A stretch of DNA of 64,000 nt from an uncultured Kordia sp. (lineage in GTDB: Bacteria; Bacteroidota; Bacteroidia; Flavobacteriales; Flavobacteriaceae), in contig NZ_CANLEA010000004.1 of NCBI RefSeq assembly GCF_947489565.1, positions 248,001-312,000 of the forward strand. The letters run 5' to 3'. The notes below the pieces were generated by a model that searched no databases, was not told the DNA's origin, and was given only the letters and a program-made list of their open reading frames with translations. Each line of letters opens with the position of its first letter. The stretch's first letter is position 1. The position numbers were made by a program, and so were the translations under genes. Shown here piece by piece: positions 1 through 64,000 of this stretch.

Positions 1-666
1 GTTGGTTTCGCTGGCTTGTGTCATGTATACTTTTGCTAAGTATGCATTTGCGGCAGTTTTTACAGGTCTTCCTTGCAAATATTCACCTGCATTTGGCAAC
101 ATGAGTTTTGCTTTTTCAAAGTCAGAAATGATTAAATCATACACTTCTTGTTTGGAATTTCTTGGCAGAAATAGATTGTCTTCTGTTGCTGGAATTGTTC
201 TGATGGGAACGCCTCCAAAGTAGCGAACTAAGTCAAAATATGTTGCTGCTCTTATGAAATATGCTTGTCCTAACGCCGTTTCTTTGTTTGCTAGTGTTAG
301 TGTTGTGTTTTCTAAGTTATTGATGATTGTATTTGATACATTGATCGTTGAATACATTTGTGGCCATAAACGCGTCACCCAAATGTTGTTTGGCAAACAG
401 TTGAGGCTTGTTGCATCTTGACTTGCTCCTTGGTTGGAGAAGAATTTCCCTGATATCGGCGCAATAAATCCATGAATGGATGTTCCGTGATATGCAGGAT
501 TGGCAAAGCTTTGGTATAGTCCGTTGATGGCAGCTTCTACGCCATCTTCCGTACCGAATACTTGTTCTTCACTGAAGAATGTTTCTGGTTCTTCTTCTAG
601 GAAATCTTGACAACTTACACAAAAAGTAGCCAATACAAAACTGATGATTATTTGATATTTTTTCAT
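1..666 (-). CDS. SusD/RagB-like glycan-binding outer membrane lipoprotein (partial, 3' end off window)
   Basis: Surface lipoprotein that captures oligosaccharides for its SusC partner. The first 222 codons are visible. The N-terminus MKKYQIIISFVLATFCVSC is a lipoprotein signal with the lipid-accepting Cys at about residue 19, followed by an acidic stretch (DFLEEEPETFF) typical of surface-exported Bacteroidetes lipoproteins. The segment LVRYFGGVPIRT near residue 165 is a hallmark of the SusD TPR-like core. The start lies 11 nt after the stop of the SusC gene, so the two are co-transcribed. The reading frame is open to the window edge. The family assignment is firm; the sugar is not readable from the sequence. 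Confidence 0.93.
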   Translation of the reverse strand, partial: MKKYQIIISFVLATFCVSCQDFLEEEPETFFSEEQVFGTEDGVEAAINGLYQSFANPAYHGTSIHGFIAPISGKFFSNQGASQDATSLNCLPNNIWVTRLWPQMYSTINVSNTIINNLENTTLTLANKETALGQAYFIRAATYFDLVRYFGGVPIRTIPATEDNLFLPRNSKQEVYDLIISDFEKAKLMLPNAGEYLQGRPVKTAANAYLAKVYMTQASETN

Positions 667-677
667 GTTACTGTTGT

Positions 678-3600
678 TTAGAATGTTAGGTTTAGTGATA
701 GTGAATAAGAACGTTGGTTTGGAAAAGAATTCCAATCGATTCCTACACGACTCGGATCAAAAGAGAAACTGTTTACTTCTGGATCAAATCCGCTATATTT
801 TGTAAATAGTAATAGATTTTGACCTGATACTGAGATGTATGCATTTTTGATGAATGAATTTTCTTTTATCGGCACATTGTATCCAATTGCGACATTTGCC
901 AAGCGCAAGAAACTTCCATCTTCTACAATTCTGTCTGTAAAGCCTGTTTCGTCAGCTAAGTCATATCCAACTCTTGGAAATGTTCCGTTTGGATTGTCTA
1001 CACTCCAAGCATTGTAATACGCTTCCGAGCGAACATTGGTAAATAAGTTATCTGCGTATGCATCTCTGAGAAGATTTCCGTTTGCGATATCATTTCCATA
1101 TACTCCATTGAATAATGCAGATAGTGAGAAGTTTTTGTATTCGATACTTGTTCCAAAACCGTAGTTGAAATCTGGATTGGGATCTCCAATGATTGTTAAA
1201 TCGCTTGCATCAATGATACCATCGCCATTTTGATCGACTAAGTTTACATCTCCTAATTGTGGAGCCGTTCCGTTGAAACTCGCTGCAGTTGCAAGTTGTT
1301 CATCGTTTGAAATGATTCCATTGGTGGCATATCCGTAAAATAATCCTGGTGCTTCACCTTCTATGAAAATGTTTGCTTCCGATTTGAAGAAGTTTCCAGC
1401 AGAAATACGTCTTCCTAAATAAGCGCTGTATGTTTGTGTGCCGAATGAAGAAGGTGCAAATCCGATATCGCCAACTTCATTACGATTGAATGAGATGTTT
1501 CCATATACATTCCAACGAAAGTTATCATTTTTAATTATATCTGCATTGATGCTTAACTCAATTCCTTTATTAATTAAATCTCCTTGATTGGCGATATAGT
1601 TTTCAAATCCTACAGAACCTGGCAACGATACATTTAGCAGTAAGTCATAGATTTCTTTGTAATAAACATCTACCGAACCTACAATACGATCTTCCATGAA
1701 TCCAAAATCTAAACCTGCATTGTATTGACTTGTGGTTTCCCAACTTAGTCCTGTGTTTTTTAGGTTTTGTGGAACGATCGAAGTTAATTGTCCGCCAGAA
1801 GCATCTGAATATTGTGTTTGTGTGAGATTGAATCGTGTTAGCGTACTAAAGTTTGGAATGGCTTGATTTCCCGTCATTCCCCAACCTAAACGCAGTTTTG
1901 CATCTGAGACAAATTTTGATTTGCGCAAGAATTTTTCTTTGTTGATTTTCCACGCAAAAGCAAACGCAGGAAAGTAGCCCCATTTGTTACCATCGGTAAA
2001 TTTTGAACTTCCATCTGCTCTGAATGTTCCTGTAAAAATGTATTTGTTTTTGTAAGTATAGTTGATTCTTCCTAAGTACGATAGTAACGATTCTGGATTT
2101 TCATTGTAGAATACAGGTTGTTGATTTTGTCCTGAAGAAATTCCATCCGCACGCAAGTCTTGCAAAGGAAAATTGGTTGCAGAATTGATTGTATTCGTTG
2201 ACACTCGTTGGTCAATAATAAATCCTAAGGTTCCGTTGACACGGTGATTTCTATTGAATTTATGCTTGAAAAGTAAGGTGTTGTCAATGTTGTAACGAAA
2301 ACGATCTAATGTGCTTATTCCTGCTTCTCCATTGCTTCGTTCCCCACGAAATAAGCCTGTTCCGTACCAAATTTGACGTTCTTTGTTTCTGTAGTCTACG
2401 CCAACCGTGGTTCTGTAGGTGAAAGCATTTGAGATTTTGTAATCTAATCGCAATGAACCTAGCAAACGTAATTCTTTTGATAAATCGTCGTAATCAGTGA
2501 GCCAAGCTCTTGGTCCGTCGATACTTTGATTGAATTCAAAACCGCCAAAGTTGTCTTCAAATTCTAAAATTGGAGCTGCGGAAACTATTTGGCGAATGAT
2601 ATTGTTGTTTGTTCCACCTAAATTATCTGTTCCTTTGGAAGCTGAATTTTTAGTGAATGCTGCGGAAAATTTTGTTGATAGTTTTAGTTTTTCAGAGAAT
2701 TGATTGGTGAGATTTGCATTGAAATCTGCACGTCTTACAAATGTTCTTGGCACTATTCCTTCATTGTTTAAGAAACCAGCCGAAATGTAGAATGTATTTT
2801 TTTCACTTCCACCAGCGGCAGAAATTCGATGATTGACTACTGTTGAAGCTTTGTAAATTTCATCACTCCAATCGACACCTTGAATACGCGCAATGGTTGC
2901 CGCATTGTCAATCATGAATTGCTCGTCGTTTTGAAAATTCGCGATACTTCCATCAGGATAGGTATAATAACGTGGACTGAATCCTTGATTGGCACGAACA
3001 TCATTTTGATATTGTGCATATTCTGCCGTGTTGAGTACGTCAATGTTATTTGTGATTGTTCCTACGCGCGTACTTACATTGTATGTGAATTCTGTTTTTC
3101 CAGATTTTCCTCTTTTTGTAGTAATTAGTACAACTCCATTGGCTCCTCGCGAACCATAAATAGATGTTGCAGAAGCATCTTTTAAGATTTGAATATCGGC
3201 AATATCTCTCGGATTGATTCCTGAAAGTCCGCCTTGTGGTGCTAAATAGCTGTTTCCGCCCGATAATGGATCGGCAGCGTCTTCTGTAGCAGAATCGACA
3301 ATGATTCCATCTACAACGTATAAAGGTTCCGTATTTCCTGTAAGACTGTTAAGTCCTCTAATTTTGATACTTATTGGCGCGCCAGGTTCAAAACCATTTG
3401 ATGTAACTTGAACACCTGCGGCTCTACCTTGAATGAGGTTTTCAACCGTTTGCGATTGCGCTACAATGTCTTCATTTGCTTTGATGCTTGTAATTGCTCC
3501 TGTAACGTCTGTTTTGTCAACTTGTCCATATCCAATTAAGATGACCTCATCTAAGGCTTGTTCGTCTTTTTCGAGTTGTACGTTTATATTTTTTTGGTTG

Positions 3601-3851
3601 GTAATGGTGACTTCTTTCGTTTTGAAACCAATGTAACTGAATAGCAATGTTGCAGGAGTTGTTTTGATTTCAATGGTATAGTTACCATCAATATCCGCAA
3701 TGGCAACTTTGGAAGTTTCTTTTACGACTACAGATGCGCCCGGAAGTGGAAATCCTGTGTTGTCAGTAATTTTACCTGTAATGTTGGTTTGCGCCGATAA
3801 CGTTATCGTGAAAAGGGAAACCAGAAAACATAAAAACTGTACGTGTTTCAT
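678..3851 (-). CDS. SusC/RagA-like TonB-dependent outer membrane transporter
   Basis: TonB-dependent importer of oligosaccharides through the outer membrane, partner of the SusD protein that follows. At 1057 aa it has the usual family length. Order of parts: signal peptide (about 1-20), a carboxypeptidase-D-like regulatory domain (ITGKITDNTGFPLPGASVVV, about 24-100), a plug domain (IRGLNSLTGNTEPLYVVDGI near 165; QILKDASATSIYGSRGANGV near 222), then a long barrel ending in the expected C-terminal Phe (LSLNLTF). The plug motifs are those of the SusC class rather than of siderophore receptors. It is probably controlled by the hybrid two-component regulator encoded just upstream on the same strand. 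Confidence 0.96.
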   Translation of the reverse strand: MKHVQFLCFLVSLFTITLSAQTNITGKITDNTGFPLPGASVVVKETSKVAIADIDGNYTIEIKTTPATLLFSYIGFKTKEVTITNQKNINVQLEKDEQALDEVILIGYGQVDKTDVTGAITSIKANEDIVAQSQTVENLIQGRAAGVQVTSNGFEPGAPISIKIRGLNSLTGNTEPLYVVDGIIVDSATEDAADPLSGGNSYLAPQGGLSGINPRDIADIQILKDASATSIYGSRGANGVVLITTKRGKSGKTEFTYNVSTRVGTITNNIDVLNTAEYAQYQNDVRANQGFSPRYYTYPDGSIANFQNDEQFMIDNAATIARIQGVDWSDEIYKASTVVNHRISAAGGSEKNTFYISAGFLNNEGIVPRTFVRRADFNANLTNQFSEKLKLSTKFSAAFTKNSASKGTDNLGGTNNNIIRQIVSAAPILEFEDNFGGFEFNQSIDGPRAWLTDYDDLSKELRLLGSLRLDYKISNAFTYRTTVGVDYRNKERQIWYGTGLFRGERSNGEAGISTLDRFRYNIDNTLLFKHKFNRNHRVNGTLGFIIDQRVSTNTINSATNFPLQDLRADGISSGQNQQPVFYNENPESLLSYLGRINYTYKNKYIFTGTFRADGSSKFTDGNKWGYFPAFAFAWKINKEKFLRKSKFVSDAKLRLGWGMTGNQAIPNFSTLTRFNLTQTQYSDASGGQLTSIVPQNLKNTGLSWETTSQYNAGLDFGFMEDRIVGSVDVYYKEIYDLLLNVSLPGSVGFENYIANQGDLINKGIELSINADIIKNDNFRWNVYGNISFNRNEVGDIGFAPSSFGTQTYSAYLGRRISAGNFFKSEANIFIEGEAPGLFYGYATNGIISNDEQLATAASFNGTAPQLGDVNLVDQNGDGIIDASDLTIIGDPNPDFNYGFGTSIEYKNFSLSALFNGVYGNDIANGNLLRDAYADNLFTNVRSEAYYNAWSVDNPNGTFPRVGYDLADETGFTDRIVEDGSFLRLANVAIGYNVPIKENSFIKNAYISVSGQNLLLFTKYSGFDPEVNSFSFDPSRVGIDWNSFPNQRSYSLSLNLTF

Positions 3852-4064
3852 AATTTTGATTCGTTCGTTTGTGCTAAACTACTATTTAAATGTTTTTTAA
3901 AGGTTTTAAAATACATCACAAAAGGTCTGTTTATTGTCAAACCCTTTAAAATTAAGCAGTAAACGGCGGTTTTAAATAGGAATTTATGAATTATCGTAGT
4001 TGATTTTTGATAATTTTTAAAAGCTATTTGCAGTTTTTATTCTGAAAAAAGGTGTCTTTTTGAC
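3852..4064 (-). promoter_or_regulatory. Control region upstream of the susC/susD-like operon
   Basis: A 213-bp AT-rich gap between the hybrid regulator and the SusC gene. It must hold the SusC promoter, because genes of this kind are induced by the neighbouring hybrid regulator. I could not pick out a convincing -33/-7 pair; the best -7-like match read on the minus strand is TAGTTTAG near the SusC start. Presence of a promoter is inferred from gene layout, not from a clear motif. Confidence 0.4.
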
Positions 4065-7000
4065 TTATTTTAGACTGTCCAAGAAACCACTCGGCGTCAT
4101 TTTGTAGAATTTTTTGAACGATGTACTAAAGTATTTCGGATTGGAAAATCCAGAACTGTACGCCACTTCTTTGATCGTTTTGTCACCTTTGATGAGTAAT
4201 TCTTTGGCGTGTTTGAGTTTGGTATGAATGATAAAATCTTGCGGCGAAAGATCGACCAAGTTTTTGAGTTTCATGTATAGTGACGTTCTACTCATGCCAA
4301 AACTTGCCGATAAATCGTGTACCGAAAATGAACTGTTGTTGATGTTTTCGATGATGGTTTTTTCGAGATTGTTCAAAAATTCTTGATCGCTTTTGTTTCG
4401 AAACATGGATGCGTTTTCTGCATCGCTTTCGTGAACGTATTTTTTGTGTAGTTTTTTCTGGAATTTGAGCGTATTGATCATTTTAGCAAACAATATTTTC
4501 ATATTGATTGGCTTTTCAATGTATTCTGAGATACCGCTTTCCAAACTTTCTATTTTTTGATTGGAGTTTTGTAAAACAGTCATCATAAATACAGGAATAT
4601 GATTTAGATTGATGTCTTTTTTGAGTTGACGCGCCATTTCCATTCCATCCATTTCTGGCATGATTAAGTCTGTCAAAATGATATCAGGAAAGAGTTGGGA
4701 TGCGGTTTCCAAACCTTCTTTTCCATTTTTGGCTTCGTGTACTTGAAAATAGGTTGCTAAAGTGTCTACCAAAAGTTTACGAAGTTCGTCATTGTCTTCA
4801 ACGATTAAGATTTTGCTATCGCTGAATTCTTCTAATTCTTCCTGAATTTCAATCGTATTTGGCACTTCTTCTACAGTATCTTCTATACTCGCTACATGAT
4901 CGTGGAATTCTTTTACGTAATCTGGCAACGTGACCGTAAACGTTGTTCCTTTGTTTTCTTCACTCACAAAAGAAATTGTTCCTTTTATTTTATCGACCAA
5001 ATTTTTAATCATAATTAAACCCAAACCAGTTCCCGGACGTTGACTATTAATGACATTTCGCGCTCTGTAATAACGATTTAGAATAAATTTTTGTTGGTCT
5101 TTTGGAATTCCGATTCCGTTGTCAATGACATCAATTTTTAAGTGTTGATTGTTGGTATGTGCTAATACAATTTTGATATGTCCGTTGTCATGTGAATATT
5201 TAATCGCGTTCGAAAATAGATTTAATATAATTTTTTCAAACGTATCAATGTCAAAGAAGAAGTTTTCGTGTTGTAATTTTTCAGTATCGAGTTCAACTTC
5301 AAGATTCCTTTCTGATAGTAAAGGTTTAAAATCGTTGATAAGTTGTAGTAAGTGTTTTTTGAGTGCTATTTTCTGAATGTCTTGTGCCAATGTTTCTTGG
5401 GAAGTCACTTTGTGGAAATTCAGCATTTGCTCAAATAATGAATTGATGCGCTTGACTGTTGTTTTGATTTGATCTTTTGATGTGTCTTGCGTTTCTTTGG
5501 AATCAGTCACTTTATCTAACGAAGAAATTAAAATCGTTAACGGTGTTTTGATTTCGTGTGTAATGTTGTTTAAAAAGTTGATTTGTTCATCGGCATTTCG
5601 TTTTTTCACCAAAACAGAGATGTAATGATAAATGGTGTATGCAATCGCAATTCCTAGTAATATGTATAATATGATAGCTAAATTACTTGCCCACCAAGCT
5701 GTTTTTATGTGAATTTGTAGTTTTCTTTCAGGTCCAAAGTCACCGTATTTGCTAGACGCTTTCACGCGAAATGTGTACGTTCCTGAATTTAGGTTGGTGT
5801 ATGTTGCAAAGTCTGTTGCTGTTGGTGTTGACCATTCTTCTTCAAAACCATCTAATTTCCATGAGTATTTTAGTTTGGATGAACTTCCGTGCGAGATTCC
5901 TGTGAAACCAATTTCTATGGAGTTTTCGTGACTTTTTAGTGTGAGTTTGTCCGTAACATTGATATGGCTTTCAAGAATTTTTGTACCTGGTTGCACAGCT
6001 TTATTGAACAGTTTGAATTCTTCTAAAACGATGATTGGCCGATGATTTTCTCCTTTTATTTTTGTGGGATCAAATCGAACAATACCATCTACACCACCAA
6101 ATGCGAATTCGTTCGTGTTTATTTTTGCAAAGCTTCCATAATTAAATTCGGTGCTAGTCAAACCATCTTTTTTGTCGAATGTATTGATGATGGTATCTTT
6201 TTCAGAAATGTTGATTTGCACCAATCCTTTAGTCGTACTTGCCCAAAGATTGTTGTCATTTGTTGCTAGAATTCCTTGAATGATATCGGAAGGCATTCCT
6301 GATTGGATTGATAATTTTTGAATTGCTTTATTCTTCGGATTGTAAAAAACCAAACCTTCTCCATTGGTTGCAAGAATATAGCGATTGTCATTTGTACAAT
6401 AAACAGCATTTATGGTTGAAAAAGCCAATGTTTTTTCGTTCGGTTTTAACGCTTCTAATAACTTGAATTCTTTCTTTGCATCGTTGATGACATATATTCC
6501 GTTTCTTCCTGCTGCAATGATATTTCCTTCGTTATCAGACTGTATTGCTTTGATATTATTGATTGGATAGTTGTCCAAATCACCGTTTTTACGAAGTATT
6601 GTCATATACCCACCAATTCCGCCAAACCATAAGTTTCCGTGAACGTCTTTGTAAATGGTGTATGTTTTTTTGAGAAGTGTTTTATCGTCATCTATCGCTG
6701 TAAAACGTTCACTTGAAAGCGAATTGATGTTTACTTTGTACAGTCCGTTATTGTAGGTTCCAACCCACATATCATCACCATCTGCTTCAAAAGCCAATAC
6801 AATATCTTTTACATTGTCTGGTTTTTTTGAGAGATTTTCAATATGTGTCCAAGAATCATTTTTTTTATCATAAATACTTGTTCCTTTTTTCGTTCCAAAC
6901 CATAGTTTACCGTTGTTATCTTTTGCAATGGAACGTGTAAAATTGACCGCAAGACTATTTTTTTTATTCAGTTCATGTGTAATATTCTCGAATGGCAATT

Positions 7001-7973
7001 GATTTGAGTTGAAATAATTCACGCCACCACCATAGGACGCAATCCATAAGATACCTCGCTTACCGAATTCTAGATCGTAAATTCCGTTACTTGAGATTGA
7101 TTTCGGATTGTCCGCATCTTCTGTGTAATGTTGAAGTATGTTGAACTTTTGATCTGTGTAGTAGAGTCCGTCGCCATCCGTTGCAATGAACATATTTTGC
7201 TTGTCATCCAGAATAAAATCATTGATTGGACAATTGAAATTTTTAGAAAGTTCGATGGAATTTACATCAAATGATTTCGTGTGAACTGTAAAAATCATTC
7301 CTGTTTTTGTTCCAACCATCAATTGATCTTTCAGTAAAACAATACTACTGATGTTTTGAGGATTGCCATCAAGTTTGATTTTGACAACTTCGCCCGTTTG
7401 TATATCGTAAGAATATAAACCTTTGCTTGTTCCGAGAACAATGGTATCATTAAACGCATGTAGCGCATGAATTACATGTCCTTCTAATACGTTTTCAAGT
7501 TGCGCATCGCTTTTGTTGGGCGAATATTTCCAAAGTCCGTTATAACCACCAATCCAAACGGTATTATTTTTATCTTCACAAAACGCTTCTACCAATGAAG
7601 GATTGATTGCTTTTTTATTGTCTACAATGTCAAATATATCCTTGTTGGCGTTGTATTTACAGATGCCTTTTTCCGAACCTGCCCAAATTTGCTGTTTTGA
7701 ATCGATAAAAATTTCCGTGATTCTATTATTTAACGACGTTGGCAAACCATTGTATGTATTGTAAAATTTAAATGTTTTGCTGTTGTGTTTTGCGATTCCT
7801 TCTTCGGAAGCAATCCAAACATTTCCAATACTATCTTGTTTGATATCGTATACAATACTTTGCGAATATTCATTATTACCTGCCAATTGTTCAAACGCAA
7901 TTTTATGTTGCGCATGCGTAGTTGTTATAAAAACTACAAAGAGGAATAGGAATATGTGTTGAATGGGCTTCAA
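4065..7973 (-). CDS. Hybrid two-component system sensor/regulator (HTCS) of a polysaccharide utilisation locus
   Basis: One-protein two-component system that senses a breakdown product of a glycan in the periplasm and activates the adjacent transporter genes. Order in 1302 aa: signal peptide (about 1-21), a beta-propeller sensor of repeated Reg_prop motifs (about 25-690; e.g. VWIASEEGIAKHN, LWFGTKKGTSIYDKK), a Y_Y_Y domain (about 700-765), one membrane helix (about 770-795), a histidine kinase with H-box NITHEIKTPL, N-box NLFSNAIKYS, DNGIGIP and GTGLGL, a receiver domain with phospho-Asp in DIILTDLIMPEMDG, and an AraC-type DNA-binding domain at the end. All key residues are present, so it should be active. 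It has the same orientation as the SusC/SusD pair. Confidence 0.96.
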   Translation of the reverse strand: MKPIQHIFLFLFVVFITTTHAQHKIAFEQLAGNNEYSQSIVYDIKQDSIGNVWIASEEGIAKHNSKTFKFYNTYNGLPTSLNNRITEIFIDSKQQIWAGSEKGICKYNANKDIFDIVDNKKAINPSLVEAFCEDKNNTVWIGGYNGLWKYSPNKSDAQLENVLEGHVIHALHAFNDTIVLGTSKGLYSYDIQTGEVVKIKLDGNPQNISSIVLLKDQLMVGTKTGMIFTVHTKSFDVNSIELSKNFNCPINDFILDDKQNMFIATDGDGLYYTDQKFNILQHYTEDADNPKSISSNGIYDLEFGKRGILWIASYGGGVNYFNSNQLPFENITHELNKKNSLAVNFTRSIAKDNNGKLWFGTKKGTSIYDKKNDSWTHIENLSKKPDNVKDIVLAFEADGDDMWVGTYNNGLYKVNINSLSSERFTAIDDDKTLLKKTYTIYKDVHGNLWFGGIGGYMTILRKNGDLDNYPINNIKAIQSDNEGNIIAAGRNGIYVINDAKKEFKLLEALKPNEKTLAFSTINAVYCTNDNRYILATNGEGLVFYNPKNKAIQKLSIQSGMPSDIIQGILATNDNNLWASTTKGLVQINISEKDTIINTFDKKDGLTSTEFNYGSFAKINTNEFAFGGVDGIVRFDPTKIKGENHRPIIVLEEFKLFNKAVQPGTKILESHINVTDKLTLKSHENSIEIGFTGISHGSSSKLKYSWKLDGFEEEWSTPTATDFATYTNLNSGTYTFRVKASSKYGDFGPERKLQIHIKTAWWASNLAIILYILLGIAIAYTIYHYISVLVKKRNADEQINFLNNITHEIKTPLTILISSLDKVTDSKETQDTSKDQIKTTVKRINSLFEQMLNFHKVTSQETLAQDIQKIALKKHLLQLINDFKPLLSERNLEVELDTEKLQHENFFFDIDTFEKIILNLFSNAIKYSHDNGHIKIVLAHTNNQHLKIDVIDNGIGIPKDQQKFILNRYYRARNVINSQRPGTGLGLIMIKNLVDKIKGTISFVSEENKGTTFTVTLPDYVKEFHDHVASIEDTVEEVPNTIEIQEELEEFSDSKILIVEDNDELRKLLVDTLATYFQVHEAKNGKEGLETASQLFPDIILTDLIMPEMDGMEMARQLKKDINLNHIPVFMMTVLQNSNQKIESLESGISEYIEKPINMKILFAKMINTLKFQKKLHKKYVHESDAENASMFRNKSDQEFLNNLEKTIIENINNSSFSVHDLSASFGMSRTSLYMKLKNLVDLSPQDFIIHTKLKHAKELLIKGDKTIKEVAYSSGFSNPKYFSTSFKKFYKMTPSGFLDSLK

Positions 7974-7990
7974 TTTTAGGCGCTAATACT

Positions 7991-7998
7991 TATATTTG
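7991..7998 (+). promoter_or_regulatory. Candidate -7 promoter box for the sulfatase-maturation gene
   Basis: TATATTTG fits the Bacteroidetes -7 consensus TAnnTTTG and lies 48 bp before the start of the gene at 8047. No clear TTG at the -33 position was seen, so the call rests on one element. Confidence 0.4.
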
Positions 7999-8046
7999 AC
8001 GATAAATATAATTGTTTTTTAAATATACCTCAATATTTTCAAGAAT

Positions 8047-9129
8047 ATGAAATATAAACTTCCCATAATTGCCATTCTTCTAATTTTGATCTGTTTTAGT
8101 TGTAAAAATGACCAAAAGACAACCAAAAAAGTTGAAACGCCTGTTAAACAAGAAAAACCTTCAAATATAAATACACCAAAAGGAATGGTTTGGGTTGCTG
8201 GGAAAACCTTTACGCAAGGAGCCAAAGCTAGTGATTCGTATGCGATGCCAAGAGAAAAACCAGCCCACGAAGTCACTGTTGATGGTTTTTTTATGGACAT
8301 TCACGAAGTGACAAATGAAGAATTTAAAAAATTTGTGGATGCTACAGGTTATGTTACTGTTGCCGAGCGTCCAATTGATTGGGAAGTTATGAAAAAAGAA
8401 TTACCAAAAGGCACTCCAAAACCACACGATTCTATTTTACAGCCTGGAAGTTTAATTTTTAATAAAAGCGTGAATGCTGTTGCAAATATGAACAATTATG
8501 CACAATGGTGGACATGGAAAGTTGGCGCCAATTGGAAGCAACCGGAAGGGAAAGGAAGTTCGATAGAAGGTAAAGAAAATCATCCTGTAGTACACGTTGC
8601 TTTTGAAGATGCGCTGGCATATTGTAAATGGGCCAACAGACGTTTGCCAACGGAAGCTGAATGGGAAGCCGCAGCACAAGGAACTCAAAAAGATGCTGTG
8701 TTTACTTGGGGAAATGATACTTCTGTATTGAACCAAAAAGCAAATACTTGGCAAGGAACGTTTCCAACTGAAAATTTATCAAAAGATGGGTTTACATACA
8801 TTGCGCCTGTAGGTTCGTATGATCCGAATAATATTGGAATTTACGATATGTTAGGGAATGTTTGGGAATGGACTTCGGATGTATATAATATGAATTACTA
8901 CAATAGTTTGGATACTTCAAAACCCATTTTGAATCCAAAAGGTGCAGATACCTATTACAATCCTCAAAATCCGTATCAAGTAGAAATGGTGATGAAAGGT
9001 GGTTCTTATTTGTGTCACGATTCTTATTGTGCAAGCTTTAGAATTTCCGCACGTATGTCTACGAGTAAAGATTCCGGTTCAGATCATTTAGGATTTAGAA
9101 CTGTTGCAACACCTGAAATGTTGAAGTAA
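8047..9129 (+). CDS. Formylglycine-generating enzyme (SUMF1 family), lipoprotein
   Basis: Oxidises the active-site Cys of sulfatases to formylglycine. The first 19 residues form a lipoprotein signal (Cys in CFSCKND), so it acts outside the cytoplasm. The FGE fold runs from GMVWVAGKTFTQGA (about 40) to DHLGFRTV at the end, with the standard blocks HEVTNEEFKKFV, RRLPTEAEWEAAA and GNVWEWTSDVYN. The segment KGGSYLCHDSYCASFR holds both catalytic cysteines in the spacing of true FGE, whereas many look-alike FGE-sulfatase-domain proteins lack them. It stands divergent to the hybrid regulator. No sulfatase is visible in the window; the client sulfatases probably lie beyond the left edge or elsewhere. 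Confidence 0.9.
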   Translation: MKYKLPIIAILLILICFSCKNDQKTTKKVETPVKQEKPSNINTPKGMVWVAGKTFTQGAKASDSYAMPREKPAHEVTVDGFFMDIHEVTNEEFKKFVDATGYVTVAERPIDWEVMKKELPKGTPKPHDSILQPGSLIFNKSVNAVANMNNYAQWWTWKVGANWKQPEGKGSSIEGKENHPVVHVAFEDALAYCKWANRRLPTEAEWEAAAQGTQKDAVFTWGNDTSVLNQKANTWQGTFPTENLSKDGFTYIAPVGSYDPNNIGIYDMLGNVWEWTSDVYNMNYYNSLDTSKPILNPKGADTYYNPQNPYQVEMVMKGGSYLCHDSYCASFRISARMSTSKDSGSDHLGFRTVATPEMLK

Positions 9130-9301
9130 TTGAAGATTTCCTTTCTTTTATTAACTTATTTATTTCTATCTTTGGATATATTTAATCATCAAATGATGAA
9201 AATCTAAACGCATATACAAACGCATATAGATTGTCTATTATAAGTAGGGTTTTAAAAACTTAACAAACTGATAATCAACTACGATTATTTTAGTAATTGA
9301 G

Positions 9302-9345
9302 TTCATAACCCGGAGGTCTCGGGTTCAATTCCCGATCTCGCTACA
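9302..9345 (+). pseudogene. 3' part of a tRNA gene (CAT anticodon loop to acceptor end), left island boundary
   Basis: The stretch reads anticodon loop TTCATAA, then CCCGG, variable loop AGGTC, T-arm TCGGGTTCAATTCCCGA and acceptor strand TCTCGCTAC. The 5' half does not pair with it: the base run before the loop cannot form the anticodon stem, so this is a fragment, not a working tRNA. A tRNA 3' end next to an integrase start is the usual attachment-site layout of tyrosine-recombinase islands. Confidence 0.7.
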
Positions 9346-9527
9346 AAGATAAAATAGGCTTTAAGTCAGTACTTTATACGGTTTACCACTTTTGGCAAAC
9401 CGTTTTTTTATTACTAATCTCAACGAAATTTTAACAAACGAGTATATAAACAAGCATGTTTCTATTGCAAAAAAATGTTTTCAGAGCCTAAGATATATGA
9501 TGCAAAAGGTGATCTTTCCAAACGTTG
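9322..9527 (+). repeat. Left 206-bp direct repeat of the island (attachment-site scar)
   Basis: Matches 30875-31080 with about nine differences over 206 bp (offset 21,553 bp). It carries a tRNA T-arm and acceptor end, a hairpin terminator and the first codons of a tyrosine integrase. Same orientation as the right copy. Confidence 0.93.
9378..9409 (+). terminator. Hairpin terminator after the tRNA fragment
   Basis: ACGGTTT pairs with AAACCGT around a 12-nt loop, followed by a T run. It sits 33 nt after the tRNA end and recurs in the right repeat, where most of the stem is kept. Confidence 0.75.
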
Positions 9528-9921
9528 TTATTTCTACTACTACTATCGGAATCCCGTAACAGAAAAATTAGTCTTACAACCACCTTTATATATGGGAGTC
9601 AATAGATTAAAGACTAAAAAAGAACGAATGAAAATGCTCGTCATTAATCAAATAGTATTGCATGAACTACTGAAAAAGGGATATAATCCTTATGAATCTT
9701 ACACAGAAACTGATAAACGCATTGAACAACAGAAAATACAAGAAGAAGGTATTGAATTTGACAGTCAACGAAAAAATTATACTGTAAAAGAAGCGCTATT
9801 TTTTGCTTTAAAGCAACGTAAACCGCATTGGAAAAAGAAAACTGCGGGAACAATGAATGGTCATTACAATAGATTTGTTGATGTTGTTAAATCATTAATA
9901 GTAAGCACTTTGCGATTATAA
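9475..9921 (+). pseudogene. Truncated tyrosine recombinase/integrase (N-terminal arm and start of core-binding domain only)
   Basis: The 148 codons show a Bacteroidetes-type integrase start: MFSEPKIYDAKGDLSKRCYF, then NPVTEKLVLQPP (arm DNA-binding domain), a helical segment, and WKKKTAGTMNGHYNRF at the start of the core-binding domain. Full members have about 400 residues with the catalytic R-H-R-Y set, all missing here. From about 9870 the reading frame continues only by chance into the antisense of the ATPase remnant described next, so a deletion junction lies near that point. The same start is found in the right repeat at 31028. Confidence 0.82.
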
Positions 9922-10138
9922 GAGAAAGAAAATTTGTTATCACGACAATCAATTTCAATTTTACATTGAGTAGTTAAGTCACAAGCGTTCTGCACTAATT
10001 CCCAAAATAGCTCGATTAGATGAGTTTTTATTGAACTCTTCAAAATTGCGAAGCATACCATCTGCGTGCTGTTTTAAATCAGAACGTTCATCTTCTTTCT
10101 TACGTTTTCTCAATTAATAGGTTTTTATCTTCTATCAT
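9866..10138 (-). pseudogene. Remnant of a sacsin-like/HATPase-type protein (N-terminal ATP-binding part)
   Basis: Read with frameshifts on the minus strand it gives MIEDKNLLIEK, then DLKQHADGMLRNFEEFNKNS, then WELVQNACDLTTQCKIEID and DNKFSFSYNRKVLTINDL. The block ELVQNACD resembles the N-box of GHKL ATPases, and the layout is that of sacsin-type ATP-binding domains, which occur in several bacterial defence proteins. At least two frame changes break it, and its 3' end is fused into the integrase remnant. The family is a moderate-confidence call from motif reading; it cannot be functional as it stands. Confidence 0.6.
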
Positions 10139-10360
10139 AGTAGCTTGTGAAGTACAATTTTTAATAACACAACATACATGTTTAAGAAATCTCCTTCATG
10201 ACGTTAACATATTAATTTTTCTTATAATACTTAAAGAGTACTTAAAGGGTAATTCTGTTTATACAAAAAAAACTCTCTCAAATTCCTCACCAAAAAGTTC
10301 AAACTTTAAAGGTTCGGGGTTAATTGAAGGGACAAATTAATATTTTTATTTTTTTGACTG

Positions 10361-11053
10361 TTACGAGCAGTCTCCATACTCATCGATAACTCCCTTTTTT
10401 CCTTCTAAATCTGTTACTAAGGCTAATCCGTTATAGAAAGGTTCAATCATTAAAAATCGATATTGGTATATTTCTTTTCCATAAATATCGATATGATGCC
10501 AACCCTTTTCATCTTTTGCACAGGCAAATCCTTTGTGGTATACATTTAAATCGTAGAAATACCTATTGTGAACTTTTGAGCCATCTTTATAAATGTGTGT
10601 AAATTTTTCATTTTCCAATTGCACACAGGCAATTCCATCTCTAAAATCTCCAGCATAAGTATATTTCTCGTCATATAGTGAATTTCCTTTTTCGTCAATA
10701 TGAAAGTAGAAATTATAAAAATCTCTGACTGCACACACATTTTGTTGATAATTTCCAACCCATTTGTAACGCTGATTATAAATTGGTTTTCCGTTTATAT
10801 CAATATGAAAAGCTCCTTTATTGTTGATCACACCCGCTTTTTCATAGTAAAATCCAAAAGTCCTATCATAACGTTCTCTATAAATTGCTTCTCCTTTAAT
10901 ATTAATGTGATATGCTCCACTTTCATCAAGAACCGCAGCAAGTCCTTCTTTGTGAAAGTTAAGTGCATTCAAAAAAGTATGACTAAAAAGAGGTTTCCCT
11001 TGATATAAATACTGAGTTTGTGATGTATTTACTGTTATGTCAAAATAGTTCAT
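10361..11053 (-). CDS. WG-repeat (KWG-type) protein
   Basis: 230 aa built from about six repeats of some 35-40 residues, each of the form hhHIDxxGKxIYxxRYxxxxxFxxGhA, for example FHIDINGKPIYNQRYKWVGN, FYFHIDEKGNSLYDEKYTYA and WHHIDIYGKEIYQYRF. The WG/KWG family is thought to form a beta-sheet scaffold; no catalytic residues are known. There is no signal peptide, so it is probably cytoplasmic. Its ATG overlaps the stop of the upstream phosphatase fusion by 4 nt (ATGA), so the two are translationally coupled. It is the last gene of a three-gene operon. Function unknown; a binding scaffold for the two upstream enzymes is an inference. Confidence 0.82.
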   Translation of the reverse strand: MNYFDITVNTSQTQYLYQGKPLFSHTFLNALNFHKEGLAAVLDESGAYHINIKGEAIYRERYDRTFGFYYEKAGVINNKGAFHIDINGKPIYNQRYKWVGNYQQNVCAVRDFYNFYFHIDEKGNSLYDEKYTYAGDFRDGIACVQLENEKFTHIYKDGSKVHNRYFYDLNVYHKGFACAKDEKGWHHIDIYGKEIYQYRFLMIEPFYNGLALVTDLEGKKGVIDEYGDCS

Positions 11054-12456
11054 TTCGTAATTCTTGCTTTTAGTTTTTTAAATAATATATCATTAACGCC
11101 ACAAGATTCTAAATACAACTGAATATTTCCGTGCTCATTCACGACATCCAAGAAAATCTGAAGGTTTTCTTTTTTTGTATCTGATTCAGATGCGAGATAA
11201 TCATTCAAAATAACTTCATAATTTGACCCAGAAACTAAATGCAGTATTGTGGCAATGATGCCTGTTCGATCTTTACCTGCATGACAATGAAATAGAATGT
11301 TTTGTTCACTTTCAGCAATTGTTTTTACAACTTTATATATAGATTTTTTACACGATCTACTGAAAAAACGATATGCAATTTCTACATTACTTCCATGTGC
11401 ATACTTTTCTTTAAATTCTTGCGATTGATTCCAAGGATCGAAAGCCGCAATTATATATTGAATACCATTTAGGTGTGATTTTGTAAATGGTACTTCCTCT
11501 ACTTCTCTTGGCGCTCTTAAATCAATGATTATTTTTATATTTCTCTCTACCAATAACTCCTTATAAGCTTCAAAAGGTTGTATCAAAGTTGGGCAACTTC
11601 CTCGATAAATCATTTCATTTTTTAATTTATCATTATAAGTGGCGACATCTCTATAATTCCAAAAATAATCTCTCTTGTAGATGCTTTCTAACATTTTTTT
11701 AATTTCTGAATAGCGGGTTTTTTCGACTTGGCTTTCGATTGCTTTGTAAAAAAAATCTAGGAGTTGTCTTTTTTGTTTGTTTACTTCTGATAAGAGCAAT
11801 TCTCCTGATAACTGAAAGAACACGTTTTTTAATTCAGTATTTAAAACAGTTGTACTAAAATTTTTAGGAAGAAATAAATATTCGTGAATACCATTGTTCA
11901 AACAATGTAATTGAATCGAAACTTCTAAAGCAATATTGTAGAAAAAGTAACTTTGATATGCATCACTTCTGGCGTGCATTCGAGATGAACTTTCAAATTC
12001 ATATATAAATTTTGTGATCAAATCATTAATATCGTAAACTACATTCTGATGAGTATCAACAATCATTTCAAGAGTTTGCTGCGTAATTCCTGTTCTGTCA
12101 ATCAATATAGAATTTTTGATCTGCTCTTTATCGATATTTGAACCTTTATAATATGTAGCTTGATCTTTAAGGTTTACACAAAGAGTAATTTCAATTTTTG
12201 GTTTTGAAGTAAAATAGATCACAATTTTGGAACGGAGTTTTACAAATACAATAGCAATTACATCTTCTAGTCTAGGTTCTAACGATTGTATGAGTTCTCT
12301 TTTATCAAAACTTTTTTCAGTTTCTAATATAAGATCTACATCTGAATTTACAGTCGCGCTTTTTCTTCCATAAGAACCATACAACACAAGACTTTTGATC
12401 TTACTTTGATCAGCTATTACTTGCGTGACTAATGATAAACAAGGGTGACTTAACAT
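11050..12456 (-). CDS. Nucleotidyltransferase-tyrosine phosphatase fusion protein
   Basis: 468 aa with two catalytic modules. Residues about 1-110 hold a minimal nucleotidyltransferase fold with GSYGRKSATVNSDVDLIL (the GS and DxD motifs of the Pol-beta superfamily). A helical middle follows (about 115-280). Residues about 290-468 are a DSP3-type tyrosine/dual-specificity phosphatase: RGSCPTLIQPFEAYKELL, IIDLRAPREVEEVPF and the full signature HCHAGKDRTG with catalytic Cys and Arg. Both sets of key residues are intact. The start overlaps the end of the radical-SAM fusion gene by 7 nt. One module may add a nucleotide or phosphate group and the other remove it, but the substrate cannot be read. 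I do not recall this domain pairing as a described family. Confidence 0.85.
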   Translation of the reverse strand: MLSHPCLSLVTQVIADQSKIKSLVLYGSYGRKSATVNSDVDLILETEKSFDKRELIQSLEPRLEDVIAIVFVKLRSKIVIYFTSKPKIEITLCVNLKDQATYYKGSNIDKEQIKNSILIDRTGITQQTLEMIVDTHQNVVYDINDLITKFIYEFESSSRMHARSDAYQSYFFYNIALEVSIQLHCLNNGIHEYLFLPKNFSTTVLNTELKNVFFQLSGELLLSEVNKQKRQLLDFFYKAIESQVEKTRYSEIKKMLESIYKRDYFWNYRDVATYNDKLKNEMIYRGSCPTLIQPFEAYKELLVERNIKIIIDLRAPREVEEVPFTKSHLNGIQYIIAAFDPWNQSQEFKEKYAHGSNVEIAYRFFSRSCKKSIYKVVKTIAESEQNILFHCHAGKDRTGIIATILHLVSGSNYEVILNDYLASESDTKKENLQIFLDVVNEHGNIQLYLESCGVNDILFKKLKARITK

Positions 12457-14741
12457 GGTTTTCTCATATTACAGCTTTGACAAAGTGCATTTGATTTATA
12501 ATTCTTCACCAAATTTCTATACTGCCCACTTTTCACAACCTCAGCTATTGATGTTTCATTAATATTTCCAAAATCACCTAATGATTGTCTTAACTCATCT
12601 GGAGCGCAACATGGCGATATTTTTCCAGTGGCAGAAATCCACAATTCTTTTTCCAAAAAAGGACATTCGTAAGCTGTTGGTACGTTTTTTTCATTATGAC
12701 TTGTAAGCGGTGTAATGTTTTCTAGTAGTACTTTTTCTCCGTTAGGTTTTAAGTATGTATTTGCTGCGTGATTTGCTTCACTTACATAGGTATTCCATGT
12801 TGATATACTTTGGCTAGAATGCTGCATTGATAAGTGCTTTATTTCATCAAAATGTGCCCAAAGTTGATGCCCTTTTACTCTGTCTACTCCTAAAGATGCT
12901 GCAAGTCTTATGATATCACTTAGTTCGTGCATGTTGTTCTGCATAAATGTAAGTTGAAATGTCACACGGCAATAAACTCCCATTTTTTCATAAAAAGAAT
13001 CTCGATATGCTATGAAAGCTTTCACATTCTCTATGGCTTTATCAAAGTCAATACCTTTCATTACTGTTGAAGCAGTTGTTGAAGTTGCTCCATTCCAACT
13101 AATCTTCACATCAGTGGTTACAGGTACAATAAGTTTTGCCCATTCTAATACTGTTTTTTTTGGAAATGTTCCATTTGTTGTTAAGTTGATTTTTAATCCC
13201 TTAGAGGAAGCTAGTTTTAATAACGCATCAAACTCTTTGTATAAAAGTGGTTCTCCCATAGTGGATGGAATGATCTCTTTAATTCCTATATCCTTTGCTT
13301 GTTCAATAATTGAAGTGACCATCTCAAAATTCATTCTTCTTCGTTTTATTCCAGTTGTTTTATATAGATTAGAAATAAAATCACTGTAAGGACTGTGTTC
13401 CTCACACATAATACAGTTAAGGTTACAATCTTCGGGATTTGTGTCAATCGTTAAGCGCCATAATTTTGTATCAAGTTGACTCTTGTATATATCTTCAAGA
13501 ATTTCACAATGCATATCTATAGAAACTACTTCACCATTTTCACTATACAAATACCCTTTTTTTCCTAGTATTTTCATCTCATTAGGATTCTTTAAAGCAT
13601 ACAACATCTTACCATATAAATCTTCATGGTTTCTGTGTTCAAATAATAAACCGTTTACTTTGTGATGTACATATTCTTTCATGCCTCCATAATTGGCAGT
13701 TATCACAGGAATGTGACATGCTTGCGCTTCGTGAATTACTAATGGCGAATTCTCCGCCCAAATGGATGGAACAACAATACAATCAACTTTTGAGAACACT
13801 TCGCTGACAATATTTTCATTTTTATATTCAGGTAGAAATTCAATTTTATTTTTTGAACTCGATGCAAGTAATCGGAGCGCTTTCGTACTTTGTCCTCTAT
13901 CGCGTCCATAGATAAGTAATTCTGCTGTTGTATCAAGTTTTTTAAAAGCCTTTATTAAAAGGTTGATGCCTTTTGCAGGAATATGTGTTCCTATATAACC
14001 AAATGTGAAAGGACGCTCTGTATTATTTTCAACAGGTTTCAAATAGCTTGTATCAAACCCATAGTCTAAATATTGAATTTTATTTGATGGCATATTGAAA
14101 TCATTAATAAAACGACTCCTTAGATAGTTTGCAGGAGCTATAAAAGTCGAGACTTTATCTACAATAGATTTGGTTTCCTTCATACGTCTTTCTATCCAAT
14201 GAGTCCATTGTCCTAGATCAACCTTCTCTTCTTCTTTCTTCCCACTGAAATATACCCGATAACAATCTGAAGCACATTTGGTATGATCTTGTTTGTTACA
14301 AACTTGATAGTTGTTTTCTTGACCAATACTACGTGTTAAAAATTGACCTCTAGGACACATTAGCCAAAAATCATGAAGTGTAAATACAATAGGTATGGAA
14401 TGTTTATATAATACATCAACAATACCTGTTGATAAATGATTTAAATGACCTACATGCGAAATGTCTGGTTGTAAGTCTTGAATAAGATTTTCGAATATAC
14501 TGTCAATTTCAGAATGCTTATAACCATCTTTACTCTGTGGATTATTTATATAATAGATAACTAAATTTTGATTCCGTATTTCTTGTCTAATTTCAAAATC
14601 TGGACGATACACATTTTCCTCTCTTGTAAATACGGTAACACGATGTTTTTTTGATAATTGTTTTGTAATAGCTTCACTATATACTTCTGATCCTGCATTA
14701 TATAAAGGTGGAAATCCGTGTATGATTTTAAGTATGTGCAT
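12450..14741 (-). CDS. Glycosyltransferase family 4 - radical SAM/SPASM-like fusion enzyme
   Basis: About 763 aa. Residues 1-395 are a GT-B glycosyltransferase: start MHILKIIHGFPPLYNAGSEV, YIGTHIPAKGINLLIKAF for the donor-site side, and VPSIWAENSPLVIHEAQACH (family 4 EX7E-like region). Residues about 425-763 are a radical SAM protein with cluster motif CNLNCIMC (CxxxCxxC), TMGEPLLYKEF, and a C-terminal Cys-rich segment (CPFLEKELWISATGKISPCC, then CQSCNMRKPC) like a SPASM/twitch auxiliary cluster. The ATG at 14741 is preferred over a TTG five codons upstream because it begins the Rossmann strand. First gene of the operon with the two genes above. The acceptor is unknown. Confidence 0.88.
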   Translation of the reverse strand: MHILKIIHGFPPLYNAGSEVYSEAITKQLSKKHRVTVFTREENVYRPDFEIRQEIRNQNLVIYYINNPQSKDGYKHSEIDSIFENLIQDLQPDISHVGHLNHLSTGIVDVLYKHSIPIVFTLHDFWLMCPRGQFLTRSIGQENNYQVCNKQDHTKCASDCYRVYFSGKKEEEKVDLGQWTHWIERRMKETKSIVDKVSTFIAPANYLRSRFINDFNMPSNKIQYLDYGFDTSYLKPVENNTERPFTFGYIGTHIPAKGINLLIKAFKKLDTTAELLIYGRDRGQSTKALRLLASSSKNKIEFLPEYKNENIVSEVFSKVDCIVVPSIWAENSPLVIHEAQACHIPVITANYGGMKEYVHHKVNGLLFEHRNHEDLYGKMLYALKNPNEMKILGKKGYLYSENGEVVSIDMHCEILEDIYKSQLDTKLWRLTIDTNPEDCNLNCIMCEEHSPYSDFISNLYKTTGIKRRRMNFEMVTSIIEQAKDIGIKEIIPSTMGEPLLYKEFDALLKLASSKGLKINLTTNGTFPKKTVLEWAKLIVPVTTDVKISWNGATSTTASTVMKGIDFDKAIENVKAFIAYRDSFYEKMGVYCRVTFQLTFMQNNMHELSDIIRLAASLGVDRVKGHQLWAHFDEIKHLSMQHSSQSISTWNTYVSEANHAANTYLKPNGEKVLLENITPLTSHNEKNVPTAYECPFLEKELWISATGKISPCCAPDELRQSLGDFGNINETSIAEVVKSGQYRNLVKNYKSNALCQSCNMRKPC

Positions 14742-14761
14742 GATGTAAAATTCCAATTCTT

Positions 14762-14814
14762 AATATTAAATAAAAAACTCGAAAAATATAAGAATATTTT
14801 TTTTATTTAATATT
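14762..14814. promoter_or_regulatory. Perfect 16-bp inverted repeat in the leader of the GT4/radical SAM operon
   Basis: AATATTAAATAAAAAA (14762-14777) is repeated inverted at 14799-14814 with a 21-nt spacer. It ends 20 nt before the ATG at 14741. It could be a leader hairpin or an operator. All pairs are A-T, so stability is low and chance in AT-rich DNA is possible. The rest of the gap 14815-15018 shows no gene. Confidence 0.45.
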
Positions 14815-15018
14815 TATAATCAACATTAATCATAAAGAAATTTCTTCATAATGTTTTTCAAATAACACATAATTGCTTGAAAATTACAAGAGCATGTTTA
14901 CTGAGTTTTATCTTCTAGAAATTATGTAAAGGATGTGTTTATAAAATTTTAGGATATATAAACAACTTAAAGCTATAGTTGAATTATGAATTTGGGTAGA
15001 CAACTTGATATCCAAAAC

Positions 15019-15375
15019 TTACCTTTTGAAAAACATTCTAAATAAGAAATAAAAAAAAGCTATTGCAATAACAAAACTAAAAACTTGTGATAAAATATTA
15101 CCTATCACAATATCAAATCTATCTGTATATTGTAATACCATAACTAGTATAGAAAGAATACATAATCCAATCTTAAGATTGTTATTGCTTTTTTTAAGGA
15201 ACATATATAAAATTAATAGTATAATAGCTCCTGCTCCATATGGAACGGTATGAGTATATATCATTCTTAAAAAAATTAGTACAATTACTACTTTAGTAAT
15301 ATTGTCTGCTTTTTTTATTGTTTTCACACTTACTCTGCCAAACATAATACTTTTAATTTCTGGATTTCTTGTCAT
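15019..15375 (-). CDS. Small multi-pass membrane protein, function unknown
   Basis: 118 aa with about four hydrophobic helices (for example ITKVVIVLIFLRMIYTH, GAGAIILLILYMFL, IGLCILSILVMVLQY, FSFVIAIAFFYFLFRMFF) and a basic end (FKR). It overlaps the end of the preceding gene by 23 nt; a start at the internal Met (15345) would remove the overlap and keep all helices. It resembles no family I recognise. It is the third gene of a trio led by the TPR protein and would be an inner-membrane component. Confidence 0.65.
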   Translation of the reverse strand: MTRNPEIKSIMFGRVSVKTIKKADNITKVVIVLIFLRMIYTHTVPYGAGAIILLILYMFLKKSNNNLKIGLCILSILVMVLQYTDRFDIVIGNILSQVFSFVIAIAFFYFLFRMFFKR

Positions 15376-16015
15376 TTAGTGCTGTGCGTACGGCCCTTAT
15401 TACGTTATCTACATCTGAAGTTCTAAACTGTCCTCCAATTTCATCAACAACCTCATAATCTGACAGTTTAATTTCTATACTAGTATTTCCTTGTGTGCTT
15501 AAAACAAACTTTTTTGAGACATTGACATGATTTAGCTCTCCTTCTATAAAGTTTTTAATAACAGGAATTTTATTCATAAGTTTTTCAACTGTGGAATATG
15601 TTGTATCTCCTCGTGAGTCTGTTATTGTTTCTATTGAAACTACATGTTCATAAAAAACTGCAAATGTAGATTCATTTAAAGCTATTTCTTTTGTGGGATC
15701 AAAAACACATTGATAAATTACAATTTCATTCAATGTAAAGTTTAGTATAGTAACAACTTTAGGTATGTAGCGAATATATCCGTCTTTTCCTTTCCTATAG
15801 TTTGCTTCTGCACCTCCAAAATCTTTTGCTTTCAAACCAGTTATCATTTTAGGTTGTCGAATACAATCGTTAGGATCTATTAAAGTTTTTGCTAAAGCTC
15901 TATCATTTAATCCTTTCATAGATTCCCTAACTAGTTTATCAAATTCCTGATCGGAAATTCTAGAAAAGCTATACTTTTTAAAATAATTTTTAATCTTCCT
16001 TCCATTTAATGTCAT
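15353..16015 (-). CDS. Conserved-looking cytosolic protein of unknown function
   Basis: About 220 aa from MTLNGRKIKNYFKKYSF. The ATG at 16015 is chosen over an upstream TTG; it overlaps the end of the TPR gene by 26 nt. No signal peptide or membrane helix. An N-terminal basic helical part is followed by a mixed alpha/beta body (VVTILNFTLNEIVIYQCVFD; FAVFYEHVVSIETITDS; TSIEIKLSDYEVVDEIGGQF) that could be a PH-like or YcxB-like fold; this is only an impression. It lies between the TPR protein and the small membrane protein and is probably co-transcribed with both. Confidence 0.65.
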   Translation of the reverse strand: MTLNGRKIKNYFKKYSFSRISDQEFDKLVRESMKGLNDRALAKTLIDPNDCIRQPKMITGLKAKDFGGAEANYRKGKDGYIRYIPKVVTILNFTLNEIVIYQCVFDPTKEIALNESTFAVFYEHVVSIETITDSRGDTTYSTVEKLMNKIPVIKNFIEGELNHVNVSKKFVLSTQGNTSIEIKLSDYEVVDEIGGQFRTSDVDNVIRAVRTALNDKKSRN

Positions 16016-16844
16016 TGTCGTGGTTTTTATGGTGGTTATTTTTAGTAAATAGTAAATCTTCGTATTCAATATTTAGTAATCTACATAGACGTTGTAATTC
16101 TGAAATATTTTTTTCCAAACGATCTACAGCTTGTAATTCGATTACTTTTTCTCTTACTTGCAAACCTCTTCTTTTAAAAAAGTCTTCATGTATTAAATGC
16201 TTTAAGCGATAATATTTTGACTTTTTGTCATTTATAGATATAGACATATCTACATCTTCTAAAATTTCTATGATTTCGTTAAAATGTAATCGGAAAGGGT
16301 GTTTCCCTTTAAATTTTGATAATGCTAGGTTGTAGTAATATTCGTCACTTGTAGGATTTAATTCTATAGCTTTTTTAAAACATATTATTGCTGCATCAAA
16401 TCGTTTTCTTTCCATTAATAGCACTCCTAGCCAGAAAAAAATTGAGTCATTATTAATATTTTCTTGACTCTTTTTAGATAAATCTGCTATGTACTTACTT
16501 ACTTCTAATTTGGTTAGTTTGGATATAAGTTTATATGATAAATCACTAATACGAATTTCTGATTTATATTTTTGAACAAAAGCTTCGTAAGTATCAAATC
16601 CAATATAATTACAGAGTAATTTTATTGTCAATTCCTTTATCTGATAATTTTCTTTGCTACCATTAATATATTTATTGTAGACTCTATTGAGTGTTTTAGC
16701 TGAAACTCCAGAACTAGGTATATTTTCGTCTATCCAATTACTAACAAAAACGCACATTCCATTAACACTGTAATTGATCACATTAGCTTCAGCTATCTTA
16801 AATGCCTCTTTTACTATCTCTTTTATAATACTATCTGTGTCCAT
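15990..16844 (-). CDS. TPR-repeat protein with N-terminal helical (HTH-like) region
   Basis: 284 aa. The N-terminal 95 residues are helical and include SAKTLNRVYNKYINGSKEN, which reads like the recognition part of a helix-turn-helix. From about 125 come TPR motifs (NNDSIFFWLGVLLMERKRFD, IICFKKAIELNPTSDEYYYN). The C-terminus is a charged coiled coil ending LLNIEYEDLLFTKN. First gene of a three-gene operon. Its promoter carries the palindrome shared with the Ter operon, and the -7 box lies only 4 nt before the ATG, which predicts a leaderless transcript. It could be a sensor or regulator; not proven. Confidence 0.7.
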   Translation of the reverse strand: MDTDSIIKEIVKEAFKIAEANVINYSVNGMCVFVSNWIDENIPSSGVSAKTLNRVYNKYINGSKENYQIKELTIKLLCNYIGFDTYEAFVQKYKSEIRISDLSYKLISKLTKLEVSKYIADLSKKSQENINNDSIFFWLGVLLMERKRFDAAIICFKKAIELNPTSDEYYYNLALSKFKGKHPFRLHFNEIIEILEDVDMSISINDKKSKYYRLKHLIHEDFFKRRGLQVREKVIELQAVDRLEKNISELQRLCRLLNIEYEDLLFTKNNHHKNHDNDIKWKED

Positions 16845-16848
16845 ATTA

Positions 16849-16892
16849 CAAACATAATATCAAAAGAGAGTATATAATTATGGAAATCCATA
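16849..16892 (-). promoter_or_regulatory. Island-type promoter: palindrome + 22 bp + -7 box (TPR operon)
   Basis: Read on the minus strand: TATGGATTTCCATA (16892-16879), 22 nt, then TATGTTTG (16856-16849), a perfect TAnnTTTG. The same palindrome and spacing occur at 23397-23440 and 30414-30457. The palindrome sits just upstream of the -33 position, as an activator site would. Confidence 0.78.
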
Positions 16893-17235
16893 ATAATCAT
16901 ACTCAAAATATTTTATGCTTTTCAGCTATTCATGACTTGTTATACGGACATCAAGATCATTAAAAATCTCTACGAACACTAAAGTGTCCAACCTGTCCAT
17001 AAGCTGTCCATAAGCTGGACATTAAATTCATTCTTATATCTATTTCTTTGTTTCGAACATTGATAGTTACGTATGATCAATCGTAACAATACTAAGCTTA
17101 GTATCAATACTTGTTTTGATTGAAATCTCTGTGGAGGAGACAAAGAAAGATTTCTAAACAAGATACCCTTCTCAAATATCCAAAGCGCTTTGGAATTATT
17201 TAACAACTCGCCTTAAAAAAGGTGATAGGAAACTT
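16893..17235. promoter_or_regulatory. Palindrome-rich intergenic region between divergent operons
   Basis: 343 bp without a gene. It holds an 11-bp tandem repeat CTGTCCATAAG at 16993-17003 and 17004-17014; an inverted repeat GTTACG-N10-CGTAAC at 17066-17087; a perfect palindrome ATACTAAGCTTAGTAT at 17089-17104; and a perfect palindrome CCAAAGCGCTTTGG at 17180-17193, which lies 43 bp before the lipoprotein gene. These are likely regulator sites for the rightward genes, but no promoter box stands out. Confidence 0.55.
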
Positions 17236-17508
17236 ATGTCAAATTTTAAAAAATTAAAAATTATGAATTTATCAATATATATATCAAAAAAGAATGTATT
17301 AGGACTTGTAGCTGTCGTAATGATAACAATGAACACAAGCTGCACAAAAGAACCATTAAACGAATATGACGACGATTGTCAAACACATGAAGTTTATGAA
17401 TGTGACCATACTGACGATGATGGATGCTGTCCCATTCACTGTGGTTATACAGCTATTGAAGGAGAAGATCCAAAAATTGATCCAGATGATGATGATGATA
17501 ATGAATAA
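17236..17508 (+). CDS. Small Cys-rich acidic lipoprotein
   Basis: 90 aa (81 if the in-frame ATG at 17263 is used). A hydrophobic segment LGLVAVVMITMNTSC ends in a lipobox Cys. The mature part has six or so cysteines in a short span (DDDCQTHEVYECDHTDDDGC, CPIHCGYT) and ends in a run of Asp/Glu (DPDDDDDNE). The acidic tail and Asp-rich middle could bind Ca or another cation; this is inference. It lies 42 bp before a TPR histidine kinase gene on the same strand and may be its signal partner. No family recognised. Confidence 0.65.
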   Translation: MSNFKKLKIMNLSIYISKKNVLGLVAVVMITMNTSCTKEPLNEYDDDCQTHEVYECDHTDDDGCCPIHCGYTAIEGEDPKIDPDDDDDNE

Positions 17509-17550
17509 ATAGTCATTTTTCAATTCAAAAAAAATGGTAACTTTAGAGGG

Positions 17551-19509
17551 ATGAAAATAAAATTTTACATTTTATCGTCCCTCTTTCTTTTAGCTATAAC
17601 ACTATTTTTCTTTCAAAAGGGTAGTATTATACAAAATAGCTCAAAGGATAGTTCTAGGAAACAAGCAGACAGTTTGAGTGTATACTACCAAGAAAATATT
17701 AGAAAATTAGATACTATCACTGGTTCTATAGGAATTGTTGATGATTTTATTGAAACTACAATATTACTCAATATAGATACTCTAAAATATAAAGCATATA
17801 ATATAAAAATAAAATTACTAGAAAAATATAGAAAGTATAATGAAGCTAAGAAAGTTGCTGAAAAGTTATTGGAAATTGCAAAAGATGAAAACGCCAAAAA
17901 ATATATTGCAAAATCTTCATACAAGCTTGGAAAGCTTTACAAAAAAGATAAAAACCTTGTAGCTACCTTTTCTTATTTTAATGAATCTTTTAAAGCATCT
18001 AGAGATTTAAAGGATACTGTATTAGCTAGAAGAAGACTTTTGTCGATGGCAAATATTCAAAAAGAATTGGGAGGCTATCACGTTAGCAATATTATTGCAA
18101 CAGATGGATTGAAAAATTTTGACAGCCCGAAAGATTTAAAAACAAAGTTAGGTTTATTACATTCTATATCTACTTCACTAAGAGAGCTCACAAATTACAA
18201 AGAAGCACTAAACTGGAATGCCAAAGCACTAAATTTTGCAAAAAAGAATTCTGAAATATACTCTGAAGTGTTTAAAACTAAAATTACTAAGGCAAATATA
18301 AATGCTGACATTAAAGAATTTGATGCAAGTATTTTAATTTATGAAGAGTTACTCCAAGATTCTATAGCTACTAAGAACATTCTTGAATATGCTCGTTTAT
18401 TGAGTAATTTAGGTTTTGTAAAATGGAAAAGAGGTGATAATATTCATGAAATACAAAAACTACTCTTAAAAGCATTAGATATAAGGATTACTGAAGAAGA
18501 TTTATCTGGACTCGTCGCAAGTCACACACATCTTTCAAAATTTTATGCAAAGTCAAATCCTGAGAAAGCTTTATATCATGCCGAAGAAGCTTATACAAAT
18601 GCAAAAAAAATATTCAATAAGGTAGAAACACTCAATGCTTTGGATTTAATTACCGCTTTAGATACAACTGCTTTAGATAAATTATTAGAGTATAAAGTTA
18701 TTAGTCAACAACTAGAAGAAGCTAGAAAAGAAATTCGTCAAATTTATGCTCCTACACGATTTCAAAATGAAAAATTAGCAACTGAAGCGGCAGAAAAAGA
18801 ATTAAAAATAAAAGAGCAAAAAAAGAAAACTTTTTGGATTATCATTATGGCATTAATCGTTTTATTTGGCGCAATTGCATTTTTCACACAAAGAAGTAAA
18901 ACGATAAAAGAACGTACAAAAAAGGAGAAGATTCAAGCTGTATACGAGGTAGAAAATAAAATTTCAAAAAAAGTACACGACCATATCGCCAATGATATTC
19001 ACCTTATTAAAATGCTGATAACAAATAATGAAGATGAGGCTAAAATTCTTGATAAATTGAATATTATATATAACAGTGCTAGAGATATTTCTAGAGATAA
19101 CAGTCATATTGATTTTAAGCATTATACAGAACATTTACAAGATCGCATCCGTAATTATATCACAAATGATGTAAAAGTATTTGATAGAGGCATTGAAACA
19201 ATTCCTTGGGAGAAAGTTAGTACTATTAAAAAAATAGTTGTCTACAAAGTAGTTAAAGAATTGATGGTAAATATGCAGAAACATAGCTGTGCAAAACTAG
19301 TAAGTCTAATTTTTAGTTACGATGCTCCTAAGATATCCATCACATATACAGATGATGGCGTTGGTTTTTTAAAAAAAACAAACAAGAATAAAAAAAATGG
19401 CCTCATGATTATGGAAAACCTTATTAAGAGCATTAATGGAACAATTACATTTGAATTAGATAGAGAAAAAGGAATAAAAGTAATTATTAAGATTCCTAGT
19501 ACTGATTAA
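17551..19509 (+). CDS. TPR-containing sensor histidine kinase
   Basis: 652 aa. A membrane anchor/signal (about 5-22) is followed by a periplasmic TPR array (about 65-380), a coiled coil, a membrane helix FWIIIMALIVLFGAIAFF (about 430-447) and a cytoplasmic kinase. The H-box is KVHDHIANDIHLIKML (phospho-His at about 473), of the NarX/DesK-like HisKA_3 type. The ATPase part has N-box KELMVNMQKHS, DDGVGF and NGLMIMENLIKSINGTI. The partner response regulator starts 20 nt downstream. Bacteroidetes have many such TPR kinases; the ligand is unknown. Its place in the island makes it a candidate controller of the island promoters. Confidence 0.87.
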   Translation: MKIKFYILSSLFLLAITLFFFQKGSIIQNSSKDSSRKQADSLSVYYQENIRKLDTITGSIGIVDDFIETTILLNIDTLKYKAYNIKIKLLEKYRKYNEAKKVAEKLLEIAKDENAKKYIAKSSYKLGKLYKKDKNLVATFSYFNESFKASRDLKDTVLARRRLLSMANIQKELGGYHVSNIIATDGLKNFDSPKDLKTKLGLLHSISTSLRELTNYKEALNWNAKALNFAKKNSEIYSEVFKTKITKANINADIKEFDASILIYEELLQDSIATKNILEYARLLSNLGFVKWKRGDNIHEIQKLLLKALDIRITEEDLSGLVASHTHLSKFYAKSNPEKALYHAEEAYTNAKKIFNKVETLNALDLITALDTTALDKLLEYKVISQQLEEARKEIRQIYAPTRFQNEKLATEAAEKELKIKEQKKKTFWIIIMALIVLFGAIAFFTQRSKTIKERTKKEKIQAVYEVENKISKKVHDHIANDIHLIKMLITNNEDEAKILDKLNIIYNSARDISRDNSHIDFKHYTEHLQDRIRNYITNDVKVFDRGIETIPWEKVSTIKKIVVYKVVKELMVNMQKHSCAKLVSLIFSYDAPKISITYTDDGVGFLKKTNKNKKNGLMIMENLIKSINGTITFELDREKGIKVIIKIPSTD

Positions 19510-19529
19510 TATTCAAAAATACACTTTAT

Positions 19530-20204
19530 ATGTTCAAAAAAATTTTAGTCGTTGAAGACATAGAGATTGCAAACTATGGCATTATTAAAATATTAGTAGA
19601 TAAAAAAATTATATTAAAAACAGGAATTATACATACACAGTATTGTGATAAAGCTTTTGTTATGTTCAAAGAAGCTATGCAGAAAAAAGATCCGTTTGAT
19701 TTGGTAATTACTGATTTATCTTTTGAAAGGAATTATTGGAATGAGGATATTGCTTCTGGTTTAGAGCTCATAAAAAAAATACGAAATATTCAATCGAGTA
19801 TTAAAGTAATTGTGTATTCTATAGAAAATAAAATTTCAAAGATAAATTCATTATTTAGTGATCAAAAAATTAATGGCTTTGTAGCTAAGGATGGTTATGA
19901 TGCTAAAGAATTAGTGAATGCTGTAAGAGAAGTATATACAGGTAAAATCTATAAGCCAACTCAACTACAAAATATATTAGATCAAAAAAAGGCAATGGAA
20001 TTAACTGATTACCAGAAAATTTTAATTGAAAAGTTATTAGAAGGTTTATCGCAAAGAGAAGTACAACAGTACTTTAAAAAACATAATATCACTCCGAATA
20101 GTATTAGTATTATTGAAAAAAGAATAGAAAAATTAAAAATTGACTTTAATGCAAATAATACACTACATCTTATTGCTATTTTAAAAGATTTTGGACTGAT
20201 TTAA
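19530..20204 (+). CDS. Response regulator, NarL/LuxR-like with a divergent DNA-binding domain
   Basis: 224 aa. Receiver domain about 1-130: KILVVEDIEIANYG with the acidic pocket, phospho-Asp in DLVITDLSF (about 55), and Lys in GFVAKDGYD. The C-terminal part (about 150-224) has TDYQKILIEKLLEGLSQREV and NSISIIEKRIEKLKIDFN, which follows the layout of a LuxR-type HTH (ELIxLxxxGxxxxEI...VxxHxxxIxxKL) but with a weak match at the recognition helix. Partner of the TPR histidine kinase upstream, and convergent with the DUF4407 gene. Confidence 0.85.
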   Translation: MFKKILVVEDIEIANYGIIKILVDKKIILKTGIIHTQYCDKAFVMFKEAMQKKDPFDLVITDLSFERNYWNEDIASGLELIKKIRNIQSSIKVIVYSIENKISKINSLFSDQKINGFVAKDGYDAKELVNAVREVYTGKIYKPTQLQNILDQKKAMELTDYQKILIEKLLEGLSQREVQQYFKKHNITPNSISIIEKRIEKLKIDFNANNTLHLIAILKDFGLI

Positions 20205-20287
20205 TCGTTTCTTTGAAAAAATATATTAAACAAATTCAAAATTTCTTCTCTTAAACATTTATAAATGCTAGCATAGCATAATTGATT

Positions 20288-21703
20288 TTACTTTTTAAAT
20301 TGCTCCCTTGCTTCTTTAGAGTTTTTATAAAAAATAAACTTTACATCATTTAGCATTTCTTTGTCTTCCTTTTGAATTTCTTCATCTACATTATTTCTCT
20401 TGTTTATTTTTTCTAAATTATCAAAATAAAAATCAGCAAATTTTTGATGATCCTTACATAGTTTTTTATTGAATTTTTGTGCTGAGTCTAATAATAAAGA
20501 AATCATTTTCTCGCGTTGCTTTGCTTTTTCTTCCACAAATAATTGCTCTTTATAGATGTCATGTGCATATTGAGCATAATATTGTTTTTCAGCATTTCTC
20601 TTCATTGTCTCCATATTTTTTAATCTAAACCAAGAACTCGAAGACTGTAAATGTAATTCATCTAATTTATCATCATAACTTCCTCTTTTCACCAGGACTT
20701 TTAACATTACAGCAACAACATCGATTATAAAAAATACAAGTATGATAAATAAAGAAGTTATCCAAACTGTACTTGGATTTTTCTCTGCTAGTTTACCATA
20801 CAAAGCATTTTCTTTTGCTAAATAATCGTTAGAAAAGTTATTCTTCAATTCTTCAATTTCAATTCTTTGCAAACTATCAAATTCTCGAAGTTTTTTGTTA
20901 TTCTGAAATTCTGTCAAAGTACGCAAACTATCAGAGCGTATTATTTCTGCATTTAGTACATTTAGTATGGATTGACTTTCCTGCTTTAGAGCATCCAATT
21001 CATTTATTAAGATATTTATTTGATCTTGGATAGCCTTCGTTCTTGGACCGTATCTAAGTTTCCCAGAAGATTCACCACAAGGCAATGAAATTTTAGCCCC
21101 TGACTGTTCTGCTGTTAGTAAACGTCTTTTGCAATCTATTAATGCCTGTTTATCTATAATTTGCTGATTTCTATTAGTTATACGAGTTTGAACATCAGAC
21201 CTATCTGTTCTGAATACTTCAATTCGTTCTTTATTGGAGACTACTAATTCATTTCTTTCAATCTTGGATACAGAATCTTTTTCCTTTACACTTAATAAAA
21301 GATCTTCTTTCAAAGCTTGATTGATACTATCATCAAAATAGAACAATACAAACGGATGTGATAATGCAAATCCTAAAATAGAAGCCATAATCAATCGCAA
21401 TATAAATGAACGACTAAACAAATCTTCTTTTATCGTTTCACCTTTTCTAAACGTACTTAAAATAAAACGATCTATGGAAAATATGATCCCACTCATAATG
21501 AGTCCAGATAAAATAATGAAGAAATAATTATCTGTAAGTGTTGATATTGCGTACGACATGGATACAAAAGCTAGAATCGCCGGAATACAGATTAAGACTC
21601 CATATCCGGCGTGTTTTACTCTTTCAGAATGCGAGCATTCATCTAATATATTTGTATCTGAGCCAGCACACCAAATAAAAAAATGGTAGCAATAATTTTT
21701 CAT
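20288..21703 (-). CDS. DUF4407-type membrane protein with long coiled coil
   Basis: 471 aa. Four membrane helices: a pair near 30-85 (GVLICIPAILAFVSMSYAIS; FFIILSGLIMSGIIFSIDRF), one at about 107-125 (LIMASILGFALSHPFVLFYF), and one near 315-335 (VWITSLFIILVFFIIDVVAV). Between the third and fourth is a coiled coil of nearly 200 residues, and the C-terminus is charged. The opening FFIWCAGSDTNILDECSHSE fits DUF4407 as I remember it. Fourth gene of a run that starts with the zinc-ribbon protein or the Gly-rich membrane protein. Role unknown; a membrane anchor or mechanical sensor for the Ter system is an inference. Confidence 0.8.
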   Translation of the reverse strand: MKNYCYHFFIWCAGSDTNILDECSHSERVKHAGYGVLICIPAILAFVSMSYAISTLTDNYFFIILSGLIMSGIIFSIDRFILSTFRKGETIKEDLFSRSFILRLIMASILGFALSHPFVLFYFDDSINQALKEDLLLSVKEKDSVSKIERNELVVSNKERIEVFRTDRSDVQTRITNRNQQIIDKQALIDCKRRLLTAEQSGAKISLPCGESSGKLRYGPRTKAIQDQINILINELDALKQESQSILNVLNAEIIRSDSLRTLTEFQNNKKLREFDSLQRIEIEELKNNFSNDYLAKENALYGKLAEKNPSTVWITSLFIILVFFIIDVVAVMLKVLVKRGSYDDKLDELHLQSSSSWFRLKNMETMKRNAEKQYYAQYAHDIYKEQLFVEEKAKQREKMISLLLDSAQKFNKKLCKDHQKFADFYFDNLEKINKRNNVDEEIQKEDKEMLNDVKFIFYKNSKEAREQFKK

Positions 21704-21718
21704 GTTTTGAATTTGATT

Positions 21719-22303
21719 TTACCTAGAAATTTTACGTTCAATTTGTGATAGTTGTTCTTTAATACTTTCTAGTGCTGTTTGACCAGCATCCCTATAGCTT
21801 TTTCTTAATTCAACTAAATCATCAATCATTTCTTTTCGCAATTCGTCATCTTCAGCATATTTAGCATTGAAGTTTTTTTTCTTTTGAATATAATAATCGC
21901 TAAACTCTTCTCTTGCATCAGTAATTTTCATTTTTAGCTTTGATAGCTTCTCGAGCATTTTTTGTACATCTTCTGCTTTATGTTTAAATAAATCCTGTAC
22001 CAATATTGATTTAGCTCTATTTTCTAAAGAAGTTATGACTACATCGTTTATAATTTCTTCAGCTCTATTTACCAGACTAAAATGCCTTTGCGTTTGAATT
22101 AATCGTTGATCTTTGGCTACTTGAATTAGTTGTTTTTGTGTAAACATGCGCTGCATTAAATTCCAATCATCTTTATCAATAAGTGATTGTATTTTATTAG
22201 CTTTTTTGCCATGCATTTTTGTTAGAAAAGATATATAATCATCTTTATCTTCAAATCGTTTTGGTAATTCATTACCTGCGTCCATTATTGTAACATCACT
22301 CAT
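21719..22303 (-). CDS. Coiled-coil cytosolic protein, Ter-island satellite
   Basis: 194 aa, almost wholly helical and highly charged (for example LIQVAKDQRLIQTQRHFSLV; KAEDVQKMLEKLSKLKMKIT), with no signal peptide or membrane helix. It ends 15 nt before the DUF4407 gene, which also has a long coiled coil; direct pairing of the two is plausible. No family recognised. Confidence 0.68.
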   Translation of the reverse strand: MSDVTIMDAGNELPKRFEDKDDYISFLTKMHGKKANKIQSLIDKDDWNLMQRMFTQKQLIQVAKDQRLIQTQRHFSLVNRAEEIINDVVITSLENRAKSILVQDLFKHKAEDVQKMLEKLSKLKMKITDAREEFSDYYIQKKKNFNAKYAEDDELRKEMIDDLVELRKSYRDAGQTALESIKEQLSQIERKISR

Positions 22304-22331
22304 TTGTAAAAGTTTTAATAATTTTTATTAT

Positions 22332-22706
22332 TTACTCTAATTTATCACCATCCGGCGTATAAATTCCATCATCCTTAAAGTCTAAAATATATTTACCTCC
22401 GAAAGATTTTAATGTGCTTAAATAGTTTTTAAAAGTTTTACAGACATTGATCGCTATATTTTCATTATTCTGTAATACCTCTATATTTTGCGTAGTTAAT
22501 GAACGACCATTAATCATATCTTGAATTGTAATCCTGTCTCCTCTGTCATTAGTCATCAATGTTTCATCCTCAACTTTATATTTTTTAATTAATTTTTGTT
22601 CATCCTCCGTCAATTGTACTCTATATGTAAGAGAAAAATTAACGCCTTTATTTCCTCCGAAAAAACCTTTTTTATCTGCTTGATTCTTACTTATTACTAA
22701 TTTCAT
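22332..22706 (-). CDS. Small cytosolic protein, Ter-island satellite
   Basis: 124 aa, MKLVISKNQADKKGFFGGNK at the start, a beta-rich first part (VNFSLTYRVQLTEDEQKLIK), then helices and a C-terminal beta hairpin (GGKYILDFKDDGIYTPDGDK). No signal peptide. The genes downstream follow with short gaps, so it belongs to the same transcript as the coiled-coil and DUF4407 proteins. Function unknown. Confidence 0.66.
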   Translation of the reverse strand: MKLVISKNQADKKGFFGGNKGVNFSLTYRVQLTEDEQKLIKKYKVEDETLMTNDRGDRITIQDMINGRSLTTQNIEVLQNNENIAINVCKTFKNYLSTLKSFGGKYILDFKDDGIYTPDGDKLE

Positions 22707-22826
22707 TTTTTTTAAATTTATTTGTGATTTTCTTTATATACATGATATTACACCTTGTTCTTTTACAAATTGACACATGTATTATTATTTTATTTCAACT
22801 ATTACAATACAGTAACTTTTCTTCAT

Positions 22827-22967
22827 TCACTGTAAATTTTCAATTAACAAATGACTTACTTCTTGATATTGAGCTGAAGTCCAAGAATGATTTCCTCCTT
22901 TTGGGCAATTATTGTTTAGTGGTGGACTTGTTACTACCTGACCACATTTACTACATTTCCATTTCAT
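22827..22967 (-). CDS. 46-aa zinc-ribbon microprotein
   Basis: MKWKCSKCGQVVTSPPLNNN then CPKGGNHSW and a helical tail ending LIENLQ. The CxxC plus a later C and H (C5, C8, C21, H27) look like a one-metal zinc ribbon. The ATG at 22967 and stop at 22827 enclose 46 codons. It lies in line with the satellite genes downstream (120-nt gap) and 136 nt after the Gly-rich membrane protein gene. The coding call rests on the clear metal-binding motif. Confidence 0.65.
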   Translation of the reverse strand: MKWKCSKCGQVVTSPPLNNNCPKGGNHSWTSAQYQEVSHLLIENLQ

Positions 22968-23103
22968 GATTTATTGTTAAATAATGCATACTCTTCTTAG
23001 GATTTTCTGCGAACTCCTTATTTATATATCTTTTATTGATAGTATATAAGCTATTGAATGACCCATCTAATAATTTACACTTAAACACCTACCAGTAAAT
23101 ACA

Positions 23104-23376
23104 TTACGAAAATAGACCTAGTAGAGCTTCAAATATATTTGAAATCAATTCTCGACGAAGAACTATAATTATAACTCCTATTACGAAAAATATAATTCTA
23201 GCTACAATACTTTCCAATACTGAACCAATGATTACGCCAATAATGAATCCTATAACCCCGCCGACCCAATGGTTGTTTGTGAAGTCTAACCCTAAAAATA
23301 AACCTGCGATACCAACGATAAAAGTTACTATTCCTCCTAAATGATATTCTTTGTCCTGTGTGTTGTTTTGTGTCAT
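23104..23376 (-). CDS. Small Gly-rich multi-pass membrane protein
   Basis: 90 aa, polar N-terminus (MTQNNTQDKEYHLGG) and three hydrophobic segments rich in Gly, Ile and Val (IVTFIVGIAGLFLGLDF; VGGVIGFIIGVIIGSVL; IIFFVIGVIIIVL). The glycine spacing suggests tightly packed helices, like glycine-zipper proteins. Its promoter carries the same palindrome as the Ter operon. It is likely the first gene of the transcript that leads to the DUF4407 protein. Function unknown. Confidence 0.7.
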   Translation of the reverse strand: MTQNNTQDKEYHLGGIVTFIVGIAGLFLGLDFTNNHWVGGVIGFIIGVIIGSVLESIVARIIFFVIGVIIIVLRRELISNIFEALLGLFS

Positions 23377-23396
23377 GATTGTTATTTATTTTTAAA

Positions 23397-23440
23397 TAAA
23401 TGTATACAATCAACTACATAGTAAATTATGGAATTCCATA
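23397..23440 (-). promoter_or_regulatory. Island-type promoter: palindrome + 22 bp + -7 box (Gly-rich membrane protein operon)
   Basis: Read on the minus strand: perfect palindrome TATGGAATTCCATA (23440-23427), 22 nt, then TACATTTA (23404-23397), seven of eight positions of TAnnTTTG. The gene starts 20 nt further on. Confidence 0.78.
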
Positions 23441-23535
23441 AATGAAATGAAGAAAATTAAACGTAGGCATATACATGTTTTAGTTTAACTGTTTACAAAG
23501 ATCTAAATAGATTTAAAACAGTTATTAATATGAAT

Positions 23536-23826
23536 TTACCATTCATTAATTTGTCTAGTTATTTCTGAATCTCGCGACCTTCCTTGAACATATAAGATGA
23601 ATACGACATATATAAGAAGCAGCAAAATGTACTTCCTGCAGTAGTACCAATACTTCCTTTTAAAACAAATAAAAAGAATAATGCAGTAAAAAAACTCTGG
23701 CGTTGAAGAACTAATTGCATTTATAGTTGCTCCACGAGGTGCTTTGCTTAAGTTTCTACCTAAATATTCAGAAATTGTTTTAAATCCATTAGTTGCTCCG
23801 TCATATGACAAGGCTTCAAAAAATTA
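23536..23826 (-). pseudogene. Fragment of a sodium/calcium antiporter-like gene
   Basis: One frame reads GFKTISEYLGRNLSKAPRGA then TINAISSSTPEFF; after a one-base shift in a T run the next frame reads TALFFLFVLKGSIGTTAGST. Joined, these match the first alpha-repeat region of Ca2+/cation antiporters (GATxxAxxSSxPExx). The rest of the protein is missing. It lies between the kinase gene and the small membrane protein operon. TerD proteins bind Ca2+, so a lost Ca2+ transporter here makes sense, but that is inference. Confidence 0.62.
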
Positions 23827-23848
23827 TTAATAGTATTGATAGATTTCT

Positions 23849-25366
23849 TTAGTTAGTTATAGTAACGGTTACTACTCTACCTGATTTTTCATTTGATAGT
23901 AAAATCTTATTTCCATCAATAAGTTCTATAGATTCTCCTTTGTTTACAATCTTATTATTTGTGACATCTTTTAAATACGGAAGCCTTTCATTAATAAGCA
24001 ACCATTTAGTATTGTGATATGCAAAATAACCTACACGTAATTTATCATCACTTGTCAATTTTTCATTTCTAATAACATCTCTACTTACATGCCATGCATG
24101 TAATGTGGTATTATTATATACAACTAACCGCATATTTTCTGGCTTCCAAATATTAGGTTTAAATTGATAAAAGAAATCTAATACTGGAATTGAGTTCTTA
24201 TAAGTTGTTCCGCAAAATGGACACTTGGTAACTTTGGTATTATTGTATATAAACCATTGTTGATCACAAGAATTATTACTGCATTTTAGTTTTAAATCAT
24301 TTGTTTTGATCAATGCTTCTTCCCACATAACTGCTGGTGGTCTTTCTTTAGGGTTATGAAGTCCTTTTATAAAAGCTTGGTCAAATAATTTTTTCAAATA
24401 TGGTCCTGTAATTAAATAAGGGGTTGTCTTAAGGTCTGTCCATGGATAAAATTTCTTTTCGTTATCTCCATATTCTCTTTTGAAATTTCTATTGCTCGCA
24501 TCTGTTGGGTGTTCTATGAATAAAGCTTTGGATCCCATTAATAAATCTTCTTCTTCATCTGAATCTAAAGCACCAAAATAGTTTCCTCCTCGCAATGGAT
24601 GTCTGTATAGCAAATACATATAAATTAGTACTGCCAACGCATGTAAATCTGTTAGTCGATTTGGTAGTTTTCTTTTTGGATCATTTACAGGTAAATGTTT
24701 TGTCGAAAAAACTTCAGGAGCTATAAAGTCAGCAGTACCAATAACATCAGGAGGATATAAGCCAGGAACTACCAAGCCATCAATATCAATAATGGCAGCT
24801 TTTTTACTGACTGGATCTATGAGTACATTTTTATAAGATAAATCTGAGTGTGCTAATCCTGCAGAATGCATTCTTTTTACGCCTCTGGAAATATTTACAC
24901 AAACTTGAAAATAGCTTAACCAATTCCCTAATTCTGATTTATCTAATTTCAATCTTGATTTTCCTGTTCGGAATTTAGCACTTGAAAACCATTTACCATC
25001 TTTTTCCTTCCCTTTTAATAAATCATTGTCTTGATACCCTTTTTTAAAAAAGAAGTTTTTTGAATAACAAGGAACAATAATACCTATTTTATCATTTTCT
25101 TGAATTACGTCCGTTGGCCAGGAATACAATTCTTTATAATAATTGCCTCCTTCTCTTTTAAAAAAACTATCAAAATATTTTGTAACAATGTTTTTTAATC
25201 TATCAATAGAGTTGGCATCTTGTTTATCTCTATATATTGCTACTACATAAGATTTATCTGGGCTAAAATATACATCTTTCATCCCACCTCGCATCGGGTC
25301 ACCATTATCAACATAATAGTATTCTTTTGTAGTATCGATTATAGATTTTACTGTTTTGGTATTCAT
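23849..25366 (-). CDS. Ser/Thr-type protein kinase with C-terminal zinc ribbon (TerY-P triad kinase)
   Basis: 505 aa. Kinase fold about 15-350: Gly-rich start DPMRGGMKDVYF, catalytic loop HSDLSYKNVLID (Asp and Asn present), metal-binding DIDG (about 195) and substrate-region DVIGTADFIAPEVF. After about 365 comes a zinc ribbon (CSNNSCDQQWF, CPFCGTTYKNS), then a beta-rich C-terminal domain. In Ter systems a kinase, a PP2C phosphatase and a TerY-like VWA protein form a conserved triad; here the kinase starts 11 nt after the PP2C gene. It is likely the last intact gene of the Ter operon. Confidence 0.86.
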   Translation of the reverse strand: MNTKTVKSIIDTTKEYYYVDNGDPMRGGMKDVYFSPDKSYVVAIYRDKQDANSIDRLKNIVTKYFDSFFKREGGNYYKELYSWPTDVIQENDKIGIIVPCYSKNFFFKKGYQDNDLLKGKEKDGKWFSSAKFRTGKSRLKLDKSELGNWLSYFQVCVNISRGVKRMHSAGLAHSDLSYKNVLIDPVSKKAAIIDIDGLVVPGLYPPDVIGTADFIAPEVFSTKHLPVNDPKRKLPNRLTDLHALAVLIYMYLLYRHPLRGGNYFGALDSDEEEDLLMGSKALFIEHPTDASNRNFKREYGDNEKKFYPWTDLKTTPYLITGPYLKKLFDQAFIKGLHNPKERPPAVMWEEALIKTNDLKLKCSNNSCDQQWFIYNNTKVTKCPFCGTTYKNSIPVLDFFYQFKPNIWKPENMRLVVYNNTTLHAWHVSRDVIRNEKLTSDDKLRVGYFAYHNTKWLLINERLPYLKDVTNNKIVNKGESIELIDGNKILLSNEKSGRVVTVTITN

Positions 25367-25377
25367 CTGCCTTACTT

Positions 25378-26832
25378 TTAAAAAATTATAGCTAATGTTC
25401 TATCATCATGATTACCTTTACTCCAGAAGTCCATCCAGTTATTAAGATTTTCTTCGAGTTGATTAAGATCTCTACTAAAATCTAATGTTACATTGTCTTC
25501 GTTTCTCCCTTCTAAATCTGCTATAAATTCAAGCCATTTTTCTGTTTTTTCCAAATTAGCTTCTACAATAAATTTTGCATCATAAATACCATCTGTCATC
25601 AAAAATAGGAATGAAAAATCTTCTGTTATATATACATTAAACCTTGATACAATGGGTCTTTCTTTAGAACTAAATATTTCTCTATTTGTAATAAATCGAG
25701 TACCGCCTCCATATTTACCAATATCTAACCAATTTAGAAGTTTAGCTTCCGTTCTGTCTTTATTGATGATTCCAATAGGGCAGTCACCTACTCCAAAACT
25801 TAGAAACACATATTTATTATTGATTTTTTTAAAAGCAATAAAAATTAGAGTTGCATGAAAATAATCTGCTTTATTTAAAATTTTTGTTTTATCAAATGCT
25901 TTGGGAGATTCTAATGCGGTTTCACTAGCTATTTTTTCAATTTCAGTATGCGCATGCACTGCTACTTTATAAATGGCCTTAATTGCTGTTTCCTTTGCTT
26001 GTTCAAGTTGCTTTCCTTCTTTTAAATCAATAAACTGATTGAATTCTTCTTCAAAAAGTTCCAATTCTTTTATAGCTACATTTTCAAAACACTTAATAGT
26101 TTCTGAACATGCAATTTCAGATCCTTTTCTAGAGAATTTTGCACTCCCAGCTCCATCAGAAACGGCGACAATTGTCCATTCGGAATCTTCAAAGTATTTA
26201 AAAGCATAATCATCGTCTCTAAAACTTCCGACATTTTTATGGGATCGGCCTCTCTTCGAGGAAACTACGATAGATTTCTCTCCAATTTTGGTTGCCTCAG
26301 ATTTATCATCTTCTTTCCAAAACAAAGCATTAGTGTCACTCGGAATATCTTTCCATAATGATTTTGGGTCAGGATTAATAAGAAGTTTTACTTGTTTTTG
26401 ATGTTTTATTTCTGAAGCTTCTTCTCCATCAACTAAAAATTCTATAGTAAAAAAATCATCTAATTTCACTTCTGGCGTACCTTCAATGGTCATTGTGTCT
26501 TGGTTATAAGTAAGGTTGAACTTATCTAAGTCAACACAATTCATTTTAATCAAATTATTTTTTTCTAAAAAATTATGAGGAAAAGTGTATATGTACGGTA
26601 CTTTTTCTGTTCCATTATCTGTAGATATTCCGTTATTTTTAAATGCAGTTACTAGTGTTTGTATCTTCCATTTTTTCATAATTTCAGTTTCTAATTCGAC
26701 TATTGAGGTGTAGATTTCATGTACTTTTTCATCTTTCATAAAATCGTTAACCATGAGGCTTATCTTTTCTGGTTGTTTTTTGGTAGATGAAAAGCATATC
26801 CTTTGTATGTAATTTTTATATTCATTTTTCAT
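25378..26832 (-). CDS. PP2C-family protein phosphatase (TerY-P triad)
   Basis: About 484 aa from MKNEYKNYIQRICFSS. A longer frame opens at 26895, but its first 21 codons overlap the preceding VWA gene and the internal ATG at 26832 lies one base after that gene's stop. The N-terminal 200 residues are an unknown mixed domain. The PP2C core has GSFRDDDYAFKYF, VAVSDGAGSAKFSRKGSEIA (metal-binding DG), FGVGDCPIGI and FLMTDGIYDAKF, with a final Asp region NEDNVTLDF. It presumably reverses the action of the neighbouring kinase. Confidence 0.88.
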   Translation of the reverse strand: MKNEYKNYIQRICFSSTKKQPEKISLMVNDFMKDEKVHEIYTSIVELETEIMKKWKIQTLVTAFKNNGISTDNGTEKVPYIYTFPHNFLEKNNLIKMNCVDLDKFNLTYNQDTMTIEGTPEVKLDDFFTIEFLVDGEEASEIKHQKQVKLLINPDPKSLWKDIPSDTNALFWKEDDKSEATKIGEKSIVVSSKRGRSHKNVGSFRDDDYAFKYFEDSEWTIVAVSDGAGSAKFSRKGSEIACSETIKCFENVAIKELELFEEEFNQFIDLKEGKQLEQAKETAIKAIYKVAVHAHTEIEKIASETALESPKAFDKTKILNKADYFHATLIFIAFKKINNKYVFLSFGVGDCPIGIINKDRTEAKLLNWLDIGKYGGGTRFITNREIFSSKERPIVSRFNVYITEDFSFLFLMTDGIYDAKFIVEANLEKTEKWLEFIADLEGRNEDNVTLDFSRDLNQLEENLNNWMDFWSKGNHDDRTLAIIF

Positions 26833-26833
26833 T

Positions 26834-27886
26834 TTATCCTTGTTTTCTGTTGACTTTAAAATTATCTGAATATGTATATTCAGCTGTGTTCCCACAACTT
26901 GGGCATGTATTTAACTTCTCTTGACCGATACAATGAATTTGCCCGCAGTAACAAAAGGCAAAACCTGTCTGATTTCCACAACTTGGACACGATGGAAACC
27001 CTACAAGTTCGTCAGTATTAACTTGATGTTTTTTTTGAGAAACTTTAGATAATTTATCATACATATCATCTACTAAAAATGTTCCTATTAATTGATAGGA
27101 TTTGGTCTTTAATGGAATCCCCGCAAACTTTTTACTTTTAAAATTCTTTTTATATTTTATTAAATATTTCTCTTTTGTGTTTTGACATTTACCTTCTAAC
27201 ACTACAAAATTATTATCTGCTTTTTTATTTGAATTATACTCTTTTTTAGATAGGTCAATTTTTTCAAGATGCTCTTTATGCAAAGTATCTAGCTCAAATG
27301 CATTTTCACATTTTTCTATGTTTTGACTATTCGTCTTGATTGAATCAGTCACCCATTTGAAAAACACTTTATAGCTGTTTATATCATTATCTTTAAACAA
27401 TAATACATTATCTGTTAGTTGACCTAAAACATTTTTATCTGCACCACTTCCGAGTGAAATCGCTATCATATTTGCCATATTCCGCCATTTTATATTCCAT
27501 GCATTTATGGCTTTACTACTATCATCTGTTGGCACGCCATCAGTGAATAAAAATATAATAGGCTTCCAATCCCCTTTTTTCTCTCGAGTTGTTTTTACTA
27601 AATCTGTATCAAGTGTTGTTATTAAATGTTCTATGCCATATCCTAATGATGTTCCACTTCCAATAGGGAATTTTGGTGGATAAAAACTAATGATATCTTG
27701 TAATGGAATAATTGTCTTTGCTTTCCCTGCAAATACAATGATAGAAATCCATACAGTTTCTAGTGCAACAGGATTTGTTTTTAGTTCTCGTATAATAGAT
27801 TCTATTCCTTTTTCTACGTTTGCAATTGGGTTTCCAATCATAGATTCTGAAACATCTATTAAGAAATAAATGGGTAGTCTTCTCAT
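26834..27886 (-). CDS. TerY-like VWA protein with C-terminal zinc ribbons
   Basis: 350 aa. VWA domain 1-200 with the metal-ion site (MIDAS) DVSESM (DxSxS) at about 10, and FTDGVPTDD. From about 295 come zinc ribbons: CPSCGNQTGFAFCYCGQIHC and CPSCGNTAEY. This is the longest of three VWA proteins in the operon and has the TerY-C-like tail. It is followed directly by the PP2C and kinase genes, the layout of the TerY-P triad. The VWA domain probably joins TerD-type proteins to the kinase and phosphatase. Confidence 0.9.
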   Translation of the reverse strand: MRRLPIYFLIDVSESMIGNPIANVEKGIESIIRELKTNPVALETVWISIIVFAGKAKTIIPLQDIISFYPPKFPIGSGTSLGYGIEHLITTLDTDLVKTTREKKGDWKPIIFLFTDGVPTDDSSKAINAWNIKWRNMANMIAISLGSGADKNVLGQLTDNVLLFKDNDINSYKVFFKWVTDSIKTNSQNIEKCENAFELDTLHKEHLEKIDLSKKEYNSNKKADNNFVVLEGKCQNTKEKYLIKYKKNFKSKKFAGIPLKTKSYQLIGTFLVDDMYDKLSKVSQKKHQVNTDELVGFPSCPSCGNQTGFAFCYCGQIHCIGQEKLNTCPSCGNTAEYTYSDNFKVNRKQG

Positions 27887-27917
27887 TAACTTTTGATTTT
27901 AGGTGTTCATATTTGAT

Positions 27918-28553
27918 TTAGATAACAATAATGTCTTCTGAAGGCGGTGGTGGTAATTGTATCTTATCAGTAGTACCAATACTTTTATTTCCATGTTCTA
28001 TGGTTTCAGAAACCCATGAGAAAAATTGTTTTAACGTATTACTATCAGTAGTTTCTAGGCGAATCACATCATCTGTAAGCCTTTTTAATTTGGAAACATC
28101 TGCTGTATTTCCTGCTGCACAACCAACAATAACTGCAAAATTTAATTTCTTAACCTTAGGGATGAACTCATTATACTTTTGAATATCTGATGGTTTTCCA
28201 TCTGTAAATAAAAATAGTAATGGTTTCCAGTCTCCTTTTTGTTCTGGAGTACCTACTTTAATATCGTTTTTTACATTTTTACATAAAAATTCTAATGCTT
28301 TTCCTGTAAAAGTTGGTCCGCTTTGTGGGCAGGTAATTTCAGGTAATTGAAATGATTGTAAATCCGTTAACGGTAAAATCTCTTTTACTTCTCTATTAAA
28401 AGTAATAATACTAATCCAGAGTGTTTCAGAAGCTTGTGCATCTGCTCTTAATGTATTGATCATACCACTTAAAGCATTATTCAAAGAAACGATAGGTTCT
28501 CCGAACATAGAACCAGATGTATCCAACAAAAAATAAACAGGAAGTCTTCTCAT
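27918..28553 (-). CDS. TerY-like VWA protein
   Basis: 211 aa, single VWA domain: MRRLPVYFLLDTSGSMFGEP with an intact MIDAS (DTSGS), FTFTDGKPSD-type second motif (FLFTDGKPSDIQKYN) and LPPPPSEDIIVI at the C-terminus. The Pro-rich tail is shared with the next VWA gene and may be a docking site. Seventeen nt separate it from the upstream VWA gene. Cytosolic. Confidence 0.92.
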   Translation of the reverse strand: MRRLPVYFLLDTSGSMFGEPIVSLNNALSGMINTLRADAQASETLWISIITFNREVKEILPLTDLQSFQLPEITCPQSGPTFTGKALEFLCKNVKNDIKVGTPEQKGDWKPLLFLFTDGKPSDIQKYNEFIPKVKKLNFAVIVGCAAGNTADVSKLKRLTDDVIRLETTDSNTLKQFFSWVSETIEHGNKSIGTTDKIQLPPPPSEDIIVI

Positions 28554-28570
28554 TTTTTTATGCGTAAATG

Positions 28571-29209
28571 TTATACAACTATATTTAATTCAGAAGGCGG
28601 CGGCGGTAATTCATTCAGCCCAGATGCTTCTTGCCCTGCTTCTTCAACTTTTGTAGATGATGTACTAATAGAAGCCGTTACCCATGCAAAGAATTTAGCA
28701 ATACTCTGACTATCAGCAGTATCTAAGCTTACCACATTTTCTGTAATTTTCTTTAAGACATTTGTATCTGCTCCACTTCCAGCAGCACAGGCTACGACTA
28801 CAGCTGTTCTTCTTTTGTTTAATTCATTCAAACCATTTTGTAAACTATCTGTAGGCATACCATCAGTCATAATAAAAATCATTGGTTTCCAATCTCCCTT
28901 GCTTTCTGCTGTTGTTTTAGCTACTTCATTGTCTATACAGTTACTTACAACACTTAAGGCTTGTCCCATAGCTGTTACTCCGGTGGCTCGAATATCTGGG
29001 ATTTGAAATGTTGTCAAATCTGTTAAGGGAACTATTTGCTGTGCTGTACTATTAAAAGTAATAACACTTAAAAACGCTGTTTCTATTGCTTGCGGATTCT
29101 GTCTCAATGAATTAACCATCACTTGAATTCCGTTTCTTACAGCTTCAATTGGTTCTCCGATCATGGAGCCTGATGTATCTAATAAAAGGTATACTGGAAG
29201 TCTTCTCAT
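28571..29209 (-). CDS. TerY-like VWA protein
   Basis: 212 aa, single VWA domain: MRRLPVYLLLDTSGSMIGEP, MIDAS intact, MTDGMPTDSLQNGLN, and tail NELPPPPSELNIVV. Nearly the same build as the following VWA gene, so the two arose by duplication. Its ATG shares one base with the TAA stop of the TerD gene upstream (TAATG), so they are translationally coupled. Confidence 0.93.
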   Translation of the reverse strand: MRRLPVYLLLDTSGSMIGEPIEAVRNGIQVMVNSLRQNPQAIETAFLSVITFNSTAQQIVPLTDLTTFQIPDIRATGVTAMGQALSVVSNCIDNEVAKTTAESKGDWKPMIFIMTDGMPTDSLQNGLNELNKRRTAVVVACAAGSGADTNVLKKITENVVSLDTADSQSIAKFFAWVTASISTSSTKVEEAGQEASGLNELPPPPSELNIVV

Positions 29210-29817
29210 TATATGTATTTTTTAATTATTGTGCTTATTGTTTCTTCTAAATTTCTGTCTCTAGTTGGGTCTCCTATTGCATTAAATTTCCATTCACCAT
29301 TTCTCTTGTATAATTTCCCCATTACCATAGAAACATAACCTCTGAAGCTAGAATCGGTAGCGATATCATAGGTAGCCACTACATTTTGAACATGTTCAGG
29401 AGTTCCTTCATATAATCTAATTGCTGCAAACGGTACCGATGCAAAATCTTGCTGTTGGAAACTATTTAAAAAGAATACTATTTTATCTACGTTTATTGCT
29501 ACTTTTGATAGATTCACAGAAATAATTTCATTATCCAAGCCATCATCTCCATCCTCGTCTCCTGTCAAATCATCTCCGCTATGGATAATAGATCTGTCGT
29601 CCGATTGTAATCTGCCGAAATAAACTTTTTCCAAAAGATTGTTATTGGCATCAAATAAAGCACAGCTTGCATCTAGGTCTACTGCTACTTTTTTGGTACT
29701 TAAAAACCCTTTTTTTATAATCATTCCCCAATTGACACCTACGCAAAAACTAGTTAGTTTTTCTCCTGATGATTTTCGAAGATCAATCTTTTGTCCTTTT
29801 GCCAAATTAATTGCCAT
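29209..29817 (-). CDS. TerD-family protein
   Basis: 202 aa. Begins MAINLAKGQKIDLRKSSGEK as typical TerD members do. The central part VDLDASCALFDANNNL holds the first acidic block; DDLTGDEDGDDGLDNEIISV holds the Ca2+-binding Asp/Glu cluster; and GEWKFNAIGDPTRDRNLEET closes the fold. TerD domains bind Ca2+ and act in tellurite, phage and stress resistance clusters. Thirteen nt after the other TerD gene. Confidence 0.93.
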   Translation of the reverse strand: MAINLAKGQKIDLRKSSGEKLTSFCVGVNWGMIIKKGFLSTKKVAVDLDASCALFDANNNLLEKVYFGRLQSDDRSIIHSGDDLTGDEDGDDGLDNEIISVNLSKVAINVDKIVFFLNSFQQQDFASVPFAAIRLYEGTPEHVQNVVATYDIATDSSFRGYVSMVMGKLYKRNGEWKFNAIGDPTRDRNLEETISTIIKKYI

Positions 29818-29830
29818 ACTTTTATTTTTA

Positions 29831-30385
29831 TTAGTTATACTTATTCACAAAATCCTGCATATCACTTTTTGTCCCTATTCCTATAGCTTCAAATTTCCAT
29901 TCATTATTCCGTTTATAAATTCTTCCAAATTCAATAGCTGTTTCCACAGAAAAATCTTCATCCAACTCAAATTTCATAATCTCTGTGTTTGTATTATTAT
30001 CAACGATTCTCACAAATGCATTGCGCACTTGTCCAAAATTTTGACTTCTAGATTGCCAATCATGAATGGTCACAATAATGAGTAGTTCTTCTGCTTTGGG
30101 GTCTATTTTAGAGAAATCGACTAGAAGTGATTCATCATCACCATCGCCATCTCCTGTTAAGTTATCTCCTGTATGCTCTACAGCTCCATCAGGAGATTTT
30201 AAGTTGTTATAAAATATTAGATATTCGTCTGAAATTAACTTTTTATTCGTCCCAAGAATAAAAATACAAGCATCTAAATCAAAGTCTAGACCTGTTGCTG
30301 ATTCATTCGTGTCCCATCCGAGACCAATTGTAAATTTCTCTGTAGACAATGCTTCTCTTTGTCCTTTTTGTAAATTGATAGCCAT
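29831..30385 (-). CDS. TerD-family protein (TerE/TerZ-like)
   Basis: 184 aa, usual length. Starts MAINLQKGQREAL; acidic blocks GLDFDLDACIFIL and DNLTGDGDGDDESLLVDF carry the Ca2+ ligands; ends with the family segment RNNEWKFEAIGIGTKSDMQD. Closer to the canonical TerD/E/Z length than the 202-aa paralogue. First gene of the Ter operon, with a promoter of the island type upstream. Confidence 0.94.
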   Translation of the reverse strand: MAINLQKGQREALSTEKFTIGLGWDTNESATGLDFDLDACIFILGTNKKLISDEYLIFYNNLKSPDGAVEHTGDNLTGDGDGDDESLLVDFSKIDPKAEELLIIVTIHDWQSRSQNFGQVRNAFVRIVDNNTNTEIMKFELDEDFSVETAIEFGRIYKRNNEWKFEAIGIGTKSDMQDFVNKYN

Positions 30386-30413
30386 ATGAGTTTTTTATTT
30401 TTTACTTACTTCA

Positions 30414-30457
30414 CAAAGCTAAATTCATCGTCTTAATAAAAATTATGGAATTCCATA
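30414..30457 (-). promoter_or_regulatory. Island-type promoter: palindrome + 22 bp + -7 box (Ter operon)
   Basis: Read on the minus strand: perfect palindrome TATGGAATTCCATA (30457-30444), 22 nt, then TAGCTTTG (30421-30414), a perfect TAnnTTTG. The first TerD gene starts 28 nt after the box. Confidence 0.82.
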
Positions 30458-30874
30458 AACAGAAAGCATATAGTTACTCAAATAAAGTTTTTTTTGATAA
30501 GAATATGATACCCAAAAACATCAAACACATTGATAATCAACACAAAAAAAACTACCTCCACAAGAGTTCAACACTTTTATAAACATATCAAAAGGAGTAA
30601 TTGGTAGTAGTAGTTGATTTATATATTTTAACGGTGAAAAGTTGAATTTTAGTAATTTGTAAATCTTGTTCTAATCACTTCATAAGAAAGATAGTATCTT
30701 GAATAAGTTTTATTAACTAATTTTAATTTAAGGTAATTCTACTTCATTTTATTTATTATGGAGTCCCAAATGGGTGAAAAAGGATAGTTTTGCAGTATTC
30801 TTAAAAAAACATACTGATTTAACTAACAGAGTTTTAAAAAATAATTAGTGCTTTCTAAACTAGAGGAAGTCCTA
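30458..30874. other. Gene-free right end of the island
   Basis: 417 bp with no credible coding frame. It includes a long imperfect inverted repeat: AATCAAC (30535) with GTTGATT (30613) and ACTACC (30551) with GGTAGT (30603). There is also a degenerate copy of the island palindrome at 30757-30770 (11 of 14 positions) without the 22-bp-spaced -7 box. The last 30 bp look like a tRNA remnant different from the left one. Confidence 0.5.
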
Positions 30875-31080
30875 GGTTCAATTCCCGATCTCGCTACAAA
30901 TATAAAATAGGCTTTAAGTCAGTACTTTATACGGTTTACCACTTTTGGTAAACCATTTTTTTATGACTAATCTCAATGAAATTTTAACAAACGAGTATAT
31001 AAACAAGCATGTTTCTATTGCAAAAAAATGTTTTCAGAGCCTAAGATATATGATGCAAAAGGCGATCTCTCAAAGCGTTG
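30875..31080 (+). repeat. Right 206-bp direct repeat of the island (attachment-site scar)
   Basis: Partner of 9322-9527, about nine differences, same orientation. It starts in a tRNA T-arm (GGTTCAATTCCCGA) and ends in integrase codon 17-18. Confidence 0.93.
30931..30962 (+). terminator. Hairpin terminator in the right repeat
   Basis: GGTTTACC pairs with GGTAAACC around a 6-nt loop, followed by a T run. Compared with the left copy one base change extends the stem, so the hairpin is kept although the sequence has drifted. Confidence 0.72.
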
Positions 31081-31132
31081 ATATGTATATTTCTATTTGA
31101 GAAACCCAGAAACAGGGAAGATAGAAAAGTAA
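31028..31132 (+). pseudogene. Integrase start remnant with in-frame stop
   Basis: Reads MFSEPKIYDAKGDLSKR, then a TGA where related integrases have Trp (TGG), then YVYFYLRNPETGKIEK and a second stop. It is the N-terminal arm of a tyrosine recombinase inactivated by point mutation and truncation. Same start as the fragment at 9475. Confidence 0.8.
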
Positions 31133-31162
31133 AAAAAGAAAAAAGCGAACTTTTAAATTCGC
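31130..31162 (-). terminator. Terminator for leftward transcripts
   Basis: GCGAA/TTCGC stem (31145-31162) followed, read leftward, by a T-rich tract. It lies just after the end of the GG-leader-like frame at 31186. Confidence 0.6.
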
Positions 31163-31185
31163 CTTTGTTATTATTTAGGTATTCA

Positions 31186-31446
31186 TTAGAAATGTTTTGA
31201 ACATGATATTGAATAATTAGGATCTGTTAGCTGACAAGCCCATCCACAAGAAGCGCCTCCATGTTGTCTATAGCATTTTGGTTCTTCTGGTTCACATAGT
31301 GTAGACAGAGGTGGAGCACATATATATAAAGAATCTGGACATGTAAGTTCATAAGTCGCCGTAGCAACTCCTCCTTTTATAGATTTAGGATTAAGATTAG
31401 AAACAGAATTTTTGTTCAGTTTTAAAGCTTTAAACTTCTTTTTTAA
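31186..31446 (-). pseudogene. GG-leader peptide-like frame without a start codon (possible RiPP precursor relic)
   Basis: Frame reads LKKKFKALKLNKNSVSNLNP, KSIKGG, then a Cys-rich core (YELTCPDSLYICAPP, CYRQHGGASCGWACQLTD, ISCSKHF). The leader matches those of the two GG-leader peptides at 37790 and 39969. Where they have ATG this has TTA, and no other ATG, GTG or TTG fits, while an in-frame stop lies a few codons upstream. It begins inside the stop region of the T9SS repeat gene. It is either a dead gene or made by read-through/frameshift from that gene; the first is more likely. Confidence 0.5.
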
Positions 31447-32936
31447 TTTTTGATAAACTTCTTAGTTATCATTTCTTTTCCAGTTTTTAGTTTTACAAAA
31501 TATAATCCGGTAGCTAAATGAGTAACATCTATGATATAATTGTCTGTTCTTTTCTTGGGTAGTATTGTTTTTATTACAATTCCTTTATAATCTAGTATTT
31601 CGATTGTTTCTATGATAGTTTTAGTTTTTATAAATAAATCAGTAACTGTCGGATTAGGATATATGGTGAGATTTTGATAGTCAGATTCTTTTACAGATAA
31701 TACTGGATTTTCAAATATACGAACATGACCAGCATCACTACCGTTACCATTATTTAAATGCGCTCCTATGGCGACAATACTTCCGTCAGCACTTAAACTT
31801 ATTGATCGTCCAAAATGATCAAAAGAATCTTCTCCGTCAATATCAGATCCTATTTGAATCCAACTGTTATTTTCATTCTTGTAAACTCTTGCGTGTCCAG
31901 AAACTAATCCATTACTTCCATTGTTTCCTGGAGCTCCAATAGCTACTATATTTCCATCAGCACTAAGACTTACAGAGACACCTGATTCACTACCAGCAGA
32001 TTCTCCATCAATATCCGAACCTACCTGAGTCCAAGAATTATTAATATTTCTATATATTCGAACATGACCTGAGTTAGAGCCATTATCACTATTTTGATAT
32101 GCTCCAATGGCTATAACATTTCCATCTGCATTTAGACTTATTGAAAACCCCGATCTATCATGAGCGGATTCCCCATCGATATCTAAACCTATTTGAACCC
32201 AAACATCATTCACATTTTGATAAACGCGTACATGACCAGCATCATCTCCATTGTCATCATTAAAATATGCTCCAATAGCTAGAATATTACCATCAGCATT
32301 CAGACTTACTGAAATCCCAGAATTATCTCTAGGAGCTTCTCCTTCTATGTCAGAACCTACCTGAATCCATGTGTCATTTTCGTTTCGGTATACTCTTACA
32401 TGTCCAGAGTTCGTACCATTGTCGTCATTATCCGGCGCACCAATAGCTACTATAGTCCCATCTGCATTTAAGCTTACTGAATCTCCTGAGAGATCATTCA
32501 TATTTTCTCCATCTATGTCAGCGCCGATTTGAGTCCAACTATTGTTAATATTTCTATATATTCGAACATGACCAGAGAATTCTCCATTATCAGCATTTGC
32601 ATACGCTCCAATAGCTAAAATATTACCATCAGCACTTAAGTATACTGAAGCTCCAGAACGATCTCCACCATTTTCTCCGTCAATATCAGCACCTATTTGA
32701 GTCCAAGTTCCATTTATATTTTCATACACACGGACATGACCAGAATTGCCTCCATTGCCACCATTATGAAGCGCTCCAATCGCAAGAATATTACCATCTG
32801 CGCTTAAACTTATTGAAGCTCCTGAGAGATCATTCATATTTTCGCCATCTATATCTGAACCTATTTGTGTCCATTGTGCATGACTGGTATGTATAAAACC
32901 TATTATACCTAGTAAAATGAGTATTCTTTTTTTCAT
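31443..32936 (-). CDS. Secreted repeat protein with T9SS type A sorting signal
   Basis: 497 aa. Signal peptide 1-20 (MKKRILILLGIIGFIHTSHA). Then seven repeats of about 56 residues of the form SGxSVSLSADGNILAIGAxx then GHVRVYxNxNxxWTQIGxDI and DGE, a beta-propeller of the FG-GAP/integrin-alpha kind with Asp/Asn-rich loops that probably bind Ca2+. The C-terminal 75 residues (LTIYPNPTVTDLFIK ... GLYFVKLKTGKEMITKKFIK) are a type IX secretion sorting domain, so it is exported to the surface. A related gene is at 61430. Upstream is a 30-bp inverted repeat shared with the next gene. Confidence 0.88.
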   Translation of the reverse strand: MKKRILILLGIIGFIHTSHAQWTQIGSDIDGENMNDLSGASISLSADGNILAIGALHNGGNGGNSGHVRVYENINGTWTQIGADIDGENGGDRSGASVYLSADGNILAIGAYANADNGEFSGHVRIYRNINNSWTQIGADIDGENMNDLSGDSVSLNADGTIVAIGAPDNDDNGTNSGHVRVYRNENDTWIQVGSDIEGEAPRDNSGISVSLNADGNILAIGAYFNDDNGDDAGHVRVYQNVNDVWVQIGLDIDGESAHDRSGFSISLNADGNVIAIGAYQNSDNGSNSGHVRIYRNINNSWTQVGSDIDGESAGSESGVSVSLSADGNIVAIGAPGNNGSNGLVSGHARVYKNENNSWIQIGSDIDGEDSFDHFGRSISLSADGSIVAIGAHLNNGNGSDAGHVRIFENPVLSVKESDYQNLTIYPNPTVTDLFIKTKTIIETIEILDYKGIVIKTILPKKRTDNYIIDVTHLATGLYFVKLKTGKEMITKKFIKN

Positions 32937-33004
32937 TGAATCTTTTTTTATTATAATTTACAATTACCCAAATAAACCTTATTATTGGGAGTAATTAAAT
33001 CAGT

Positions 33005-33034
33005 ATAACCAGTAATTATCGAATTAAGGGTTAC
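33005..33034 (-). promoter_or_regulatory. 30-bp inverted repeat upstream of the T9SS repeat protein
   Basis: ATAACC and GGTTAC half-sites flank a core that includes ATTATCGAATTAA. The same core, with half-sites changed in step to ACAACC and GGTTGT, lies at 34038-34067. Both sit 65-69 bp before a start codon. Confidence 0.6.
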
Positions 33035-33040
33035 ATATAA

Positions 33041-33068
33041 AACCAAGCTGAATAAGCTTGGTTTTTTG
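33041..33068. terminator. Hairpin terminator
   Basis: AACCAAGCT pairs with AGCTTGGTT around a 5-nt loop, with T-rich flanks on both strands. It follows the Cys-tailed lipoprotein gene. Confidence 0.75.
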
Positions 33069-33148
33069 TTTTAAACTTTTATTTTTTTAATACTTCAATA
33101 ATTAATTATCTCAGAAGTATATAATAGACAGCTAATGAATCTTCTTCA

Positions 33149-33973
33149 TTAATCACGCTTTGGCTCACTACCATCAGGACATTTTTCCCAACACCAAACT
33201 CTAGAGCCATCAGGACAACCACAATTATCACAAGTATTTGGACATGGATCTGTAAAATCAAATGCACGTCCTGCTGTTGAAATGTCTGTTCCATTATCAA
33301 TCAAAAGATTTCCTTTTTTTCCTTTTCCGATGAAGACTGTCGTCATTTTTTGTTTCTTGTTTTTACCTAAAAACAATGCTAACGAATGGATATTGTCTGT
33401 TGCTAACATACGCTTTATGACAACAACATCAAGTCCAAAACGCTCTACACGTTGTCCATCTTGATCTAAAGTTGCTTCAAAAGTATTGTATGCCTTTTTC
33501 ATTGAAGTGATGTATTCATAAGCGTCCGTATTTTCTAAAATATGTGAAGATGCTTTAGAAGCGTCTAATGGAACATTTCCTACTGATTGAAAAATAGATA
33601 AATCCGCTTTATAAGTATCTTCTTTTATAATTTTAGAAGCTACTTGTGCTATTATTTCTCCAGTTGCTCTTAGTTCTCCTGTTGCTGTAAATGTGATTTG
33701 ATTTTCTTTACTGAGTCCTAAATCAAACCAAACATAAGTCACATCTTTGGTAGTAACCAACTCTTCTAATGCTTTGACATCAAATTCGTAATGTGAGATT
33801 TTTTTCTGATTATTAACAACAGTTTCAGTAAGCTTGCTATCAATCCAATTTACCTTTTGGGTCTTTGCTATTACTCCAACTGTTTCTTCTATTTGAGAGG
33901 TTTCTTTGATCTCATCTGAACATGAGCAAATCATAAATCCCATTGCCAATAATGTAAATAGTGTTTTTTTCAT
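33149..33973 (-). CDS. Lipoprotein with Cys-rich C-terminal tail, function unknown
   Basis: 274 aa. Lipoprotein signal MKKTLFTLLAMGFMICSC. The body (about 30-240) is mixed alpha/beta without a recognised family. The last 35 residues hold seven Cys (CPNTCDNCGCPDGSRVWCWE, then KCPDGSEPKRD), which suggests a small disulfide or metal-binding knot outside the cell. Its promoter region carries the inverted repeat shared with the T9SS gene downstream, so the two may be controlled together. Confidence 0.7.
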   Translation of the reverse strand: MKKTLFTLLAMGFMICSCSDEIKETSQIEETVGVIAKTQKVNWIDSKLTETVVNNQKKISHYEFDVKALEELVTTKDVTYVWFDLGLSKENQITFTATGELRATGEIIAQVASKIIKEDTYKADLSIFQSVGNVPLDASKASSHILENTDAYEYITSMKKAYNTFEATLDQDGQRVERFGLDVVVIKRMLATDNIHSLALFLGKNKKQKMTTVFIGKGKKGNLLIDNGTDISTAGRAFDFTDPCPNTCDNCGCPDGSRVWCWEKCPDGSEPKRD

Positions 33974-34037
33974 AATGTATTTTTAAGTTTAACTAATAGC
34001 ACAAATAAACTTCAAATACACTCTCTAAAAAAGACAT

Positions 34038-34067
34038 ACAACCAGCCATTATCGAATTAAAGGTTGT
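34038..34067 (-). promoter_or_regulatory. 30-bp inverted repeat upstream of the Cys-tailed lipoprotein
   Basis: ACAACC-N18-GGTTGT, perfect half-sites, with core ATTATCGAATTAA shared with 33005-33034. Confidence 0.6.
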
Positions 34068-34396
34068 ATATGGCAACTTAAAACAATTATAAATATTTAG
34101 AACATAATGATTCTTTAACAGACGTATATCTTTTAAAAACATCTGGTGTTTCGTTTGTGAAATTATTATATTTTACAACATCTTAATTGTTAAAGAGTAC
34201 TTTTGTAAGTAACATTCACAAATAGGAGAATAAGTATGAATACTTAAATAATTTCTGATGAACAGAATTTTAAATTATGGAGCTTTTCTCTTAATTTCAA
34301 AATAATTCATGGGCTCTAGAATCCGTTTTTGATAGATTTTAAACCTTATTAAAATTTTGATTCTTTAAAATAATTGTACATAAATTCAGTTTATTA
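34068..34396. other. Gene-free AT-rich spacer
   Basis: About 330 bp between the lipoprotein and the next rightward gene. No coding frame, hairpin or clear promoter pair seen. Confidence 0.5.
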
Positions 34397-35494
34397 ATGA
34401 AACCAACAACCTATTGTACAGTGAATTCTCGGCAATCTAAATTTTACCTATTTTTAGTACTCTCCTTTTTTTGTACGCTGTTATTTGCTCAAAATGAAGA
34501 TGAAACATATTTGTTGAAAAAGCATCGTTTACAGTATTTCTATTTTGATGAAAACATGATTCTTTCTAAAACAGAAAAAAAGGATTTAAAATATGATGAA
34601 ATCAATAAAATTAATAAGTATGCACAAGGAGATTTTATGGTGTTTTCTGATAAAAAATTTCATTTAAAATGTCATCTTGACTATGTGTATTTGGTTTCAA
34701 AAGATTTTGTAAGTTCTCTAAAAAATGTAAAACCGCTGACAGCTTTGTTTTCTGATCTCCATAATTACAACGAATACATGGTTTACAGAAATTTTGCGAT
34801 TGTGACTAAAGGACGTTCTGGAAAATACAATGTGTATCTTGATTTTAGTCCAACTTGTATGGCAGATATTTTGGGTATGACTACTGAAGAACGAAATAGA
34901 TACAAGATAAATAGTAGATTTGGTCATCCATTCAATCCAACTCCGCAAAGAGAACTTCCACTTGTTTTCTATAATATTCGTCCAGTTTCTGATCTTAGAG
35001 ATCGTTTAGATAAACCCAAAAAAAATATTTATTACCAAGATATTAAAGGAATTTATGATGATTATCTTGGGAAATATAACTACACAGATTCTACACAAAG
35101 ACTCGAATTAGAAATTAAAAAAAAGGTGATCAAAACCTATTTAGATGCTGACAATAGATATTTTTATTTCATTGATAAACTTGAAGTGCAATTGAAGCAA
35201 TGGAAAGACAACAAGCTTATTTTTGACTCTTCTAAAACCTCTGAAATCTATGGAGATATTAAAACCATCCTCAATGAAAATCATGCAAGCTATGGCATGG
35301 ACTTCATAGTGTATTTTGACAGAAAAGCAACAATATTTACACAACCAATTCTAAAATTACACCTCCAAAAAGAAAAACAACATATCAAATTCCATGTAAA
35401 ATATTCATATATAAAAAATAGTTATCGTCTTAAACCTGAAACTGATATGTATGATTTTCCACAATTTGTAGTTTTTCTCAAAGAAGAGTCATAA
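34397..35494 (+). CDS. Exported protein of unknown function
   Basis: 365 aa. Signal peptide with a long polar front (hydrophobic FYLFLVLSFFCTLLFAQ, about 16-32). The mature part is rich in Lys, Tyr and Asp with no family I recognise. The segment YNVYLDFSPTCMADILGMTT is the most distinctive; the C-terminal part reads as alternating beta strands. It stands alone between a leftward lipoprotein and a leftward operon. Confidence 0.68.
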   Translation: MKPTTYCTVNSRQSKFYLFLVLSFFCTLLFAQNEDETYLLKKHRLQYFYFDENMILSKTEKKDLKYDEINKINKYAQGDFMVFSDKKFHLKCHLDYVYLVSKDFVSSLKNVKPLTALFSDLHNYNEYMVYRNFAIVTKGRSGKYNVYLDFSPTCMADILGMTTEERNRYKINSRFGHPFNPTPQRELPLVFYNIRPVSDLRDRLDKPKKNIYYQDIKGIYDDYLGKYNYTDSTQRLELEIKKKVIKTYLDADNRYFYFIDKLEVQLKQWKDNKLIFDSSKTSEIYGDIKTILNENHASYGMDFIVYFDRKATIFTQPILKLHLQKEKQHIKFHVKYSYIKNSYRLKPETDMYDFPQFVVFLKEES

Positions 35495-35544
35495 AAAAGT
35501 CTTCTAAATTATTTTTATATACTAAGCTAAAACTGGTTTGAAGC

Positions 35545-35587
35545 ATAGAAAAAACAAAAAGGTCTCCAGAAATTCCGAAAACCTTTT
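35545..35587 (-). terminator. Terminator after the methyltransferase operon
   Basis: AAAAGGT/ACCTTTT stem with a T-rich tract when read leftward; 26 bp after the stop at 35613. Confidence 0.6.
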
Positions 35588-35612
35588 GCGTAACTATAAT
35601 GTTCTTATTTTT

Positions 35613-36368
35613 TTAATCTTTATACGACAGTGGATATAATTTTGCATGCTCAATCAACAGTGTTTTATTCGATTTCATATACGCTTCCATTGCCTGTAAA
35701 CCTTCTTGATAGTTAGCATCAGATATTAAATGTAGTTGTGAATAGTTTCTAAGTGCGGCTTCTTCCTGAATGAGTAACATACTTTTTCTGTACGTGAATA
35801 CTCTTTTTTCTACCCGCGTTTCAAAACCTGTAGCTTCTAAGGTTTGAAAAAGTTTTTCTTCTGGATAAAATCGTAAAATATCTTCTTCGTATACAGATGG
35901 AAAGAATTGATAAACCCACGATTTTTTCATCTCATACGGATGAATCGTATTGATATAATACCTTCCGCCTCTTTTTAATACGCGATATATTTCTTGAAAT
36001 GCTTTTTCTTTATCTACAAAATGATGGTATGAGTGATTGCAAATGACATAATCAAAATAATCATCTTCAAACGGAATTGCTTCTGCTGCTGCTTGCTTTG
36101 TAGTTATATCTTGGTCTTTTACACTTTCTGATAGTACTGAAAACATAGCTTCAGAAGGCTCAATTCCAAACCATTGAATATCCGCCTTATTTTTAAAGTA
36201 AGCTTTTTGTTTTAATAAATAATTTCCTGTTCCGCAGCCAATGTCTAAGACACGACGGTATTTTTTCTTGTAAATTAACTCACTAATGTTTGGATCTGGC
36301 TGAATATAATGCCGTGTTTTGCTTTTATTGTAGGTTTCTGCAATTTTTGAGTAATCGGTATTTTTCAT
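35613..36368 (-). CDS. Class I SAM-dependent methyltransferase
   Basis: 251 aa. SAM-binding motif I VLDIGCGTGNYLL (about 40), acidic motif II in WFGIEPSEAMF, motif III DYFDYVICNHSYHHF and post-motif VLKRGGRYYINTIHP: a Methyltransf_11-type small-molecule methyltransferase close to the UbiE/COQ5 class. Last gene of a three-gene operon; starts 9 nt after the nucleotidyltransferase gene. Confidence 0.88.
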   Translation of the reverse strand: MKNTDYSKIAETYNKSKTRHYIQPDPNISELIYKKKYRRVLDIGCGTGNYLLKQKAYFKNKADIQWFGIEPSEAMFSVLSESVKDQDITTKQAAAEAIPFEDDYFDYVICNHSYHHFVDKEKAFQEIYRVLKRGGRYYINTIHPYEMKKSWVYQFFPSVYEEDILRFYPEEKLFQTLEATGFETRVEKRVFTYRKSMLLIQEEAALRNYSQLHLISDANYQEGLQAMEAYMKSNKTLLIEHAKLYPLSYKD

Positions 36369-36377
36369 GATTTTCGG

Positions 36378-37115
36378 TTAAAATTCTATGGTAAAATGTT
36401 TCATATCGTATGCGCCTATTTTTTGAAATACATGCGTAAATAACTGTTGCAATTTATTTTTAGAAGCATCTCTCAAACAGTCTGTAAAAAGCTTCACAAA
36501 TTCAGTATCTGGAAACTCAGGAATTTGATGTTTTTTTCGATATTCTTCATCAAAAAAGTAACGTTCTAGTTTATCTTCAACAATATATTCTAGCTGTAAA
36601 AAAGTACTATATTGAGATAACACGTTGCGCAAAAAATAAAAATAATTATACGTAAAGAAGGTATTTTCGGAATCCATCTTAATCACTTTATTAAAATGAT
36701 TCCAAATGGTATATGCTATTATTTTATGCTGTTGTGAAGGTATATTCCCAAAGGGTTGCTGCATGATACTTTTGGCTTTTGTCAGCAAGCGTTTCATGTT
36801 TTCTGTATCATTATTGATGACCAATGTTCCGGTACTTAACATGCGTGCTTCAAACTTAGAATGATGAAAAAACTGCATTTCCATCATTTTTAAACACTCA
36901 CGATGATTGTACATGACAAACGAAAACATATATCCTTTATACTGCTGTATCCCTTTTTGATGCAGTTTAGAAGAATTTGCCGTTATAATACGTAAATCTA
37001 TATCAGAATCTGTATTGTAACCTCCGTGTACAAAACTTCCCGATACGATGACACCAATAACAGAAACTGTCGTAAAATTGGCAGTAATGAATTCAGTAAT
37101 GATTGACGATTCCAT
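36378..37115 (-). CDS. Nucleotidyltransferase-domain protein
   Basis: 245 aa. Pol-beta-type nucleotidyltransferase: GVIVSGSFVHGGYNTDSDID (GS and DxD). A helical C-terminal part (about 100-240) is of the kind seen in aminoglycoside nucleotidyltransferases and MNT antitoxins. The start lies 2 nt after the stop of the kinase gene. No HEPN gene is next to it, so a toxin-antitoxin role is not supported. Confidence 0.82.
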   Translation of the reverse strand: MESSIITEFITANFTTVSVIGVIVSGSFVHGGYNTDSDIDLRIITANSSKLHQKGIQQYKGYMFSFVMYNHRECLKMMEMQFFHHSKFEARMLSTGTLVINNDTENMKRLLTKAKSIMQQPFGNIPSQQHKIIAYTIWNHFNKVIKMDSENTFFTYNYFYFLRNVLSQYSTFLQLEYIVEDKLERYFFDEEYRKKHQIPEFPDTEFVKLFTDCLRDASKNKLQQLFTHVFQKIGAYDMKHFTIEF

Positions 37116-37117
37116 AC

Positions 37118-37696
37118 TTAGACTTCTTTTTCATGATTGAGTGCATTCAACATTCTTTCAAGCGTTTCTTTTATTTCAGCTGAACTCACTTTGGTTTCTA
37201 TTTTTTTTGTGTGCGAATGATATACGAAATAATGCACATGATCATATTTCAATTCGGCATCTCCAATCGCGATCCATCGTTGCTTTAAATTATCATAAAC
37301 AAAAGTGGTATTGGGTTCTTCAAACAAACCGTCATTGTATACAGGACGATTTTCTATTCGTGTTTTTGCTATTTCTTCTGGACATACACATTCAATAATA
37401 ATGACCTGATATTGATATCGTTTCGCCAGTTTTATGACTTCTAAACGGCGTCGTATGAGAGAAGCATTGGAGTCAAAAATAATTGGTTCCTTCGCTTCCA
37501 TCACAAATTGCATATCAAAGTAATTTTTTTGATATACTTCAAAATTTCTTTCTGGTAAATAGGTGGAGTGTTTTAAAGCTCTTCTGGTATTTTCAAGACT
37601 AAAATAATTAAAATGAGAGAACATGGTATGAATACCACGAGCTAACGTAGACTTTCCAGTTCCGGGTAATCCGCATAATAAAAATAAAGTACTCAT
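37118..37696 (-). CDS. P-loop kinase (AAA_33/zeta-toxin-like fold)
   Basis: 192 aa. Walker A GLPGTGKST at about 8-16; lid region with Arg pair (IENRPVYND). Typical small ATP-dependent kinase of the AAA_33 class that phosphorylates nucleotides, sugars or antibiotics. First gene of the operon kinase-nucleotidyltransferase-methyltransferase. The three chemistries (phosphate, nucleotide, methyl) fit modification of one small molecule; this is inference. Confidence 0.85.
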   Translation of the reverse strand: MSTLFLLCGLPGTGKSTLARGIHTMFSHFNYFSLENTRRALKHSTYLPERNFEVYQKNYFDMQFVMEAKEPIIFDSNASLIRRRLEVIKLAKRYQYQVIIIECVCPEEIAKTRIENRPVYNDGLFEEPNTTFVYDNLKQRWIAIGDAELKYDHVHYFVYHSHTKKIETKVSSAEIKETLERMLNALNHEKEV

Positions 37697-37789
37697 AAAC
37701 GTTAATAAAGTCTTAAATTCAGATAGCCTACCTCAGAAAATCATTATTTTTATGTCACAATAAAATTACTAATTTATAAATTAATTACC

Positions 37790-38062
37790 ATGAAAAAGAA
37801 GTTGAAATTAAACAAGACAATCCTGTCCAAGCTTGACCATTTGGAAACCATCAAATTAGTTGGTGGAACTTGGGATACATGTCACGATCAGTGTGAAGAT
37901 GACATCACTTATCCAAACGAAGGTTGTGGAACTATCAACCGAGGATGTACAGACCACACCATTGGATGTACCAATGACAGATACTGCGGCGGAGGCGGCG
38001 GTGGAACTGGTGGCGGTGGTGCTTCTGGACAACACTATTGTTCAGGTTTCTACTGTAGTTAA
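37790..38062 (+). CDS. GG-leader peptide, lanthipeptide-like RiPP precursor
   Basis: 90 aa. Leader MKKKLKLNKTILSKLDHLET ending IKLVGG, a double-glycine cut site. The core is rich in Cys, Thr and Gly (TWDTCHDQCEDD; GCGTINRGCTDHTIGC; TNDRYC; YCSGFYCS) with a run of Gly. This is the pattern of Bacteroidetes class I lanthipeptide-like or GG-Bacteroidales precursors. No LanB, LanC or GG-peptidase transporter gene is nearby. Divergent from the kinase operon; a terminator follows. Confidence 0.75.
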   Translation: MKKKLKLNKTILSKLDHLETIKLVGGTWDTCHDQCEDDITYPNEGCGTINRGCTDHTIGCTNDRYCGGGGGGTGGGGASGQHYCSGFYCS

Positions 38063-38084
38063 TTCTAATGTAAATGAAGTAAAA

Positions 38085-38116
38085 AAAGAGTCAAGGCAGC
38101 TGTCTTGGCTTTTTTT
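38085..38116 (+). terminator. Terminator after the GG-leader peptide gene
   Basis: AGTCAAG/CTTGGCT stem (one G-T pair) and a T run, 23 bp after the stop. Confidence 0.72.
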
Positions 38117-38313
38117 GTGGATTCATGTGAAATATAAATAACTCACCGTAATTTTTAGAATACTTACACTATTTTTTGCATCTATTTTAGATAAGAAATG
38201 TCTTCAAAATTTGTGAGATCAATGATACTGAGCAAATGTGTCGTTTTTACGATGTAAATATTTAAAAATAAAACACTTACAAAGTAAATTCTGATCCGAA
38301 AAAAATCAAAAAA

Positions 38314-38356
38314 GGATATTCTCTGAATCTCTATAATTCAGGGAATACCCTTAGTT
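38314..38356. terminator. Bidirectional terminator before the DUF1254 gene end
   Basis: GGATATTC-TC-TGAAT pairs with ATTCA-GG-GAATACC; T-rich tracts on both sides. It separates the rightward peptide gene from the leftward DUF1254 gene. Confidence 0.7.
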
Positions 38357-38379
38357 TTTTTATGCTTAAAGAATTACAA

Positions 38380-39825
38380 TTATTGTTTTACCAATGCTGG
38401 CGGAACATAGGTTTGTGTATTCCAAATATCTGGCCCTGGTACGTAGATTCTTAAGATTAGATAAAAATCGCCATCTTCTGGACTTTGCAACCAATACACG
38501 CCATCTTCTCCATTTCCTGAAGGTTCATCTCTTTGTAAATAGATCGTCATTCCACCATTTTTATCTCTCGATTGATACTGCGGATCGTAACTGTTGATGG
38601 TATATGATGTAGAATCTTGTACTAAATTGAAATCGCTCGATTCATACATTGTAATTGACCAAAATCCATTATAATTGTCATCATACGAAGGAAAGGTCGT
38701 TTCATCTTTAAAATACATTTCATAATTAGACGTCGAATTTAAATTTTCTCCATTATTATCTAATGCGGTATTGATATAAACAGCTTCATCAGGATAATGC
38801 GATATAATTCCTCCCAAAGCTTGTATTGCTGCTCTGGTTATAAAATCGCCATTTTGCCCAGATTGTCCCATATCTCTTGGTGGATACGACCAATAGTTCA
38901 ACGCAGCAGTTGTGGCTACTTGACCCATTTCTCTTAAAAGCGATAAACCTTCTTCTGCTGCCAAATCCAATCCTTTTACAGTATCATCAGATTGTGCAGA
39001 TAAAAGTTGATTCGGACCAACACCAACCGTTGCAAATAAACTTAGTAATTGTGATTGATCAACACCTGGCAATACACCTGGCGGATTGATATTCATTGCT
39101 CTATTCATAGCTTCCCAAGTACCTTCCGTTTCTTCTGTTGGATTTATTGGAATGTCTGGTTCTGGTTCTGCCGTTGGAATAAAAGGTTCCCCACTTACCC
39201 AATTGGACAGCGGTGTAATTATATATTGTTCCTGAATGGCTATGGCTTCGTTTATGTCTTCTTGCGAAGTGGAATCATTCACTCCAGTTCTTCCCATTAA
39301 TAAAATTTCTGGTGTACGCGATCTTGGTAAAATATCCATGACATCATCTGGAACTTCTCCATTCCATTCAGGACCGCCAATCAAATAATTTGCAGCTTTT
39401 GTTCCCGTAGCATACGATCCTACATAGGCAAAATTATCAGCGTCAATGCAAGCCATTTGTATACAATAATAACGATTGTCTACTTCTGGAACAGATAAAA
39501 TCATAGGTTCATCAGTTACATCTAACCAAGCGGTTGCATACAAGGTATCACAATTTGGCGATCCGCCCGTAGCATTTTCGGGTGTTGCCAATTCTTGACT
39601 TTTAAAAAACGAATTTACAGGAGCCCAAGGAAGACTCGTCCCTGTTGCTTCTGTATAGGCTTTTCCTCCTTCGGTAGACCACAACCATTTTAACCACGAG
39701 AGATACACCCATGGAAAGCCATAAATATAGGCCTGCACTCCTAAAGAGTATGCATACGCCTGATCCCAATCGTTTCCTGTTGAATTTGTACTATTCTGCT
39801 GTTTGTTTGCGTTCGTTGTTTTCAT
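38380..39825 (-). CDS. DUF1254/DUF1214-type protein
   Basis: About 481 aa from MKTTNANKQQNSTNSTGNDW (ATG at 39825 preferred to one 38 codons upstream that lies in non-conserved sequence). DUF1254 features: YSLGVQAYIYGFPWVYLSW, SPNCDTLYATAWLDVTDEP, PEVDNRYYCIQMACIDADNF. The C-terminal part fits DUF1214: GFWSITMYESSDFNLVQDS, and KDETTFPSYDDNYN. No signal peptide is clear from this start. Function of the family is unknown; it is often called an uncharacterised conserved or periplasmic protein. Confidence 0.82.
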   Translation of the reverse strand: MKTTNANKQQNSTNSTGNDWDQAYAYSLGVQAYIYGFPWVYLSWLKWLWSTEGGKAYTEATGTSLPWAPVNSFFKSQELATPENATGGSPNCDTLYATAWLDVTDEPMILSVPEVDNRYYCIQMACIDADNFAYVGSYATGTKAANYLIGGPEWNGEVPDDVMDILPRSRTPEILLMGRTGVNDSTSQEDINEAIAIQEQYIITPLSNWVSGEPFIPTAEPEPDIPINPTEETEGTWEAMNRAMNINPPGVLPGVDQSQLLSLFATVGVGPNQLLSAQSDDTVKGLDLAAEEGLSLLREMGQVATTAALNYWSYPPRDMGQSGQNGDFITRAAIQALGGIISHYPDEAVYINTALDNNGENLNSTSNYEMYFKDETTFPSYDDNYNGFWSITMYESSDFNLVQDSTSYTINSYDPQYQSRDKNGGMTIYLQRDEPSGNGEDGVYWLQSPEDGDFYLILRIYVPGPDIWNTQTYVPPALVKQ

Positions 39826-39968
39826 AATTTCTTTGTTTACTACAAAGATTGATGGATTTGCATGCAGAATGAGTGCGTATTTATACGTTTTATGAAAACC
39901 AGAAATACGTGTTTTTGCATTGAAGAAATCCAAGAACACGTATCCTATACTAATATTAGTGCTTTAAT

Positions 39969-40253
39969 TTACCAATCGTTGCATTTGTCATTACAAAGAG
40001 AAAAACAACTATCATTGATTGTTGGAATGTCTATAGTAGGAATATCGATACTTGGGCAAAAATCTACAGACCATTGACACGATTCATCCCAAGATTTACC
40101 ACATAAGTTAATTCTTGAAGGTATATCATCTCCTACTGGATTTGCATTCGCATTATTTCCTTGATGCACTGCTCCACCAGATACATAGTGACGATTTAAT
40201 TTTGAGATTGATTTTTTGTTAAGTGCTAGTGATTTTAAACTCTTTTTTTTCAT
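39969..40253 (-). CDS. GG-leader peptide, lanthipeptide-like RiPP precursor
   Basis: 94 aa. Leader MKKKSLKSLALNKKSISKLN ending HYVSGG; core with six Cys and many Ser/Thr (LCGKSWDESCQWSVDFC, CFSLCNDKCNDW) and a short repeat PTIDIPTI. Same leader type as 37790. No modification or export genes beside it. The start has a normal ATG. Confidence 0.74.
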   Translation of the reverse strand: MKKKSLKSLALNKKSISKLNRHYVSGGAVHQGNNANANPVGDDIPSRINLCGKSWDESCQWSVDFCPSIDIPTIDIPTINDSCFSLCNDKCNDW

Positions 40254-40391
40254 GGTGTTAGGTTTATTAGATTATATATTTTGCGCAAATATAATATCCA
40301 AAAAACATTTAAAAAAAACGTAACTTCCCCAAAATCAACAGGATAAATCCCCTTTTTTAAAAATTGTCCCCCTTAGGTAACATCCTGAAAA

Positions 40392-41495
40392 TCATTCATA
40401 TTTAATAAATAATCCATGTTGCATTTGCAATGTTAACAAGCGAAGAATGTCATTAAAATAGCTATCATTAAAGGTATTTATGTTTTCAGTATACGCGGCA
40501 TCAATAAATCCTTGATTGTTTGAAGTAAGTGTAGCGGTTGCAAAACAACCTACAAATGCACTTGTTTTTTCGGTTCTAAAGGTTTTACCATCTAGTGTAT
40601 AACCATCTGTTACATTTGAGATTCCTAATTTTTGTATAAATCCGTTAATCGCTTTGCAATATTTCTCTGCGCGTTTGTCTCCAAACCACACATAATCTTT
40701 AGCAATCCGCCACGGTGTTCTGGCAGCATCGTAGTAATAGTTTTTTCCGCCGTATTTTGCCCAACTCACACGCTCGGCTGGCGTTGTACCATCGGCTTTA
40801 CACCAATCTGGAACTAAACCTGTTTCGGCATTCCAACTTTTAAATAAAATCTCGTAGCATTTGTCACTTACTTTGTTCCAAAATTCATCGTTGGTTACTT
40901 TTCCAAATACTTTAAAATACGCAGGTGCAAAGTAGGAAGGATTTGTGGTCATGCTTCCGCCCCAAGCATCTCCGGCTTTCAATACAAAAGTTTCTGGCTC
41001 TACCATATGCTTTTTGATTAATGCTATGATTTTTTTGGCTTCCGCCAGATAAAATTCGTCTCCAATCAGCTTGTGTGCAAGTAATAATCCGTAGGCAACA
41101 TCGACATCTGCATCGGTTGCAGCATTTTCTCCTGCCATTTTTCCATCGGGTCCAATTTTCCAATTCATCAAACCATTGGCATCTAAATGTGCATTATAGT
41201 ATTTGTAGAAAGCATCAAAAGTTGCTTTATCCTTCATCATTGCAGAAGCTAACAATCCGTACCCAATTCCTTCACTCACAGTATGCGACATATCGTCAAA
41301 TAAAATACGTTTGGCGCCTTCTGGACAGCCATCCGAAGTCACATATTTCTTTTTCCAAACAGCATACGTATCTGCGACACGTTGTGCTTCTAAATTGCTT
41401 GGAAGTTTTCCATATTCATAGGAATTTTGAGCGTTTATAGTACAGCTTATAAAAAGTAAAAAACTAGCGAGTAAGGTTGATATCATTGTTTTCAT
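40392..41495 (-). CDS. Glycoside hydrolase family 8 enzyme, secreted
   Basis: About 367 aa from MKTMISTLLASFLLFISC (ATG at 41495, at the start of the signal peptide; an earlier ATG adds 28 unlikely residues). GH8 motifs: SHTVSEGIGYGLLASAMMKD (catalytic Glu in the family motif), NAATDADVDVAYGLLLAHKL (catalytic-region Asp), and YYYDAARTPWRIAKDYVWFG. Family 8 inverting enzymes cut beta-1,4-glucan, xylan, chitosan or lichenan; the substrate cannot be told here. The signal peptide may end in a lipobox-like FISC, so it may be a lipoprotein or periplasmic. Confidence 0.9.
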   Translation of the reverse strand: MKTMISTLLASFLLFISCTINAQNSYEYGKLPSNLEAQRVADTYAVWKKKYVTSDGCPEGAKRILFDDMSHTVSEGIGYGLLASAMMKDKATFDAFYKYYNAHLDANGLMNWKIGPDGKMAGENAATDADVDVAYGLLLAHKLIGDEFYLAEAKKIIALIKKHMVEPETFVLKAGDAWGGSMTTNPSYFAPAYFKVFGKVTNDEFWNKVSDKCYEILFKSWNAETGLVPDWCKADGTTPAERVSWAKYGGKNYYYDAARTPWRIAKDYVWFGDKRAEKYCKAINGFIQKLGISNVTDGYTLDGKTFRTEKTSAFVGCFATATLTSNNQGFIDAAYTENINTFNDSYFNDILRLLTLQMQHGLFIKYE

Positions 41496-41661
41496 ACTCC
41501 TAAAATAAGATAAAAATTGGTACAGAATCATTTTTGTTAAAATAGGATCATGAATGTACAATTTTGAATCAACTATCATATCAATTTTAATGGTTCTGAT
41601 TTATTTTTGACGAAAACTGTAACAGAATTTATTTTTCATGTTCTTTAAGAAAAATCATCCT

Positions 41662-42924
41662 ATGAAATTATATTTCTTCTACTGCGCTTTCTTCATTTTA
41701 ATGCTAGGTTTTGGACAAACCAAACAGGAATACCTTCAAAAAAATTGTTATGATTTGCATAATGAAACACTTCAATTTCCTCAAAAAGGATTTAAAATTC
41801 TAGGATTTGGAGCCTATCACGGAAGTGTAAAAACAGAAACTACTGAATTGAATCTTTTACAATCGCTCCAAAGAACACAAACAATTTCCTATTATTTGCC
41901 TGAAACTGATTTTAGTATCGCGCATTATTTTGATCAGTTTTTACAGACGGGCGATACGATTTTACTGAAAGATTTAATCATTCATTATGGTGCAATAGTT
42001 CCGCAAGAACGCAGCATTCCCGTATACGAGAAGTGGAAAAAATTGAAAAGAATCAATGATCAATTGCCCAAAAACAAAAAAATGAAAGTTGTTGGTATTG
42101 ATTTGTTGGCAACGTATAAGTATACTTCAAAACATTTGATCGATTTGTTAGATACTCCACAAATTCAATCCAAAGCATTGAAGGAATTACAACAAATGGT
42201 TCAACTGGATACCACCGATTATTCTCCTCGATACGACAGTTATGCCAAAGGTGTTTTGAAGCGTTTTGTAGCCGATGCTGAAGCGAATTCTGAAACCTAC
42301 AAAAAAGCAATTACAGATGAAGCGAGTTGGAATCATATCATAAAAAATATTAAGATCACTTTTACCGATTTTAGTCGTTTGCGTGAGCCTACGATTTATC
42401 AAAATTATTTGGATTTGAGTGAACGTTACGATTTTAAAAATAAGACACAATTTTTACGCATTGGCTTTTCGCATTTGGAGAAATCAAGAGAAGGAAAAAA
42501 AGGATATCCTTACTTTTTCACACGTCTGATTGAAAACAAAATTTACAAGAAAGAAGATGTTATTGCTGTGATTGGGTATTTAACAAATAGCGAAGTACTT
42601 TGGGACGAATTGTATGACGAACAAGGAAAATACAAAGGTTTTACTACCGAAGCAGGTTTTGGTATTGGCGATTATGAAAAGGAATATTTTAGAGGAATTG
42701 ATAATTTAAAAAATACGAAAATTTCTGACCAAACACTGTTTCGATTGAACGCAAAAAACACACCATATTCAGACAATATGCCAGATTTGATTGATGTAAT
42801 TATGACAGATTCAAAATCGAATAGTGAAGCCGTTAAAGGAATGTCTACTACTGATTTTGTCGATTATGCTATTTTGATTTCTGACTCTAAAGCCAGCAAA
42901 CCTATTTTTGAATTGAAAGATTAA
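41662..42924 (+). CDS. Exported erythromycin-esterase-like/EreA-fold protein (tentative)
   Basis: About 420 aa from MKLYFFYCAFFILMLGFGQ, a signal peptide. The segment GFKILGFGAYHGSVKTETTE resembles the start of EreA/ChaN-like domains (hhGExHG type, with A-Y in place of E), and VVGIDLLATYKYTSKHLIDL fits the second strand. The missing Glu at that place argues for a changed or lost activity. Its stop overlaps the end of the convergent ABC-F gene by 4 nt. Confidence 0.6.
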   Translation: MKLYFFYCAFFILMLGFGQTKQEYLQKNCYDLHNETLQFPQKGFKILGFGAYHGSVKTETTELNLLQSLQRTQTISYYLPETDFSIAHYFDQFLQTGDTILLKDLIIHYGAIVPQERSIPVYEKWKKLKRINDQLPKNKKMKVVGIDLLATYKYTSKHLIDLLDTPQIQSKALKELQQMVQLDTTDYSPRYDSYAKGVLKRFVADAEANSETYKKAITDEASWNHIIKNIKITFTDFSRLREPTIYQNYLDLSERYDFKNKTQFLRIGFSHLEKSREGKKGYPYFFTRLIENKIYKKEDVIAVIGYLTNSEVLWDELYDEQGKYKGFTTEAGFGIGDYEKEYFRGIDNLKNTKISDQTLFRLNAKNTPYSDNMPDLIDVIMTDSKSNSEAVKGMSTTDFVDYAILISDSKASKPIFELKD

Positions 42925-44558
42925 GCTTTTAAATCAATTTCTTTGATATTTTTGATGCGATTGCGTTCTAAGAAAGCGTCAATCGTTTCAAAATGTTCAA
43001 TGACACGTTTGTCTTTAAATTCGAATACTTTTTGAGACAATCCTTGTAAAAAGTCACGATCGTGCGAAACTAAAATCAAGGTTCCGTCAAACGCTTTGAG
43101 CGCATCTTTTAACACGTCTTTGGAACGCAAGTCTAAATGATTTGTAGGCTCATCCAGAATTAGCAAGTTTACAGGTTCTAACAAGAGTTTCACCATGGCC
43201 AAACGTGTTTTTTCTCCACCAGAAAGTACGCTTACTTTTTTGTCAATATCATCTCCTTTGAACATGAATTGTCCTAAGATATTTTTGATTTGTGTACGAA
43301 TGTCTCCTTTGGCAACCTCATCTACGGTTTGAAAAATTGTCAGATTCGGATCTAATAAAGACGCCTGATTTTGCGCAAAATATCCAACTTTTACATTGTG
43401 TCCTAAAGCGCAGTTTCCTTCATGCTCAATTTCTCCTAAAATCGATTTGATCATGGTTGATTTTCCTTCTCCATTTCGTCCCACAAACGATACTTTTTCG
43501 CCACGAGCAATGGAGAAACTAGCATCTTTAAATACAATATGATCGTCATAACGTTTCGATAATTCTTCTACAATGACTGGATAATCTCCTGAACGTGGCG
43601 CTGGCGGAAATTTTAGTTTTAGTGCAGAATTGTCTACTTCGTCAATTTCAATGATTTGCAACTTTTCCAGCATACGCACACGTGACGCTACTTGATTTGT
43701 TTTGGAATAGGTTCCTTTGAAACGTTCAATAAATGCTTGATTGTCTGCGATAAATTTTTGCTGTTCTTGATACGCTTTTATTTGATGCGATCTACGATCG
43801 GCACGTAATTCTAAATAATGTGAATAGTTGGCTTTGTAATCGTAAATACGTCCCATCGTCACTTCTATCGTACGATTTGTAATATTGTCAATAAACGCTC
43901 TATCATGCGAAATTACCATCACGGCATTGGCTTTATTGACCAAGAAATCTTCCAGCCAAATCACAGATTCAATATCAATATGATTCGTTGGCTCATCGAG
44001 CAAAATTAAATCTGGTTTTTGTAATAAAATCTTTGCCAGTTCAATTCGCATACGCCAACCACCACTAAATTCGCTTGTTAAACGTTGAAAATCATCTTGT
44101 TTAAACCCAAGTCCTTTCAAGGCTTTTTCTACTTCTGCATCATAGTTTATTTCTTCCAAAGCATAATAACGTTCGCCTAATTCAGAAACTTCTTCAATGA
44201 TTTTCATGTAGGCTTCACTTTCGTAATCGGTACGCGTTTCCAACTGTTTGTTGAGTTCGTCCATACGATCGCGCATCTTAAAAATATGCTGAAATGCTTT
44301 CGAAGCTTCTTCAAAAACAGTACAATTATCTTCTGTCAATAAATGCTGTGGCAAATACGCAATTACGGTATCTTTTGGGCAACTTACTTTTCCTCGTGTT
44401 GCATTCTGTACACCCGCAATAATCTTCATCATGGTCGATTTTCCCGCACCATTTTTTCCCATCAAGGCGATTTTATCATTTTCATTAATGACAAAATTTA
44501 CATCACTAAACAAAGTCGTTCCGCTAAATTCTACGGCAATAGTATCAACAGTAATCAT
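42921..44558 (-). CDS. ABC-F family ATP-binding protein
   Basis: 545 aa, two ABC domains without membrane part. First: Walker A MGKNGAGKSTMMK, signature FSGGWRMRIELAK, Walker B LILLDEPTNHID. Second: Walker A VGRNGEGKSTMIK, signature LSGGEKTRLAMVK, Walker B LLILDEPTNHLD. The linker between them (about 235-310) is the ribosome-interacting P-site motif region. ABC-F proteins act on stalled ribosomes or on translation factors; this housekeeping-looking form is probably not a drug-resistance type. Confidence 0.93.
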   Translation of the reverse strand: MITVDTIAVEFSGTTLFSDVNFVINENDKIALMGKNGAGKSTMMKIIAGVQNATRGKVSCPKDTVIAYLPQHLLTEDNCTVFEEASKAFQHIFKMRDRMDELNKQLETRTDYESEAYMKIIEEVSELGERYYALEEINYDAEVEKALKGLGFKQDDFQRLTSEFSGGWRMRIELAKILLQKPDLILLDEPTNHIDIESVIWLEDFLVNKANAVMVISHDRAFIDNITNRTIEVTMGRIYDYKANYSHYLELRADRRSHQIKAYQEQQKFIADNQAFIERFKGTYSKTNQVASRVRMLEKLQIIEIDEVDNSALKLKFPPAPRSGDYPVIVEELSKRYDDHIVFKDASFSIARGEKVSFVGRNGEGKSTMIKSILGEIEHEGNCALGHNVKVGYFAQNQASLLDPNLTIFQTVDEVAKGDIRTQIKNILGQFMFKGDDIDKKVSVLSGGEKTRLAMVKLLLEPVNLLILDEPTNHLDLRSKDVLKDALKAFDGTLILVSHDRDFLQGLSQKVFEFKDKRVIEHFETIDAFLERNRIKNIKEIDLKA

Positions 44559-44684
44559 GTTTTATTTTTTGAGATTGCGAAATTAAGAAAAAGCAGATAG
44601 CAATGCACATAACTTTTAGCTTTTTAAAATATTTAATCTAGCATATTTCTTTATTTTTATGATTTTACACAGATATACTTCAAC

Positions 44685-45308
44685 ATGGAAGCATTACAAC
44701 AACAATTATCGTTTTTAGAATCTGAACTCATTTCGGAAATCAGTGCGATTGCAACCATTCAAAAGTTTCCAAAAGGAACTCAAATTTTGAGAGAAGCGCA
44801 ATATGTAAAAGTATTGCCTGTTGTACTAAAAGGTACTGTAAAAGTGTTTTCTCGTTTTGATGATAAAGAGCTCCTACTCTATTATATTCAGCCTGTACAA
44901 AGCTGCGTGATGTCTTTTTCTTCTTGTTTGAATCAGCAACCAAGTAGAGTATTTGCTATTACCGAAGAAGATTCTGAAATACTATTGATTCCTGTTCAGA
45001 AGATTGCCGTATGGTTACAATCGTATCCAAAATTTAATACGCTGTTTTATCAACAATACGATTTGCGCTATGTAGAGTTATTAGATACAATTCAACATAT
45101 ATTGATCCATAAAATGGACAAGCGACTCTATGATTATTTAGTCCAAAAAACAAATGTTACCCAACAGGAATACGTAACGGTAACGCATGGAGAAATTGCG
45201 CTCGAATTAGGCACTGCAAGAGAAGTTATTAGCAGAGTTTTAAAAAAGCTTGAAATCGAGGAAAAGATTGTACAAACACCAAAAGGTATAAAAATTTGTT
45301 CGGTGTGA
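44685..45308 (+). CDS. Crp/Fnr family transcription regulator
   Basis: 207 aa. Cyclic-nucleotide-type beta roll about 15-120 (FPKGTQILREAQYVKVLPVV, LKGTVKVFSR), dimer helix and HTH_Crp (TVTHGEIALELGTAREVISR, VLKKLEIEEKIVQ). No Fe-S cysteine set as in Fnr. The small DUF2892 membrane protein follows 67 bp downstream, a pairing often seen with sulfur or nitric-oxide stress regulators; this is inference. Confidence 0.92.
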   Translation: MEALQQQLSFLESELISEISAIATIQKFPKGTQILREAQYVKVLPVVLKGTVKVFSRFDDKELLLYYIQPVQSCVMSFSSCLNQQPSRVFAITEEDSEILLIPVQKIAVWLQSYPKFNTLFYQQYDLRYVELLDTIQHILIHKMDKRLYDYLVQKTNVTQQEYVTVTHGEIALELGTAREVISRVLKKLEIEEKIVQTPKGIKICSV

Positions 45309-45375
45309 CCTGGGTCACTGCATAGTTTTTTATAAGTATTGATCTTTGTGATATATCATTCTAAATATTTTAAAG

Positions 45376-45579
45376 ATGAAAAAAAATATGGCAAATGCAG
45401 ATCGCATTATTAGAGTTTTAATCACAATTACTGTCGCTATACTTTACTTCACAAACGTTATTTCAGGAACTTTGGGAATTACTTTAATCGCTATTGCTGC
45501 GGTATTATTGCTCACAAGTTTTATCAATTTTTGCCCATTGTATAGTATTTTCGGAATTAGCACGCGAAAAGAATCTTAG
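45376..45579 (+). CDS. DUF2892 (YgaP-type) small membrane protein
   Basis: 67 aa. MKKNMANADRIIRVLITITV then two helices (VAILYFTNVISGTLGITLIA; AIAAVLLLTSFINFCPLYSI) with the CPLY motif common to the family. In other proteins this domain is fused to rhodanese. Follows the Crp/Fnr gene and ends before a clear terminator. Confidence 0.88.
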   Translation: MKKNMANADRIIRVLITITVAILYFTNVISGTLGITLIAIAAVLLLTSFINFCPLYSIFGISTRKES

Positions 45580-45602
45580 CACTGTAATGTTTTATGTAAG
45601 TT

Positions 45603-45636
45603 ACAGGCAATCCAAAAATGGTTGCCTGTTTTTTTT
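45603..45636 (+). terminator. Strong terminator after DUF2892
   Basis: ACAGGCAA pairs with TTGCCTGT (11-nt loop) and an eight-T run. Confidence 0.85.
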
Positions 45637-45653
45637 ATTCTAAATACATTTAC

Positions 45654-45709
45654 TTGCATTTTTAAAAATTATAAATATATTTGTATACTAAATATAAAGA
45701 ATATATAGT
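45654..45709 (+). promoter_or_regulatory. rrf2 promoter with overlapping inverted-repeat operator
   Basis: TTG (45654) - 19 nt - TATATTTG (45676-45683) is a full Bacteroidetes promoter. The 23-bp site ACTA-N15-TAGT (45687-45709) covers the expected transcription start and abuts the TTG start codon. It matches the site at 46154-46176 in 20 of 23 positions. Confidence 0.75.
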
Positions 45710-46138
45710 TTGAGTTATCCATTATCATTTTCGAAAGCAGTATTAGTTGTCATTTTTATTTCTGATAAAATTCGACAAGGTCAATATGAGTTTCTTTCTA
45801 CAAAGTCTATTTCGGAAATATTGAATATTCCCAGACCTACTTTGGTTAAAATTTTACAAGGCCTTTCCATGCATGGAATTATTGAAACTAAAGAAGGAAA
45901 ACAAGGTGGCATTCGATTGTTAAAAAAACCGTCACAGATTACGATTTTGGATATTTTAAATGCATTGGAAACCGGTAAACCATTGTTTCAAACTACATTC
46001 AACATTTTAGCAGAAGGGAAAAGACCCGATAATGCGCAAAAGTCTATTTCTAAATTATTAACGGATGCTGAACAACAAATGAAAGCTGTTTTGCATCAAA
46101 AAACAATTGAGGAAATATTGATCGAGATGAACGATTGA
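45710..46138 (+). CDS. Rrf2 family transcription regulator
   Basis: 142 aa with TTG start. Winged helix with STKSISEILNIPRPTLVKIL as the HTH and GIIETKEGKQGGIRLLKKPS as the wing, typical of Rrf2. It has no Cys, so it does not hold an Fe-S cluster as IscR or NsrR do. It probably represses itself and the outer-membrane-protein/DoxX pair through the shared inverted repeat. Confidence 0.88.
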   Translation: MSYPLSFSKAVLVVIFISDKIRQGQYEFLSTKSISEILNIPRPTLVKILQGLSMHGIIETKEGKQGGIRLLKKPSQITILDILNALETGKPLFQTTFNILAEGKRPDNAQKSISKLLTDAEQQMKAVLHQKTIEEILIEMND

Positions 46139-46153
46139 TATTTTTTATTTTTA

Positions 46154-46176
46154 ACTATATATAATAAATATATAGT
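46154..46176 (+). promoter_or_regulatory. Predicted Rrf2 operator upstream of the outer membrane protein gene
   Basis: ACTATATA and TATATAGT arms in a 23-bp inverted repeat, 22 bp before the ATG at 46199; nearly the same as 45687-45709. Confidence 0.68.
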
Positions 46177-46198
46177 ATAACTATTTAAAATTAGAAAA

Positions 46199-46792
46199 AT
46201 GAAAAAAATTATCACAGTTATGTTTATTGTATGTTTCAGTTTGTATGCTACTGCGCAAGACAATACATTGAAAGGAAAAAACGAAGCCACAAAGTATAGT
46301 GTAGAAATAGATCCTGCTACCTTTGCTTTTAATAGTTATAGTTTTCACTTAAGAATTCAACCCAAAGGCTGCGATCACTTATTAGCTGGTTTTGGAACCT
46401 ACGCTTTGGATATGCCAGATTTACTTGTAGATTTTAATTCAAAGAATAAAAATAAAGGTTGGAATGTTCGTATCAATCAAGGATACAGCATTTTTGGGGA
46501 ACATCATTTTACAGAAGTGAATCGAAAATGGTTTGTAGGAACACAAATTGGAATTCAAGAGTTTACACTTGAAAATGATACGGTTGCTGGAAACGAAAAA
46601 TTCACAAATTTGTTAGCCATGAGTTACGTAGGTTATACCTTAAAACCTTTTAAAAATAACCTATATATAAAACCTTGGGCAGGAATTGGCTATACTACAA
46701 AGTTGTCTGGTAATAATACCTTGGGAATTTCCGAATATGATATTGCTCCTATTACTATGTTTGTTACAGTACATGTTGGCTATACTTTTTAA
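46199..46792 (+). CDS. Outer membrane beta-barrel protein
   Basis: 197 aa. Signal peptide MKKIITVMFIVCFSLYATAQ. Alternating strands with aromatic girdles and a C-terminal Phe (VTVHVGYTF), as in small barrels. No larger family recognised. Followed 19 nt later by a DoxX-like gene; likely one operon under Rrf2 control. Confidence 0.75.
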   Translation: MKKIITVMFIVCFSLYATAQDNTLKGKNEATKYSVEIDPATFAFNSYSFHLRIQPKGCDHLLAGFGTYALDMPDLLVDFNSKNKNKGWNVRINQGYSIFGEHHFTEVNRKWFVGTQIGIQEFTLENDTVAGNEKFTNLLAMSYVGYTLKPFKNNLYIKPWAGIGYTTKLSGNNTLGISEYDIAPITMFVTVHVGYTF

Positions 46793-46811
46793 CTTTAAAA
46801 TTTAGGAGATT

Positions 46812-47183
46812 ATGAGCAACTCAAAAGTTAAAAGAATAGTAGACAATGTTTTTCATTATTCCATTGCTATGATACTAATAAGCAGTGGATTATTAAAAAT
46901 AGCACATGTAGATTTTTATCAAAATATTTTACTCGAATTGCATCCTGTGTACCATGAAAACATGTTGTTACTTGGTGTTATAGCAGTAGTTTCAGGCTTG
47001 TTACTTTGTTTTAAGAAAACCTATATCTATGGTTTTATAATGAGTTTGGTGTTTTTTGGCGGAACTATTGCTGCACATATGCAACATAAAGACATATACA
47101 TTCCTCAAATTGTATTTGTATTGGTGCTTGTGTATGTTACATATCGTAAAAATTCAGTTTGGTTTCAGCAAAATATACATTAA
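46812..47183 (+). CDS. DoxX-like membrane protein
   Basis: 123 aa, four membrane helices. IAMILISSGLLKIAHVDFYQ matches the DoxX N-terminal helix (SGxxKhxxxxFY), and later helices (MLLLGVIAVVSGLLLCF; GFIMSLVFFGGTIAAHMQH) agree. DoxX proteins occur in thiosulfate or redox stress contexts. Second gene of the operon with the barrel protein. Confidence 0.78.
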   Translation: MSNSKVKRIVDNVFHYSIAMILISSGLLKIAHVDFYQNILLELHPVYHENMLLLGVIAVVSGLLLCFKKTYIYGFIMSLVFFGGTIAAHMQHKDIYIPQIVFVLVLVYVTYRKNSVWFQQNIH

Positions 47184-47192
47184 AAAAGATAC

Positions 47193-47232
47193 AACAATAC
47201 CAGTGTACATCGCTTATATTGGTATTGTTTTT
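47193..47232 (+). terminator. Terminator after the DoxX gene
   Basis: AACAATACC pairs with GGTATTGTT, T run follows; a short imperfect loop between. Confidence 0.65.
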
Positions 47233-47377
47233 ACTTTAGAATTTTGAAAATAGGATTGTGTAATCCGCAAAATTTAAGCCCACATTTAGCAAGTGTATAA
47301 GTATTTTTCTTACCTTTAATATTGTAGTTTCTTCTTTATGCTGGAATTACTTTTAAGTGTTTAAAAAGATAAATAGC

Positions 47378-48355
47378 ATGTATAGTTATCAAAAAAGTAC
47401 GGCAGTAAAGCGTAATGAGTCTTTTGCTCCAAAGAGAACTTCCTCGTTGCAATTGATAGATAATCGTCCTGAAAGTACTATCCAGCGAAAGCTTAAAAAT
47501 ACAACAAGTAAAGTCATTCAACTAGGGATAAACAAAGACCACAAAAAGAAGAAGAAAAAGAAAAGTCCTTATGATAGACCTTCATTTACAACAGACTCCA
47601 AAAAGAGTGCAATCCTATATCATAATACGTTTGGAAAACATAACTTTAAAATTAATTTAAGCAAACCAAATTTAACAGGAGTAAATGCTGCGCAACCACA
47701 TCGCTTGGCATGGAAAGATATTGCACTCCTGACAAAGAAACATCATGAAGGTGGTGATTCTAGTGGTTTTCATAGAATGACAAAATCATTTCTAAGAGCT
47801 GGAACTAGAAGAGTTTCAAGAATAGAAAAACGATTAAATAGATATAAAAATGCTGGTTATTCAAAAAAACTCATTGATTCTACTAAAAAATTATTAACAC
47901 GTGCCACAAATTCGCATAACAATTTTGTGACTGCATTAAATAATTACTTAGGAAATGGCTCACAAAGTAATATGGTTGCTTTTTTAAAACAAGCCAATAG
48001 CTTTCATGCCAATGTTCCTGATTACGGTCCTCATTTTGGTGTAAATCAGCCTGTAAGTGCCGCAGTTCATTTAAATTTCAGAAGAAGTAGAACTAGAAAA
48101 AAAACCTCTAGTGGAAGACGTGGCCGCTCTCCTAGCCCAATGAGTCGTGCTATTTTAGAAAATTTAAGTAAAAAAGATGTTTCAGCTGGTATTGCAGTAA
48201 ATAAAAAAGGAAGAATAATTAGTACTTCTGGAAAACTCATTCCTCTTTCTTCTTTAAGTGATAAAGTAAAAGCCCATATAGCAAAATTTAATACGAAGCA
48301 AATCAACAGCTTTGATCCTAAAGCTCCTTTTGGCTCTAAGTATGTGAAAAAATAA
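47378..48355 (+). CDS. Probable extracellular contractile injection system (eCIS) effector/toxin
   Basis: About 325 aa from MYSYQKSTAVKRNESFAPKR (ATG at 47378; a GTG 7 codons upstream is less likely). LQLIDNRPESTIQRKL is the motif (QLxDNRPExxxQRKL) found at the N-terminus of many proteins loaded into eCIS particles and of DUF4157-type toxins. A Lys-rich run (HKKKKKKKS) follows. The C-terminal 240 residues are basic and helical, with no family I recognise; HHEGGDSSGFHRM and YGPHFGVNQP are distinctive. No tail or sheath genes are in the window. The Crp/Fnr gene begins 3 nt after its stop, so the two may be co-transcribed. Confidence 0.68.
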   Translation: MYSYQKSTAVKRNESFAPKRTSSLQLIDNRPESTIQRKLKNTTSKVIQLGINKDHKKKKKKKSPYDRPSFTTDSKKSAILYHNTFGKHNFKINLSKPNLTGVNAAQPHRLAWKDIALLTKKHHEGGDSSGFHRMTKSFLRAGTRRVSRIEKRLNRYKNAGYSKKLIDSTKKLLTRATNSHNNFVTALNNYLGNGSQSNMVAFLKQANSFHANVPDYGPHFGVNQPVSAAVHLNFRRSRTRKKTSSGRRGRSPSPMSRAILENLSKKDVSAGIAVNKKGRIISTSGKLIPLSSLSDKVKAHIAKFNTKQINSFDPKAPFGSKYVKK

Positions 48356-48358
48356 TTT

Positions 48359-48955
48359 ATGCCAACATCTACTTCATTCATTCATGAAATATATCACGGT
48401 GATTCCCTCTCTTATACTAAGGAAGAGATTCGTTTTATTGAAAGTAAATATGAAAAAGTTACTTTTTGTAAAGGTGATATTGTATTGCATGCCAATGAAA
48501 AAGTAGATCATCAATACTTTGTGTCTACAGGTTGTTTGCGTACGTATTTGATTTCAAAATCAGGAAAAGAACATACGGTTCAATTTGCTATTAAAGGTTG
48601 GTGGATTAGTGATTATATTGGTTTTTTTTCCGAGACTAATGCCACACTGTTTATTGAATGTATTGAAGATGCTACGCTGTATAAAGTTTCTAGAGATGAT
48701 GTGGAAGACATTTTTAATAAAGTCCCAAAAACGGAACGATTTATTCGCAAAAAACTACAGCGTTCCTTTGTGAGTTTCCAAAAGCGAATTCTTGCCAATT
48801 TATCACAAACTGCCAAAGAACGCTATATTAATTTTACAAACGATTATCCCAATATTGAACAATTCGTAAAAAACTATCATATTGCTTCTTATTTAGGCAT
48901 TACTACCGAAAGTTTGAGTCGTATTCGTAAAGAAATCGCGCAAGAGCGTTCTTAA
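48359..48955 (+). CDS. Crp/Fnr family transcription regulator
   Basis: 198 aa. Cyclic-nucleotide-binding fold (FCKGDIVLHANEKVDHQYFV, GCLRTYLISKSGKEHTVQFA) and a short HTH at the end (YHIASYLGITTESLSRIRKE), the form common in Bacteroidetes. It starts 3 nt after the eCIS-type effector gene, which makes regulation of that gene or of its neighbours plausible. Confidence 0.9.
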   Translation: MPTSTSFIHEIYHGDSLSYTKEEIRFIESKYEKVTFCKGDIVLHANEKVDHQYFVSTGCLRTYLISKSGKEHTVQFAIKGWWISDYIGFFSETNATLFIECIEDATLYKVSRDDVEDIFNKVPKTERFIRKKLQRSFVSFQKRILANLSQTAKERYINFTNDYPNIEQFVKNYHIASYLGITTESLSRIRKEIAQERS

Positions 48956-49014
48956 CATACATCAATTTTTTTCTACTTACTTCACGCTATCTTTGTTTAG
49001 TAAACTTTACCCCT

Positions 49015-49782
49015 ATGAAGTATATAATGAGTGTATTAGCGATCATTATTGTGGTTGCTGCATGTACTATGAAAGAAAAAGAACCCCAAACAAAACAAAG
49101 AATGAAAAAAGTGTTGTTTGTGTTGACTAGCCATGATGTATTAGGAAACACAGGTGAGAAAACTGGATTTTGGATTGAAGAATTCGCAACGCCTTATTAC
49201 ACTTTAAAAGACAAAGGTGTTGTAATTACATTATCGTCGCCAAAAGGTGGACAACCACCAATTGATCCTAAAAGTATGGAAGAAAATTTTCAAACACCTT
49301 CTACCAAACGATTCAATACTGATAAAGAAACTCAAGAGCAATTAGCCAACACTTTTCCGCTAGCGACTATCAATGAAGCGGATTATGACGCTGTATTTTA
49401 TCCTGGCGGACATGGACCTTTATGGGACTTATCGGAAGATCCTACTTCTATCAAATTAATAGAATCTTTCTATAACAATAAAAAACCTGTGGCTGCGGTT
49501 TGTCATGCGCCAGCAGTTTTGAAAAACACAAAAAATACAGATGGCACGCCTTTGGTAAAAGGTAAAAATGTTACTGGCTTTTCCAATACTGAAGAAGCAG
49601 CCGTACAATTGACGAAAGTTGTTCCATTTTTAGTGGAAGATATGCTGAAAAATAATGGCGCCATCTATTCTAAAGTGAGCGATTGGAATTCTCATGCAGT
49701 AAAAGATGGATTGTTGATTACAGGTCAGAATCCTGCTTCCTCAGAAAAGGTCGCTGAATTTTTATGGGAAGCCTTAAAATAG
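49015..49782 (+). CDS. DJ-1/PfpI (Hsp31-like) family lipoprotein
   Basis: 255 aa. Lipoprotein signal MKYIMSVLAIIIVVAACTMK, then a class I glutamine-amidotransferase-like fold: YDAVFYPGGHGPLWDLSEDP, nucleophile elbow AAVCHAPAVL (Cys) and the Glu-bearing GFWIEEFATPYYTL. This set fits Hsp31-type glyoxalase III/chaperone rather than a proteinase. The lipid anchor is unusual for the group. Stands alone, with a strong terminator after it. Confidence 0.86.
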   Translation: MKYIMSVLAIIIVVAACTMKEKEPQTKQRMKKVLFVLTSHDVLGNTGEKTGFWIEEFATPYYTLKDKGVVITLSSPKGGQPPIDPKSMEENFQTPSTKRFNTDKETQEQLANTFPLATINEADYDAVFYPGGHGPLWDLSEDPTSIKLIESFYNNKKPVAAVCHAPAVLKNTKNTDGTPLVKGKNVTGFSNTEEAAVQLTKVVPFLVEDMLKNNGAIYSKVSDWNSHAVKDGLLITGQNPASSEKVAEFLWEALK

Positions 49783-49810
49783 TATTTCCTCGATTTTAAT
49801 ATGTATTAAA

Positions 49811-49842
49811 AAAGGGAACTTATATTGTATAAGTTCCCTTTT
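49811..49842. terminator. Bidirectional terminator
   Basis: AAGGGAACTTATA pairs with TATAAGTTCCCTT around a 3-nt loop; it lies between two convergent genes. Confidence 0.88.
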
Positions 49843-49861
49843 GTCTTTGTCCTTTTCGTAT

Positions 49862-50026
49862 TTAGGAGTCTTTTTTTGCTTCTTTCCATTCGTCAAAACG
49901 TTCTTTTAACGCTCCACCTACCCAGTAAGGTACGATGAATGTTAATAAAAGAATCATTAACCAAAATCCAATGGTTAGGATTGTAAGGAAAGCTAAAAAG
50001 CCTAAATATTGATCAAATTCAAACAT
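49862..50026 (-). CDS. Small single-pass membrane protein
   Basis: 54 aa: MFEFDQYLGFLAFLTILTIG, then FWLMILLLTFIVPYWVGGAL and the charged end KERFDEWKEAKKDS. Two closely spaced hydrophobic stretches with a polar tail. Start ATG 50026, stop TAA, strong terminator just beyond. Conserved-looking in composition; function unknown. Confidence 0.68.
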   Translation of the reverse strand: MFEFDQYLGFLAFLTILTIGFWLMILLLTFIVPYWVGGALKERFDEWKEAKKDS

Positions 50027-50115
50027 GTTTTCCGGAATTTATCGAATTCACTACAAAGATATTGTAATATATTCAATATTCATACTGATTCGTTTAGAAT
50101 TATTAACAATCAAAT

Positions 50116-51525
50116 TTAATTTTTGTGAACATCTACTGCATCATCATGTACCATCTTTACATCTTGATTACTCATAGCTCCTAAAGTTTCATTTACATGC
50201 TGTATAACATCAGCATTACTTTCATTTGCTAACGTACTGAAAATAGTTACATTAGGATTCGTTACTCCGTACACACTGCTAAAAGTATATGTTGAAGTAC
50301 TATCATATTTAAAATCTCCATTTTGCGCCGTATTGGTTGGCGATGCGTAATAGGTTTTAAAATCTAATAAATCAAAATTACTCGAATTATAGGTGAAAAT
50401 TTTAAACGCAGGATTGTTGTCATGATTCACTGCAATTCCTGGTGTTGAAATTGAGAAGGAAATCATATCACTTGATTGATTTGAGTTGTGTGACTTATAA
50501 ATACGTCGCAATCCATCAGTATGCGTATGTCCATTCAACAATCCAGTAATATTTGGTTTGTATTTTTCTATGATGTCTATAAATCCGTTGTGTAAAGAAT
50601 GCTCTGTCCCTGAAAGATCTTTAAATGTAAGTGCCTGATTCCACATAGGTTTTCCTCCATAGCTATCTAGTCCAATAGGAATATGCATCATCAACATCAC
50701 TCGATCATTAGGTCCAAGTCCTTGCATTGTAGTTTCAAACCATGTCATTTGGTCTTGTGTCGCTTGTTGTTGCGAAATCCCATCATCTCCAGTTACATAT
50801 TCATGTTGTGCATTCTGTTTGCTATTATACATTGGATGTATAACTAACTTACCATTTACACTATCTTTCTCCTTCTTATTGGAAAAAATAACGGTATTCA
50901 ATGCTATGACTTTTAATGTACTTCCATTGTCCACTAAATCTACCGAGTAATACCCAAATTCTTTATTAAAATCTAAATTATGAGCTCTTATTACTGTAGA
51001 ACTACTATTAATAATAGGCCAATTATTACTCACATTTTCGTCTTCTGTCAATACAGAATTTCCGTTACCGTTTGTAAAAGAATGATAATCGCCTTCTAAT
51101 GAATCATTATTTCCTGGCAAGTATAAAATAGGAATCCCTATTTGTAAGCTTCTCAAATTTTCTAACATTAAATGTGTATTTTGAGCACGCTCACTATCAA
51201 TATACGCTGGTAAATCTCCCAAATACACCATAAATTTGGGCTGTTCTTGTTTGACAACAGCTTCAATTTTAGTCTTAGTTCTACTCCACAATTGAGTTCC
51301 TGAAACATTTCCGAATTGCGTTTCTGTCATATCTCCATTAATATGTACATCTGATAAGGATAAGAATTTGGCCGTAGTAGTTTTCCCCTTAGCAATCTCT
51401 ATTTGCGCTCCTGCTTTATTCTTTGTATCTGAATTGGAAGTGGTAACTGGTTTTTGATCCGTTTTGCCTTTACATGCTAAAAAAAGTACACTTAATAGCA
51501 TAACATACAGAAAGTTAGTTTTCAT
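50116..51525 (-). CDS. Calcineurin-like metallophosphoesterase lipoprotein
   Basis: About 469 aa from MKTNFLYVMLLSVLFLAC, a lipoprotein signal (ATG at 51525; an earlier ATG adds 16 residues that spoil the signal). Metal-binding motifs: SLSDVHINGD, YLGDLPAY, LPGNNDSLEGDYHSF (GNND variant of GNHD), MLMMHIPIGLDSYGG and NGHTHTDG. Overall layout recalls acid-sphingomyelinase-like phosphodiesterases (SMPDL3). Extracytoplasmic; substrate not readable. Confidence 0.87.
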   Translation of the reverse strand: MKTNFLYVMLLSVLFLACKGKTDQKPVTTSNSDTKNKAGAQIEIAKGKTTTAKFLSLSDVHINGDMTETQFGNVSGTQLWSRTKTKIEAVVKQEQPKFMVYLGDLPAYIDSERAQNTHLMLENLRSLQIGIPILYLPGNNDSLEGDYHSFTNGNGNSVLTEDENVSNNWPIINSSSTVIRAHNLDFNKEFGYYSVDLVDNGSTLKVIALNTVIFSNKKEKDSVNGKLVIHPMYNSKQNAQHEYVTGDDGISQQQATQDQMTWFETTMQGLGPNDRVMLMMHIPIGLDSYGGKPMWNQALTFKDLSGTEHSLHNGFIDIIEKYKPNITGLLNGHTHTDGLRRIYKSHNSNQSSDMISFSISTPGIAVNHDNNPAFKIFTYNSSNFDLLDFKTYYASPTNTAQNGDFKYDSTSTYTFSSVYGVTNPNVTIFSTLANESNADVIQHVNETLGAMSNQDVKMVHDDAVDVHKN

Positions 51526-51628
51526 TACAAATATTTTTAATTGGTTAGTTAGACACACAAGATACTTAAACACGAGTAAACATATATGAGTATTTATACC
51601 TAATTAACTTTCCATAAACTCCTTAGAA

Positions 51629-52615
51629 TTAAAATCGTGTCATCACCGATTCGCAAACAATAAAATCTTTTGGATCATCTGCTCTAGTTTCCAATGCATG
51701 TACATCCACAGTTCGCAGAGTTACTGGATATGGTCCATCAATCACCAAAGCAGTTTTCGCACTTGCATTCCAACGTAAGAAGATCATAGAATGTTCAAAT
51801 TCGCCATTTCCTCTACGAATAAAGATGTCTCCAGGTTTTGGCGTATATACTTTTTGAGTGATTTCGTTTAAGAACCTATTTCTTCCATTATGATAATAGT
51901 ATGTTCGTTTTTTACTTTTGTAAATGGCATGTAACTGACTGGTGGCTACAATATCTCTAAATACCGTTTTCGATTTATTTTTAAAATCTTTCCAACAATC
52001 TGTTTCATGTAAATACCAGGAGGCAAATTCACTACACTCATAACTAATCCAACCTCTATATTTTGAGTTTTTACCATACTGATCATAACCTTCTGCACTT
52101 GTTCCGCTTTTCCCAATATCTTTTGCTGCCAATACTGCTGCAGGATGATTTCGACTTGTCAAACCTGCATATCGCATCATCTGACGCTCTATAAAAGGCG
52201 TTAGATATAATTCGTTATTTCCTGCTCTCAATACACGATTAATAATTGTATTTGATAATAAAGGAATATCTTTTTCTGCTCCAGAAACTACTTTATGATA
52301 ATGTACAATTAAAGTCATTCTACGAATATCAATACTACTTGATCCACCACTATTTTTCAGATAAATTTTATCCCAAAATGAACGATGATTCAAACTTCCC
52401 AATATTTGTAAATTATGCGTAGTATCTGGAAACTCAGTAATTTCAAGGGCATGCGTCCCTGTTCGCATCAGTTTGATGGGTAATTCAATTCGTCTACCTT
52501 CATAATTTTCAAAGATCAACTTTCGAGTCATATTACTACTCGCAGGTGTTTTGGTTTCTATTTTTAATGTAATGGATTGGGGCAGTTTTATGGAAGTTAA
52601 CGTTTTTGCTTGCAT
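51629..52615 (-). CDS. CHAP/NlpC-like cysteine amidase or peptidase (tentative)
   Basis: 328 aa. Nucleophile region WISYECSEFASWYLHETDC (Cys-Ser-Glu-Phe) at about 195, later GDIFIRRGNGEFEHSMIFLR (His) and VIDGPYPVTL: this fits the CHAP/NlpC-P60 fold with Cys, His and a polar residue. The N-terminal half (about 1-130) is a beta-rich domain. No signal peptide visible, so either cytoplasmic or exported by another route. Stands alone. Confidence 0.68.
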   Translation of the reverse strand: MQAKTLTSIKLPQSITLKIETKTPASSNMTRKLIFENYEGRRIELPIKLMRTGTHALEITEFPDTTHNLQILGSLNHRSFWDKIYLKNSGGSSSIDIRRMTLIVHYHKVVSGAEKDIPLLSNTIINRVLRAGNNELYLTPFIERQMMRYAGLTSRNHPAAVLAAKDIGKSGTSAEGYDQYGKNSKYRGWISYECSEFASWYLHETDCWKDFKNKSKTVFRDIVATSQLHAIYKSKKRTYYYHNGRNRFLNEITQKVYTPKPGDIFIRRGNGEFEHSMIFLRWNASAKTALVIDGPYPVTLRTVDVHALETRADDPKDFIVCESVMTRF

Positions 52616-52746
52616 GATGTACGATTTTTATGATTACAATTTTCCTCAAGTAAATATCAAAAATGTACACCAGAAATACTTCCATGAAAATCCCCAAATG
52701 AAAGCGTGTTTTCACCTTTTTTAATTCTTATTCGCACAAAAAGTTG

Positions 52747-52754
52747 TAATTTTG
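52747..52754 (+). promoter_or_regulatory. -7 promoter box for fumC
   Basis: TAATTTTG, perfect TAnnTTTG, 25 bp before the ATG; TTC at the -33 place is one base off TTG. Confidence 0.6.
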
Positions 52755-52779
52755 CACATCGAAAAAAATTAACAGGGCA

Positions 52780-54177
52780 ATGGAATACAGAATAGAAAAA
52801 GATACAATGGGCGAAGTACAAGTTCCTTCAGACAAACTTTGGGGAGCACAAACGGAACGTTCAAGAAATAATTTTAAAATTGGTGCACCAGGAAGTATGC
52901 CACTAGAAGTTGTATACGGTTTTGCTTATTTGAAAAAAGCTGCTGCTTTTACAAACTGTGAATTAGGTGTGTTACCAATTGAAAAAAGAGATTTAATTGC
53001 AACTGTTTGTGAAGAAATCTTAGCAGGAAAGCACGATGATCAATTTCCATTAGTGGTGTGGCAAACTGGTTCTGGAACGCAATCAAACATGAATGTCAAC
53101 GAAGTGATTGCCAACAGAGCACATCAATTGGCAGGAAAGAAGATTGGTGAAGGCGAAAAAACCATTCAACCAAATGACGACGTAAACAAATCGCAATCGT
53201 CAAATGATACATTTCCAACAGGAATGCACATTGCGGCGTATAAGAAAATTGTAGAAAATACCATTCCAGGTGTAACACAATTACGTGATACCTTAAAAAA
53301 GAAATCAGAAGAGTTTAAAAATGTTGTAAAAATCGGTAGAACGCATTTAATGGATGCGACACCATTGACATTAGGACAAGAATTCTCTGGATATGTTTCT
53401 CAATTAGACCACGGATTAAGAGCTTTAGAAAACACGTTACCACACTTAAGCGAATTGGCTTTAGGAGGAACTGCTGTTGGAACAGGATTAAATACACCAA
53501 AAGGATATGCAAAGCGTGTTTCCGAATTCATCGCACGTTTTACAGAATTACCTTTTATTACTGCTGAAAATAAATTTGAAGCCTTGGCTGCTCACGATGC
53601 AATGGTGGAAACACATGGCGCATTAAAACAATTAGCAGTTTCTATCAATAAAATTGCAAATGATATTCGTTTAATGGCTTCAGGACCTCGTTCAGGAATT
53701 GGAGAATTAATTATTCCGGCTAACGAACCAGGAAGTTCTATCATGCCAGGAAAAGTAAATCCAACACAATGCGAAGCTATTACCATGGTTTGTGCACAAG
53801 TAATGGGGAACGATGTTGCCGTTACTATTGGAGGTACTCAAGGACACTATGAACTGAATGTTTTCAAACCAATGATGATTGCCAACGTATTACAATCGGC
53901 ACAATTAATTGGTGATGCCTGTGTAAGTTTTGAAGAAAACTGTGCTGCGGGAATTCAGCCAAATCACGGACGTATTACAGAGTTGGTAAACAATTCTTTA
54001 ATGTTGGTGACAGCTTTAAACACGAAAATCGGATATTACAAAGCTGCTGAAATTGCAAACACAGCACATCAAAACGGAACCACGTTGCGTGAAGAAGCTA
54101 TCAATTTAGGCTACGTAACTCCTGAAGAATATGACGAATGGGTAAAACCAGAAAACATGGTTGGCGCAATGAAATAA
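52780..54177 (+). CDS. fumC: Class II fumarate hydratase
   Basis: Converts fumarate to malate in the TCA cycle; homotetramer, no Fe-S cluster. 465 aa, standard length. Motifs: [40 protein letters not shown], and the signature [16 protein letters not shown]. All catalytic residues visible (Ser of the SS loop, His of GRTHLMD). Single-gene unit with its own promoter box and terminator. Confidence 0.97.
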
Positions 54178-54200
54178 GCGTTTCTAACAAACATATATTG

Positions 54201-54234
54201 AAAAACCGCACTAAATTATTTAGTGCGGTTTTTT
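54201..54234. terminator. Bidirectional terminator
   Basis: AACCGCACTAAA pairs with TTTAGTGCGGTT, T and A runs on either side; between convergent fumC and carbonic anhydrase genes. Confidence 0.9.
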
Positions 54235-54258
54235 GCTTCTTTCTATGAATTCTTTGTG

Positions 54259-54915
54259 CTATCTACAAGGAGATTTGTCAATAAATTCAACTTTTCCACT
54301 TGCTAAATGATAATATGCCGTTTCAATTTTAACGGTAGGCTTCTTTCCTCCTTCTGGGTTCACTGCGTTTCTAATAATTGTAGAACATCTTTTTAGTTCG
54401 TCTACAGTATGAAAAACATTTTCTTTCGTTACTTCTTCTAAACCAGATTCGGATTTGCAATTACACGCATTGACAGCTGGCAAAATATGTCCTACCAGTT
54501 GATTCAAATTATCGCTTCCAGCATTACCTCCTTTGATAGCAGCATCAACAGCGCCACATTTTTCATGCCCTAAGACTAAAATATATTGGCAACCTAATTG
54601 AGCAATTGCAAACTCAATACTTGCTATAGAAGAAATGTTGGCTATATTTCCTGCCACGCGCACCACAAATAAATCCGAAACACCTGTATCAAAAATTAGT
54701 TCTGGCGGAACTCTACTATCTGCGCAGCTTAATATAATTGCAAATGGTTCCTGCCCTTTTTCTTTAGTACATTCTCTTCGACCTTTTGATTGATTAGGAT
54801 GATCTGGTTCATCTTTAACATAACGCTCATTTCCTTTTTCTAAACGTTCTCTAATTTTTTTAAAATCGCTACGGTCTTCAAAATTACCCGGACAACTTTT
54901 TTCTTCAGTGCTCAT
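54259..54915 (-). CDS. Beta-class carbonic anhydrase
   Basis: 218 aa. Zinc ligands and dyad: ILSCADSRVPPELIF (Cys; Asp-Arg pair) and LGHEKCGAVDAA (His, Cys). No signal peptide, so cytoplasmic. Interconverts CO2 and bicarbonate. The leader carries an inverted repeat (next entry). The bestrophin gene lies upstream on the same strand but 140 bp away with its own start. Confidence 0.95.
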   Translation of the reverse strand: MSTEEKSCPGNFEDRSDFKKIRERLEKGNERYVKDEPDHPNQSKGRRECTKEKGQEPFAIILSCADSRVPPELIFDTGVSDLFVVRVAGNIANISSIASIEFAIAQLGCQYILVLGHEKCGAVDAAIKGGNAGSDNLNQLVGHILPAVNACNCKSESGLEEVTKENVFHTVDELKRCSTIIRNAVNPEGGKKPTVKIETAYYHLASGKVEFIDKSPCR

Positions 54916-54928
54916 AATATGATTGTAT

Positions 54929-54964
54929 TTGGTTAGTTAAAACTTTCTCTATAAAGCTAACCAA
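54929..54964 (-). promoter_or_regulatory. Inverted repeat in the carbonic anhydrase leader
   Basis: TTGGTTAG and CTAACCAA, perfect 8-bp arms with a 20-nt spacer; 14 bp before the start. Operator or mRNA hairpin. Confidence 0.45.
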
Positions 54965-55055
54965 AAAACAATTTTGTAAGAAAAAAATTGCATGAATGCA
55001 GATTTTCATAGAATGAATAAAGAAAAACACAGAACGAACATAATAACTAACAAGC

Positions 55056-56159
55056 CTACATTACAATATCATTTTTCCAAACATACGGAGCTGGAATGTC
55101 GGTATCGTCAATTAGTTGTCTGATATCAATTTCAATTCCGCGACTCATATCTGTAATTGGCACATCATTTGGTCCGCCTTCAAACGGGTTTTCTGTATTT
55201 TCTCCAATAGCTTCCATCGTATGGAAAACCCACGCCAATAAAGCACTAAACGGAATGGAAAACCATTCAAAATGACTAGCAATAAATTCTTGGATTTTAT
55301 GAACGGTAGACGAATTGGATTCATGTGTTGCCAAATCTTTTAAAATACTATCGCCAATTCCTTCAAAACCATCCATAATTCCAAACGGAAGTAAAATGAT
55401 AAAAACCCAAACAAAAATATAATTCAACGTAGCAAACTGTCTTGGATATGGAAAATTTTTGATTCGCTCACTTTTTCCTTGTAAAGTGTAAAACTCTACC
55501 AATATATTGGTCATTTCCATATGACGAAAATCATCGATCAATCCTTTAGTTTTCAGTTCCTTTAGTCGTTTCGATTGAATTCCTAATAATTGAGAAGCCT
55601 GATTTCCTTTTGCAAATATTTCATCCTGTTCTTGTTCAGAAATATAAGCGCTAATAACTTCCAAAATAGGTTCTTGATCTTCACAAACTCTATATTGTTT
55701 AGAACGAAATTCCTTATTAGAGCGCTTACTTTTTAAATGCATTTCCCAAGGTTTGTCCTTTCGTAACTGATAGCGCAAAGCGGTCAACCAAGCTACATGT
55801 CTGTGCACTAACTCGCGCTTTATCGTTTGCAATTCATTTTCTTCTAAAGTGTCAGAAGCAAAATCGTTCGTAATATAATCTTTCACCATAATGGTCCAAG
55901 AACGTGACGCATTGACAATTCCTCCCCAAATTTTGCGCGCTTCCCACAAACGATCATACGAAGCGTTGTTTTTAAAACTGACAATAAAAGCAACTGCTGT
56001 ACCCAAAACGCCCAATGGCAACCAAGGAACTCGTAACCATTTCATTCCAATGACATCAAATAAAATTACAGGAATCGTAGCAAGAATAAGAAATAAAAAA
56101 ATATGGCGACGTGTCCATTTTAAAACACCTTTGATGGGAAATATTCGTCTTGTATACAT
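55056..56159 (-). CDS. Bestrophin-family channel protein
   Basis: About 367 aa from MYTRRIFPIKGVLKWTRRHI (ATG at 56159; an ATG 11 codons upstream adds little). Helices near 20-60 (FLFLILATIPVILFDVIGMK; WLPLGVLGTAVAFIVSF), NNASYDRLWEARKIWGGIVN as the bestrophin/UPF0187 signature, and a later pair near 240-275. Bacterial bestrophins pass cations or anions, bicarbonate included. Its place beside a carbonic anhydrase gene fits inorganic-carbon or pH handling. Confidence 0.9.
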   Translation of the reverse strand: MYTRRIFPIKGVLKWTRRHIFLFLILATIPVILFDVIGMKWLRVPWLPLGVLGTAVAFIVSFKNNASYDRLWEARKIWGGIVNASRSWTIMVKDYITNDFASDTLEENELQTIKRELVHRHVAWLTALRYQLRKDKPWEMHLKSKRSNKEFRSKQYRVCEDQEPILEVISAYISEQEQDEIFAKGNQASQLLGIQSKRLKELKTKGLIDDFRHMEMTNILVEFYTLQGKSERIKNFPYPRQFATLNYIFVWVFIILLPFGIMDGFEGIGDSILKDLATHESNSSTVHKIQEFIASHFEWFSIPFSALLAWVFHTMEAIGENTENPFEGGPNDVPITDMSRGIEIDIRQLIDDTDIPAPYVWKNDIVM

Positions 56160-56280
56160 AAAATTGGTTGTATTAGTCTGAGAAAGATACAAAAACCATC
56201 ATAACTGTAAACATATAGGAAATAGATGGCATACAATAGGTATAATCAGCAAATATAAAATAGTTTAAAGCGATGTTAAT

Positions 56281-56405
56281 TTGACTGGAACTACCTATTG
56301 GATTGATTATAATAGTTTCCATCCAACAGAACCGCAAGCTATTCATATTTGGATGCTGAAGGTAAATGGGTTTATATAAAAAACGCTTTGGTTTCTAAAA
56401 TTTAA
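56281..56405 (+). pseudogene. Short coding remnant upstream of purL
   Basis: One frame gives FPSNRTASYSYLDAEGKWVY and IKNALVSKI before a stop; another gives TGTTYWIDYNSFHP over the left part. The two read as frameshifted ends of one lost gene. No start codon. No family could be named. Confidence 0.35.
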
Positions 56406-56429
56406 GCATTTCAAACATATATCATTTAA

Positions 56430-56454
56430 AAAGTAGCGCTATGCTACTTTTTTT
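56430..56454 (+). terminator. Hairpin terminator
   Basis: AAAGTAGC pairs with GCTACTTT around 5 nt, then a T run; it follows the remnant, which supports a once-transcribed gene there. Confidence 0.7.
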
Positions 56455-56687
56455 ATTTCTAGTCAATTTAGCTTGCAAAATTACTTGCGAAGTCTACAAC
56501 TAACATTCAAAAAACAAAAAGTAAGGCGTATCTAACCATCTAAAAATCTAACAGCACAGCGCCTCTAAAAACAAGCTGTTCAAAACCTCGTGAATAACTC
56601 CTAAATTATAGTATCAATTTTAAGTTAAAATATCAGCAAATACATTAAATTTGCGTTTTCAAAACAACAACACACAAAAATTACATA

Positions 56688-59600
56688 ATGATTCATTTCT
56701 TTGGAAACGCACACAGCAAAGTTTTTGCTGTACAAACAGTAAAAGAATTATCAACAGAAAACGTTGCAAAATTGAACTGGCTTTTTGGCAACGTCGCAAA
56801 AATAGAACAAGCATCATTGGATGCTTTTTTTGTTGGCCCTAGAGCAGCTATGATTACTCCTTGGAGTACCAACGCTGTAGAAATTACCCAAAATATGGGC
56901 GTTGAAGGTATTATCAGAATTGAAGAGTTTAATGCTGTGGCGGAAGATTTTTCAGATTTTGATCCGATGATTTCTCAAAAATTCAACGGTTTGCATCAAG
57001 ATACTTTTACGATTGATATTGAGCCTGAAGCTATTTTGGATATTGATGATATTGCTGCCTACAATGAGCAAGAAGGTTTGGCATTGAGTACCGAAGAAAT
57101 TGAATATTTAGACAATCTTTCTAAAAAATTAGGCAGAAAGCTTACAGATTCTGAAGTTTTCGGGTTTTCTCAAGTAAACTCAGAACATTGCCGACACAAA
57201 ATTTTCAATGGAACATTTGTAATTGATGGAGAAGAAAAACCAACTTCACTATTCAAACTTATCAAAGAAACATCGAAACAACATCCAAACGATATTGTTT
57301 CTGCTTATAAAGACAATGTAGCCTTTATCAAAGGGCCAAAAGTGGAGCAGTTTGCACCAAAAACGGCTGACAAACCAGATTTTTACGAAACGCAAGAATT
57401 TGAATCTGTGATTTCACTAAAAGCGGAAACACACAATTTCCCAACAACTGTAGAACCTTTTAATGGAGCTGCCACTGGTTCTGGTGGAGAAATTAGAGAT
57501 AGACTTGCTGGCGGACAAGGTTCGTTGCCATTAGCAGGAACAGCAGTGTATATGACTTCTTATTCTCGATTGGAAGAAGGCAGATATTGGGAAGAAAAAT
57601 TCAAAGCTAGAAAATGGCTGTACCAAACACCAATGGACATCTTAATCAAAGCATCTAATGGAGCTTCTGATTTTGGAAATAAATTTGGACAACCACTCAT
57701 TTGTGGTTCTGTTTTGACCTTTGAACACGAAGAAAACTCGTCTTCTAGTTCTGCAAAAGCCAGAAAATTGGGATATGACAAAGTTATCATGCAAGCTGGT
57801 GGAATTGGTTACGGAAAAGCATCTCAAGCCATAAAAGACACTCCAAAAACTGGAGACAAAGTAGTGATTCTAGGTGGAGAAAATTACCGCATCGGAATGG
57901 GAGGTGCCGCAGTTTCTTCTGCAGATACAGGTGCTTTCTCAACAGGAATCGAATTAAATGCTGTACAACGTTCCAATCCGGAAATGCAAAAACGTGCCGC
58001 CAATGCAATTCGTGGAATGGTAGAAAGTGACGAAAATTATATTGTTTCGATTCACGATCATGGAGCTGGTGGACATTTAAATTGCTTGTCTGAACTTGTG
58101 GAAGAAACAGGTGGAAAAATTGATTTAGATAAGTTGCCTGTGGGCGATCCAACATTGTCTGCTAAAGAAATCATCGGAAACGAATCACAAGAACGTATGG
58201 GATTGGTCATTGCCGAAGAACATATTGAAACACTCAACAAAATTGCAGAACGTGAACGCTCACCAATGTATACCGTTGGAGATGTGACTGGTGACGATCG
58301 TTTTACGTTTGAATCAGCAACCAAAGGTGACAAACCAATGGATTTAGCGTTGAGCGATATGTTTGGAAGTTCGCCAAAAACCATCATGACAGACACTACT
58401 GTTAAAAGAAATTATAAAAACCCAAGATATAAAACCAAAAATTTACACATTTATCTCGATCAAGTATTGCAGTTAGAAGCAGTTGCTTGTAAAGATTGGT
58501 TGACGAATAAAGTGGACCGTTGTGTTGGTGGAAAAGTTGCCAAACAACAATGCGTAGGTACATTACAAATTCCGTTGAATAATGTTGGTGTCATGGCACT
58601 AGATTATAATGGTAAAGAAGGAATTGCAACGTCTATTGGACATTCGCCAATTTCTGGATTGATACATCCTGAAGCGGGAAGTCGCAATTCAATCACAGAA
58701 GCTTTAACAAACATCATTTGGGCACCATTAAAAGATGGTTTGCAAAGTGTTTCGTTGTCTGCAAACTGGATGTGGCCATGTAAAAATGAAGGTGAAGATG
58801 CGCGTTTATATGAGGCTGTTAAAGCGATTTCAGAGTTTTCTATCGATTTAGGAATTAACGTTCCAACTGGAAAAGATTCTTTATCAATGAAACAGAAATA
58901 TGGTGACGATGAAGTAATTTCTCCAGGAACCGTTGTCATTTCTGCGGCAGCAAATTGTAATGAAATTAGCAAAGTGGTAGAGCCCGTTTTACAACTAGAT
59001 GGTGGAAATATCTACTATATTAATATTTCACAAGACAATTTTAAATTAGGTGGAAGTTCGTTCAATCAAACATTAAATGCGATTGGAAATGAAGCGCCAA
59101 ATGTAACAAATGCTGCGTATGTAAAAACTGTTTTCAACACGATTCAAAACTTAATTAAAGAAGATAAAATTGCAGCTGGTCATGATGTCGCTTCTGGCGG
59201 ATTGATCACTACGCTACTTGAAATGTGTTTTGCGGATGTTAATCTAGGTGCAAACCTTGACATTTCTGATTTAGCAGAAGAAGATTCAATCAAAGTATTA
59301 TTTGCTGAAAATGCTGGAATCGTTTTCCAAGCGGATGCAAGTGTAGAGGAAACATTGACCGCAAACAACATTGCCTTTTTCAATATTGGAAATGTTACCA
59401 ATACTGCAACTGTCAACATTAAAAATCACGAAGATAGTTTTACATTTGATGTTGCAGAGAAAAGAGATACTTGGTACAAAACCTCTTTCCTACTCGATCA
59501 AAAACAAACTGCAAATGGTTTGGCACAAGATCGTTACGACAATTATAAAAATCAACCTTTACAATATACATTTCCTAGTCATTTCACTGGCAAACTAAGT

Positions 59601-60434
59601 GACGTCATTGCGAACAGCGTGAAGCAATCTGCTGCGAATAATGAGATTACTTCGTCGCAAACTCCTCGTAATGACGTAAAACGACCACTTGCAGCAATCA
59701 TCCGTGAGAAAGGTTCAAATTCTGAACGTGAAATGGCAAATGCAATGTATTTAGCTGGTTTTGATGTAAAAGATGTACACATGACCGATTTAATCTCGGG
59801 ACGTGAAACACTAGAAGACATTCAGTTTATTGGTGCTGTTGGAGGATTTTCAAATTCAGATGTATTAGGTTCTGCCAAAGGTTGGGCTGGTGCATTTTTA
59901 TACAATGAAAAAGCAAATACAGCCTTGAAAAACTTCTTTAAAAGAGAAGACACACTTTCTGTGGGAATCTGTAATGGTTGTCAATTGTTTATGGAATTGG
60001 AAGTCATCAATCCAGATCATGACGAACATGGAAAAATGACGTATAATGATTCTCAAAAACACGAAAGTGCCTTTACTTCTGTAAAAATTCAAGAGAACAA
60101 TTCGGTAATGCTTTCTACCTTAGCGGGAACGACTTTAGGTGTTTGGATTTCTCATGGAGAAGGGAAATTTAAACTTCCATACGAAGAAAGTAAATATGAT
60201 ATTGTTGCTACATATGGTTATGAAGGTTATCCTTCAAATCCAAATGGTTCTGACTTTAATACCGCAATGATGTGCGATACAACAGGAAGACACTTAGTGA
60301 CCATGCCACATATTGAACGTTCTACATTCCAGTGGAATTGGGCAAACTATCCAGCAGGAAGAAAAGATGAAGTTTCTCCTTGGTTAGAAGCATTTGTCAA
60401 TGCAAGATTATGGATTGAAGCAAAGAATAAATAA
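56688..60434 (+). CDS. purL: Phosphoribosylformylglycinamidine synthase, large single-chain form
   Basis: Fourth step of purine synthesis: FGAR + glutamine + ATP to FGAM. 1248 aa, normal for the single-chain type. Order: N-terminal domain (1-150), linker with SQVNSEHCRHKIFNGTFV, first FGAM domain (AETHNFPTTVEPFNGAATGS), second half (about 600-970), and the glutaminase domain from about 1000 (AAIIREKGSNSEREMANAMY; nucleophile VGICNGCQLF; C-terminal His of MPHIERSTFQW). Residues about 973-997 are coded by a palindromic repeat inserted in the linker before the glutaminase domain. All catalytic residues remain. Confidence 0.97.
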   Translation: MIHFFGNAHSKVFAVQTVKELSTENVAKLNWLFGNVAKIEQASLDAFFVGPRAAMITPWSTNAVEITQNMGVEGIIRIEEFNAVAEDFSDFDPMISQKFNGLHQDTFTIDIEPEAILDIDDIAAYNEQEGLALSTEEIEYLDNLSKKLGRKLTDSEVFGFSQVNSEHCRHKIFNGTFVIDGEEKPTSLFKLIKETSKQHPNDIVSAYKDNVAFIKGPKVEQFAPKTADKPDFYETQEFESVISLKAETHNFPTTVEPFNGAATGSGGEIRDRLAGGQGSLPLAGTAVYMTSYSRLEEGRYWEEKFKARKWLYQTPMDILIKASNGASDFGNKFGQPLICGSVLTFEHEENSSSSSAKARKLGYDKVIMQAGGIGYGKASQAIKDTPKTGDKVVILGGENYRIGMGGAAVSSADTGAFSTGIELNAVQRSNPEMQKRAANAIRGMVESDENYIVSIHDHGAGGHLNCLSELVEETGGKIDLDKLPVGDPTLSAKEIIGNESQERMGLVIAEEHIETLNKIAERERSPMYTVGDVTGDDRFTFESATKGDKPMDLALSDMFGSSPKTIMTDTTVKRNYKNPRYKTKNLHIYLDQVLQLEAVACKDWLTNKVDRCVGGKVAKQQCVGTLQIPLNNVGVMALDYNGKEGIATSIGHSPISGLIHPEAGSRNSITEALTNIIWAPLKDGLQSVSLSANWMWPCKNEGEDARLYEAVKAISEFSIDLGINVPTGKDSLSMKQKYGDDEVISPGTVVISAAANCNEISKVVEPVLQLDGGNIYYINISQDNFKLGGSSFNQTLNAIGNEAPNVTNAAYVKTVFNTIQNLIKEDKIAAGHDVASGGLITTLLEMCFADVNLGANLDISDLAEEDSIKVLFAENAGIVFQADASVEETLTANNIAFFNIGNVTNTATVNIKNHEDSFTFDVAEKRDTWYKTSFLLDQKQTANGLAQDRYDNYKNQPLQYTFPSHFTGKLSDVIANSVKQSAANNEITSSQTPRNDVKRPLAAIIREKGSNSEREMANAMYLAGFDVKDVHMTDLISGRETLEDIQFIGAVGGFSNSDVLGSAKGWAGAFLYNEKANTALKNFFKREDTLSVGICNGCQLFMELEVINPDHDEHGKMTYNDSQKHESAFTSVKIQENNSVMLSTLAGTTLGVWISHGEGKFKLPYEESKYDIVATYGYEGYPSNPNGSDFNTAMMCDTTGRHLVTMPHIERSTFQWNWANYPAGRKDEVSPWLEAFVNARLWIEAKNK
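59604..59676. repeat. REP/RPE-like palindromic element inserted in frame in purL
   Basis: CGTCATTGCGAACAGC, GAAGCAATCT, then AGATTACTTCGTCGC and CGTAATGACG: a 73-bp imperfect palindrome of the type (GTCATTGCGA ... TCGCAATGAC) known as a dispersed bacterial repeat. It adds about 25 codons without a stop or frame change. Confidence 0.85.
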
Positions 60435-60444
60435 GATTCACTTG

Positions 60445-61110
60445 ATGAAAAGATTGCTTTTACTTGTATTTTTTGGAAGTATCGTACTTGGTTGTGATAA
60501 AAAACAAATACCTACAAAACAAACGTCTGTAAGTGTTTTAAAGCCAAGTTATGGATTTCACTTAGATGCTCTCATTGATGAATTTGGCAAATTAGCTGAT
60601 TCAACATTCAATGATTCCAAAGATTTAAAATCAATCCTAAATTTTAAAGTCATTGATCAAAACGGAAACATTAAGCCTATTGGTATGGAAAAAGCACTCA
60701 AATTGTATCTTTCCAACACAAAAGACAATACGCCAGAAGTGTATCCAATTTTTGAAATTAAAAATACTTCGAAAGCCATTTTACCTGTTTTTGGGAAAGG
60801 ACTCTGGGACAAAATTTGGGCAAAAGTAATTGTAGATAGAAAAACATTGAAAGTCGTTCAGATTGAGTTCGATCATAAAGGGGAAACTCCTGGTTTGGGA
60901 GCAAATATGAGCAAAGTTGAATTTGAATCTCAATTTGTGGGAAGTGTATTAAGTTTAGAAAGCTCAAATTATGCACTTTACAAAAGGGATGAACAATTGA
61001 TGAGTGGAAATTCTAAAATTGATGTTATTTCGGGTGCTACCATTACTAGTAAGGGCGCAATTGAAATGCTCAACAAAGGTTTATTAAAATACAAAGCATA
61101 TCTAGATTAG
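60445..61110 (+). CDS. FMN-binding domain lipoprotein (RnfG/NqrC-like)
   Basis: About 221 aa from MKRLLLLVFFGSIVLGCDKK (ATG at 60445; the longer frame overlaps purL). Lipobox Cys in LGC. The FMN-binding domain has GKGLWDKIWAKVIVD, HKGETPGLGANMS and the covalent-FMN motif SGATITSKG (Thr attaches FMN). It stands apart from any Rnf/Nqr operon, so it may serve another flavin-based electron path at the membrane outside face. Follows purL by 10 nt and may be co-transcribed. Confidence 0.86.
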   Translation: MKRLLLLVFFGSIVLGCDKKQIPTKQTSVSVLKPSYGFHLDALIDEFGKLADSTFNDSKDLKSILNFKVIDQNGNIKPIGMEKALKLYLSNTKDNTPEVYPIFEIKNTSKAILPVFGKGLWDKIWAKVIVDRKTLKVVQIEFDHKGETPGLGANMSKVEFESQFVGSVLSLESSNYALYKRDEQLMSGNSKIDVISGATITSKGAIEMLNKGLLKYKAYLD

Positions 61111-61142
61111 TTCATCATATCACAACATATAAAATACATATT

Positions 61143-61173
61143 AAAAGACCTGCTTTACGGTGGGTCTTTTTTT
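61143..61173 (+). terminator. Terminator after the FMN-binding gene
   Basis: AAAAGACC-TGC and GGTGGGTCTTTT arms with a T run. Confidence 0.72.
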
Positions 61174-61429
61174 GTATATCATTGAATTTTATTAAATCTA
61201 TATTTTTATAATTTCAAAAATGTATCACTTTGACTTTTCTAAAAGAAACTTCATACAATTTCACACAAAGAATAGCGCTCTAATTCGTCACTATTATAGG
61301 TTAATTCATCACAAAGTCATATATGATGGTGTTTTTGCGGCTTTTTATTTTTTTAATTTGCGCTTTCATTTAACAAATAGTTACTTGAATTTCTTTCCAA
61401 AAAATACTCCAAATAATAAATTCACCACA

Positions 61430-62896
61430 ATGAAACGTACACTTTTACTTTTATTAATGTTAGCTCCTTTGTTATCCATGGGACAATGGACTATTGAAAA
61501 TGCCCAAATCACCACCACACTTTCTCAATTTGGAACTTCAATAGCTATGAGTGATGACGGACTTACCATTGCTGTTGCTGCTCCTTTTGCAAATTCAGGT
61601 GCTGGAATTGTAAGAGTCTACCAAAATAATAATGGAAGTTGGTCACAACTAGGAAGCGATATTGTTGGAGAAACAAATCAAGATTTTCTAGGAAGTGAAG
61701 AAGGACTAACACTAAGCTTAAGCGGAGATGGAACAACACTGGCTTTAGGAAGTCAATTAGGAGATAATGGTCCACAACAAAATGTAGGTAAGGTACGCGT
61801 TCTAAGATATAGTACTGGTAATTGGTCACAAATTGGCACTACTATTTATGGAAATAAAGCTTTTGATAACTTGTCTAATGTAGATTTAAATTTTGATGGA
61901 AATACGATGATTATTGCTGCTCCATCGGCAAACTCTGCAGATGACAATCTCTTTGCCATTGGATACGTTAAAGTATTTGAATATAATGCTACAGATTGGC
62001 AACAAATTGGCTCCGATTTTATTGGCACAGATGAAGATGGTTATTTAGGAACAGGAATATCTATAAATGACGACGGAACTATTATCGCTTTTGCAGGAGA
62101 CACACCTGTACAAGTGTATGAAAGAAATGCAAACACTTGGAATTTAAAAGGAAGTCCTATATCCATTCCTTTCAATATAAATTCTAACAAACTACTCGAT
62201 TTAAACGGAAGTGGAGATATAATTTCAATATCCAACAATCGTGCTTCAAACAGTAATACGAGTATAGGAAGAGTTCGCACCTTAGAATATTCTAGTGCTA
62301 CTGGAAACTGGCAACATTTAGATGCAATAGCTCCTGAAACAATGCAAGATTGGTCTGAAGATGGTTTAGGTACAGCCATGGCTCTGTCAAAAAACGCCAA
62401 TTATATCGCAGTCAGTATTCCTAAAAACACCGACAATAACAACGCTGGTAGAATAGAGATTTACAATTACAATGGAACACAATGGGTTGAAGTTTTTGGA
62501 GTTACAGGACCAACTTCCAATCAAGAAATAGGCAACGAACCTAGAAGTCTAAGCATTTCTGCCAATGGCCGTTGTTTTGGTATTGGAAATCCAGACAATC
62601 AGGAAGTAACAGTATATTGTAATAGTGCTATCTTAGGTGTAAATCCCGTAGCTGACAATGATAAAGTATACATAACTCCTAATCCTAGTAAAAATGCTGC
62701 TACGATCTATTTACAAGATATCTATTCAAACGTACAAGTCAGCATATACAATCTTTTAGGACAAAAAGTACAGCAAGCGGAATTTTTCTACAACAATAAA
62801 TTATACATAAATACTTCAAAACTAAATACGGGCACGTATGTGGTAAAACTAAATATGTTAGGAAAAATAAAGACGCTAAGATTACTTATAGAATAG
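61430..62896 (+). CDS. Secreted FG-GAP-like repeat protein with T9SS type A sorting signal
   Basis: About 488 aa from MKRTLLLLLMLAPLLSMGQ (ATG at 61430, signal peptide; a frame opening 70 codons earlier is not supported). Repeats of the form SMSDDGLTIAVAAPFANSG ... IVRVYQNNNGSWSQLGSDIV show the same design as the protein at 31443 (SADGNILAIGA ... WTQIG-DI), but more diverged. C-terminal sorting domain: VYITPNPSKNAATIYLQD ... NTGTYVVKLNMLGKIKTLRL. Cell-surface or secreted; role unknown. Confidence 0.87.
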   Translation: MKRTLLLLLMLAPLLSMGQWTIENAQITTTLSQFGTSIAMSDDGLTIAVAAPFANSGAGIVRVYQNNNGSWSQLGSDIVGETNQDFLGSEEGLTLSLSGDGTTLALGSQLGDNGPQQNVGKVRVLRYSTGNWSQIGTTIYGNKAFDNLSNVDLNFDGNTMIIAAPSANSADDNLFAIGYVKVFEYNATDWQQIGSDFIGTDEDGYLGTGISINDDGTIIAFAGDTPVQVYERNANTWNLKGSPISIPFNINSNKLLDLNGSGDIISISNNRASNSNTSIGRVRTLEYSSATGNWQHLDAIAPETMQDWSEDGLGTAMALSKNANYIAVSIPKNTDNNNAGRIEIYNYNGTQWVEVFGVTGPTSNQEIGNEPRSLSISANGRCFGIGNPDNQEVTVYCNSAILGVNPVADNDKVYITPNPSKNAATIYLQDIYSNVQVSIYNLLGQKVQQAEFFYNNKLYINTSKLNTGTYVVKLNMLGKIKTLRLLIE

Positions 62897-63093
62897 TAAA
62901 ACAGCAGTCCTTTTCAATGTGTGAAAATCTGTCTAAAAAATAAGAGCGAAGATTAAAAGCGAATTCAATTCTCAGAAAAAATTAGCATAATTATTACAAA
63001 TATCACATAAAATCCTGCGCTTTTTTAACATTCTTTTGAAATTGGCTGACAATTTTTATATTTTGCAGGTTCACAAAAAAACCAAATCAGAGA

Positions 63094-64000
63094 ATGACTA
63101 ATGTAACGCGATTATTTGATTTTCCTTACTACCAATTAGCAAACTATCCCATAGCAAAGTCCCTTACAACGTTTAAAAATGGTGAATGGATTTCGACATC
63201 AACACAAGAATATATAGATCAAGCAAATGCCATCAGTAGAGGTTTATTACGTTTAGGCGTACAAGCCAATGACAAAATTGCGGTGATATCAACCAACAAT
63301 AGAACTGAATGGAATATTATGGATATTGGTATCTTGCAAGTAGGCGCACAAAATGTTCCTATTTATCCAACGATTGCCAAAGAAGATTATGAATATATCC
63401 TAAACCATTCAGAAGCCATTTATTGTTTTGTTTCGGATGTAGAAATTGTGGAGAAACTAAATGCAATCAAAGGAAATACAAAACTAAAAGGAGTATATAC
63501 TTTTGATCAAATTACGGGAGAAACCAATTGGTCAAAAGTACTAGAACTAGGAGCAGATACAAGCAATGATGATGAATTACAAGCGCGTAAAGATGCTGTA
63601 ACTCCAGAAGATTTAGCAACCTTAATATACACTTCTGGAACTACAGGAAGACCAAAAGGTGTCATGCTTTCTCATAACAACTTAGTTACAAATGTATTAG
63701 ACAGTCAAAAACGTGTTCCGTTAAATAACGGACAAGCAAGAGCATTGAGTTTCTTACCAGTGTGTCACGTATTTGAGCGCATGATCCTTTATTTATACCA
63801 ATACTGTGGAATTGAAATCTTTTTTGCGGAATCTATTGAAAAAATCAGTGATAACTTAAAAGAAGTAAAACCACATGTAATGACGGCGGTTCCTCGTTTA
63901 TACGAAAAAGTATATGATAAAATCTATGCTAAAGGTGCTGATTTAACAGGAATCAAAAAGAAATTATTCTTCTGGGCAATTGAGCTTGGATTAAAATATG
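63094..64000 (+). CDS. Long-chain acyl-CoA synthetase (AMP-binding), partial, 3' end off window
   Basis: 302 codons visible, open to the window edge. N-terminal MTNVTRLFDFPYYQLANYP. The AMP-binding signature LIYTSGTTGRPKGVMLSHNN and FLPVCHVFERMILYLYQYCG identify a FadD/long-chain acyl-CoA synthetase of the bubblegum/FAA class. Activates fatty acids to acyl-CoA in the cytoplasm. The C-terminal lid domain lies outside the window. Confidence 0.93.
   Translation, partial: MTNVTRLFDFPYYQLANYPIAKSLTTFKNGEWISTSTQEYIDQANAISRGLLRLGVQANDKIAVISTNNRTEWNIMDIGILQVGAQNVPIYPTIAKEDYEYILNHSEAIYCFVSDVEIVEKLNAIKGNTKLKGVYTFDQITGETNWSKVLELGADTSNDDELQARKDAVTPEDLATLIYTSGTTGRPKGVMLSHNNLVTNVLDSQKRVPLNNGQARALSFLPVCHVFERMILYLYQYCGIEIFFAESIEKISDNLKEVKPHVMTAVPRLYEKVYDKIYAKGADLTGIKKKLFFWAIELGLKY

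Follow-up and report, generated by a model that had tools for sequence, protein, structure and literature searches.

A proposed palindromic operator at a fixed distance from the −7 box and its candidate NarL/FixJ-type regulator in a Kordia Ter island

Introduction

The Gac/Rsm system acts via small RNAs and RsmA. In Pseudomonas it is described as coordinating antiphage and antibacterial defense, and the same report speculates that comparable pathways in other phyla await discovery (PMC11888443). For the NTP-dependent conflict systems, the account in PMC7159879 reports no histidine-kinase domains among the vWA-associated effectors, and the word promoter does not appear in the main text. At the level of single sites, the NarL/FixJ protein ComA of Bacillus has the consensus operator TTGCGGNNNNCCGCAA (PMC3793909), and sigma-A promoters of Bacteroidota are described as carrying a TAnnTTTG box at −12 to −5 (PMC9723704); the main text of the latter contains no words beginning with palindrom and lacks the phrase response regulator. 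In titles and abstract openings of the best-ranked, mostly non-subscription literature, we found no published account of the operator or regulon described below.

The window analyzed here is a 64,000-nt stretch of Kordia DNA that contains a Ter island. We propose that four operators in this window (A to D) are very probably the targets of the island's own NarL/FixJ regulator, encoded at 19530-20204, which would act by class II activation.

Results

Genes of the island

A lipoprotein-kinase-regulator unit is encoded on the plus strand, and operators A, B, and C all face operons on the minus strand.

17236..17508, plus strand: putative 90-aa lipoprotein (by eye), first gene of the unit
17551..19509, plus strand: histidine kinase with TPR repeats (TPR_12, HATPase_c)
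19530..20204, plus strand: probable NarL/FixJ-type response regulator, proposed binder and activator (receiver domain, structure model, PDB profile search)
15990..16844, minus strand: TPR protein, first gene behind operator A, with relatives behind a like site in loci L009, L031, and L047
15353..16069, minus strand: protein with an NGRKI-NYF-like start, second behind operator A; the true start is probably inside the ORF
15019..15375, minus strand: small membrane protein (by eye), third behind operator A; weak match in L010 (24%, E 7.8e-5)
23104..23376, minus strand: Gly-rich small membrane protein (by eye), behind operator B, no Pfam match
22332..22706, minus strand: unknown protein, operon B
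21719..22303, minus strand: unknown protein, operon B
20288..21703, minus strand: DUF4407 protein, operon B (E 3.4e-52)
29831..30385, minus strand: TerD-domain protein, first gene behind operator C (E 6e-70)
29209..29817, minus strand: TerD-domain protein, operon C
28571..29209, minus strand: vWA protein, operon C
27918..28553, minus strand: vWA protein, operon C
26834..27886, minus strand: vWA and TerY_C protein, operon C
25378..26895, minus strand: PP2C phosphatase, operon C
23849..25366, minus strand: protein kinase, operon C

With TerD, vWA/TerY_C, PP2C, and kinase genes side by side, the cargo fits a TerD/TerY-type Ter system. The small first gene of the plus-strand unit has a counterpart at the equivalent place in the core paralog unit (L064), and the second protein behind operator A has relatives of 46–53% identity in L009, L031, and L047.

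Palindromes and −7 boxes

The initial annotation had placed a TATGGA(WW)TCCATA palindrome at 30444-30457, 23427-23440, and 16879-16892, each copy 22 nt before a TAnnTTT box, and direct reading of all three sites confirmed this. The first two copies (operators C and B) are perfect palindromes, as had been stated; operator A is symmetric at 12 of 14 positions, with TT/AA at the center. A fourth site of the window, operator D, was absent from that earlier list.

16879..16892, minus strand: operator A, TATGGATTTCCATA, TPR operon, followed after 22 nt by the −7 box; one of three such places genome-wide
16849..16856, minus strand: −7 box of operator A, TATGTTTG, read directly
23427..23440, minus strand: operator B, TATGGAATTCCATA, Gly-rich membrane protein/DUF4407 operon
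23397..23404, minus strand: −7 box of operator B, TACATTTA, 22 nt from the operator
30444..30457, minus strand: operator C, TATGGAATTCCATA, Ter operon
30414..30421, minus strand: −7 box of operator C, TAGCTTTG, 22 nt from the operator
19410..19423, plus strand: putative operator D, TATGGAAAACCTTA, within the 3′ end of the kinase gene, immediately preceding the response-regulator gene; same position in relatives
19446..19453, plus strand: −7 box of operator D, TACATTTG, 22 nt after the operator

The genome scan that the initial annotation had called for showed that the palindrome is not common. The whole genome (6,423,034 bases) contains exactly three TATGGAWWTCCATA places, all in the window and each with a box at 22 nt, and the reversed control pattern had 0 matches in the same sequence. 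In 40 random first-order Markov sequences of 64 kb the mean number of perfect palindromes was 0.0. When TATGGNNNNCCATA with at most two mismatches was required to be followed after 22 nt by TAnnTTT, there were four arrangements in the window compared with a mean of 0.325 in the random sequences, which bears out the earlier judgment that identical spacing is unlikely by chance. The palindrome with up to three mismatches and no required box was unremarkable (30 matches in the window, 20.4 expected). Judged from base composition, the chance of TAnnTTT at any one fixed offset is about 0.5%.

Operators A to C all lie inside 13.6 kb, as would be expected if the three promoters were recent duplicates of one DNA segment. 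The spacers and flanks differ outside the palindrome and box, the arrangement recurs in other genera, and it is absent from random sequences. Duplication, like chance, was rejected on the differing spacers and flanks, the three genome-wide sites, and the random sequences, and we regard either explanation as extremely improbable.

A proposed operator inside the kinase gene

In an addition to the earlier reading, a further copy of the arrangement, which would serve the regulator gene, lies within the kinase gene. Operator D is imperfect: it differs from TATGGNNNNCCATA at one position and from TATGGAWWTCCATA at two. We propose that it is part of the regulator gene's own promoter, with a predicted start at 19458, 72 nt before the regulator ATG. 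Such a kinase-internal copy is found just ahead of the regulator gene in dozens of loci.

Because a fixed protein spacing could by itself give 22 nt, coding coincidence was considered first for operator D. The stretch encodes (M/A/T/V)ENR or ENL, followed 22 nt on by a conserved xF(D/E)-like stretch, so that operator D could simply code for a conserved ATPase motif and have no promoter role. The codon test argues otherwise. All 51 of the 51 ENR boxes read NNG-GAA-AAC-CGY, with a G-ending codon before GAA and with minority codons for Asn and Arg; in ORFs of at least 400 codons at the same loci, AAC makes up 29% of Asn codons and CGT plus CGC 33% of Arg codons. Replacements of N by S and T (TCC, ACC) retain the CC and the palindrome. 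Among 10 Kordia kinase orthologs codon invariance is concentrated, and highest, at the operator stretch (p=2.3e-7, for a stretch chosen after looking). The palindrome is absent from ten distant Kordia kinases whose box could be read (L076, L083–L087, and L089–L092; eight TCGAGA, one TCACGC, and one AGTAGA), but these encode KSR or ESR and are therefore not a pure codon control. Given the codon test, coding coincidence is kept only as an unlikely rival to an operator, although part of the kinase-internal similarity is protein constraint because the copies overlap a conserved protein motif.

Two loci have no row in the ENR codon count. In L045 an operator lies at a like distance, apparently past the kinase end, with no box at 22 nt, and L212 has only a decayed operator copy.

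The candidate regulator

The protein encoded at 19530-20204 matched Pfam Response_reg (E 3.4e-8) in its receiver domain only; its C-terminal part did not match an HTH model in Pfam. Receiver residues D10, D62, and K120, which include the phospho-acceptor Asp, are invariant in 45 sequences. The structure model (pLDDT 92) has a receiver followed by C-terminal helices at 160–170, 175–184, 192–205, and 211–220. A PDB profile search returned RcsB, VraR, DesR, NarL, and DevR, and the RcsB, VraR, and NarL matches reach into the C-terminal part, where a LuxR-type helix-turn-helix may lie. Its relatives are thus of the NarL/FixJ type, and this protein, already named as the candidate in the initial annotation, is still the best one for binding the palindrome. 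The predicted dedicated regulator likewise gained support, since the palindrome with its 22-nt arrangement travels with this kinase/regulator gene family across genomes.

Relatives of the cassette

A same-genus island in Kordia aestuariivivens has an orthologous kinase (47%) and regulator (62%) and other cargo, while the palindrome, spacing, and box are kept: TATGGAAATCCATA-22-TATATTCG and TATGGAAACTCATA-22-TACATTTG precede its two TPR genes. Of 11 genomes of the genus, 3 contain TATGGAWWTCCATA: it is present three times in the window, once in the K. aestuariivivens island, and once in genome G010, where it lies within an ORF and has no box. Cassettes of Aureisphaera and Tenacibaculum have like sites at 22 nt.

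The Aureisphaera regulator is 63% identical to that of the window, yet its operon sites are TACGG; the shift to TATGG specificity is therefore not fixed for the clade. We found no residue that explains TATGG specificity. The isoleucine in SIIEKR, in the putative recognition helix, was dropped as a determinant because Aureisphaera has it together with TACGG sites. When 397 family genomes were scanned for TATGGANNTCCATA followed after 21–23 nt by TANNTTTG, two genomes matched (control, one): the window genome, with two of its three sites, and G082, with one at a spacing of 21. The TATGG version is thus rare.

The wider TACGG system

Judged from sequence, the window sites belong to a wider system with a TACGG-N4-CCGTA operator at equal spacing, and the island regulator, in a further addition to the earlier reading, would be the TATGG-type member of this family-wide system. 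In Kordia, TACGGN4CCGTA occurs at 118 places in 11 genomes and its reversed pattern at 14; the one genome that lacks a core-kinase ortholog has a single site. Over 117 of these sites, TAnnTTT was found 31 times at 22 nt and eight times at 23 nt, whereas across the remaining 58 distances between 0 and 59 the mean was 1.8 and the maximum 7. Even under the loosest definition, 63 of the 117 sites had no box at 22 nt.

Among 120 Flavobacteriaceae genomes, 209 sites in 180 Mb came from the 48 that encode the regulator (E up to 1e-25) and 64 sites in 214.5 Mb from the 72 that do not (p=2.6e-12). The reversed control gave 161 matches in the regulator-bearing genomes, over which 209 is a modest excess, and 183 in the others. 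The family-wide signal is the contrast with regulator-less genomes.

These counts bear on whether another island protein, such as the TPR protein at 15990-16844, binds the palindrome, with the kinase and regulator merely linked to it. All four cassettes compared (window, L009, L031, and L047) have a TPR relative behind one of their sites, and the N-terminal region of the TPR protein has a relative in a divergent 133-aa core-unit protein. Nevertheless, site counts across the family follow the regulator gene, the kinase-internal copy lies directly ahead of it, and the TPR proteins of K. aestuariivivens apparently have another N-terminus (by eye) with the site unchanged. Binding by a TPR protein is accordingly improbable, and the regulator remains the preferred binder.

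Promoter geometry

A distance of 22 nt at all four window sites, together with the peak at 22 over the 117 sites, fits the fixed operator-to-box distance expected of class II activation. The site center falls at about −41.5 only on the assumption that the box is at −12 to −5; on the same assumption the TPR operon is predicted to start at 16844, the A of its ATG, and to be leaderless, and the operons behind operators B and C to start at about 23392 and 30409. The initial annotation had put the palindrome just upstream of the −33 place. Closeness to −33 held up, but the site abuts or overlaps that place and is not clearly upstream of it.

A site abutting −33 could also block polymerase, in which case the regulator would be a repressor whose operons are released upon dephosphorylation. 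Repressor sites are usually variable in position. One preferred spacing in dozens of promoters instead suggests contact with polymerase, and we consider repression about as improbable as binding by the TPR protein. The position and the rigid spacing favor the activator that had been predicted.

Putative targets and defense genes

Putative targets of the wider system include Gabija, Thoeris, Dnd, Qat, restriction, reverse-transcriptase, and Lamassu-type genes; TACGG sites also precede 83-aa genes. A site was classed as strict when at least 5 of the 6 fixed TAnnTTTG letters were present at 22 or 23 nt, and first genes were compared with PADLOC at E up to 1e-8. In the first set (L113–L187) all 38 first genes were scanned; 6 matched, all among 10 picked by eye, and 0 of the 28 others did. 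The second set (17 plus 25 further sites) had 22 strict sites, of which 7 eye-picked first genes were scanned, with 6 matches, and 15 were unscanned. Combined, 12 of 60 first genes matched, 45 of the 60 having been scanned. The count includes L262 of the second set, whose gene, at a distance of 462 bp, would have exceeded the 450 bp allowed in the first set; it omits L268 (subtilase, E 5.8e-17; non-strict) and L132 (only 1.4e-4).

For a random control, 40 regions were drawn; 4 had no gene, and after removal of one overlapping duplicate from the 36 genes picked, 35 were scanned. Twenty-two families matched one member each, which we read as two or three proteins, one of them probably a housekeeping RecQ helicase. 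The Fisher test gave p=0.05 (against 2/35) or 0.12 (against 3/35), values that the selection by eye makes no more than indicative. A strong claim of defense enrichment was dropped, the excess over random genes being borderline.

Discussion

In the mechanism we propose, the kinase (17551-19509), perhaps informed of a signal by the small lipoprotein encoded upstream, would phosphorylate the regulator. A regulator dimer would bind TATGG-N4-CCATA at about −48 to −35 and recruit sigma-A RNA polymerase at the TAnnTTT box exactly 22 nt downstream. It would thereby switch on the TPR operon, the DUF4407 operon, and the Ter/vWA/PP2C/kinase operon, as well as its own gene from the promoter within the kinase gene. 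The island regulator would be a diverged copy of a widespread Flavobacteriaceae regulator with a TACGG-N4-CCGTA operator, and the one-letter change in the half-site would insulate the TATGG and TACGG circuits from each other in one cell.

The analysis puts forward a regulator, its operator, and a rule of spacing for this Ter island, and the rule generalizes to a promoter signature searchable in flavobacterial genomes. For a wider reading we judge the case evenly balanced: a danger-response two-component system of Flavobacteriaceae would control scattered anti-phage systems and accessory lipoproteins through a portable TACGG-N4-CCGTA/22 nt/TAnnTTT element, with a feedback operator embedded among the catalytic codons of the kinase itself. 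Conflict islands (Ter, GTPase, Hsp70) would carry their own copies of the cassette, that of Kordia re-tuned to TATGG, with cargo swapped and control kept. If true, this reading would allow a coordinated defense regulon outside Pseudomonas to be listed and tested directly, would make unknown defense genes findable by their operator, and would provide a case for studying a regulatory DNA site and an enzyme catalytic motif on common codons.

The window promoters have the TAnnTTTG box in common with the sigma-A promoters described in PMC9723704 and differ from these in the added upstream operator. Like ComA, the island regulator has a receiver and a C-terminal helical domain of putative DNA-binding type, and its palindromic operator has a GG-N4-CC core. 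Three kinase-internal sites read ATGCGGAAAACCGCAT (L039, L041, and L044). In contrast to the ComA-type TTGCGG-N4-CCGCAA, the window has TATGG-N4-CCATA and its relatives TAYGG or TGYGG, the half-sites being mostly TAYGG or TGCGG; the sites stand at a fixed 22-nt distance from a Bacteroidota −7 box, and one lies within catalytic-domain codons of the cognate kinase gene. The island regulator would thus work like ComA, without being assigned as a ComA member.

With the NTP-dependent conflict systems, as described in PMC7159879, the window cargo shares vWA and TerD proteins, and a DO-GTPase occurs in the cargo of two cassette relatives and GAP1 in one; to this picture the present analysis adds a conserved cassette of kinase and regulator genes with operators. 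The resemblance to Gac/Rsm, as reported for Pseudomonas (PMC11888443), is functional only: both would be two-component systems with unlinked defense genes including Gabija, putatively so here. The putative link in Flavobacteriaceae differs in running through an operator located directly in each promoter, and it concerns another phylum.

Results

The initial annotation of this DNA placed palindromes at 16879–16892, 23427–23440 and 30444–30457, each 22 nt before a −7 box (TAnnTTT), and direct reading confirmed the positions of all three palindromes and all three boxes. It also held that chance was an unlikely source of the arrangement. This view was upheld by a genome-wide scan, in which TATGGAWWTCCATA occurred at 3 places in 6,423,034 bases, all inside one 13.6-kb stretch (reversed control, 0 places in the whole genome), and by 40 first-order random sequences, each as long as the window, which contained 0 perfect copies. 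Exactly four places in the window matched TATGGNNNNCCATA with at most two mismatches, followed by 22 nt and TAnnTT(T/G): the three palindromes and one further site.

Proposed operators and island genes in the window
15990–16844 and on: TPR operon, behind one of the three sites
Small Gly-rich membrane protein with DUF4407: behind another of the three sites
Ter operon (two TerD, three vWA, one of them with TerY_C, PP2C and kinase genes): behind another of the three sites
Opposite strand, between the three operons: putative lipoprotein (90 aa), TPR histidine kinase and response regulator
19410–19423, + strand: fourth site (TATGGAAAACCTTA, 22 nt, TACATTTG), in the 3′-terminal part of the kinase gene

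Other genes in the window included a single long ORF with glycosyltransferase, radical SAM and SPASM domains (12450–14756), a nucleotidyltransferase plus tyrosine-phosphatase ORF (11050–12456), and a methyltransferase, nucleotidyltransferase and AAA kinase-like trio close to the Ter genes (35613–37696).

In Flavobacterium psychrophilum the TAnnTTTG box lies at −12 to −5, according to one report (PMC9723704). With the box at −12 to −5, the palindromes would cover −48 to −35, with their center at −41.5. A center there is the class II activator position. With the same box placement, transcription of the TPR gene would begin on the first base of its start codon (16844), giving a leaderless mRNA.

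Counterparts of the fourth site were read in 60 distinct boxes around kinase 3′ ends. ENR was encoded by 51 of them, always as GAA AAC and then CGT (42) or CGC (9), preceded by a G-ending codon; in ORFs of at least 400 codons from the same loci, AAC made up 29% of Asn codons and CGT plus CGC 33% of Arg codons. Three boxes (window, Kordia aestuariivivens and Tenacibaculum) encoded ENL with CTT, three ESR with TCC, and two ETR with ACC, so that the CC of the palindrome was kept in eight of the nine non-ENR boxes. The distant kinase of locus L086 had AGT AGA and no palindrome, and the palindrome was also absent from nine further distant Kordia kinases, although these encoded KSR or ESR. Two loci fell outside the 60: L045 had an operator similarly placed but lacked the box 22 nt away, and L212 had a decayed operator. 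Among 10 Kordia orthologs, invariant codons at invariant degenerate residues made up 12 of 14 in stretch 619–635 vs. 22 of 135 elsewhere (p=2.3e-7, for a stretch picked after inspection of the data). The simplest reading is that the kinase-internal copy is a putative operator and promoter of the regulator gene, sharing codons with a catalytic motif.

Pfam recognized the receiver domain alone in the regulator, and a structure model (pLDDT 92, pTM 0.70) showed a receiver followed by a helical C-terminal domain. When a profile built from 45 relatives was run against PDB sequences, it matched RcsB, VraR, DesR, NarL and DevR. The genome encodes a second regulator on contig C34 (43% identical) and a third, remote match (25%).

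The exact palindrome was present in three of 11 Kordia genomes, with three copies in the window's genome and one each in K. aestuariivivens and G010, the last lying inside an ORF and lacking a box 22 nt away. The K. aestuariivivens island differs from that of the window. Its regulator (62%) and kinase (47%) are orthologous, and it carries DO-GTPase and GAP1 genes; the window's Ter proteins had no counterpart in the two 20-kb stretches compared. Of its two TPR genes, one is preceded by a perfect palindrome and the other by a two-change version, and in both cases a box follows after 22 nt (TATATTCG, TACATTTG). Read by eye, an integrase-like gene lies close by and RadC-like genes flank both sides. 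Adjoining this island (L009), TACGTATTTCCGTA at 5355–5368, 22 nt and TATTTTTA stand upstream of a 1086-aa gene. Cassettes with the same control genes and similar sites carried two Hsp70 genes in Aureisphaera and DO-GTPase in Tenacibaculum, where a contig end interrupts the regulator. Behind the Aureisphaera control genes (L031, 1–5010), the two Hsp70 genes were assigned by Pfam, and a third, cut, was seen by eye. One contig search gave 17 regulator loci; several of these, though not every one, had TAYGGNNNNCCRTA-type sites with a box at 22 nt close to the regulator. The TATGG form followed at 21–23 nt by TANNTTTG occurred, among 397 family genomes, twice in the window's genome and once in G082 (spacing 21); the control pattern gave one match.

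For the kinase adjoining the C34 regulator, the core kinase, 10 of the 11 Kordia genomes had a clear ortholog and G008 only a remote match (3.5e-21). The pattern TACGGN4CCGTA occurred at 118 places in the 11 genomes, whereas its reversed form had 14. Nine genomes had 9 to 27 TACGGN4CCGTA places each, G010 had 4 and G008 had 1. For the 117 sites in the ten genomes other than G008, TAnnTTT followed 31 times at 22 nt and 8 times at 23 nt; the remaining distances from 0 to 59 had a mean of 1.8 and a maximum of 7. TAnnTTT, TAnnTTG or TAnnnTTG stood at 22 nt in 54 of the 117 and was absent in 63. By our ORF calls, 67 of the first 75 sites were intergenic. Ten of the 11 Kordia genomes had a match to one 83-aa gene of unknown function. 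This gene had a TACGG site 27–69 bp before the predicted ORF start in all ten (L119, L135, L152, L179, L184, L102, L060, L266, L280, L288), and had no match in G008, the genome without the core kinase. The protein starts like MSKNVYILRER, and five of the ten genomes have a neighboring second homologous gene.

A regulator match at E up to 1e-25 divided 120 family genomes into 48 with the regulator (180 Mb; 209 sites vs. 161 for the control) and 72 without (214.5 Mb; 64 sites vs. 183 for the control). With Kordia as the genus, the family sampled is Flavobacteriaceae. Site counts differed between the groups (Mann-Whitney p=2.6e-12; site minus control, p=1.0e-4), with p values that overstate independence because the genomes are related. 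In genomes of at least 2.6 Mb, site counts differed (p=1.2e-9) but control counts did not (p=0.42).

As putative targets we took the first gene after each site that had a good box 22 or 23 nt away. They included relatives of GajA (Gabija), ThsB (Thoeris), DndC, QatA, LmuA (Lamassu), type I restriction R and M subunits, an HNH ABC-3C protein, a PD-Lambda-5 protein, a reverse-transcriptase-associated SLATT protein, and a HATPase protein resembling type II restriction models. A reverse-transcriptase-associated MBL protein, also a first gene, was followed by a UG9-type reverse transcriptase. Many remaining targets were putative lipoproteins or of unknown function. Defense matches lay behind 12 of 60 strict sites (5 or 6 of the 6 fixed letters of TAnnTTTG), with 45 of the 60 first genes scanned, many chosen by eye; by reading of the output, 35 random first genes gave two or three (Fisher p 0.05 or 0.12).

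Discussion

The arrangement is real, and is stronger than the initial annotation could know. Judged from sequence, a predicted regulator–operator–spacing rule links the Ter island with a regulatory system that extends across the family. That the wider system is a defense regulon is plausible, not established.

Among the literature matches listed, none described this operator. A survey of conflict systems covers the cargo types found here, and in its main text the word "promoter" was not found (PMC7159879). The GG-N4-CC core of the present sites is shared by ComA boxes (PMC3793909). The nearest concept to the proposed regulon is Gac/Rsm of Pseudomonas, and that study speculates that similar pathways in other phyla may still be undiscovered (PMC11888443).
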